Of a stretch of DNA of 33,476 bases, positions 1 through 33,476 are shown one piece after another; the first letter of the stretch is position 1, and every line of letters begins with the position of its first letter. A program made the position numbers and the translations under genes. The notes below the pieces were generated by a model, which saw only the letters and a program-made list of their open reading frames with translations, did no database searches and had not been told where the DNA came from. The stretch is from NCBI RefSeq assembly GCF_001678675.1, contig NZ_LZRN01000044.1:1-33476 (forward strand), in the 5' to 3' direction. This DNA is from Gelidibacter algens. Lineage in GTDB: Bacteria > Bacteroidota > Bacteroidia > Flavobacteriales > Flavobacteriaceae.

Positions 1-10
1 AAATCATTAA

Positions 11-23
11 TGTCCGATAAAAA
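11..23 (+). repeat. left terminal inverted repeat of the IS4 element
   Basis: TGTCCGATAAAAA is the exact reverse complement of 1371-1383. It marks the left boundary of the insertion sequence. Confidence 0.8.
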
Positions 24-104
24 TTAAACCGGCTTGATTTTATTTTTTATCTATATGATTTTCAGTGCTTTGATTTATATCTTTCGTTTTTTTTGAAAAA
101 CAGG

Positions 105-1307
105 TCACAGATTAAATACTAGTTGTTCTGATTCAGCTTTGTCAATTATCCAATCCTTTTCGGGGTTTTCCAGAAATCTCATCAAATTGATGTAATTGAA
201 AAGGTGGATTTTGCAGAAGCTGACCAAATTTGAAAATGCCCAACTGCGCTTCAATCTCTTTTTAACCACTGCCAATAGCAGATTGACTATCAGAACACAA
301 TAAATTTGTATTTTAATTGCATTTTCATTATCTCCCAAGAAATATTTCAATGGAAAATTCTGTTTCAGCTGTTTAAACAGTATTTCTATTTGCCATCTTA
401 TTTTGTACAGGGCAGCAATTAAATCGGCGCGCAAGTCAAACAAATTAGTTAAAAATTCAAATTCTCGTTTGTTTACGCGGTCATAAAACGTCACTTTCCT
501 CAATCTTAATTTCGATATTTCCTTGCCTTTTTTTACATCAACTTCAATAATTTCATCTTCTAAAACTCCGTTATGGATCCGTTCCCCAATATCTAATTTT
601 TCGATACTTAGATACGATGCGTTGTCTTTTATGCGAGTTACAAATCCTGTTTTATGGGCTGTAAAATGCTCAAAAGCCTTGTAATCATTATATGCCTTAT
701 CAAAAACATAAATGGTGTTCTCATCGCATTTTAGCTTTTCTAAAAATTTATGATCGTGTGTTTTGGCTTCACTGAACCAGACCAAGCTCGGTACGATTTC
801 ATCTGCGTTGATAACAGAATGTACTTTTATTCCCCCTTTTCTTTTTCCGCTTTTTGGATTTCTGCCAACGCAACCCATAATGTCCCTAAAAAGGCTAATT
901 GTTGAACTGTCGAAAATTTTGACCTGCTTTATTATGACATCTTTAATGCGGCTGTCCGATAAGAAACCACCATACTGTTTGAGCAATTGATGATAGATAT
1001 TTTCAAAGACCAAAACATCCCTTTTCTTGTTTGCATCAGATAAAGTACTCCTTTTGGGAATATGGTTTAGCTGAAAACTACTCGTTTTTCCCGATAGACC
1101 CAGCATTGCTCCAGATATTTCACGCAATGACGTGCACTTTGAGAACGAACAGAAAAGCATACTTATCAAATGGTCCTTTGTGGTAAATCGCTTGGTGTAA
1201 CGGTCTGAATCACATTTCTTGACCTCTCTTCTTATCAAAGAATCATCTATTAAAGAAATCAGCTGTCCGAAAACAGATTTACTGGAAAAATAATTACTTT
1301 TACTCAT
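105..1307 (-). CDS. IS4-family DDE transposase
   Basis: This 400-residue protein has the IS4 layout: an N-terminal DUF4372-like DNA-binding part (about residues 5-75), then an RNase H-like DDE core. The catalytic acidic residues are D133 (IFDSSTISLF), D203 (YVFDKAYNDY) and E308. E308 lies in the family's YREK signature, with the exact spacing Y301-x2-R304-x3-E308-x6-K315. The gene is full length without internal stops and sits inside matching inverted repeats, so the element may still be active. The hairpin upstream of the start could limit read-through expression, as known for some IS elements; that role is inferred. Confidence 0.93.
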   Translation of the reverse strand: MSKSNYFSSKSVFGQLISLIDDSLIRREVKKCDSDRYTKRFTTKDHLISMLFCSFSKCTSLREISGAMLGLSGKTSSFQLNHIPKRSTLSDANKKRDVLVFENIYHQLLKQYGGFLSDSRIKDVIIKQVKIFDSSTISLFRDIMGCVGRNPKSGKRKGGIKVHSVINADEIVPSLVWFSEAKTHDHKFLEKLKCDENTIYVFDKAYNDYKAFEHFTAHKTGFVTRIKDNASYLSIEKLDIGERIHNGVLEDEIIEVDVKKGKEISKLRLRKVTFYDRVNKREFEFLTNLFDLRADLIAALYKIRWQIEILFKQLKQNFPLKYFLGDNENAIKIQIYCVLIVNLLLAVVKKRLKRSWAFSNLVSFCKIHLFNYINLMRFLENPEKDWIIDKAESEQLVFNL

Positions 1308-1346
1308 CGTATTTTAGTTTTTTGCAACTCCAAATTACGATTTTTT

Positions 1347-1370
1347 AAGAAGCCATTCATTTGGCTTCTT
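1347..1370. other. hairpin inside the right end of the IS4 element
   Basis: Arms AAGAAGCC and GGCTTCTT are separated by 8 bases and followed on the plus strand by a T-run. It could act as a rightward terminator, or as a structure blocking translation of read-through transposase mRNA. The function is inferred. Confidence 0.5.
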
Positions 1371-1383
1371 TTTTTATCGGACA
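1371..1383 (-). repeat. right terminal inverted repeat of the IS4 element
   Basis: TTTTTATCGGACA is the exact reverse complement of 11-23. It marks the right boundary of the insertion sequence. Confidence 0.8.
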
Positions 1384-1386
1384 ACA

Positions 1387-1560
1387 ATGAATAAAAATAT
1401 AAAATATGTTATGGCATTTTCAAATAATAATTCTAACAAGTTAATTGAAGAAAATATTCAGAAAATAAAATCAAGCATTGCAAAATTCTCTGTAATTCAA
1501 ACATCTAGTGAAATGAGACAAAATTATTTCGAATTATTATTTGCACAAATTGAACATTAA
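1387..1560 (+). CDS. short hypothetical ORF abutting the IS4 element
   Basis: A 57-residue ORF begins three bases outside the IS right end (MNKNIKYVMAFSNNNSNK at the N-terminus) and ends at the TAA at 1558-1560. It is hydrophilic and Asn/Lys/Ile-rich, with no signal peptide or recognised domain. The start so close to the IS boundary suggests the insertion removed or separated the 5' part of a longer gene, so it may be a gene remnant. I do not recognise the family. Confidence 0.35.
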   Translation: MNKNIKYVMAFSNNNSNKLIEENIQKIKSSIAKFSVIQTSSEMRQNYFELLFAQIEH

Positions 1561-1584
1561 TTACCCGTTAGATCTCGCGTCTCC

Positions 1585-1783
1585 CCCCGCTAGCGCTCGT
1601 TTGTAACGAGTGCCCGCAAAGTGTCCATAATAAAAATCAAACATCAAAACCAAAACATTTATACAGTTCCAATCAATACCAACAAGTTGTATTTTAGTGC
1701 TATGAGCCGAAACTATAAATTGCATAGTAAAGCAAAACTTTTTCAGCTTAATCCACAACGCTCATCCATAAAAAATTTCCATT
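1585..1783 (+). mobile_element. RAYT/REP relic, copy A
   Basis: It begins with the palindromic head GCTAGCGCTCGTTTGTAACG (from 1589), followed by a leader of about 90 bp and TTTAGTGCTATGAG, which contains the start codon of a REP-associated tyrosine transposase (ATG at 1702). The reading frame gives MSRNYKLHSKA, then runs into a segment ending in ...AATCCACAACGCTCATCC and stops making transposase sense. Copy C (3537-3728) has the same junction and the same right end (AAAAAATTTCCAT), so A and C are two copies of one deleted, non-autonomous element. One extra T at about 1738-1742 shifts the frame of A relative to C. Confidence 0.6.
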
Positions 1784-1790
1784 GGATACT

Positions 1791-1899
1791 TCGGTTCGAT
1801 TTGTGCCAGTGATTTCGGTTTCATAGTGCCAGGCATTTCGGTTCAAACTGTGCCACTTTTGCCTGTGTGGTAAAAGTCTATATCGGTTCGATTTGTGCC
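1791..1899. repeat. four short repeats, possible end of an IS21-like element
   Basis: Four related 16-17 bp units of the form TCGGTTCGATTTGTGCC start at 1791, 1815, 1838 and 1883, spaced 24, 23 and 45 bp (the last about twice the period). IS21-family elements have multiple terminal repeats of this kind, and the wording resembles such ends in Bacteroidetes as I recall them. No transposase remnant lies next to them, so the family assignment is tentative. Confidence 0.4.
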
Positions 1900-1920
1900 A
1901 CAGTTCGACCTCGCTCACCG

Positions 1921-2087
1921 CCCCGCTAGCGCTCGTTTGCAACGAGTGCCCGCAAAGTGTCCATAATAAAAATCAAACATCAAAACCAAAACATTTATAA
2001 AGTTCCAATCAAAACCAACAATTTGTATTTTAGTGCTATGAGCAGAACGTAAAAATTTAATAATGAAGCAGGTCTCTATTTTGTGAC
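1921..2087 (+). mobile_element. RAYT/REP relic, copy B
   Basis: The head palindrome GCTAGCGCTCGTTTGCAACG (1925-1944) continues into a leader nearly identical to copy A and an ATG at 2038. The frame reads MSRT, an in-frame TAA, then KFNNEAGLYFVT. This is the usual RAYT N-terminus (compare copy F, MSSKYEFQNEVGLYIVSFAT) with a nonsense mutation, and it breaks off after about 16 codons. It lies directly upstream of the aspartic protease gene at 2141 and may contribute to its 5' region. Confidence 0.6.
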
Positions 2088-2140
2088 ACATCAATAGTGT
2101 GCGTAAGCTGTGAGAAAATATATTTACCAATTTGAAAAAC

Positions 2141-3007
2141 ATGAAAATAGTTAAAGTATTTATTTATTTTATCATATGTATTTTAACAACTAGCTGTGCC
2201 ACTGGTAAAGCCGTAAAATATCTTAAAGAAGGAAAAACAGCTGAAGAAAACTTTAAAGTTACTTTACCCTTCGAGATAAAAAATGGATACATCATCGTAG
2301 AAGTAAAAATAAAAAACAAGAATTATAATTTTATTCTAGACACAGGAGCACCAAATGTGGTATCAAAAGAACTTGCTGAACGTTTAAATTTAAAAGTTAT
2401 TGATTCTGTAAATGTCTCTGATGTCTTTGATCAATCAAAAAATACTAAATATACAAGACTAGAAACAATTGAAATTGGAACACTAAATTTTATTGGAACA
2501 GTAGCTTTAATCACCGATTTTAACTCCATACCAGTGTGGTCTTCTCTTAATGTTGACGGATTTATTGGATCAAATTTAATGCAACACGCTATTTGGGACT
2601 TTGATTTCAATAAAAAACAAATTACTATAACTGACAATGAATCAAAATTAAGCTTACCTGAAGACATAATTGAGAATAAGTTGTTTATTGGTTATGCAGG
2701 AATACCTGCTATCGCCTGTAAAATAAATGGAAAAAAAGTTTGGAATTTTACTGTGGATTTTGGTTATAATGGAGGAATCGTCATACCATTTTCTGAATTT
2801 GAAAAGCAAAAAGAAGATGGGAAAATTTCAGATTTCACAAAATCTGAAACGCACGGTGTTATCGGAATTTATGGAAAACAAGATATCACAAGGGAATCAT
2901 ATAAAGGAATAATTAATGACATAGCATTCGGGAATTCTACTCTAAAAAAGGAAAAGGTATATTCAGAGCAATATTTTAATCAATTGTTTGGCTTAGATTT
3001 TTTTTAG
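2141..3007 (+). CDS. retropepsin-like aspartic protease, lipoprotein
   Basis: The protein has 288 residues. The first ~20 form a lipoprotein signal peptide ending in the lipobox LTTSC (Cys19), so it is likely anchored to a membrane facing the periplasm. The catalytic motif FILDTGAPN holds D67-T-G, typical of clan AA (retropepsin-type) proteases, followed by the hydrophobic-Gly region DGFIGSNLM (about 139-147). A second, degenerate half shows VDFGYNGG (D206), as expected for a duplicated pepsin-like fold lacking a standard second DTG. ATG 2141 is preferred over TTG 2132 because it starts a better signal peptide. The gene is flanked by RAYT relics B and C. The substrate is unknown. Confidence 0.75.
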   Translation: MKIVKVFIYFIICILTTSCATGKAVKYLKEGKTAEENFKVTLPFEIKNGYIIVEVKIKNKNYNFILDTGAPNVVSKELAERLNLKVIDSVNVSDVFDQSKNTKYTRLETIEIGTLNFIGTVALITDFNSIPVWSSLNVDGFIGSNLMQHAIWDFDFNKKQITITDNESKLSLPEDIIENKLFIGYAGIPAIACKINGKKVWNFTVDFGYNGGIVIPFSEFEKQKEDGKISDFTKSETHGVIGIYGKQDITRESYKGIINDIAFGNSTLKKEKVYSEQYFNQLFGLDFF

Positions 3008-3168
3008 AAATTATCGGGTCATCCTAAATTGGAAAAGTAAAAAGATCAAGCTGATAGCAAATAATGAAAACGCAAATTTGAAATATAAAGCCTACGCACA
3101 ACACGCTATACTTTATTGCCACAATCTAACCTATTAATCGTGTAAATAATGCCAAAATTAAAGTTAAA
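3008..3168. other. intergenic spacer with a possible intergenic-repeat fragment
   Basis: No gene is seen. The stretch at about 3092-3122 (GCCTACGCACAACACGCTAT and following) resembles, from memory, a repeat often found between small hypothetical genes in Flavobacteria. Only one copy is present here, so this cannot be tested within the window. Confidence 0.25.
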
Positions 3169-3516
3169 ATGAAATACACTGAATTTAATATTGACGCAAA
3201 TAAAATAGAATTCTTAAATTCTAAATTCGGATTAGAACGTGTGTTAATAAACGGAAAGAAAATATCAAGTAAGTTTTCAATAACTGGAATTGCGCACAAA
3301 TTCAAACTGAACTCAAAAGATTACATTCTAAAATCTAAGTATACATTATTTGGGACCAGAGTGATTAATATTCAACTCTCTGAAAATGGAAAGCTAATCG
3401 ATACGAAAGCTATCGAAATAAATAAAAAGCAACACATCTATTGGATGGCTTTTGGAATATGTGTTGGTTTGCTTGGGTTTGAATTAGGAAAACTTCTGCT
3501 AGAAAATATCGGTTGA
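3169..3516 (+). CDS. hypothetical tail-anchored membrane protein
   Basis: The protein has 115 residues. About 90 form a soluble, Lys-rich, beta-strand-like region. A single hydrophobic helix follows near the C-terminus (IYWMAFGICVGLLGFELG, about residues 90-110), so it is probably tail-anchored with the bulk in the cytoplasm. No signal peptide or known motif is present and I do not recognise the family. It stands alone between the protease gene and RAYT relic C, in an accessory stretch where each small gene is separated by mobile-element debris. Being a real gene is likely from its uniform AT-rich codon use and clean start. Confidence 0.55.
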   Translation: MKYTEFNIDANKIEFLNSKFGLERVLINGKKISSKFSITGIAHKFKLNSKDYILKSKYTLFGTRVINIQLSENGKLIDTKAIEINKKQHIYWMAFGICVGLLGFELGKLLLENIG

Positions 3517-3536
3517 TAAAAATGAATTTAGAAGCT

Positions 3537-3728
3537 CCCCCGCTAGCGCTAGTTTGCAACGTGTGCCCACAAAAATTAGCAAACACATTTGAAACCCCTA
3601 ACATTTAGAGCGTTCCAAACAAGACCAACAATTTGTGTTTTAGTGCTATGAGCCGAAACTATAAATTGCATAGTAAAGCAAGACTTTTCAGCTTAATCCA
3701 CAACGCTCATCCATAAAAAATTTCCATG
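3537..3728 (+). mobile_element. RAYT/REP relic, copy C
   Basis: The head GCTAGCGCTAGTTTGCAACG starts at 3542. The leader then diverges from A and B but ends with the same TTTAGTGCTATGAG around an ATG (3648). The frame reads MSRNYKLHSKARLFSLIHNAHP and stops: a RAYT N-terminus joined after 11 codons to a short segment reading IHNAHP, reminiscent of the IHNNPV motif near the RAYT C-terminus. It shares its right boundary with copy A, so both derive from one internally deleted element. The remaining bases up to 3853 show no gene. Confidence 0.6.
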
Positions 3729-3853
3729 GCAAAACCACAATTCCACCACCTCCACATCATTTAATCTCCCTTTAACAACTATTAATTCTGTTTTACTTAT
3801 TTTTAAGTTTTGTACATCCGTGCGCACAATGGGTAGGATCAAAATGACGTTGA

Positions 3854-4084
3854 ATGGAAAAAGATATCGAAAGCGAAAAACCAAAGGCAATTAAAGAAAC
3901 TAAAGGCACTCTCATAGCCGATATGTATTATATGGTTGAAGACTGGATGCGTCCTTCTCCTAAACGCCCAAAATTTTTACAAGTGATTCTTTTCATAATT
4001 AAACTGCCTGCATTAGTTGTTCTTTTGGCGGTTTCCCCTATCCTGCTGTTGTTCATGTTTATTACTTTGATTGTAGCGTTATGA
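3854..4084 (+). CDS. small hypothetical membrane protein
   Basis: The protein has 76 residues. A charged N-terminal half (MEKDIESEKPKAIKETKG, with a later Pro/Lys-rich MRPSPKRPK) is followed by one or two very hydrophobic segments (about residues 42-76). There is no cleavable signal. Its TGA overlaps the ATG of the next gene in an ATGA (4081-4084), so the two are translationally coupled and probably work together in the inner membrane. The family is not recognised. Confidence 0.6.
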   Translation: MEKDIESEKPKAIKETKGTLIADMYYMVEDWMRPSPKRPKFLQVILFIIKLPALVVLLAVSPILLLFMFITLIVAL

Positions 4085-4458
4085 AATGGCAGGAAGCGAC
4101 TTTCGGTTTAGGGCTCATTTCGAGTTTGTTATTTGTTTTGCATCAATATCTTCAATTCATAGCGCAAATTAGTATGCCTTTCTTTGACAAGTATTTGGAC
4201 CCAGCGTTGATGATGCCAATATTGTTGCACTTACTTGTTTGGGAACGCAGGCTGATCTTTCGCGATACATCCAGTCGTTTGCCGGAAAGTTATATTTTCG
4301 GTTACTTTTTGTTGGCCGTGATTTTCGGGGAATTGGTGTTCCCCTATTTAAGCGACAAGTTTATAGCGGATTATTGGGACATTCTTTCCTATGCTTTGGG
4401 AAGCTATGCTTATGCTATTGCACAACGAATTTCCAATTCGCAAAGCAGAATGCTCTGA
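4081..4458 (+). CDS. small polytopic membrane protein
   Basis: The protein has 125 residues and three to four predicted membrane helices (about 8-28, 42-56, 70-90 and 100-115), with the recognisable stretches YLDPALMMPILLHLL and DYWDILSYALGSYAYAIA. The pattern resembles, from memory, small Bacteroidetes proteins that databases label magnesium citrate secondary transporter, a label with little functional support. It follows the 76-residue membrane protein with an ATGA overlap. Both genes lie between RAYT relics C and D-E. I would not assign a transport substrate. Confidence 0.6.
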   Translation: MKWQEATFGLGLISSLLFVLHQYLQFIAQISMPFFDKYLDPALMMPILLHLLVWERRLIFRDTSSRLPESYIFGYFLLAVIFGELVFPYLSDKFIADYWDILSYALGSYAYAIAQRISNSQSRML

Positions 4459-4506
4459 ACAAATTCTTTAGTAAACCGAACATCAACGCGAGATAATACT
4501 AAAATC

Positions 4507-4810
4507 CCCCGCTAGCACTAGTTTGCAACCAGTGCCCACAAAAATTAGCAAACACATCTAAAATCCCTAACATTTAGAGCATTACAAACAAGACCAACAA
4601 GTTGTATTTTAGTGCTATGAGCAGAAAATCTAAATTTCATAATAATCCAGGCATAAGTGGTTTGGTGACCAACCCGATCCATTACCACTATTCAAGTACC
4701 AAAAAGTATCAGGACAACCAGTCTGCTCTAAAATTGACGATCCTGGGTTTATGGGATGGCCTTTAATTAATGACACATGTATTGGGCACTCGTTACAAAC
4801 GAGCGCTAGC
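4507..4810 (+). mobile_element. non-autonomous RAYT element with both ends (D-E)
   Basis: The left head is GCTAGCACTAGTTTGCAACC (from 4511). About 300 bp downstream the inverted form lies at 4785-4810 (GGCACTCGTTACAAACGAGC and following). Between them is the leader, the RAYT start codon (4617) and a short ORF joining the N- and C-terminal ends of the transposase. This gives a MITE-like unit with both terminal palindromes but no catalytic core, which would need a transposase supplied elsewhere to move. Confidence 0.65.
4617..4766 (+). pseudogene. RAYT transposase with in-frame internal deletion
   Basis: The 49-codon ORF starts MSRKSKFHNNPGI, the usual RAYT N-terminus. It continues directly as SGLVTNPIHYHYSSTKKYQD, which matches the family's C-terminal HNNPVVSGFVTNP...YSSA region. 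The catalytic HUH motif (His-hydrophobic-His), the tyrosine and about 130-150 residues between the ends are missing. The reading frame is preserved across the junction and ends at TAA 4764-4766. The motif HNNP occurs in both parent regions, which points to deletion between short direct repeats (CATAATAATCCA-like). That mechanism is inferred. Confidence 0.7.
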
Positions 4811-4814
4811 AGAG

Positions 4815-4836
4815 GAACTTTTTTTTAAAAAAGTTC
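4815..4836. other. hairpin adjoining the D-E element
   Basis: Arms GAACTTTTTT and AAAAAAGTTC form a perfect, weakly paired stem immediately after the right palindrome of D-E. It is mostly A-T pairs; whether it terminates transcription is unclear. Confidence 0.35.
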
Positions 4837-4927
4837 TCAATGTTCCGTAAAGAAAAACGATATTTATAAATGAAACCTTTAACCCAGAAAGGTCAACCTA
4901 TTTCAGGACAAGACAAAAAATAGAACT

Positions 4928-5140
4928 ATGAATAAAGCAAGAGTTTTAGGAATACTATTATTTATTTTAGGATTTTATTTAATGTATAAAAGTCATAACT
5001 CAGAATCTGGTTTCCTTATTAATGCCTTGATTGGAGCTCTTACTGCAGCAGGATTTTTTTTTAGCTGCTTTTGGAAATTTGAAGTTCAGAAATTAAATTC
5101 AAATATTTTGACAAATTACAATTTGACTTTCACCCGCTAG
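4928..5140 (+). CDS. small two-helix membrane protein, 3' end altered by a repeat
   Basis: The protein has 70 residues and two hydrophobic helices (about 7-22 and 31-48: VLGILLFILGFYLMY and LINALIGALTAAGFFF). No family is recognised. Its TAG stop (5138-5140) lies inside the conserved GCTAGC of RAYT relic F. The last codons and the stop were therefore probably contributed by the inserted element, and the original C-terminus may have been different or longer. Confidence 0.5.
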   Translation: MNKARVLGILLFILGFYLMYKSHNSESGFLINALIGALTAAGFFFSCFWKFEVQKLNSNILTNYNLTFTR

Positions 5141-5355
5141 CGCTCGTTTACAACGTGTGACCACAAAGATTGTCAACCATATAAAACCAAACAATCTACC
5201 CCGCTAAAATAATTACGACCAACATAGACAATTTGCATTTTAGTGCTATGAGTAGCAAATATGAATTCCAAAATGAAGTAGGTCTTTATATTGTTTCATT
5301 CGCCACCGTATATTGGATAGAAATATTAATAAGAGAGGTTTGTGCTCATCTTTAA
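5134..5355 (+). mobile_element. RAYT/REP relic, copy F
   Basis: The head GCTAGCGCTCGTTTACAACG starts at 5136, followed by a leader of about 90 bp ending in TTTAGTGCTATGAG. Of the copies here it holds the longest stretch of transposase N-terminus. It lies upstream of the aromatic amino acid hydroxylase gene. The right palindrome is absent nearby in the same arrangement. Confidence 0.6.
5248..5355 (+). pseudogene. RAYT transposase N-terminal fragment
   Basis: The 35-codon ORF reads MSSKYEFQNEVGLYIVSFAT, then VYWIEILIRE, and stops soon after. This is the standard N-terminus of Bacteroidetes RAYT proteins up to the first core strand. The similarity ends at about codon 30. The HUH motif and catalytic tyrosine are absent, so the fragment is inactive. 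Confidence 0.65.
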
Positions 5356-5528
5356 AATGATGTCACCAGATCGTTTTATTCGCCCACTTAATTGTTTTAA
5401 GAGCTCATGATGTGCTTCGCAGTTGCTCATATACTGCAAAGTTTCACGTAAATTTGCACTTGGAAGGGTTAGGGCTTTAGTACGCACTGCGCCACACACA
5501 AAAACGGTACTGATAATTGTAAAAAATC
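5356..5528. other. spacer upstream of the aromatic amino acid hydroxylase
   Basis: No gene, recognised repeat or clear TAnnTTTG promoter is seen between RAYT relic F and the hydroxylase start. The promoter of the hydroxylase gene remains unplaced. Confidence 0.4.
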
Positions 5529-7295
5529 ATGAGTAAAAACAATCATTACGAGAGTAACGAATTAATTGACAGGTTACCAAAACATTTAAAACAATTTATT
5601 AAGCCTCAAAACTATGACCATTACACGCCTATCAATCAAGCGGTATGGCGTTATGTGATGAAAAAGTGTGTGGATTATCTGGCTGATGTGGCACATGAAT
5701 CTTATTTGCATGGACTGGAACAGACCGGAGTTAGTGTTGAACGAATTCCAAGTATGTACGGAATGAATCGTATCCTTAAAGAAATCGGGTGGGCAACCGT
5801 AGCGGTAGATGGGTTTATCCCTCCAAATGCGTTCATGGAATTTCAGGCGAACAAAATACTGGTTATAGCTTCTGATATAAGGCAATTGGAACATATTGAA
5901 TATACGCCCGCACCTGATATTATTCACGAATCTGCGGGTCATGCACCAATTATTGCCAACCCAGATTATGCCGAATACTTGAGACGTTTAGGAGCTATTG
6001 GAGCTAAAGCCATTCTTTCCAAGCACGATATGGACATATATGAAGCGGTAAGAGAATTATCAATTCTAAAAGAAGCCGTAGGAATTAGCCAAGAAAAAAT
6101 TGCTATTGCAGAAGCCAAGGTCAATGAACTCCAAAATATGAAAGTGGAGCTTTCTGAAATGGGTCAGATAAGAAATTTACAATGGTGGACGGTTGAGTAT
6201 GGTTTAATTGGAGATATTGACGATCCTAAAATTTATGGCGCTGGATTATTATCGTCTATTGGAGAAAGCAAATCATGTCTTAGTAATAGTGTGAAGAAAA
6301 TTCCGTATTCTATTGCAGCAGCTTATCAAGAATTTGATATCACCAAATCGCAACCACAATTATATGTTACTCCTGACTTCTCTTATTTAATGCTTGTATT
6401 AGAACAGTTTTCTAATACCTTAAGTATCCGAAAAGGAGGACGTAAAGGCTTACAAAAACTCATTGATTCCCAATTGATAGGAACTATAGAGTTAAGTACA
6501 GGTTTGCAAGTGTCTGGTAAATTTTCAAAAGCCTTATTTAATGACGATAATGAAGTCATCTTCTTTAAAACAGAAGGACCTACTGCTTTGGCATTTCGGG
6601 AAAAAGAATTGATAGGTCATGGCATTGACTCTCATAGTCATGGATTTAGTTCACCGCTTGGGAAATTGAAAAACATCAATCTGGCAATTGAAGATATGGG
6701 ACCTGTAGATTTGAAAGCCTACAACTTTTATGATGGGAAATGGCTATCATTTGAGTTTGAAAGTGGCATAAAAGTCGAAGGACTCAATGTGACCGGCATT
6801 AGAAATGTATATGGAAAATTGATGCTTATCCAATTAAATGACTGTACAGTAACCTATAAAGAGGAGGTATTATTCTTACCTGAATATGGTTTGTTTGATA
6901 TGGTTATCGGAAAAGAAATTATAGCTGCATTTTCAGGTACTGCTGATAGTAACTCGTTCCCTAATTTGTATGAAGTATCTCCTATTAAAACCATAAAACA
7001 AATAGAAACTGAATCTCAGCGACATTTAGAGGAACAGTATGCTATAGTAGCAGAAATGAGAACGAATGGATTAGAAGATGACACGGTTTTAGCAGAATTG
7101 TTTAACCTACTAAAAGATAACTATCCAAAAGAATGGTTGCTACACCTTGAAATTTTGGAAATTACGAACGATGAGAATTTAGCACTTTCAATTCACTCAC
7201 ATTTAGCAAAAACAATAGAGAAATTCCCCAATCTAAACCTATTGATTACTGATGGGATACAAATTATCAAAAAAACAATCACCAACAAAACTTAA
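5529..7295 (+). CDS. aromatic amino acid hydroxylase (phenylalanine-4-hydroxylase type)
   Basis: This 588-residue, non-haem iron, pterin-dependent hydroxylase probably converts phenylalanine to tyrosine. The iron-binding triad is visible: H133 and H138 in PDIIHESAGH and E223 in WWTVEYGLIG. The catalytic domain covers about residues 30-290. Typical bacterial PheH is about 260-300 residues, so this protein carries an extra C-terminal half (about 300-588) without a domain I can name. Long forms of this kind are known in Bacteroidetes. There is no signal peptide, so it is cytoplasmic. It sits at the right edge of the RAYT-rich stretch. Use of phenylalanine rather than tryptophan is inferred from family resemblance. 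Confidence 0.87.
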   Translation: MSKNNHYESNELIDRLPKHLKQFIKPQNYDHYTPINQAVWRYVMKKCVDYLADVAHESYLHGLEQTGVSVERIPSMYGMNRILKEIGWATVAVDGFIPPNAFMEFQANKILVIASDIRQLEHIEYTPAPDIIHESAGHAPIIANPDYAEYLRRLGAIGAKAILSKHDMDIYEAVRELSILKEAVGISQEKIAIAEAKVNELQNMKVELSEMGQIRNLQWWTVEYGLIGDIDDPKIYGAGLLSSIGESKSCLSNSVKKIPYSIAAAYQEFDITKSQPQLYVTPDFSYLMLVLEQFSNTLSIRKGGRKGLQKLIDSQLIGTIELSTGLQVSGKFSKALFNDDNEVIFFKTEGPTALAFREKELIGHGIDSHSHGFSSPLGKLKNINLAIEDMGPVDLKAYNFYDGKWLSFEFESGIKVEGLNVTGIRNVYGKLMLIQLNDCTVTYKEEVLFLPEYGLFDMVIGKEIIAAFSGTADSNSFPNLYEVSPIKTIKQIETESQRHLEEQYAIVAEMRTNGLEDDTVLAELFNLLKDNYPKEWLLHLEILEITNDENLALSIHSHLAKTIEKFPNLNLLITDGIQIIKKTITNKT

Positions 7296-7316
7296 ACTGA
7301 ACTAAAGCGCAGTTTA
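7293..7316. other. small inverted repeat after the hydroxylase gene
   Basis: TAAACTG and CAGTTTA flank a 10-base loop, starting at the hydroxylase stop codon. There is no T-tract, so it is at best a weak terminator. Confidence 0.25.
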
Positions 7317-7461
7317 GCAAAACCATTATATAAAACAGGTACATCTGCTAAAGAAAATAAGCATTTCAAAAAAGAAGAAACAGCGCATCTCAGATCTATT
7401 GTATAAAAACTCAAAAAGCGAAACTTGGTTTAATTGAACTAGGATAATGTTTCGAAAGATC

Positions 7462-7486
7462 GGCACTCGTTGCAAACGAGCGCTAG
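7462..7486 (-). repeat. solitary REP-like palindrome, inverted (copy G)
   Basis: GGCACTCGTTGCAAACGAGC and the following GCTAGC are the reverse complement of the heads of copies A-F. No transposase sequence adjoins it. It marks the right limit of the RAYT-rich region, just before the end of the RES toxin gene. Confidence 0.6.
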
Positions 7487-7502
7487 CCCTATTTTGCAAA
7501 TG

Positions 7503-7964
7503 TTAAGTGCCAAGCACCCTAGCGTCCAAATCCAACAATCCTTTCCGAATAACCTTGATATCTGCAAACCGTTCGTGGTTTGGATTGATAAGGATATTAT
7601 TCTCATGAGGCAAGACTGCGGAAGGCATCCTTATGGCCAAATCACTTCTGGATAGCAACCAACTCGAACCAAAATCCTGCGTGGCGACCAAAGGTGGGTT
7701 GTGACGCCAATCCTGTCTTAAAATGGTATTTGAAGACTTTGTAGCAATCAATTCGTCAGGTACTTCCAATTCGATGAAGCCAAAATCCTGATTGATAAAT
7801 TTGAAATCCATATGCACTAAAAGTTCCAGAACACACAAAGACAAAAACTGCGAGCAATACAGCATATTGTAACCTTTTTTATTCCAGCGACCACCATAAA
7901 GTCGTGCTCCTTCTCCACTCAAATCGGATAAGTAATCGTTTTTGGCAATGCGAAAAATCCTCAT
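7503..7964 (-). CDS. RES-domain toxin of a RES/Xre toxin-antitoxin pair
   Basis: The 153-residue protein matches the RES domain over its whole length. The signature GEGARLYGGRWN is at residues 17-28, followed by the conserved Tyr of LYCS and the Glu of LELLVHM. RES toxins of characterised systems (for example MbcT) deplete NAD+ and arrest growth; the same activity is inferred here. It starts 6 bp after the antitoxin stop on the same strand, the usual antitoxin-first order. The protein is full length, so the system is probably functional. Its 3' end lies next to the REP-like palindrome G. Confidence 0.88.
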   Translation of the reverse strand: MRIFRIAKNDYLSDLSGEGARLYGGRWNKKGYNMLYCSQFLSLCVLELLVHMDFKFINQDFGFIELEVPDELIATKSSNTILRQDWRHNPPLVATQDFGSSWLLSRSDLAIRMPSAVLPHENNILINPNHERFADIKVIRKGLLDLDARVLGT

Positions 7965-7970
7965 AACCCC

Positions 7971-8471
7971 TTATGAATAAACCCCTTGCTCAATACGCCC
8001 CAAAGCATCTTTGATTAGCGTAGTGCCAAAACTCGTATCGAGATAATCGATCGGTTTTTGATAATCGAGATGTCTCACTTCTGAATGTAGCCAAGATGTA
8101 AATGCATCGAGCGAACCCAACACATCAATACCTCGTGAAATGACTTCGGCAATTTCCAAAACCTGCTCTGTGGAATTGATGTTTAGCAAATCGGAATCGT
8201 TTTTTCGCTGAATAGTACGATGTGAGATGTGTAATAACTGACTCATTTTTTCCATAGAAATGGACAAAATGGTACTCAAAGTTTGAATGATCGATTTTGG
8301 CAAACCTTTACGTGATATCTCAATGAGATCGATATCATTATTAATTGTATAACCAACAGCAACACTGCCTCCCAAAACACTGACCATGCGTTGGTATTTA
8401 TTTTGAAGACCACAAAAAGCTTCGGGCTCTTGAGCCAAATTTTGAATGATAACTTCGGATGTTGATTTCAT
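7971..8471 (-). CDS. Xre/MbcA/ParS-type antitoxin with DUF2384
   Basis: The antitoxin has an N-terminal HTH-like region (ISMEKMSQLLHISHRTIQRK) and a C-terminal DUF2384 toxin-binding region (GSLDAFTSWLHSE ... SFGTTLIKDALGRIE). The open frame extends upstream to 8510, but an operator-like dyad (8484-8509) covers that start. The ATG at 8469-8471 (MKSTSEVIIQ, 166 residues) is therefore preferred; ATG 8489 is a further option. It should neutralise the RES toxin encoded directly downstream and repress its own operon. The choice of start is moderately sure, the family assignment sure. Confidence 0.82.
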   Translation of the reverse strand: MKSTSEVIIQNLAQEPEAFCGLQNKYQRMVSVLGGSVAVGYTINNDIDLIEISRKGLPKSIIQTLSTILSISMEKMSQLLHISHRTIQRKNDSDLLNINSTEQVLEIAEVISRGIDVLGSLDAFTSWLHSEVRHLDYQKPIDYLDTSFGTTLIKDALGRIEQGVYS

Positions 8472-8483
8472 ATTCACGACATT

Positions 8484-8509
8484 TGACATAAATATAGGTA
8501 TTTTTGTCA
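8484..8509. promoter_or_regulatory. operator dyad of the RES/Xre operon
   Basis: Arms TGACATAAATA and TATTTTTGTCA match as an inverted repeat at 10 of 11 positions with a 4-bp spacer (TAGG). On the minus strand the dyad contains TATATTTA, close to the Bacteroidetes -7 motif, 19 bp before the ATG at 8471. Antitoxin binding here would block transcription; this autoregulation is inferred from other Xre-type systems. Confidence 0.6.
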
Positions 8510-8566
8510 TATCATAAAAGTAAATTTATTTATTTAACTCAAAATTTTGAACATATCAGCTAAAAA

Positions 8567-8807
8567 GCGTGATAAGCATTTGACGTCCTATAGGACAAGC
8601 TAATCACACAAGTGAGAAATGGAATCGTTAGTTTAATGACATGAGATAAACTTCATAAGATCCCGCTAAAAAGCGGGATAAGCCCTTCGACTACGCCCAG
8701 GACAGGCTAATCACACAAGTTTTGAGAAATGCAATCATTAGTTTAATGACATTGAGATAAACTTAAAAAGATCCCTCGACATGCTCGGGATAAGCGACTC
8801 ACACAAG
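8567..8807. repeat. imperfect tandem repeat array with hairpins
   Basis: The motif CTAATCACACAAGT recurs at about 8600 and 8707, with a diverged form (CGACTCACACAAGT) at about 8795. It is followed in the first two cases by GAGAAATGGAATCGTTAG-like and GTTTAATGACATGAGATAAA-like sequence, a period of about 107 bp. Small palindromes are interspersed: GTCCTATAGGAC (8585-8596) and CCCGCT/AGCGGG around 8662-8677. No ORF of interest is present. It fills the space between the antitoxin promoter and icmF. Confidence 0.6.
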
Positions 8808-8827
8808 TTTCGCGAAAAGCGAAACTT
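8805..8827 (-). terminator. hairpin downstream of icmF
   Basis: Arms AAGTTTCGC and GCGAAACTT (9 bp, perfect) enclose a 5-base loop, 10 bases after the icmF stop. There is no clear T-run, so termination strength is uncertain. The phrase GCGAAACTTGGTT also occurs alone at about 7420, so the arm belongs to a local repeat. Confidence 0.45.
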
Positions 8828-8837
8828 GGTTCGCTGC

Positions 8838-11800
8838 TTACATATTTCTCCTATACTGCCCACCAACCTCAAATAACGCCTCCGTAATTTCACCTAAAGA
8901 GCACACCTTACAAACCTCCATCAAGGCCTCAAAAATATTCTCGTTATGAATGGCTCTTTGCTGCAAATCTTTTAACAAGGCAGTAGTGTCATTTGCTTTA
9001 TGAAGATTCTCCAAGGTTTTAATTTGAAATTTTTTCTCTTCCTCAGTGGCACGAATGACTTCTTTTGGTTGTATCGTCGGCGATCCTGTACTACTTAAAA
9101 AGGTGTTTACCCCAATGATTGGAAATTCGCCGTTGTGCTTTAACGTCTCATAATACAAGCTTTCTTCCTGGATTTTACTACGTTGGTACATGGTTTCCAT
9201 CGCGCCAAGCACGCCACCTCTTTCGGTAATGCGGTCAAACTCCAACAACACGGCTTCTTCCACCAAATCGGTCAGTTCTTCAATGATGAAGGAGCCTTGG
9301 ATTGGGTTTTCATTCTTGGCCAAGCCTAATTCTTTATTGATGATCAACTGAATGGCCATGGCACGACGCACAGATTCTTCCGTAGGCGTTGTGATGGCTT
9401 CATCATATGCGTTTGTATGCAAGGAGTTACAATTGTCATAAATAGCATACAGCGCTTGCAGCGTGGTACGGATATCATTAAAATCAATCTCTTGGGCATG
9501 CAAACTACGCCCAGAGGTTTGGATATGGTACTTCAACATTTGCGCTCTCGGATCAGCACCATATTTATTTTTCATCGCTTTGGCCCATATTTTACGAGCC
9601 ACCCGACCGATAACCGCATATTCTGGATCAATCCCGTTGGAGAAAAAGAACGACAGGTTGGGACCGAATTTGTTGATGTCCATCCCTCTACTTAAATAAT
9701 ACTCCACATAGGTAAAGCCGTTAGACAAAGTCAAGGCCAATTGGGTAATTGGATTGGCTCCAGCCTCCGCAATATGATAGCCAGAAATAGACACTGAGTA
9801 GAAATTACGGACATTATTTTCAATGAAATATTCCTGTACATCGCCCATCAATCGCAAGGCAAATTCCGTAGAAAAAATACAGGTGTTTTGGGCTTGATCT
9901 TCTTTTAAAATATCCGCTTGCACGGTACCACGCACTTGGGCAATCGTTTTGGTTTTGATGTCTTGGTAAACGGCGTCTGGCAATACTAGATCGCCAGTAA
10001 CGCCTAAAAGCATTAGACCAAGGCCATCATTACTCTCTGGCAACTCGCCTTTATAGCTTGGTCGCTCAACAGCCTTATCTTTATAAATTTTGGCAATCTT
10101 GTCCTCCACCTCTTTTTCCAATCCGTTTTCCTTGATGTACAATTCACACTGCTGATCAATGGCGGCATTCATAAAGAAGCCCAGCAACATTGGCGCAGGA
10201 CCATTGATGGTCATACTGACCGAGGTCATGGCGTGCGACAAGTTAAAGCCGGAATACAGCTTTTTGGCATCATCCAAACAGCAGATGCTTACCCCTGCAT
10301 TTCCGATTTTCCCATAAATATCAGGTCGGAGATGAGGATCGTTTCCGTAAAGTGTGACGCTATCAAAAGCGGTCGACAAACGTTTGGCAGGCAAACCGGC
10401 ACTCACATAATGAAAACGTCGGTTGGTTCTTTCCGGCCCACCTTCACCAGCAAACATACGTGCAGGATCTTCACCAGTTCTTTTAAAAGGATATAATCCG
10501 GCAGTAAACGGGAATTCGCCAGGTACATTTTCTTGAAGCACCCATCTTAAAATATCACCCCAAGCTTGGTACTTTGGCAGCGCTATTTTTGGGATTTGGG
10601 TATGGGAAAGCGACTCGGTATGGGTTTCTATCTTAATTTCCTTATCTCTAACTTTAAAGGAATAGATCGGATCTTTATAGGTGTTGACTTTTACGTCCCA
10701 GCCGGTGATCACTTCCCAATTATAAGGGTCGAGGTTTAACTTGACACGGTCGAATTCGCCCACCAATAATTTTATAAAATCTTTATTTTCGTCGTTCTCT
10801 GAACTGACAGATTTGCTTTCTATCCCTGCTTTGTCTAATTCTGGCGTGTGCCCGATAACCGATTCGATAGTTTTGTAAATACCGTAGAGCTTTTGTGCCA
10901 CCTCCACTTGGTCATCAGCGGTTTTATCGTAGGCACGGTTGCTTTCTGCAATTTCAGAAAGGTAACGTGTTCTTGAGGGCGGAATGACAAAAATCTTTTC
11001 ACTCATTTCTTCTGAAATGGTAAAGGTGGATTTTAAATCGGCATCCGTTTTTTTAACAACTTCGTCCATGATCGCCTTGTAAAGCGTGTTCATTCCTGGA
11101 TCATTAAATTGTGAGGCAATGGTTCCAAAAACTGGCAGATCACTCTGATCAACGTCCCACAATTGGTGGTTGCGCATGTATTGTTTTTTGACATCGCGCA
11201 AGGCATCCAAAGCACCGCGTTTGTCAAATTTGTTGATGGATACCAAATCCGCAAAATCGAGCATATCGATTTTTTCCAACTGGGTGGCGGCACCAAACTC
11301 CGGCGTCATCACATACAGAGCCACATCAGAATGTTCAACAATTTCAGTATCCGATTGACCAATTCCGGAGGTTTCCAAAATGATTAAATCGTATTCGGCA
11401 GCTTTCAACACCTGAATGGCTTCATTGACATATTTGGAAAGTGCCAGATTAGATTGGCGCGTGGCCAAACTTCGCATATACACCCGCGGACTATTGATGG
11501 CATTCATCCGGATCCGATCACCCAAAAGAGCACCACCTGTTTTACGTTTTGAAGGATCTACCGAAATCAAGCCCACGGTTTTTTCAGGAAAGTCAATTAA
11601 GAATCGGCGTACCAACTCATCTACTAGAGATGATTTTCCAGAACCTCCAGTACCCGTTATTCCGAGAACTGGAGCCTCCTTGCCCTTTGGGCTTTTCTCC
11701 ACAGAAGAAAAAAGATTCTCAAAGGTATCATGTGCGTTTTCTGCAAAGGAAATCAATCTTGCAATTGTAGTGACGTCTTTATCTTTTAACGACTCCTCAA

Positions 11801-12272
11801 TTCCCTTCCCTTTGGGAAGGATTAGGGATGGGCTTTCATAATCAGAGGTTTTTACCAAATCATTGATCATGCCTTGCAAACCAAGTTCCCTACCATCATC
11901 TGGTGCATAAATTCTAGTAATTCCATAATCCATCAACTCCTTGATTTCTTCTGGAAGAATGACACCACCACCACCACCAAAAATCTTGATGTGGCCGGCA
12001 CCTTTCTCCTTCAACAAATCATACATATATTTAAAATACTCGTTATGCCCACCTTGGTAGGATGTCAAAGCAATAGCATTTGCGTCTTCTTGAATGGCCG
12101 TGTTGACCACTTCTTCCACGCTCCTGTCATGACCCAAATGGATCACTTCAACGCCCGTGGATTGAATGATGCGACGCATGATATTGATAGCAGCGTCATG
12201 GCCGTCAAAAAGAGACGCCGCAGTGACTATTCTAACTTTATGTTTTGGTTTGTATGGTGTTACTTGTATCAT
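8838..12272 (-). CDS. icmF: fused isobutyryl-CoA mutase IcmF (adenosylcobalamin-dependent)
   Basis: The 1144-residue protein has the IcmF order. A cobalamin-binding domain comes first (about 10-140, with the cobalt-ligand H25 in LFDGHDAA, where the usual final Gly of DxHxxG is Ala). A MeaB-like GTPase chaperone follows (P-loop [11 protein letters not shown] 204-214, NKFD 347-350), then the acyl-CoA mutase barrel (about 560-1120). Methylmalonyl-CoA mutase has Tyr and Arg contacting the substrate carboxylate. Here the aligned residues are F596 (GLYPFKR) and Q795 ([10 protein letters not shown]), the IcmF pair, so isobutyryl-CoA/butyryl-CoA is the likelier substrate. The linker (about 145-200) contains an apparent in-frame palindromic repeat. 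A -7 motif lies 28 bp upstream. Confidence 0.92.
11804..11832 (-). repeat. stem-loop repeat translated inside the icmF linker
   Basis: CCTTCCC-TTT-GGGAAGG (11804-11820) is a perfect 7-bp stem followed by ATTAGGGATGGG. The same architecture, hairpin then AGG-rich tail, occurs between genes at 15798-15826 and in the pyrF leader repeats. Read on the minus strand it encodes about residues 147-157 ([11 protein letters not shown]) between the cobalamin-binding and GTPase domains. Confidence 0.55.
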
Positions 12273-12299
12273 TTATAAAAATTGTAGTTATACCTCTTG

Positions 12300-12307
12300 C
12301 AAATTTA
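12300..12307 (-). promoter_or_regulatory. -7 motif of icmF
   Basis: On the minus strand TAAATTTG matches TAnnTTTG, 28 bases before the icmF ATG. No well-spaced -33 TTG is visible. Confidence 0.35.
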
Positions 12308-12504
12308 CAGATTTTATAAAAGAAGTTCGCCAATATTATGATTAGTTTAAATGAGCGAGCGGGTTGCAGCAACATCAGATGCTATGCAATTATGCACATT
12401 TATAAACATACTTAGTTCTTCCCAATCGGGAAACAGATAAATCACAAAACTCAGATTGCACTTCAAAACCTTGACCGAAAACTCATTATTAGAACTATTT
12501 GATT

Positions 12505-12512
12505 TATTTTTG
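12505..12512 (+). promoter_or_regulatory. -7 motif of the DUF4197 gene
   Basis: TATTTTTG matches TAnnTTTG, 20 bases before the ATG at 12533. A -33 element at good spacing was not found. Confidence 0.35.
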
Positions 12513-12532
12513 GGCTCACTAAAAAAAATTCT

Positions 12533-13240
12533 ATGAAAAAGTCGCTATTTGTGTTGTTTGCTATATTTACCTTACATTCTTGTGCAGAATTGCAGGAGGT
12601 GGTTAATTCTCTACCCCAACAAGGCGGCGTTTTAAGTAATGCTGATATTGCCTCTGGTTTAAGACAGGCGCTTGATTTAGGAATTGAGAAACAAGTTACC
12701 AAACTGACCCAAACGGACGGTTTTTATAAAAATGAGCTCGTTAAAATCCTTTTGCCTGCCGAGTTGCAGAAAGTAGATAAAGGCTTGCGCGATATCGGGT
12801 TGGGCAATTTGGCAGATGAAGGTCTGAAAGTACTCAATAGAGCTGCTGAGGATGCGGTTAAAGAAGCAACTCCAATATTTGTGAATGCCGTTAAGGAGAT
12901 CACTTTTGCTGATGCTAAAAACATTCTTTTAGGAACAGACGATGCCGCAACACAATATCTGACCTCTAAAACGAAAACGTCTTTATATGATAAATTTCAT
13001 CCTGTAATCAACACGTCCTTTGCGAAGGTTGGCGCGGACCAAATTTGGCAAAATTTGATCAATAGATATAATGCAATTCCATTTACAAGCAATGTCAATC
13101 CAGATTTGACGGATTACGTAACCGAAGAAGCCCTAAAAGGTGTGTATACGATGATTGCTGTGGAAGAAAAAGAAATCAGAAATAAAGTAGGCTCAAGAAC
13201 AACAGAGTTGTTGCGAAAAGTGTTTGCGCTACAAGATTAA
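12533..13240 (+). CDS. DUF4197 lipoprotein
   Basis: The protein has 235 residues. A lipoprotein signal peptide ends at LHSC (Cys17), so the mature protein is membrane-anchored in the periplasm or outer membrane. The rest is mostly helical and matches DUF4197 as I recall it (GLRQALDLGIEKQVTKL ... LLPAELQKVDKGLR ... ALKGVYTMIAVEEKEIR). The function of the family is unknown. It stands alone, divergent from icmF, with a rho-independent terminator about 125 bp downstream. The start is firm because the signal peptide begins there. Confidence 0.85.
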   Translation: MKKSLFVLFAIFTLHSCAELQEVVNSLPQQGGVLSNADIASGLRQALDLGIEKQVTKLTQTDGFYKNELVKILLPAELQKVDKGLRDIGLGNLADEGLKVLNRAAEDAVKEATPIFVNAVKEITFADAKNILLGTDDAATQYLTSKTKTSLYDKFHPVINTSFAKVGADQIWQNLINRYNAIPFTSNVNPDLTDYVTEEALKGVYTMIAVEEKEIRNKVGSRTTELLRKVFALQD

Positions 13241-13365
13241 TTTATAAGTTAATCCATTGCTAATACTTACATAACATACGTGTTTAAAATTAGGTTTAGA
13301 TTTGTGTAACCAAATTAAAGAGTGCGCTGTTAACTTTATTTTGGCAATTGAGAGAGTTAGTTAGT

Positions 13366-13399
13366 AAGTCGGTTGATTAATCCAATCGACTTTTTTTTT
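13366..13399 (+). terminator. rho-independent terminator
   Basis: AAGTCGGTTG pairs with CAATCGACTT (one G-U pair) around a 7-base loop and is followed by a run of T. It ends the DUF4197 transcript or precedes the next small gene as an attenuator. Confidence 0.65.
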
Positions 13400-13469
13400 A
13401 CCCCATTACAATTTTAACTTGTTGCCTTCCAATATTTTAGATATATTGACCTTTCTAATTGTTGTAGTC

Positions 13470-13670
13470 ATGAAAACTTTAATGCAGATTAAAACGCACC
13501 AACTCAAACTACAATTGCGGTATAAGCAACTTATTGAACAAGCCTACAACCTTCGTCAAACAGATCACGCTCTAAGTGACATCTCAGAGTATAAAGCTAT
13601 AAAGCTTTTAAACAAATTGAACCGTTTGAAATATTTAAGCCGCGATTCAACACGTCAAAGGTTAACTTGA
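13470..13670 (+). CDS. Lacal_2735-like small protein (first of two)
   Basis: From the ATG at 13470 the protein has 66 residues and is helical and basic. The central pattern LRYKQLIEQAYNLRQTDHAL, followed by SD-x-x-EYKAIKLL-x-x-LNRL, resembles the Lacal_2735 family of small Flavobacteriia proteins as I remember it; the function is unknown. The frame extends upstream to a TTG at 13419, but the ATG gives the expected family length. The next gene encodes a clear paralog (AYN-x2-QTD-x2-LSD spacing conserved). Both are probably cytoplasmic and coiled-coil prone. Confidence 0.6.
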   Translation: MKTLMQIKTHQLKLQLRYKQLIEQAYNLRQTDHALSDISEYKAIKLLNKLNRLKYLSRDSTRQRLT

Positions 13671-13748
13671 AAAATTACCAAATAATTAACGTTACCAACC
13701 CATCCTTAGGCAGTTATTGACCGTATATATAGTTCAAATCATGAACCT

Positions 13749-13976
13749 ATGAATAGACAATTTTGCAAAGTCGGAAAAATCAAGTTTAGCCTCGATGAAG
13801 TTTTGAACTTGAAAGAAGTTGAAAATAATTATTTGAAGTTTACTGAAGAAGCTTATAATTCTCTACAGACAGATGCCAGCCTAAGCGACTTTTTATACCA
13901 TGAAGCTTCCAAATTAAGAAAAATTATACTGAATTTAAAAAATTCCAAAAACGATGCTATTGATGCAGCGTTTTAA
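13749..13976 (+). CDS. Lacal_2735-like small protein (second of two)
   Basis: The protein has 75 residues. Residues about 27-62 (NYLKFTEEAYNSLQTDASLSD onward, then EASKLRKIILNLK) align with the preceding small protein without gaps in the shared core. That indicates an old tandem duplication followed by strong divergence of the N-termini. Its stop overlaps the 3' end of the convergent minus-strand gene by 20 bp. No membrane segment or signal is present. The function is unknown. Confidence 0.6.
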   Translation: MNRQFCKVGKIKFSLDEVLNLKEVENNYLKFTEEAYNSLQTDASLSDFLYHEASKLRKIILNLKNSKNDAIDAAF

Positions 13977-14739
13977 AATAATCAAACGCTTTCAATAATC
14001 GAGAACCATACCAAGAGAACATTTCGCCATCAACTATGAGTATGGTAGCCTTGGGGAAATAGGACTGAAGTGTTGGTCTGTGTTTTTCCGTGAATGGAAA
14101 TGGCTCACTTGATAGTAGTACTAATTCTGCTCTTTCTGGCTGTACTTTTGTGAGTTTGACTTCCGGATAACGTTCCAAGTTTCCATAATAATTCTCAAAA
14201 CCACTTACGCGCAGCATCTCGTCTATAAAAGTCTCCTTACCCACTACCATCCAGGGTTTTTTCCAGATAAAGTATGCTGTACTTTTTTTAGGCTTACTTC
14301 TTATAAACTCCGCAAATTCCAGTCTTTTCTCAGAGATACCTTTAACGATGCTATCGGCGTTCTGTTGTTTCGAAAACAACTCTCCGTAGCGCTTTATGAG
14401 TTCTAAAGCATCATCCAGGGTATTGACATCACTAATATGGACAGTGGCTATTTTTTCGAGCTCCTGAATCATTTCTTCTGTATTCTCTTCTTTGTTGCAC
14501 AAAATAATGTCAGGTTGCAGCGCTTTTATCTTATCAAAATGGACTTGCTTTGTACCACCAACGACAACTTTTTTATCCTTGAGATGACGGGGATGGACGC
14601 AGAATTTAGTGATGCCCACAAGCGCATCTTCAAGATCCAAATCGACTAAAAGTTCGGTTTGTGAAGGCACTAAGGAGACAATCCGCGCTGGAGTTTTATC
14701 TATGGTGATAGGTCTGTTGAGTTGATCTTTAAATTCCAT
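13957..14739 (-). CDS. helical-backbone metal/cobalamin receptor-like protein without signal peptide
   Basis: The 260-residue protein has the two-lobe, single-helix architecture of BtuF/FhuD-type binding proteins: RIVSLVPSQTELLVDL near the N-terminus, then LQPDIILCNKE, and a C-terminal lobe. Such proteins normally bind cobalamin or iron complexes in the periplasm, but this one begins directly with the mature fold. In-frame upstream codons reach a stop near 14776 with no room for a signal peptide, so it appears cytoplasmic. It follows pyrF by about 36 bp on the same strand. No transporter genes adjoin it. The ligand is unknown; the nearby cobalamin-dependent enzymes make cobalamin an attractive guess only. 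Confidence 0.8.
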   Translation of the reverse strand: MEFKDQLNRPITIDKTPARIVSLVPSQTELLVDLDLEDALVGITKFCVHPRHLKDKKVVVGGTKQVHFDKIKALQPDIILCNKEENTEEMIQELEKIATVHISDVNTLDDALELIKRYGELFSKQQNADSIVKGISEKRLEFAEFIRSKPKKSTAYFIWKKPWMVVGKETFIDEMLRVSGFENYYGNLERYPEVKLTKVQPERAELVLLSSEPFPFTEKHRPTLQSYFPKATILIVDGEMFSWYGSRLLKAFDYFKTLHQ

Positions 14740-14775
14740 TATGAGATTGTCAAGTCGGTCCTCTTCGCAAAGACA

Positions 14776-15591
14776 TTAATTATTCAATATTACGGCCATT
14801 TCCTGTTGTAATTCCTTTGCTTTTTCAGCAGCAGCTTCAGCAAAATTCTCATCATTTGAAGCGTAAATAATACCTCTTGAAGAATTGACCAACAAACCAA
14901 CAGCAGCATTCATTCCGTATTTACATACTTCTTTTAAGTCACCTCCCTGCGCTCCTACGCCCGGCACCAACAAGAAACTGTTTGGGATAATTTTTCTGAT
15001 GTCTGCAAAATACGCTGCCTTCGTAGCTCCCACAACATACATGAGGTTCTCAGAATTTTTCCATGATTTTGAGGTTTCCAACACCTGTTTATAGAGTTCT
15101 CTACCGTCTACAGCTTTTGTTTGAAAATCGAAAGCGCCTTCATTGGACGTCAACGCCAAAAGAATGGTGTGTTTATCCTTAAATTCTAAAAACGGTTCTA
15201 CAGAATCCTTGCCCATATAGGGCGCCACAGTAACACTGTCAAAACCTAAATCTTCAAGAAATGCTTTGGCGTACATGCGGCTTGTATTGCCAATATCGCC
15301 ACGTTTGGCATCTGCTATCGTAAAAATTTCAGGATGGTTGGTATTGAGATATTGAATGGTTTTTTCGAGAGATTTCCATCCCTTTAGTCCGTAGGCTTCG
15401 TAAAACGCTGTATTGGGCTTGTAAGCCACACATAAGTGGTGGGTAGCATCAATGATTGCCTTATTAAAAGCAAAAATCGGATCCTCTTGAGTCAGTAAAT
15501 GCGGCGGAATCTTTGTTAAGTCAACATCCAATCCAATACAAAGAAAGGAGTTCTTCTTTTTTATTTGTGCAGTGAGTTGTTGTGTTGTCAT
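14776..15591 (-). CDS. pyrF: orotidine 5'-phosphate decarboxylase
   Basis: The 271-residue enzyme carries out the last step of UMP synthesis. The catalytic motif [10 protein letters not shown] (D94, K96, D99) and the phosphate-binding region [12 protein letters not shown] identify the longer bacterial type of the enzyme. The ATG is preceded, 6 bases away, by AAGGAGG (15598-15604 on the minus strand). That is a full Shine-Dalgarno sequence, unusual in Bacteroidetes, and it comes from the repeat array lying immediately upstream. It lies downstream of prfA in the same direction and upstream of the receptor-like gene, so the three may form one transcript. Confidence 0.95.
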
Positions 15592-15596
15592 GAATT

Positions 15597-15769
15597 TCCT
15601 CCTTAATCCTTCCTCCTTAATCCTCCGAAGGAGGAAACTGTTGTGTGATTACTCTTATTCCTCCTTAATCCTCCGAAGGAGGAAACTGTTATGTGATTAC
15701 TTTATTCCTCCTTAATCCTCCGAAGGAGGAAACTGTTGTGTGATTACTCTTATGTGATTACTCATAGTA
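15597..15769 (-). repeat. tandem stem-loop repeats in the pyrF leader
   Basis: Three direct units of 47-48 bp (15610-15657, 15658-15704, 15705-15752) follow each other without spacers, with partial units at both ends. Each contains CCTCC-GAA-GGAGG and the phrase AACTGTTGTGTGATTACT. On the minus strand each unit offers GGATTAAGGAGGAA, and the partial copy nearest pyrF provides its ribosome binding site. The stems could hide or expose the AAGGAGG sequences. This regulatory role is inferred. Confidence 0.75.
15598..15604 (-). promoter_or_regulatory. repeat-derived Shine-Dalgarno sequence of pyrF
   Basis: AAGGAGG lies 6 bases before the pyrF ATG on the minus strand and is part of the stem-loop repeat. 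Most genes here show no such site. Confidence 0.6.
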
Positions 15770-15797
15770 AAATATTAATAAGCCCCCATTTGAGTGT

Positions 15798-15826
15798 CCT
15801 TTCCTTCGGAAAGGAGTCAGGATAGG
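15798..15826. repeat. stem-loop repeat after prfA
   Basis: CCTTTCC-TTC-GGAAAGG is a perfect 7-bp stem followed by AGTCAGGATAGG. It ends two bases before the prfA stop codon complement and has no T-run. It matches the build of the repeat inside icmF. Confidence 0.55.
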
Positions 15827-15827
15827 A

Positions 15828-16904
15828 TCAAATCACATCCGTATTAGCCTTTAACTTTTGAGTGTTTTCAGCCAATTGAAGTTCATCAATAATACGCTGT
15901 ATATCGCCATTGACAATATTACCCAAATCATAAAGCGTTAGACCCACTCTATGGTCTGTAACACGACCTTGTGAATAATTATAGGTTCTGATCTTAGCAC
16001 TTCTATCTCCGGAAGACACCATAGAGCCACGTTTTTCAGCATCTTCAGCATTTTTCTTGGCAAGCTCCATATCATATAAGCGCGAACGCAATACTTTAAA
16101 TGCTTTCTCTTTATTCTTGTGCTGTGATTTTTGATCCTGACATTGTGCCACCAATCCTGTAGGAAGGTGAGTCAAACGCACTGCAGAATAGGTCGTATTT
16201 ACCGATTGCCCACCTGGACCCGAAGAACAGAAAAAATCAATCCGTACCTCCTTTGGATTTATTTCCACATCAAACTCTTCAGCTTCAGGAAAAACCATCA
16301 CTGTGGCCGCACTGGTGTGCACGCGCCCTTGAGTTTCCGTTTGTGGCACACGTTGCACGCGGTGAACGCCTGCTTCAAACTTCATGGTGCCATAAACATC
16401 ATCTCCCAAAACCTCAAACTGGATTTCCTTATAGCCGCCATTGGTACCTTCACTATAGTCTACAACATCAACCTTCCATCCTTTGCTTTCGCAATATTTG
16501 CTATACATTCTGAATAAATCTCCAGCAAAAATACTGGCCTCATCACCCCCTGTACCTGCACGAAGTTCCATCACTGCATTTTTAGTATCCTCAGGATCTC
16601 TAGGAATCAATAAAAAGCGGATATCATCTTCAAGCTTTGGAATACCTACTTTAGCGTCTTCATATTGTAACTTGGCCATTTCTACCATTTCTGGATCGCT
16701 ACCACCCGCTAAAATTTCTTCGGCTTCAGCCAAATTGTTAGTCAATTCTAAATATTCCTCACGCTTGTCCATCAACTTGCGCAAATCTTTATATTCTTTA
16801 TTCAGTTCTACATAACGCGTTTGATCTTTCATGATATCTGGCTGGATAATCAAATCGCTGACCTCATCAAAACGCTGCTTTACTATTTGTAACTTGTCTA
16901 ACAT
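15828..16904 (-). CDS. prfA: peptide chain release factor 1
   Basis: The 358-residue protein is the release factor for UAA and UAG. The peptidyl-tRNA hydrolysis motif GGQ is at 231-233 ([15 protein letters not shown]). The stop-codon recognition tripeptide PxT appears as PQT (187-189, in [14 protein letters not shown]), where Escherichia coli has PAT. This form marks it as RF1 rather than RF2. The length is normal. A -7 motif lies 19 bases upstream. It is co-directional with pyrF, separated by the stem-loop repeat array. Confidence 0.96.
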
Positions 16905-16923
16905 GTATGGTTTAATTGTGATG

Positions 16924-16931
16924 CAAAAGTA
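16924..16931 (-). promoter_or_regulatory. -7 motif of prfA
   Basis: On the minus strand TACTTTTG matches TAnnTTTG, 19 bases before the prfA ATG. No convincing -33 TTG was found. Confidence 0.4.
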
Positions 16932-17048
16932 CGATAATTTCTTAATTGTGAATAGGGTATTTTTACTACAGCTTAAAGAAATTTGGCGTAGAATACAGAA
17001 TTATTGTCGTTAAAAAAATAAAAATTTTAAATACTTCGTTTCGATATT

Positions 17049-17339
17049 ATGATGCAGCGCTTAGGAGCCATATTTTTATTCTACAAACCATTTTTTTTAT
17101 GGTCTATGGCTATCAATATTCTAATCCTCTTTGCCAATCCCTATATTTTACCAACTATTATCACCAAACTTCTCCTCACTTTTTTCGTTTGGTATTTAGT
17201 ACATGAAACCAGCGCCAACCGTAAATTGATTTTCTATAAGAATTTAGAAATTTCTACATGGCGCCTATTTTCAACACTTTTTTTAATTGATATCGCAATA
17301 ACCATTACCTTTCTGCTCCTAATGAAAGCCTTTGTATGA
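17049..17339 (+). CDS. small membrane protein coupled to an ABC ATPase
   Basis: The protein has 96 residues with three likely membrane helices (about 8-30, 34-50 and 75-94). The first two codons are both ATG (17049 or 17052). Its TGA overlaps the ATG of the ATPase gene (ATGA at 17336-17339), so the two are made together. It is much shorter than a normal ABC permease and may be an accessory or miniature membrane partner. The family is not recognised. Confidence 0.65.
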   Translation: MMQRLGAIFLFYKPFFLWSMAINILILFANPYILPTIITKLLLTFFVWYLVHETSANRKLIFYKNLEISTWRLFSTLFLIDIAITITFLLLMKAFV

Positions 17340-17995
17340 TTATTGAATTGGACAGTGTTGAGTTGTATTTCGACAAACGTCGGATTTTAAATGGCATCTA
17401 TCTAAAAGCTGAAACTGGAAAAATTACAGGGCTTTTAGGACGCAACGGCTGCGGGAAGAGTTGTTTGCTTCAAATACTTTTCGGGTCGTTACACCCAAAA
17501 TATAAGTTTATTAAGATTGATGGCAAACCAATGCTAAAGCCACTCTATTCTCAACAGAATTCAGCGTACTTACCACAACATCATCTAGCACCAGACCATT
17601 TAAAAATCAAAACCCTTTTTCAACTTTTACTGCTGGATTGGAAAGCATTTATAAGCCATTTTGAGAGTTTTTCACCGTACTACAATTCTAAATTGAATCA
17701 GATTTCCGGTGGCGAACGCCGCGTTATTGAAACCTATGCGGTGTTAAAACAAGCGGGTGATATCATTTTGCTGGACGAACCCTTCTCCAATATTGCGCCG
17801 TTGTATGTGGAAACAATAAAACAACTCATAAGCGCTGAAAAAGCACAGAAAGCCATCATTATCACCGATCATTATTATAGGGATGTCATTGACATTTGCG
17901 ATGAACTCTATCTCTTAAGTAATGGATGTACTAAAAAAATTGAAAATTTGGAAGAACTTGAAGATTACAATTATCTCAATCTTGGTAGTTTATAA
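17336..17995 (+). CDS. ABC transporter ATP-binding protein
   Basis: The 219-residue ATPase has Walker A GRNGCGKS (35-42), Q-loop in YLPQHH (Q81), signature ISGGE (123-127), Walker B IILLDEP (143-149) and H-loop His179 (IITDHYY). All catalytic residues are present. The only neighbour that could be a membrane partner is the 96-residue three-helix protein encoded just before it with overlapping codons. The substrate cannot be inferred. A strong terminator follows. Confidence 0.85.
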   Translation: MIIELDSVELYFDKRRILNGIYLKAETGKITGLLGRNGCGKSCLLQILFGSLHPKYKFIKIDGKPMLKPLYSQQNSAYLPQHHLAPDHLKIKTLFQLLLLDWKAFISHFESFSPYYNSKLNQISGGERRVIETYAVLKQAGDIILLDEPFSNIAPLYVETIKQLISAEKAQKAIIITDHYYRDVIDICDELYLLSNGCTKKIENLEELEDYNYLNLGSL

Positions 17996-18002
17996 ACGCA
18001 AA

Positions 18003-18025
18003 AAAGGAGGCTAAAAGCCTCCTTT
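18003..18025. terminator. bidirectional terminator between the ABC gene and nrdJ
   Basis: AAAGGAGGC and GCCTCCTTT form a perfect 9-bp stem with a 5-base loop, flanked by A-rich and T-rich sequence. It lies between two convergent genes and can serve both. Confidence 0.8.
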
Positions 18026-18044
18026 CTATATAGGTATTAAAATG

Positions 18045-20597
18045 TTATCCACACTTTGAAGAACCACAGTCCTTACAGGTCAAACAGCCTTCTTGATAGA
18101 TAAGATTTTCAGATTTACAGCTGCTGCAAACTTGTCCTTTAACTTGTGTCCCATCTTCAACATAGCGTTTTAAAGCTCTTACCACACCGTTCTTCCAGGT
18201 ATTGATAGACTCGGTATCAAGCTGCAAACTATTGATCAAGTCTACAATTTTATCAATTGGCATGCCGTGACGCAATGTGCTTGAGATCAACTTGGCATAG
18301 TTCCAATATTCAGGGTCAAATTTATGCGAGAGTCCTTCAATAGTGGTCTTATATCCTCTGATATTTTTATATTGGAAGTCGTAGCGTGAGCTGCCATCTT
18401 CATTTCTATTCTTGATAATCACGCCTTCATTTGCCCAACGCGGAATCATAATACCGTCTTCATCATCAGCCAATCCGGTGAAAATTTCATAAGGTTTTCC
18501 ATTGATCAATCCGATAAATGCAATCCATTTTTCTTTGTTATTCTGGAATCTGACCACATCAGCTTCCAAAACTTGCGGACGTTTTGTCGGGAATGTTGTC
18601 AAGGTTTCTTGATCCTCATCCTTTTTCTCCTCATTTGAGATCAACACTCCAGAACGTGAGCCATCTCTATATACAGTAACGCCTTTACAGCCTGCTTCCC
18701 ATGCTTCCATATAGAGTTTTCCTACCAAATCTTCAGTAGCATCATTAGGCAAGTTTATGGTGACACTAATGGAGTGGTCTACCCATTTTTGAACGGCCCC
18801 TTGCATAGACACTTTACTCATCCAATCCACATCATTGGAGGTTGCTTTATAATACGGTGATTTTTTAATTAAGACATCCAAGTCCTTTTGAGGATAATTC
18901 TTAGAAGTATCGTAACCGTTGACTTCCATCCATTGTTTGAATCTGTGATGAAAAACCACATATTCTTCCCATGAATCTCCAACCTCATCTACAAAATCTA
19001 CCCGCGCGTCCTTATCATTAGGATTCACCTTACGGCGTCTTTTATAAACAGGCATAAATACAGGCTCAATACCAGAAGAGGTTTGCGTCATCAAACTTGT
19101 GGTGCCCGTTGGAGCAATAGTCAATAATGCAATGTTACGACGACCAAATTCGGTCATGTCATAATATAGTTTTTCATCAGCAGCTTTTAAACGCTGAATG
19201 AATGGGTTGTTTTTTTCACGCTCTACATCAAAAAATGCAAAAGCACCACGTTCTCTAGCCAAATCAACTGAAGCACGATAGGCGGCAAGCGCCAAAGTTT
19301 TGTGAACTTCTACAGAAAACTCATTTCCTTTTTTACTTCCGTATTGAATGCCCAAACCAGCAAGCATATCCCCTTCTGCAGTAATGCCCACGCCAGTTCT
19401 TCTACCTTCTTTTGCTTTTGTTCTGATATTTACCCATAAATTTCTTTCGGTTGCTTTAACCTCATCAACTTCAGGATCAGCATCAATTTTCTTTAAAATG
19501 ACATCAATTTTTTCCAATTCCAAATCGATGATGTCATCCATAATGCGTTGTGCAAATGCGACGTGTTTTTTGAAAAGCTCAAAGTTGAACGTAGCTTCTT
19601 TTGTAAAAGGCTGCTCAACATAAGAGAATAAATTAATGGCCAATAATCTACAAGAGTCATAAGGACAGAGCGGAATTTCGCCACATGGATTTGTAGAGAC
19701 CGTTTTATACCCTAAATCAGCATAACAATCTGGGACAGATTCATTGATGATGGTATCCCAAAACAAAATTCCAGGTTCAGCAGATTTCCATGCGTTATGG
19801 ACAATTTTTTTCCAGATCCCGTTGGCCTCAATAGTTTTTGAAAACTTAGGGGCCTCACTAAAAATAGGATATTTTTGAGTGTATTGGCTATTAGATTTTA
19901 CAGCCTTCATAAAATCGTCATCGATTCTTACAGAAACGTTGGCACCTGTAACTTTACCTTGTTCTAATTTGGCATCAATAAAATCTTCAGCATCTGGATG
20001 ATTGATAGAAACTGAAAGCATTAAGGCGCCTCTGCGGCCATCTTGAGCAACTTCTCTAGTGGAGTTTGAATAACGTTCCATAAACGGAACAATACCCGTG
20101 GAAGTTAAAGCTGAATTCTTAACTGGCGAACTTTTTGGACGGATGTGAGATAAATCATGGCCCACCCCACCGCGACGCTTCATCAATTGCACCTGCTCCT
20201 GATCAATCTTCATAATCCCACCATAGGAATCAGAATCGCCTGAATTGCCAATAACGAAACAATTGGAAAGAGAAGCAATTTGAAATGGGTTACCGATGCC
20301 TGCCATTGGGCTACCTTGTGGCACAATATATTTGAAGTCTTTGATGAGATCAAAAACCTCTTGTTCTGACAGTGGATTTTGATATTTTGATTCAACGCGT
20401 GCAATTTCTTTTGCGATTCTCGTGTGCATAGCGTCTGGTGTTAATTCGTAAATATGGCCTTGAGAATCTTTGAGCGCATATTTGTTCAACCAAACTCTTG
20501 CCGCTAAATCATCATTCTTAAAATAATTTAGGGCAGCTTTAAAAGCTTCTTCTTGAGTGTAGATGGTGGTTGGAGTGATGAGGGTGTCAACTTTCAT
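18045..20597 (-). CDS. nrdJ: adenosylcobalamin-dependent ribonucleotide reductase, class II
   Basis: The 850-residue enzyme makes deoxyribonucleotides without needing oxygen or an NrdB partner. The active-site cysteine is C305 in STNPCGEIPL. The redox pair is likely C113 (LSNCFVI) and C316 (YDSCRLL). The C-terminus carries the CxxC-type ribbon and final redox cysteines (CSSCKSENL, CLTCKDCGSSKCG) usual in class II enzymes. The absence of a radical-generating subunit gene nearby agrees with the B12 type. I searched the 195 bp upstream for cobalamin riboswitch features and saw none. Confidence 0.92.
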   Translation of the reverse strand: MKVDTLITPTTIYTQEEAFKAALNYFKNDDLAARVWLNKYALKDSQGHIYELTPDAMHTRIAKEIARVESKYQNPLSEQEVFDLIKDFKYIVPQGSPMAGIGNPFQIASLSNCFVIGNSGDSDSYGGIMKIDQEQVQLMKRRGGVGHDLSHIRPKSSPVKNSALTSTGIVPFMERYSNSTREVAQDGRRGALMLSVSINHPDAEDFIDAKLEQGKVTGANVSVRIDDDFMKAVKSNSQYTQKYPIFSEAPKFSKTIEANGIWKKIVHNAWKSAEPGILFWDTIINESVPDCYADLGYKTVSTNPCGEIPLCPYDSCRLLAINLFSYVEQPFTKEATFNFELFKKHVAFAQRIMDDIIDLELEKIDVILKKIDADPEVDEVKATERNLWVNIRTKAKEGRRTGVGITAEGDMLAGLGIQYGSKKGNEFSVEVHKTLALAAYRASVDLARERGAFAFFDVEREKNNPFIQRLKAADEKLYYDMTEFGRRNIALLTIAPTGTTSLMTQTSSGIEPVFMPVYKRRRKVNPNDKDARVDFVDEVGDSWEEYVVFHHRFKQWMEVNGYDTSKNYPQKDLDVLIKKSPYYKATSNDVDWMSKVSMQGAVQKWVDHSISVTINLPNDATEDLVGKLYMEAWEAGCKGVTVYRDGSRSGVLISNEEKKDEDQETLTTFPTKRPQVLEADVVRFQNNKEKWIAFIGLINGKPYEIFTGLADDEDGIMIPRWANEGVIIKNRNEDGSSRYDFQYKNIRGYKTTIEGLSHKFDPEYWNYAKLISSTLRHGMPIDKIVDLINSLQLDTESINTWKNGVVRALKRYVEDGTQVKGQVCSSCKSENLIYQEGCLTCKDCGSSKCG

Positions 20598-20792
20598 TTA
20601 ATTTAATGCTTTTATGGATTGGAAAAATATCTTTTGAAAGGTTAAAGTAACAAAAAATAAACAACCTACAACATGATTAAAATCACAAAGTTTACACGAA
20701 GTACATGCTAAATTATTGTATTATAGATAGTTAACAATTTATCAACAGTAGAAAGTTGACAAATTCTCAAAACAAGGGTAGATATTTAAAAT

Positions 20793-21881
20793 TTAGAAAT
20801 CAATGGCAACACCAACGCCCAAAATTTGCTTCCATTGCACCTTGGCACCATTTTCAGCATAGGTATCTTTGATGTCAGTAGGAGTCAAAATCTTGATATC
20901 ATCATCATATTTCAAATGAGATCCTAACGATGCTTTTACGTATTGGTTCACCTTAAAATTGAAATTGACCAACCAATCGACGTCCACGTTACCAAAACTG
21001 TTGATATAATCCGTATACAAACTGATCTTGCTGGAAACATTGATATTCTCAAACATTTCAGTCTCAAAATAATTGGTAATCAAAATTCCTAATTCATTTC
21101 TTATCATTCTACCATCTCTGATCTTATTGCCCGCATCATCATATACTGCAGGCTCCACACCAAAAGCACCCTTATCAGCCAAACCACGATCTAAAACATA
21201 GGTTGTTTTAACTGTCAATGGAGAAAAATAAAAAGAAAATTTTTCCATATTTTTTCCATACTCAGCACCCCCTCCAACAAACAAATATCCAGGGGCCATA
21301 AATTTTGATATTGCCCGTTCTCGGTTTGGATAATTATACCCATTGGTAAACTGCGTCCTGAAATTAAATTGTGCGGAGAAAAACCAATTGGTCAATGAAT
21401 CTTTTCTATAACCCATATTAGAGTCAAACTCGATTATATCTTCAGTTTTTCTCAATTCTTGGTCCTCTTGCTTGTTGACACCGTAACGTATCTTTCCTCT
21501 GGTTCCCCAATAAAGGTTTTCATATTTATAATTGAGCGAAGAATCTAGACCCAACAACGCAGAAATAGAATTACTCCCTCCGGAGTTCCAATTGACAAAG
21601 GTCACTTCACTAATATCAACACCAGCTCTATTTTTTTGAACCCATTTTGGTTTCACTAAAGCAGCGATAGAATCAGCCTTATAAGCCGCAATAATTTGAG
21701 CCTTTGCTACTGCCAGGTCAATTGCTAAGGTGTTCGTCTTTTCAGCAGCTATCAACATAGCCTTTGCTATAACCAAGGAATCTGCCTTTGCAACCGCAAC
21801 GGAATCCTTCTCTTTGCCAGTTGTTTGACCGTTTGAAAATTGGCACAGCAATACCATGCACATCATAAAAATCTTTCTCAT
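20793..21881 (-). CDS. DUF3078 outer-membrane protein
   Basis: The protein has 362 residues. A signal peptide ends near FSNGQ (about residue 19). Next comes an Ala/Lys-rich stretch with repeated xAxAKADSxxIA-like words (about 28-75), probably a periplasmic helix. The rest is aromatic-rich beta-barrel sequence matching DUF3078 (KPKWVQKNRAGVDISEVTF, FVNWNSGG). The last residue is Phe after alternating hydrophobics, as expected of an outer-membrane barrel. It lies 30 bp after purM on the same strand and may be cotranscribed with it. The function is unknown. Confidence 0.85.
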   Translation of the reverse strand: MRKIFMMCMVLLCQFSNGQTTGKEKDSVAVAKADSLVIAKAMLIAAEKTNTLAIDLAVAKAQIIAAYKADSIAALVKPKWVQKNRAGVDISEVTFVNWNSGGSNSISALLGLDSSLNYKYENLYWGTRGKIRYGVNKQEDQELRKTEDIIEFDSNMGYRKDSLTNWFFSAQFNFRTQFTNGYNYPNRERAISKFMAPGYLFVGGGAEYGKNMEKFSFYFSPLTVKTTYVLDRGLADKGAFGVEPAVYDDAGNKIRDGRMIRNELGILITNYFETEMFENINVSSKISLYTDYINSFGNVDVDWLVNFNFKVNQYVKASLGSHLKYDDDIKILTPTDIKDTYAENGAKVQWKQILGVGVAIDF

Positions 21882-21911
21882 TAAGTAGGTGATTAATGTT
21901 TAGACCAGCTT

Positions 21912-23090
21912 TTAATACTTAAAGACTCCAAATTCGCTTTCAATGGTCAACTGCTTTTTAGCGGCATTTTCCACCCTACCCACTATTTGCGCCTCCACAT
22001 TAAAAGATCTTGAGATCGCAATCAGATCATCAGCAATGGCTGGCGACACATACAGCTCCATACGGTGACCGCAGTTGAACACTTGATACATTTCCTTCCA
22101 ATTGGTATTGGACTGTTCTTGAATCAATCTGAATAACGGAGGAATTGGAAATAAATTATCTTTTATGATATGAAGGGTATTGACAAAATGAAGAATTTTG
22201 GTCTGAGCTCCACCACTGCAGTGGACCATGCCATGAATATCATTCGAATTATATTTTGATAAAATCTTACTAATTATTGGCGCATAAGTACGCGTTGGAG
22301 AAAGAACGAGCTTACCTGCATTTAAAGGCGAACCATCAACAGCATCAGTCAATTTTACGTTTCCAGAATACACCAAATCCTCTGGTACGGAGACATCAAA
22401 ACTTTCAGGAAACTTTTCAGCCAGATACTTATGAAAAACATCGTGGCGTGCAGAAGTAAGCCCATTGCTACCCATACCGCCATTATATTCGTGCTCATAG
22501 CTTGCTTGCCCTGACGAGGACAGCCCAACAATAACATCTCCAGCTTTAATATTGGCATTATCGATTACGTCAGTACGCTTCATACGTGCTGTAACTGTAG
22601 AATCGACGATAATGGTGCGCACCAAATCACCCACATCTGCAGTTTCACCGCCTGTAGAATGAATAGTTACCCCAAATGTTTTCAATTCAGCTATTAATTC
22701 TTCAGTACCATTTATGATAGCCGAAATGACTTCACCTGGAATTAAATTTTTATTTCTTCCAATTGTAGAAGAGAGCATAATATTATCTGTAGCACCCACA
22801 CACAATAGATCATCAATATTCATGATCAACGCATCTTGCGCAATGCCTTTCCAAACAGAAATATCGCCAGTTTCCTTCCAGTACATATAGGCCAATGATG
22901 ATTTTGTACCTGCACCATCAGCGTGCATGATCAAACAATACGCTTCGTCATTAGTGAGGTAATCAGGAACGATTTTACAAAATGCCTGAGGGAACAGACC
23001 CTTATCAATGTTTTTGATCGCATTGTGTACGTCTTCTTTAGAAGCGGAAACACCTCTTTGCGCATATCTTTTACTTATGTCTTGACTCAT
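21912..23090 (-). CDS. purM: phosphoribosylformylglycinamidine cyclo-ligase (AIR synthetase)
   Basis: The 392-residue enzyme of purine synthesis converts FGAM to AIR using ATP. The PurM fold is visible through DGAGTKSSLA (58-67), the metal-binding DALIMNIDDLLCVGA, the glycine-rich STGGETADVGD and a C-terminal domain with HCSGGAQTK. It is somewhat longer than the ~345-residue Escherichia coli enzyme, as usual in Bacteroidetes. A -7 motif lies 17 bases upstream. The DUF3078 gene follows closely. A more distant AIR-synthase-related protein is the alternative, but less likely. Confidence 0.85.
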   Translation of the reverse strand: MSQDISKRYAQRGVSASKEDVHNAIKNIDKGLFPQAFCKIVPDYLTNDEAYCLIMHADGAGTKSSLAYMYWKETGDISVWKGIAQDALIMNIDDLLCVGATDNIMLSSTIGRNKNLIPGEVISAIINGTEELIAELKTFGVTIHSTGGETADVGDLVRTIIVDSTVTARMKRTDVIDNANIKAGDVIVGLSSSGQASYEHEYNGGMGSNGLTSARHDVFHKYLAEKFPESFDVSVPEDLVYSGNVKLTDAVDGSPLNAGKLVLSPTRTYAPIISKILSKYNSNDIHGMVHCSGGAQTKILHFVNTLHIIKDNLFPIPPLFRLIQEQSNTNWKEMYQVFNCGHRMELYVSPAIADDLIAISRSFNVEAQIVGRVENAAKKQLTIESEFGVFKY

Positions 23091-23107
23091 AGCTTTTATT
23101 GCAAACG

Positions 23108-23115
23108 CAAAAATA
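23108..23115 (-). promoter_or_regulatory. -7 motif of purM
   Basis: On the minus strand TATTTTTG matches TAnnTTTG, 17 bases before the purM ATG. Confidence 0.4.
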
Positions 23116-23384
23116 GGGATTGTATTTTAGTTTTCCCCGATAATCGAATTTGAATTACTGGTGGTGATACAAAATGAAGACTTTAAATTCTTTAGCAGAA
23201 CTCAATTAGTTCAATACTCTACAGCAGCGAAATCAAAATGGAGTTGCCATGTTCAATTGTGTTATGATTTCACAGCTCAATCAAGTCACAAAATCTCATT
23301 GTATAAAAAAACGTGCAATTCAACAAGCCTTTTTAATGATTCCATAAAATGTTATTATGTTGTGAAGAGATTCGCAAAAACGAA
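23116..23384. other. intergenic region upstream of purM
   Basis: No gene is supported. The plus-strand ORF crossing it begins with GTG, runs through the terminator hairpin at 23385-23421 and has no recognisable features. Confidence 0.5.
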
Positions 23385-23421
23385 AAAAGGACAACTAATT
23401 TTAGAAATTAGTTGTCCTTTT
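23385..23421 (-). terminator. very strong terminator of the small secreted peptide gene
   Basis: A perfect 17-bp stem (AAAAGGACAACTAATTT and its complement) closes a 3-base loop. On the minus strand it is followed by a T-rich run, about 50 bases after the stop of the 49-residue peptide gene. Confidence 0.85.
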
Positions 23422-23472
23422 CCGTCTTCTATATGTGATTTAAAAATGAACCTTCTTCAAAAGAATCTTTGC

Positions 23473-23622
23473 TTAAAATGCAAGTTTCGTATCGTTTTGT
23501 AATCCATCTTTGATAATCACTACAGAATCTTGCTTCACCTCCGGAGCATCATTCGCGTCATCTTGAGAGAACAAGAAGGTCGCAAATGCTAGAGCCGCGA
23601 GGCTTAGAATAAGTTTTTTCAT
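23473..23622 (-). CDS. small secreted peptide of 49 residues
   Basis: The ORF has a clear signal peptide (MKKLILSLAALAFATFLFSQ, cleavage near residue 19-20) and a short acidic mature part of about 29 residues containing DDANDAPEVKQDSVVIIKDG. It has its own -7 motif 27 bases upstream (TAGATTTG, 23650-23657) and its own strong terminator, so it is a single-gene transcript. There are no cysteines and no lipobox. The mature peptide should be periplasmic or released. I do not recognise it. Confidence 0.65.
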   Translation of the reverse strand: MKKLILSLAALAFATFLFSQDDANDAPEVKQDSVVIIKDGLQNDTKLAF

Positions 23623-23649
23623 CTTAATAATTATTGATTAATAGCATTA

Positions 23650-23657
23650 CAAATCTA
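23650..23657 (-). promoter_or_regulatory. -7 motif of the secreted peptide gene
   Basis: On the minus strand TAGATTTG matches TAnnTTTG, 27 bases before the ATG at 23622. Confidence 0.4.
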
Positions 23658-23767
23658 TGAAATAAGACACTGATTCTAAAGGTTTAAGAGCCTTATTATC
23701 TTAGTTCTTCAATAATTTCGATTAGATGCATTTTATCAAGGTGAAATACATTCTTACAAGGATAGCG

Positions 23768-23785
23768 ATACGTAAACCTACGTAT
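23768..23785. promoter_or_regulatory. palindrome ATACGTA-4-TACGTAT, possible operator
   Basis: A perfect 7-bp inverted repeat with spacer AACC lies about 145 bp upstream of the secreted peptide gene and downstream of glnN. TACGTA-type dyads are plausible sites for dimeric HTH regulators. No regulator is encoded next to it. Confidence 0.4.
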
Positions 23786-23816
23786 GAATCTTTTTATTTA
23801 CGACTAATGCAATGAA

Positions 23817-23842
23817 AAAAACCTCTAACTAAAGAGGTTTTT
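23817..23842 (-). terminator. terminator of glnN
   Basis: AAAAACCTCT and AGAGGTTTTT (perfect 10-bp stem, 6-base loop) lie about 30 bases after the glnN stop, with T-rich sequence on the minus strand. Confidence 0.8.
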
Positions 23843-23872
23843 GACAATTATATCCTAATAATGCATTATAAA

Positions 23873-26059
23873 TTAATTTGTAAATAGCAATTCACGATAC
23901 TTTGTCATTGGCCAAAGTTCATCATCTACCAACAATTCCAATTTATCACAGTGGTAACGAATACTATCAAAAAGTGGCTTTACCTTAAAACAATAATCAT
24001 GTGCTTTCTTTTCAAAATCCTCTATAAGGTTGGCTGTTCTTCTTTCATCTGTCATTCTGGTAACATCAGAATTAATTGAAGAAATATGACCCGAAATATC
24101 CTCGATCAAATTCAATTGCTCTTGCGCAAATTTCTTGAATTCAGAGCCGTAAATTTCTTTTAACCCTTTCACATTTTCTATCAGTATATTCTGATATCTC
24201 ACCGCAACCGGAACAATATGGTTGCGCGCAATATCACCAAGAACACGGCCTTCAATCTGAATACGCAAAACGTATTCTTCCATTTCAATTTCGTAGCGCG
24301 CCTCAGACTCTATCTTGTTCATGACGCCCATATCTTCAAAAAGCTTTATGGATTTTTCAGACACTTTTACTTTTAAAGCTTCAGGAGTAGTTCTATGGTT
24401 GCTTAAGCCTCGCTTTTTGGCTTCCTTTTCCCAAGCGTCGCCGTAACCATTGCCTTCAAAGAGGATGTTTTTGGATTTTTTGATATATTCTCTCAATACA
24501 TTGAAAATGGCGTCATCCTTTTTCATTTCTTTTTTCTTGATCAATTTATCCACTTCCGCTTTAAAATCAATCAATTGTTTTGCTACAATGGTATTTAGAA
24601 CAGTCATCGGGTTTGCACAGTTTGCAGTAGATCCGACAGCCCTAAACTCAAATTTATTTCCCGTGAAGGCAAAAGGAGAAGTTCTGTTTCTATCTGTATT
24701 ATCCAATAGCACATCTGGAATTTTCCCTACGACGTTCAATTTAAGATCGGTTTTTTCCTCTGGAGATAATTTGCCATCGGTTACATTTTCCAATTCATTC
24801 AGCACATTTGTCAATTGCTCTCCAATAAAAACAGACATGATTGCTGGTGGTGCCTCATTGGCTCCCAAACGGTGATCGTTACTTGCTGAGGCTATTGCAG
24901 CCCTTAGCAACTCTTCATTGTCATTTACCGCTTTGATGGTATTTATAAAGAAGGTTAGGAACTGTAAATTGCTCATTGGTGTTTTACCCGGGCCTAACAA
25001 ATTAATGCCAGTATCAGTGGTTAAACTCCAATTGTTATGTTTTCCGGAGCCGTTGACACCAGCAAATGGCTTTTCATGGAACAACACTTTAAAATTATGA
25101 CGGTCTGCAATCTTATCCATAACATCCATCAATAACGAATTATGATCTACCGCCAAATTGGCTTCTTCATAAATAGGCGCCAACTCAAACTGGTTTGGTG
25201 CGACTTCATTATGTCTTGTTTTAACCGGAATGCCCAACAGCATAGATTCAATTTCCAAATCGCGCATATACGCTAAGGCTCTTGCAGGAATCGAACCAAA
25301 ATAATGGTCATCCAACTGCTGTCCTTTTGCTGCCGTGTGGCCCAATAAAGTCCTTCCCGTCAATACAATATCGGGTCTTGACGCCGCTAAAGCACTGTCA
25401 ATCAAAAAGTATTCTTGCTCCCAACCTAATGAGGAATTTACCTTTTTTACATTCTTGTCAAAATATTTACAAACGGCAACCGCAGCATTGTCCATAGCAT
25501 ATAGTGCTCTTAACAATGGCGTTTTATAATCTAAAGCCTCTCCCGTATAAGCCACAAATACCGTTGGAATACATAATGTCGTACCATATATATAAGCAGG
25601 AGAAGTTGGGTCCCATGCTGTGTAGCCGCGAGCTTCAAACGTATTTCTAATACCTCCGTTAGGAAAACTTGACGCATCAGGCTCTTGTTGGACCAACTGT
25701 GTGCCTCCAAACTTTTCAATAGCCAATCCATTTCCAATAGTCTCAAAGAAAGCATCGTGTTTTTCAGCAGTAGACCCCGTTAATGGCTGAAACCAATGCG
25801 TATAATGCGTCGCCCCTTTTGAAATAGCCCATTCCTTCATTCCTGTAGAAATGTGATCAGCCACAGAACGGTCTATCTTTGAACCATTGTCAATAGCAGA
25901 CATCACACTGTTGAAAGCTTCTTTGGTAAGAAACTGTCGCATGGTGGATTCGTTAAAAACATTGGCACCAAAAATTGCAGAGCGGCGTTCAGTTTCCTCA
26001 ATAACAACGGGTTTGCGGTCGAGAGTTTGTTTAATTGCGTAAAAACGTAGAGTTGACAT
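23873..26059 (-). CDS. glnN: glutamine synthetase type III
   Basis: The 728-residue enzyme joins ammonia to glutamate using ATP. Its length and the motifs GWEQEYFL (212-219), NEVAPNQFELAPI (284-296) and FAGVNGSGKHNNWS (332-345) identify the GSIII class common in Bacteroidetes rather than the ~450-residue GSI. All catalytic stretches are intact. A -7 motif lies 29 bases upstream and a terminator follows, so it is probably transcribed alone. No P-II or Amt gene is next to it. Confidence 0.95.
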   Translation of the reverse strand: MSTLRFYAIKQTLDRKPVVIEETERRSAIFGANVFNESTMRQFLTKEAFNSVMSAIDNGSKIDRSVADHISTGMKEWAISKGATHYTHWFQPLTGSTAEKHDAFFETIGNGLAIEKFGGTQLVQQEPDASSFPNGGIRNTFEARGYTAWDPTSPAYIYGTTLCIPTVFVAYTGEALDYKTPLLRALYAMDNAAVAVCKYFDKNVKKVNSSLGWEQEYFLIDSALAASRPDIVLTGRTLLGHTAAKGQQLDDHYFGSIPARALAYMRDLEIESMLLGIPVKTRHNEVAPNQFELAPIYEEANLAVDHNSLLMDVMDKIADRHNFKVLFHEKPFAGVNGSGKHNNWSLTTDTGINLLGPGKTPMSNLQFLTFFINTIKAVNDNEELLRAAIASASNDHRLGANEAPPAIMSVFIGEQLTNVLNELENVTDGKLSPEEKTDLKLNVVGKIPDVLLDNTDRNRTSPFAFTGNKFEFRAVGSTANCANPMTVLNTIVAKQLIDFKAEVDKLIKKKEMKKDDAIFNVLREYIKKSKNILFEGNGYGDAWEKEAKKRGLSNHRTTPEALKVKVSEKSIKLFEDMGVMNKIESEARYEIEMEEYVLRIQIEGRVLGDIARNHIVPVAVRYQNILIENVKGLKEIYGSEFKKFAQEQLNLIEDISGHISSINSDVTRMTDERRTANLIEDFEKKAHDYCFKVKPLFDSIRYHCDKLELLVDDELWPMTKYRELLFTN

Positions 26060-26088
26060 AATTTATATATTTGGTTAAAATTATGCCA

Positions 26089-26096
26089 CAAAAATA
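26089..26096 (-). promoter_or_regulatory. -7 motif of glnN
   Basis: On the minus strand TATTTTTG matches TAnnTTTG, 29 bases before the glnN ATG. Confidence 0.4.
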
Positions 26097-26181
26097 AAAA
26101 AAAATGATTACAAATGAGATTACGCCCTAAAATAAATAGGGTCTCAGAGTAAAAATCGCACAAACAGCGATAACCAACCTC

Positions 26182-27135
26182 CTATTTTTCGATATAGAAC
26201 GCCAGAAATAGAAATATAAGATAGGAAGCAAGTAAAATAAAACCCTTTAACCTTCCCAATTCAAGTTTTTTCGGTAAAAAAATCATCGGAATCAGAACAA
26301 ATGCAAATGCAATCATCCATAGCATGTCGCTGCCCAAAATTTGAGGGTTGTCTACTGTTATTGGCTGAATCATGGCCGTAAGACCAAGTACTGAAGCAAT
26401 ATTGAAGATATTGGAACCAATTAAATTACCCAGAGAAATAGCTTTCTCCTTCTTTAAGGCCGCAATGACAGAGGCCGCCAATTCTGGAACGCTAGTACCA
26501 ATGGCTACCATGGTTACTGAGATTACACGTTCACTAACACCAAAAGAGATAGCCATCTCCTTTGCTCCAAAAACCAACCATTCACTCCCAAAATAAAGTG
26601 CCGCGCCACCAATAAGCAACCAAATAGTAATTTTAAAACCTGAGGTAATTTGTAAGGTTTCATCAAGGTCTTCAATTTGAATGTCAGGTACTCTCCGTGA
26701 TCGTCTAATCAATACAACAAGAAAAATAATAAGAGAAAGCATCAAGGCACCACCTTCCCACCTGTCTAAAACATTGCCACTATCCAAAAGAAAATAGAGC
26801 ACCACAGATAGCAACATCATCATGGGCCAATTGAGTTTGTAAAAATTCTTGTCAACATCCAATGGGGAGATCAGCGCTGTAATTCCCAATACCAAACCTA
26901 TATTGGCAATATTGGAACCTATCACGTTGCCTAACGAAATGTCTGAAGACCCATCCAAAGCCGCCTGTAAACTGACCAAAAGTTCTGGTGCTGATGTGGC
27001 GAAAGACACCACCGTCATCCCTATGACCAATTTGGATATATTAAATTTAAACGAAAGGGCTACTGAAGAACGAACTAAAAATTCACCACCTACAACCAAG
27101 AGAATTAAACCTAAAATTACCCAAACAATACTCAT
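26182..27135 (-). CDS. calcium/sodium antiporter (CaCA family, YrbG-like)
   Basis: This 317-residue inner-membrane protein has about ten helices arranged as two homologous halves. Each half has the ion-binding alpha motif: SFATSAPELLVSLQAAL with GNVIGSNIANIGLVLG in the first, and AIGTSVPELAASVIAAL with GNLIGSNIFNIASVLG in the second. The central acidic loop is short. Exchange of Na+ for Ca2+ is the family activity; the exact ions are inferred. It is followed by glnN on the same strand after about 120 bp. Confidence 0.9.
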   Translation of the reverse strand: MSIVWVILGLILLVVGGEFLVRSSVALSFKFNISKLVIGMTVVSFATSAPELLVSLQAALDGSSDISLGNVIGSNIANIGLVLGITALISPLDVDKNFYKLNWPMMMLLSVVLYFLLDSGNVLDRWEGGALMLSLIIFLVVLIRRSRRVPDIQIEDLDETLQITSGFKITIWLLIGGAALYFGSEWLVFGAKEMAISFGVSERVISVTMVAIGTSVPELAASVIAALKKEKAISLGNLIGSNIFNIASVLGLTAMIQPITVDNPQILGSDMLWMIAFAFVLIPMIFLPKKLELGRLKGFILLASYLIFLFLAFYIEK

Positions 27136-27278
27136 AATTTTTTTTTGCGAAGATACTATATTCGGATTATTTGAAAAGCATTGCCGATTATGAATCTCAA
27201 AAATATACTAAGAAGCTACAAAAAAAATGAAAAGAACAATTCGGCAAATGTCACATAACTAATCAAAACTAACTTTTC

Positions 27279-27325
27279 AGTTATATAACGAATTAAATAG
27301 TTGTATAACTAAAAAAATAGTTATA
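27279..27325. promoter_or_regulatory. operator cluster of the BlaI-type repressor
   Basis: Repeated AGTTATA/TATAACT half-sites form GTTATATAAC (27280-27289), a near-palindrome at 27298-27311 and a perfect TATAACTA-6-TAGTTATA dyad (27304-27325). They overlap the promoter core, so repressor binding would block transcription of its own operon. Confidence 0.6.
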
Positions 27326-27329
27326 TTTG
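27301..27329 (+). promoter_or_regulatory. promoter of the BlaI/BlaR1-like operon
   Basis: TTG (27301-27303), an 18-bp spacer and TATATTTG (27322-27329) match the Bacteroidetes -33/-7 consensus exactly. The ATG of the repressor lies 51 bases downstream. Confidence 0.65.
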
Positions 27330-27380
27330 ACTTCTCGGTTTAATGTACCGATTTACGCAAACGAAATAAAATTAATTTTT

Positions 27381-27776
27381 ATGCAAAAGCTCACCAATAA
27401 AGAAGAGGAAATCATGCACATTATATGGAAGCTCGAAAAAGCTTTTGTAAAAGATGTGCTTGCAGAAATCACGGCAGATCAACCACACTACAACACCCTT
27501 TCTACCATTGTTAGAAATTTGGAAGATAAAGGCTATGTGAGTTATCAAGCCTATGGAAAAACACATCAGTACTTCCCAATTGTGAGCAAAGAGGCTTACA
27601 AAAAACGGTTTATGAGTACCGCCATTGAGAACTATTTCAATAATTCATATAAAAATGTAGTCTCGTTTTTTGCGAAGGAAGAAAAAATAAGCATTGATGA
27701 ACTCAAAGAAATCATTGCGCTTATTGAGACCAAAAATAACGAAGAAGCCGAGTCCAAGAAATCCCAAACGCTTTAA
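27381..27776 (+). CDS. BlaI/MecI/CopY-family transcriptional repressor
   Basis: From the ATG at 27381 (preferred over the upstream in-frame extension to 27327) the protein has 131 residues. A winged-helix domain covers about residues 1-80 (LTNKEEEIMHIIWKLEKAFV, then YNTLSTIVRNLEDKGYV as recognition helix and wing). A helical dimerisation tail follows. Family members are dimers removed by an M56 protease when a signal is sensed, and the next gene, 2 bp downstream, encodes such a protease. The AGTTATA dyads upstream are the likely operators. The inducing signal is unknown; beta-lactam is not implied by this sequence. Confidence 0.88.
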   Translation: MQKLTNKEEEIMHIIWKLEKAFVKDVLAEITADQPHYNTLSTIVRNLEDKGYVSYQAYGKTHQYFPIVSKEAYKKRFMSTAIENYFNNSYKNVVSFFAKEEKISIDELKEIIALIETKNNEEAESKKSQTL

Positions 27777-27778
27777 TT

Positions 27779-29666
27779 ATGGAATACTTATTGAAAGCCA
27801 GCGCACTACTCACTATCTTTTATGGATGCTACATCTTGTTTTTGCAGCGAGTAAACTTTTTTTGACTCTAACCGATGGTTTTTAGTATTGGGTTTACTAA
27901 CCTCGGTACTATTTCCACTTTTCGTCATTCCCCTTTATGTGGACATGCCTGCACCAAGCAACGATAGTTTCAAATTAGTAGCCACAACCATCCAAATAGC
28001 TCCAGAGACATTTGACCTGACCTCTTTATTTATTTGGTTCTATGCCACTGTTGCAAGTTTCTTTTTGGGCAGACTAATCATCCAACTCTTTTCTTTAAGT
28101 GTGCTGATCAGAAAACACGACAAGAAAAAAATAGGTGCTTATATTTTTGTGGAAACTGAACAAAACACGACACCTTTTTCATTTTTTAGATGGATCGTTT
28201 ACAATCCGGAACACTTTAATCAGCAAGAACTCCAACTCATTCTACAACATGAAAAAGTGCATGCCAAACAAATGCATAGTTTGGATGTGTTACTCACAGA
28301 TATCGCCAGCGCATTATTTTGGTTCAATCCCTTTATATGGCTATACAGAAAAGCACTAAAGCAAAACTTGGAATTTATTGCTGATTACAACACCCAAAAA
28401 ACAACAGACTGCGAGGAACGCTATCAAAAATTACTATTGAAAACCAGCTTGCCTCAAGAAAATTTAATTTTCATCAATACTTTTTATAATTCAACAATCA
28501 AAAAACGAATCGTTATGTTACACAAATCAAAATCAAAACTTATGAACACTTGGAAATTCAGTATTATCATTCCTTTATTAGTGATTTTCGCTATGACTTT
28601 TAATACTAAAACTATTGCACAGACGTCTGATCGGGTTTCAGAATCGGCTTCGAGTGACCAACAAAATATCTTAAAATTTGTGGTGACCAAAGACACTAAG
28701 GATAAGCAACTGGATTTTATAAAAAATAAACTCGCCGACAAAGGCGCTACTATAAATTTCAACAATGTGAAACGGAATTCGAAAAATCAGATCACCGGGA
28801 TCAAGATAGAATATGAAAATAAAAATGCAAACGGGAGTATTTTTGCCAATTCCTCAGAACCTATCAGTCCTATAGAGATTTCCATGAATCCATCTAATGG
28901 TACGATCATCTTAGGCCAGCAATCGTCTGAACTGAGTCAAACTTTTGATGTGGACACTGCAGAAGATGGAGAGATTGAGCTTAAGAAAACAACTTCCAAA
29001 AAAATTATTTTGACTTCCGAAAACAAATTGAATGCAAAATCGGAAGACGTTGAAGATGTTGAAATCACTGTTATAAAAAAAGAGAATGACACTAATGTCC
29101 AACTTTTTGAGAATGATAAAGCTTCACCTTTAGTATTGTTAGATGGCACAGAAATTTCTAAAGAACAAATGGAAGCAACGGATCCAGATATTATTGGAAG
29201 TGTTACCGTTCTAAAAGAAGAAAGTGCCACTACAAAATATGGAGAAAAAGGTAAAAATGGCGTCATCCTTATCACTAGCAAAAAAGGTAACTTTTTCAAA
29301 ACTGATGCTGGAGATTTGATCTCAATTGGTAAAGATAACAAACAAGAAGAAAATACGCTGTCACATAGTGGTAAACAACCTTTATACATTTTAGGTGATA
29401 AAGAAATCACTATAGAACAGATGGAAGCCATCAATCCAAACACCATCGACGTTGTGAATGTGTTGAAAGATGAAAAAGCTACAAAAAAATATGGCAAAAA
29501 AGGGAAAAATGGTGTGATCATTATCACACTAAAAAAGAATAACTTTGATTTTAGACCTAAAAAGGAAGCCCAAATCTCTGACAGATTTTGGGCTTTTATT
29601 TTTATGAAAACCTTAATCTTACTCCACTACAACTTTCTTGATCATAGATTTTCCTCGGCAGTTTAA
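27779..29666 (+). pseudogene. BlaR1-like M56 metallopeptidase, frameshifted
   Basis: The true start is the ATG at 27779 (MEYLLKASALLTIFYGCYIL), but frame 1 stops after 28 codons in a T7 run (27857-27863). With one T fewer it continues as DSNRWFLVLGLLTSVLF into a long ORF (usable from about 27888). Membrane helices at the N-terminus precede the zinc motif HEKVH (28248-28262) with the later Glu in LEFIADYN, then another helix (FSIIIPLLVIFAMTF) and a long exported region. The C-terminus has two repeats like TonB-receptor plug segments (LDGTEISKEQMEA..., KYGEKGKNGVILIT and a second KYGKKGKNGVIIIT). The frame then runs through its own terminator into the convergent gene. Whether the indels are real or sequencing errors is open. 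Confidence 0.75.
29566..29605. terminator. bidirectional terminator, inside the open frame of the M56 gene
   Basis: AAGCCCAAATCT pairs with AGATTTTGGGCTT (one bulged T) around a 5-base loop. TTATTTTT follows on the plus strand and CCTTTTT on the minus strand. Its place inside the open frame argues that the original M56 stop codon lay upstream. Confidence 0.75.
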
Positions 29667-31604
29667 CCTCAACACATAAATGCCTTTCGACAATCCGTAA
29701 TCAGAAGAAAGATAAAAATCCCTATCGCCATTCAACTGTTGCAACAGCAGGTTACGACCATCCATTGTAAACACTTCCATTTTGGTGTCGCTCTTTATTC
29801 CCGTTATGTAAAGTCTATCTTTGGTAGGGTTTGGGTGAATTTTTATATTCACGGCATCGGCATCAATTGTACTCAATTCCTGATCCCAAACTTGTCCAAC
29901 TTTATTTCCCCAAATAAACTCAATCAATTCCGGCTGGTCTATAAATGGATTTCTATTGATTTGCCAGGTGTAGATGATATTGTTTCGGTTCATTTCAAAA
30001 TCGTCAGGCGGATCTTCTCTATGCCACTTCAGTAAGATCGACAAATCTCCAAGCTCACCTACCGTTCCTTCTGGGAAACCATTGACAATCTCTAGGCCTT
30101 TGTACCTAGCTGCCATATAAAATACACTTCGTGCCACATCGCCTTTAAATTTCCCCAAAGTACCCTTCGGACCATTATATTGTCCGTAATGCAAATTATT
30201 GCGTCTGCTATTTTCGCGAGAATCAACAGCCCTCAACGCATGGGCGTCGCTATAACCATGACGGAGAGAATCTGCATTGGTATTCCAGAACATCTCTTTC
30301 CCATCAAAAATTTCATCTAAATCAATACCATAAAATCTACCCCGACTTCGTGGATAAGTATGCTCCCGGTTCCATGTTCCAAAATTTTCTGAACCATATT
30401 GATAATCCAATTTAGGTCGTCCTTTTTCTATATAAACCAACCATACTTCATTACTGTGTTCTGGATTTTGATCGGCTTCTTTTAACATCTCAATAACCTC
30501 AGCATACGCCTGCGCCCTGACCACCCCCTCTTTTGCAATGATATCTTGAATGGCTTGTCTTAATGCTGTATCTGCCATACCATGCAAACTGTTATAATAG
30601 CCGTCGGGCTGTGTGCTGTTGACTCTTCCAAAGGTTGGGTTGATTGGCGTACCAAAATCGGCCTGAGTGAAATCATTATCAATTATTCTTATTTGCAAAT
30701 TATTATTAAGTACCACAAATGTTGGTGGCAATCCTGAAACCCTAACTTTGATGACCTCATCGCCTTCGTCATTACTATCATCAATCACGGTTATAGTGGT
30801 GGATACAGTATTTGCCCCGATTGGTATGGTCAACACCGTTTCACCTATATAATCATCAGCATTAAAGCCATAATTACTCAAGCTTAAGGTAAATGACAAC
30901 CCATCAGCCACATTCTGTTCAGTAGTAAATGAAATGGTGAACGTATCTCCTTCATGATACTGTTTCTCAGCTATCGAAATTAAAACCCCATTGAGCACCA
31001 CCCCAGAACCATCATTTAGCTGCCTTGGCGTAGGAGTGGCTGACCTGTAATTCACCACGCCGTCATCTACAAAACGCTGAATGGAATTGGTGTTATTATT
31101 CGAACCTTCATTGAGTTGTTGGAGGTTTTGATCAAAAGCTCTAAAAATATCCAGTAAGCCAGTGGCTTCAGCATCATTGGTGCCATAGACCATGACATCT
31201 ATCAACGTATCATCAACATATGCTAAGGTAAATTCAGGAAAGTCGAGATCATTTGCCCGATAGAGCGCAATGGCATCAGGACCATTTTGAATCACGGAAA
31301 CAGGTATTACGTATTGTGGCGTTGGTGTTACGGAATTGCTACCTATAAGCAGCACCCCATTGATGTCAGTTTCATAACCGTCTAAATTTAACGCCAAATA
31401 GCTCTGATTGCCTCCCGTAGCCGACCCGTTAAAAAAGACAAGAACATACCCATCTAAAGGATAATTTGGGGTTTCTGAGAGAAGTTCAACAAATTCTTTT
31501 GTGTCTGTGCTAGGCGTGTCACTATCCAATTCATTGATGACTACCTGACCTAAAACAATACCAGAGAAGCCCATAAAAACAAAAAATGTAGCGAGATATT
31601 TCAT
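29619..31604 (-). CDS. secreted modular endonuclease I with T9SS sorting domain
   Basis: The protein has 661 residues. It has a signal peptide (about 1-19), a lamin-tail-like domain (about 20-188), a Calx-beta-like domain (about 208-312), an endonuclease I domain (about 335-565) and a T9SS sorting domain (about 588-661, IHPNPTKDRLYI ... GIYVLRL ... KKVVVE). The nuclease core shows NREHTYPRSRG (412-422, catalytic H415) and DAHALRAVDSRENSRRNN (453-470). It should be secreted or surface-bound and degrade extracellular DNA or RNA for nutrients. The gene is convergent with the M56 gene and shares its terminator. Confidence 0.88.
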   Translation of the reverse strand: MKYLATFFVFMGFSGIVLGQVVINELDSDTPSTDTKEFVELLSETPNYPLDGYVLVFFNGSATGGNQSYLALNLDGYETDINGVLLIGSNSVTPTPQYVIPVSVIQNGPDAIALYRANDLDFPEFTLAYVDDTLIDVMVYGTNDAEATGLLDIFRAFDQNLQQLNEGSNNNTNSIQRFVDDGVVNYRSATPTPRQLNDGSGVVLNGVLISIAEKQYHEGDTFTISFTTEQNVADGLSFTLSLSNYGFNADDYIGETVLTIPIGANTVSTTITVIDDSNDEGDEVIKVRVSGLPPTFVVLNNNLQIRIIDNDFTQADFGTPINPTFGRVNSTQPDGYYNSLHGMADTALRQAIQDIIAKEGVVRAQAYAEVIEMLKEADQNPEHSNEVWLVYIEKGRPKLDYQYGSENFGTWNREHTYPRSRGRFYGIDLDEIFDGKEMFWNTNADSLRHGYSDAHALRAVDSRENSRRNNLHYGQYNGPKGTLGKFKGDVARSVFYMAARYKGLEIVNGFPEGTVGELGDLSILLKWHREDPPDDFEMNRNNIIYTWQINRNPFIDQPELIEFIWGNKVGQVWDQELSTIDADAVNIKIHPNPTKDRLYITGIKSDTKMEVFTMDGRNLLLQQLNGDRDFYLSSDYGLSKGIYVLRLNCRGKSMIKKVVVE

Positions 31605-31883
31605 AAGTATACTTTTACATAAAGATATGCAAATGGTCAGATTTTCAATGCTTTAAGTTTCAATCGATGGACAAAGGGAAAAGATTCAAACTTTTGTAAA
31701 ATCAAAATAGAGAATCGCAACAAATGATAGAATCTTCAGAAACCTCGGTTTTTTAGGATGGAAAAACATTTCGTATTTTTTAGTATGAAGGAAATCTTAA
31801 TTGCAACTCAGTTCTAACATGAGTTTTGACCTTAGTTTTTGAGCAATTACCATTGGTTTTAACAATTTAAAGCGTTAAATTTT
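31605..31883. other. intergenic region upstream of the endonuclease gene
   Basis: No ORF or clear structure is supported. The sequence just before the endonuclease ATG contains a near match to the -7 motif (TATCTTTA on the minus strand). Confidence 0.4.
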
Positions 31884-31891
31884 TATCTTTG
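31884..31891 (+). promoter_or_regulatory. -7 motif of the 50-residue peptide gene
   Basis: TATCTTTG matches TAnnTTTG, 24 bases before the ATG at 31916. No well-placed -33 TTG. Confidence 0.35.
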
Positions 31892-31915
31892 TTGTTAACG
31901 CATTTCAGGATCTCC

Positions 31916-32068
31916 ATGAAAAAAAGCTTCTTTAAATTTTTGGCAAAGATCAATAAAGCAGTTCTTCCGAGCTATTCAAAAAAAGGCCTCGACCTTGCAA
32001 AAGCCTCCAAAGTACAAATGGCCATAATTGGATGGCGCGTTTTTGTTACAAAAAATGCGATCGATTAA
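31916..32068 (+). CDS. conserved 50-residue basic peptide (often mislabelled SsrA-binding)
   Basis: The ORF encodes 50 residues (MKKSFFKFLAKINKAVLPSY, then a Lys-rich stretch and VQMAIIGWRVFVTKNAID). The pattern FFxFLAKxNKxxLPSY...LDLAKASKxQxAIIGWRxxVT is one I remember from many Flavobacteria, where it is sometimes annotated as SsrA-binding protein although it is far too short to be SmpB. It is basic and amphipathic with no signal peptide. The function is unknown. It lies upstream of the helicase gene but has its own -7 motif. Confidence 0.65.
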   Translation: MKKSFFKFLAKINKAVLPSYSKKGLDLAKASKVQMAIIGWRVFVTKNAID

Positions 32069-32088
32069 AACCCAAACCCTATCTACAT

Positions 32089-32116
32089 TTTGCCACTATA
32101 TTTTCCGCTATCTTTG
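32089..32116 (+). promoter_or_regulatory. probable promoter of the DEAD-box helicase
   Basis: TTTG (32089-32092), a 16-bp spacer and TATCTTTG (32109-32116), 16 bases before the ATG. The spacer is slightly short for the consensus. Confidence 0.4.
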
Positions 32117-32132
32117 CCAAAAATAATTAAGA

Positions 32133-33374
32133 ATGTCATTTAAGGACTTACAGCTCAACAAGCCCATTTTAAAAGCAGTAGCCGAATCTGGTTACGACTC
32201 TCCAACTTTAGTACAAGAACAGACCATCCCGTTGGTGTTGGCTGGAAAAGACGTCATTGCGTCTGCCCAAACAGGTACCGGAAAAACGGCTGCGTTTGCA
32301 TTACCTATTTTACAACTCCTTTTTGACAAGCAAGATTCTGTAAAAAAAGGCAAAAAAATAAGGGCGTTGGTGATTAGTCCGACGAGAGAATTGGCCATTC
32401 AAATTGCCCAGAACTTCAAAACCTACAGCGCCCACACCAATTTAGAAACGATGGTTATTTTTGGTGGTGCTTCTATTGAACCACAAATTGATCTTCTTAA
32501 AAAAGGTGTGGACATTGTTATTGCTACCCCTGGACGTTTGCTCGATTTGCACAAGCAGGACCAAATCAATTTAGATTATATCGAGACCTTAGTATTGGAT
32601 GAAGCCGATTTGATGTTGGACATGGGTTTTATTGATGATGTGACAAAAATTGAACGCTTGTGTCCTAAAGAGAAACAAACGCTATTGTTTTCAGCAACCA
32701 TGCCTTTTAAGGTGGAGCAATTGGCAAGTACCATTTTGAAATCTCCAGAACGTGTTGAAGTTACCCCTACCTCATCTGCTGCCAACAATGTGAGCCAAGT
32801 GTTGTACTATGTGCCTAAACGCAACAAGATTGAATTATGCCTTCATCTTTTAAGAACTACTATCAAGGGTAATATTTTGATATTTAGGCGAACGAAATAT
32901 GGTGTTGACAAACTAGAGCAAACTTTAATCAAAAACGGTTTTAAGGTAGAAAGTTTTCACGGTGACAAAACGCAGAGTGACAGACAATCGGCTTTAAATA
33001 AATTCAAGCATGGCGAAGCCAACATACTGATTGCTACTGATGTTGCGGCTAGAGGTATTGATATTGATGAATTGGATGCCGTGGTCAATTTTGATATGCC
33101 AAACGTACCTGAAACCTATGTGCACCGTATAGGTAGAACAGGACGTGCTGAACATTTTGGCAGCTCCTATTCCTTTTGCTCTGCAGATGAAAAAGCGTAT
33201 ATCAAAACCATACAGCAACTGATCAATACTCAAATTCCGGTGGAAGACGACCACCCTTACCCTCTAGATCCGCACGCAAAACCTATTATACATACGTCTA
33301 AAAAAACAGGAAGCAAGCATAAAAAAGGACGCAAAGGTCAGGGCTCTAAAAGCAAAAAGAAACGTTGGTACTAA
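32133..33374 (+). CDS. DEAD-box ATP-dependent RNA helicase (RhlE-like)
   Basis: The 413-residue protein has all core motifs: Q motif (Q28 in TLVQEQTIP), motif I AQTGTGKT (45-52), motif Ia PTREL, motif II DEAD (156-159), motif III SAT (187-189), and in the second domain ATDVAARGIDI and HRIGRTGR (331-338). A Lys/Arg/Gly-rich tail (about 385-413, ending KKKRWY) probably binds RNA. RhlE-type helicases assist ribosome assembly and RNA remodelling, often in the cold. Which RNA this copy acts on is unknown. It is preceded by a -7 motif and complete within the window. Confidence 0.92.
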   Translation: MSFKDLQLNKPILKAVAESGYDSPTLVQEQTIPLVLAGKDVIASAQTGTGKTAAFALPILQLLFDKQDSVKKGKKIRALVISPTRELAIQIAQNFKTYSAHTNLETMVIFGGASIEPQIDLLKKGVDIVIATPGRLLDLHKQDQINLDYIETLVLDEADLMLDMGFIDDVTKIERLCPKEKQTLLFSATMPFKVEQLASTILKSPERVEVTPTSSAANNVSQVLYYVPKRNKIELCLHLLRTTIKGNILIFRRTKYGVDKLEQTLIKNGFKVESFHGDKTQSDRQSALNKFKHGEANILIATDVAARGIDIDELDAVVNFDMPNVPETYVHRIGRTGRAEHFGSSYSFCSADEKAYIKTIQQLINTQIPVEDDHPYPLDPHAKPIIHTSKKTGSKHKKGRKGQGSKSKKKRWY

Positions 33375-33476
33375 AAAGGGTTGGAAGCTAGAAGTTTGAA
33401 GAATCGTGTGGCTCGCAGAGGCGCAAAGCCGCAAGGTTCAAATTGGATTTATTTTGTTCCAAAATAGAATAAAGAA
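33375..33476. other. short intergenic end of window
   Basis: No gene is visible. The phrase CGCAGAGGCGCAAAGCCGCA is a simple repeated GCAAAG/GCAGAG-type motif, like intergenic repeats seen elsewhere in Bacteroidetes. Only one copy lies in the window. Confidence 0.25.

Follow-up and report, generated by a model that had tools for sequence, protein, structure and literature searches.

In a 6-kb stretch of the Gelidibacter algens genome, single genes and gene pairs alternate with short repeats, raising the question of whether the repeats gathered these genes or landed between them. The stretch lies in the window analyzed here (33,476 nt, contig NZ_LZRN01000044.1). Repeated insertion of RAYT/REP elements into a tolerant accessory island, followed by their decay, probably produced this arrangement, with the genes arriving by other routes. 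A preliminary description had raised repeated insertion into a tolerant region as the simpler of two alternatives, and this is the best fit to the results below.

Repeat heads in the window

We identified seven heads in the window at up to three mismatches to GCTAGCGCTCGTTTGCAACG (chance expectation 0.00). As previously described, five are on the plus strand (matches start at 1589, 1925, 3542, 4511 and 5136), and there are two inverted palindromes (from 4785 and 7462, with minus-strand matches at 4791-4810 and 7468-7487). The palindrome, leader and start reported for each head were also recovered: in 5/5 plus-strand heads, a leader of 80-87 nt runs between the palindrome and the ATG, and five exact TTTAGTGCTATGAG starts are present in the window. 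A search of the draft assembly (4,506,948 bases) at the same mismatch limit, which the preliminary description had suggested, identified no head outside the 6 kb; all seven copies are there.

Head 1 (1585-1782) comprises a C-run, a palindrome (1589-1615), the leader, an ATG at 1702, the first RAYT codons and a 3' extension ending in TTTCCAT. Head 2 (1921-2084) has a C-run, a palindrome (1925-1951), the leader, an ATG at 2038 and a RAYT 5' fragment. Head 3 (3537-3727; palindrome 3542-3568, leader, ATG 3648) shares the extension of head 1 and its TTTCCAT limit, and this extension is unmatched elsewhere in the genome. In head 5 (5131-5340; palindrome 5136-5162, leader, ATG 5248), positions 5248-5340 correspond to RAYT residues 1-31 (61% identity, E 3e-8). 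Heads 1-3 have no match to RAYT at E 1e-3, and are assigned to it because the head, leader and first codons are common to all. Similarity is 89% between heads 1 and 2 (across 168 nt) and 64-77% between the other head pairs (ungapped). The copies stop at differing RAYT positions.

Head 4 (4511-4537) and the palindrome at 4785-4810 had been listed as separate features. Both are present, but they are the two ends of one internally deleted plus-strand element (4506-4815) rather than a head and a stray palindrome. Within its 300 nt (4511-4810), the first codons are fused to RAYT residues 146-183 (4638-4751; 53% identity, E 2e-7), and the inverted right palindrome follows.

Full-length relatives in other genomes consist of a palindrome, a leader, a gene for a RAYT of ~185 aa and an inverted palindrome (679-752 nt in total). 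The RAYT gene lies between inverted palindromes at L048, L049, L051, L108, L121, L124, L138 and L147, and also at L136, where it carries a stop. Two congeners (G003 and G007; L048 and L049) have the full element. The RAYT proteins of relatives score above the cut-off of NCBIfam REP_Tyr_transpos (NF047646) in 2/2 tested, with HUH, WQ and YIHNNP retained. WQ occurs in 15/15 RAYT copies and YIHNNP in 7/7 aligned copies, and the residue preceding HuH is S in 14/15. The outer side of the heads is C-rich (of 190 heads, 121-145 have C at any given one of the four outer positions); 78/191 have a CCCC outer tag, and the palindrome begins GCTAGC in 137/191.

Judged by sequence comparison, the window heads represent the termini of REP-associated tyrosine transposase (RAYT) elements, and the full-length relatives bear out their earlier identification as RAYT/REP relics. 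A search for intact RAYT genes had been proposed; full-length ones are present in other genomes, but none in this genome matches: of its two Y1_Tnp genes, neither resembles the RAYT of the head family (tblastn against the draft assembly, in which a gap is possible). The window copies are called relics because no partner transposase was found in this genome.

The gene row and its surroundings

The contig ends at an IS4-family insertion sequence (4-1390, minus strand; 20-nt terminal inverted repeats at 4-23 and 1371-1390), whose ORF (105-1307) matches DDE_Tnp_1 and is above the NF033592 cut-off. The space between heads 1 and 2 (1783-1920; the BLAST match extends to 1927) holds ~140 nt of an unrelated IS, its left end; this IS is dispersed, and seven other copies of 99% identity occur in the genome. 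The genes that follow are on the plus strand, in the same orientation as the five plus-strand heads. They encode an aspartyl protease-like protein (2141-3007; Asp_protease_2, 3.5e-14; 29% G+C; homologous to other genomes across ~2121-3110), a 115-aa protein with a hydrophobic stretch at its C-terminus (3169-3516; 30% G+C), an overlapping pair of membrane proteins of 76 and 125 aa (3854-4458), a two-helix protein of 70 aa (4928-5140; 28% G+C) and a 588-aa aromatic amino acid hydroxylase (5529-7295). The two-helix ORF stops within head 5, and its TAG belongs to GCTAGC. With 28-30% G+C, the genes for the protease, the 115-aa protein and the two-helix protein are below the window's 37.5%. The row of small genes was probably acquired. 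Of 47 sequences inspected, 3 had a tail motif behind the protease.

A lone inverted palindrome (7462-7487, minus strand) is followed by a RES toxin and Xre/MbcA antitoxin pair (7503-8510, minus strand) and by the conserved anchor of the insertion spot, an icmF-type gene for a fused methylmalonyl-CoA mutase/MeaB (8838-12272, minus strand; 90-91% in 8/8 congeners). All eight congeners have the icmF locus without the gene row, and the genes of 105-8510, including the toxin-antitoxin pair, were not found in their 19-kb icmF stretch (8/8). In each, a sigma-70-type gene begins 0.3-1.9 kb past icmF. Its orthologue in this genome is near one end of contig C35, and the first 4 kb of that contig encode a reverse-transcriptase defence-type gene. 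The preliminary description had set the same gene order in relatives lacking the repeats as evidence against gene gathering; this case did not arise either, as the row is missing behind icmF in all congeners. The hydroxylase is unmatched in 8/8 congeners and present in 256/397 family genomes. A partial homologue of the 115-aa protein, 50% identical and containing a stop, is present at another place in G001, and weak (26%) homologues of the 125-aa protein occur at other places in G001 and G004.

The head is carried by 62 of 397 family genomes in low copy number (1-12 per matching genome), and heads are clustered, as assessed on 150 places among the matches listed. Heads, which tend to occur in variable regions, adjoin gene 3' ends in 55/69 cases, versus 224/522 random intergenic points, in an analysis that kept heads flanked on both sides by a called ORF of at least 80 aa (126 remained, some related). 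Queries made from the joined flanks of 57 inverted pairs returned two matches only, both inside L122, and no clean empty site; thus, insertion itself is not directly observed.

Rhs-toxin homology was detected at 18/50 head loci versus 0/40 control segments (Fisher 6e-6), using three proteins (L136, L138, L139) as queries. The head loci were picked from hit lists favouring clusters, in some cases several per genome, and the controls were taken from 18 head-bearing genomes (20 long contigs; 2/40 segments contain heads themselves). Left out of the 50 were the window, which has no Rhs homology, and L060 and L065, which have Rhs and RAYT but no head by the pattern. At L050, Rhs pieces occur 20-100 nt past the palindrome at 3/5 heads, starting at query residues 1105, 994 and 861. 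Immunity domains were recognised in L050 (6443-6772, Imm-NTF2-2) and L053 (1500-1967, SUKH). L123 contains a 6784-bp exact tandem duplication with a tip, a small downstream gene, a head and recombinases.

Origin of the gene row

We predict that the 6-kb stretch is a piece of the species' accessory island between icmF and the sigma-70-type gene, and that Bacteroidota-type RAYT/REP elements entered this island several times. The HUH transposase may once have cut single strands at the C-run/GCTAGC tip, with the element joining beside C-rich sites just behind genes. Copies behind genes would be tolerated, and were perhaps retained since the hairpin and leader could end transcripts. Decay probably involved internal deletion, loss of the right end and IS-linked rearrangement, and the window genes would have arrived by routes other than RAYT. 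Several observations run against this reading: the dispersed IS is cut off at the outer edge of head 2 and heads 1 and 3 have a common 3' limit, so that some breakpoints coincide with element edges; the hydroxylase, unmatched in congeners, is flanked by a left end and an inverted right end; and the joined-flank queries gave no empty site. If the heads are mere passengers, the locus is a tidy example of a low-copy REP-type element leaving cassette-like repeat spacers.

A further explanation for some or all of the five heads, compatible with repeated insertion and decay, is that one or two old heads were duplicated locally, leaders included and without transposition. We consider it unlikely: the extension common to heads 1 and 3 and the similarity of heads 1 and 2 favour it, but the remaining pairs are less alike, the copies end at differing RAYT positions and the element at 4506-4815 keeps both ends. 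The preliminary description had proposed gene gathering by one-ended HUH transposition, in which the head is a fixed left end and variable far ends carry neighbours into an integron-like row. The co-orientation of heads and genes, the missing row and hydroxylase in congeners, the IS cut by the edge of head 2 and the different starting points of the L050 Rhs pieces are consistent with this. However, co-orientation is already expected because heads prefer gene 3' ends, and the partner RAYT was not found in this draft genome. Heads were found within 1.5 kb of none of the fetched homologue loci of the hydroxylase (0/29) and the protease (0/29), each 29 of many matches, the 125-aa membrane protein (0/21, one above 32% identity) or the 115-aa protein (0/22, two pairs overlapping), a test that covers ~1.5 kb per side and in which many homologues are distant. 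Nor does any window cargo recur beside heads elsewhere, as had been suggested for checking: of the 321 ORFs lying up to 1.5 kb from a head, those recurring between genomes are RAYT, Rhs and recombinase-module genes and sporadic pairs. In another genome (L293), the two membrane-protein genes occur in the same order with no heads. Gene gathering is thus unsupported, and we regard it as very unlikely. A composite transposon with the hydroxylase inside (5136 to 7487) is not favoured either, as its palindromes differ at 3/26 bases and 0/29 hydroxylase loci have heads.

The Rhs association suggests a further route, in which heads are seams of toxin-immunity arrays where orphan Rhs tips and immunity cassettes are displaced or added, through homologous exchange between copies or with the help of RAYT, and the window is a decayed array. 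The enrichment over controls, the layouts of L050, L113 and L123, the immunity domains of L050 and L053 and the L123 duplication argue for it. Against it, the window lacks Rhs homology, no Pfam immunity domain was identified in its array genes, 32/50 head loci are without Rhs homology and arrays could simply be tolerant targets. In addition, 4/5 tested downstream genes of L050 have no Pfam match and are immunity-type by position only. Overall, this origin seems quite improbable for the window. Among the literature found, no title or abstract opening connects Rhs arrays of Flavobacteriia to RAYT/REP repeats, and the link is not described in the consulted portions of papers on the Neisseria T6SS (PMC10210955) and Bacteroidetes polymorphic toxins (PMC7073777). 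Very doubtful is the broader proposal that C-tagged RAYT tips of Flavobacteriaceae are seams that stack toxin-immunity and other accessory cassettes without an integrase, in a rAID-like manner, at junctions made by RAYT or templated by heads, every new cassette terminating in a head or being attached at one, with the window as an old array that lost its transposase. Should heads be seams, the growth of orphan toxin-immunity arrays in Bacteroidota would have a mechanism open to testing.

Comparison with known systems

Integron cassette arrays consist of same-strand single genes in a row with a repeat between them. The window shares the same-strand single genes separated by a repeat, but no Phage_integrase was identified among the nine proteins of 105-8510, icmF and another 10 proteins of the window (one may lie beyond the IS at which the contig stops). 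An integron-like reading was dropped because the repeat is the RAYT 5' end.

The rAID arrays of Bacteroidales (PMC12247911, preprint) likewise have co-oriented short genes and a repeated intergenic sequence, but the repeat here is a RAYT end, and the rAID gene size of 100-300 codons does not fit the hydroxylase (588 aa) or the ORFs of 70 and 76 aa. Neither a tyrosine recombinase nor an immunity domain was identified in the proteins scanned, and there was no PADLOC match. Formation of those arrays is described as an area of active research (PMC12247911). REP families tagged with GTAG or CGTC (PMC3733652) resemble the heads in having tagged palindromes that also occur paired and mostly lie where the flanking genes are unidirectional or convergent. 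The outer tag here, however, is a C-run before GCTAGC, with no GTAG/CGTC tag, and copies are few and clustered. Short inverted palindrome pairs without a transposase gene (L138, L139, L141, L122) are similar to REPINs (PMC3116915), although copies are few and, in the window, a single internally deleted form is comparable.

TnpA-REP subclass 2.6 (Bertels group 5) of the TnpAY1 family occurs in Bacteroidetes and has ~179-180 aa with NH[LIV]H, WQ and YIH[QN]NP (PMC6006769). The elements described here share with it a Bacteroidetes host, a length of ~180 aa, WQ, YIH[QN]NP, atypical gene-flanking structures and further copies in the genome, and differ in having S rather than N before HuH (14/15 copies) and, in the window, relics only. 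We describe the palindrome, its C-run tag and the enrichment around Rhs loci from sequence.

Copies of the head and the full-length RAYT element

The draft assembly of G. algens (4.51 Mb, 140 contigs) includes the window as one entire contig of 33,476 bases, C44. Five plus-strand heads (left tips of elements carrying a REP-associated tyrosine transposase, RAYT) and two inverted palindromes were identified at 1589-7487, where 0.00 copies are expected by chance, confirming the row reported in the preliminary description; no further copy with 3 or fewer mismatches was found in the rest of the assembly. Each head consists of a C-run or C-rich stretch, GCTAGC, the palindrome, a leader of 80-87 nt and a RAYT-like ATG. 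Two window heads were folded: head 2 (start 1925) forms a stem of nine pairs around a three-base loop, and the stem of head 3 (start 3542) carries changes and folds differently. Heads 1 (start 1589) and 3 share an extension and both stop at the identical base. The outer edge of head 2 truncates a dispersed IS, copies of which continue differently elsewhere, and no empty insertion site could be demonstrated. These observations fit poorly with simple insertion and decay and leave room for a rearrangement linked to the element edges.

The description of these sequences as RAYT/REP relics is borne out by full-length relatives in other genomes and by RAYT fragments in the window. At eight loci (L048, L049, L051, L108, L121, L124, L138 and L147; the first two from congeners G003 and G007) the palindrome precedes a gene of ~185 codons and an inverted palindrome follows it, giving whole elements of 679-752 nt. 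Both element proteins tested score above the cut-off of the NCBIfam model for REP-associated tyrosine transposase, and HUH, WQ and YIHNNP are retained in an alignment of seven copies. In the window, 5248-5340 corresponds to RAYT residues 1-31 and 4638-4751 to residues 146-183. The latter match lies in 4506-4815 together with both element ends, which is therefore an internally deleted element; a similar form (267 nt) occurs at L051 5354-5620. Of 15 RAYT copies inspected, 11 lack an internal stop. The two Y1_Tnp genes of G. algens do not resemble the RAYT of this family.

This RAYT looks like subclass 2.6, which is described in PMC6006769 as mostly from Bacteroidetes, with atypical flanking structures. 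Unlike GTAG- or CGTC-tagged REPs, the heads are tagged by the C-run and GCTAGC. A second strong hairpin with a U-rich stretch after it is present in the leaders of the L051 and L138 elements, of the L136 element, whose RAYT gene has a stop, and of the lone head of L053; folded whole, these pieces have z from -4.2 to -7.4. This hairpin may act as a terminator. The second hairpin is missing from both window leaders folded (z -1.8 and -1.0).

Other arrangements include three 136-nt inverted head pairs with one stop-free RAYT element behind an Rhs toxin gene (L138, G286, 8746-11410). A row of five inverted palindromes follows a stop-containing RAYT gene in L109 (G303, 10744-11186). Two heads in L143 (G130, 8518-10930) have ~30 nt of upstream flank in common, and a transposase pair is found there between RAYT and the inverted head, its domains being rve and HTH_Tnp_1, the second of these under cut-off.

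Genes between the heads

We consider an accessory island hit by repeated RAYT/REP insertion, followed by decay, to be the most likely origin of the array. Repeated insertion into a tolerant region was the simpler alternative of the preliminary description, which also proposed that one-ended HUH transposition could carry neighbouring genes along. That proposal is unsupported: no head lies within ~1.5 kb of the fetched homologues of the hydroxylase (0/29), the protease (0/29), the 125-aa membrane protein (0/21) or the 115-aa protein (0/22), and the overlapping 76/125-aa pair is kept without heads in L293. Conversely, the head loci fetched for comparison yielded no homologues of the protease or of the 115-aa, membrane or two-helix proteins. 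When the 321 ORFs up to 1.5 kb from heads were compared, the families common to at least two genomes were RAYT (15 genomes), Rhs (6) and sporadic pairs, together with an HTH gene and a 508-aa gene that each occur in 2 genomes next to two tyrosine recombinases. These results argue against gene gathering as the usual behaviour of the element, although a private event in this lineage alone is conceivable. The hydroxylase is present in 256 of 397 family genomes and, within the genus, in G. algens only (1/9). The row itself has no match at the corresponding congener locus: none of nine tested gene products from 105-8510 occurs in the 19-kb stretch at icmF, the conserved gene to its right, in any of the 8 congeners.

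The cassette-like look can be accounted for by placement. Called genes flank 126 heads on both sides. For 69 of these heads the outer neighbour is no more than 120 nt away, and 55 of the 69 outer genes turn their 3' end toward the head, compared with 224 of 522 random intergenic points of control segments (P 8e-10, uncorrected for relatedness among copies). On the inner side, excluding RAYT genes, orientation is even (47 vs 46). Heads therefore prefer positions behind genes, which on its own yields repeats alternating with same-strand genes. A similar placement, mostly between unidirectional and convergent genes, is given for REPs in PMC3733652.

A tail after the protease (3084-3135, GCACAACA..TATA..) resembles one in L254 (G214), where there is no head.

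Clustering and association with Rhs genes

The head occurs in 62 of 397 family genomes, with no reversed pattern among the matches listed, and an exact scan of genome contigs gave 35 stretches, all titled as Flavobacteriaceae genera or bacteria. A pair within 10 kb is present in 24 of the 30 genomes with at least two listed heads (random expectation 1.2), a count that takes in both ends of single elements; 15 of the 30 have a pair 0.8-10 kb apart.

The new element of this analysis is an association with Rhs genes. Rhs homology (tblastn, E 1e-5, at least 40 aa, three queries) was detected at 18/50 head loci (13/36 genomes) and at 0/40 random 19-kb segments from 18 head-bearing genomes (Fisher 6e-6; several loci per genome, not independent); within those 18 genomes only, the comparison is 9/24 vs 0/40 (5e-5). 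The five heads of L050 lie 33, 44, 116 or 238 nt past the preceding gene, or overlap its end, and Rhs pieces with differing start points begin 20-100 nt past the palindrome of three of them; one of five downstream genes tested encodes an immunity domain (Imm-NTF2-2). L123 (G365, 1599-15131) carries an exact 6784-bp tandem duplication. It includes a head, an orphan Rhs tip with a small gene downstream, an HTH gene, two tyrosine recombinases and a 508-aa gene in which a P-loop-like stretch was recognised by eye. In G118 (L125, L142), an HTH/~520-aa/two-recombinase module with 41-76% protein identity to L123 lies near heads and orphan Rhs tips. The association may reflect no more than arrays that tolerate insertions. 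By layout, the closest analogue of the window array is rAID, the Bacteroidales orphan-immunity arrays of PMC12247911, from which it differs in that the window proteins tested have no recombinase or immunity domain.

The interval between icmF and sigma-70

The icmF gene encodes fused mutase and MeaB domains. In all 8 congeners, a sigma-70-type gene starts 0.3-1.9 kb past it, with a conserved block beyond; the best match to that sigma-70 gene in G. algens (69%, Sigma70 domains) is at C35:4841, and by this gene order contigs C44 and C35 would be adjacent. The start of C35 (L290 661-3934) carries a DRT-type reverse transcriptase gene (best PADLOC model Drt6, 1.4e-122; NCBIfam Drt4 2.1e-46, under that model's cut-off) beside a 614-aa gene with weak family matches only, and both probably occupy the same interval as the array. 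At its left end the window runs into an IS4 copy whose terminal repeats are 20 nt long, a likely reason for the contig break. The spot thus looks like an accessory hotspot that accommodates a DRT-type gene, an IS, the array and a RES/Xre pair. Ten window proteins scanned to the right of icmF have ordinary cell functions or are DUFs.

Two further repeats were noted. Imperfect units ~90-110 nt apart, including GCGAAAAGCGAAACTTGGTT, lie behind icmF (8592-8831), and part of GCGAAAAGCGAAACTTGGTT recurs near 7417. Three intergenic 49-nt tandem units at 15610-15753 each contain the inverted repeat TTCCTCC...GGAGGAA.
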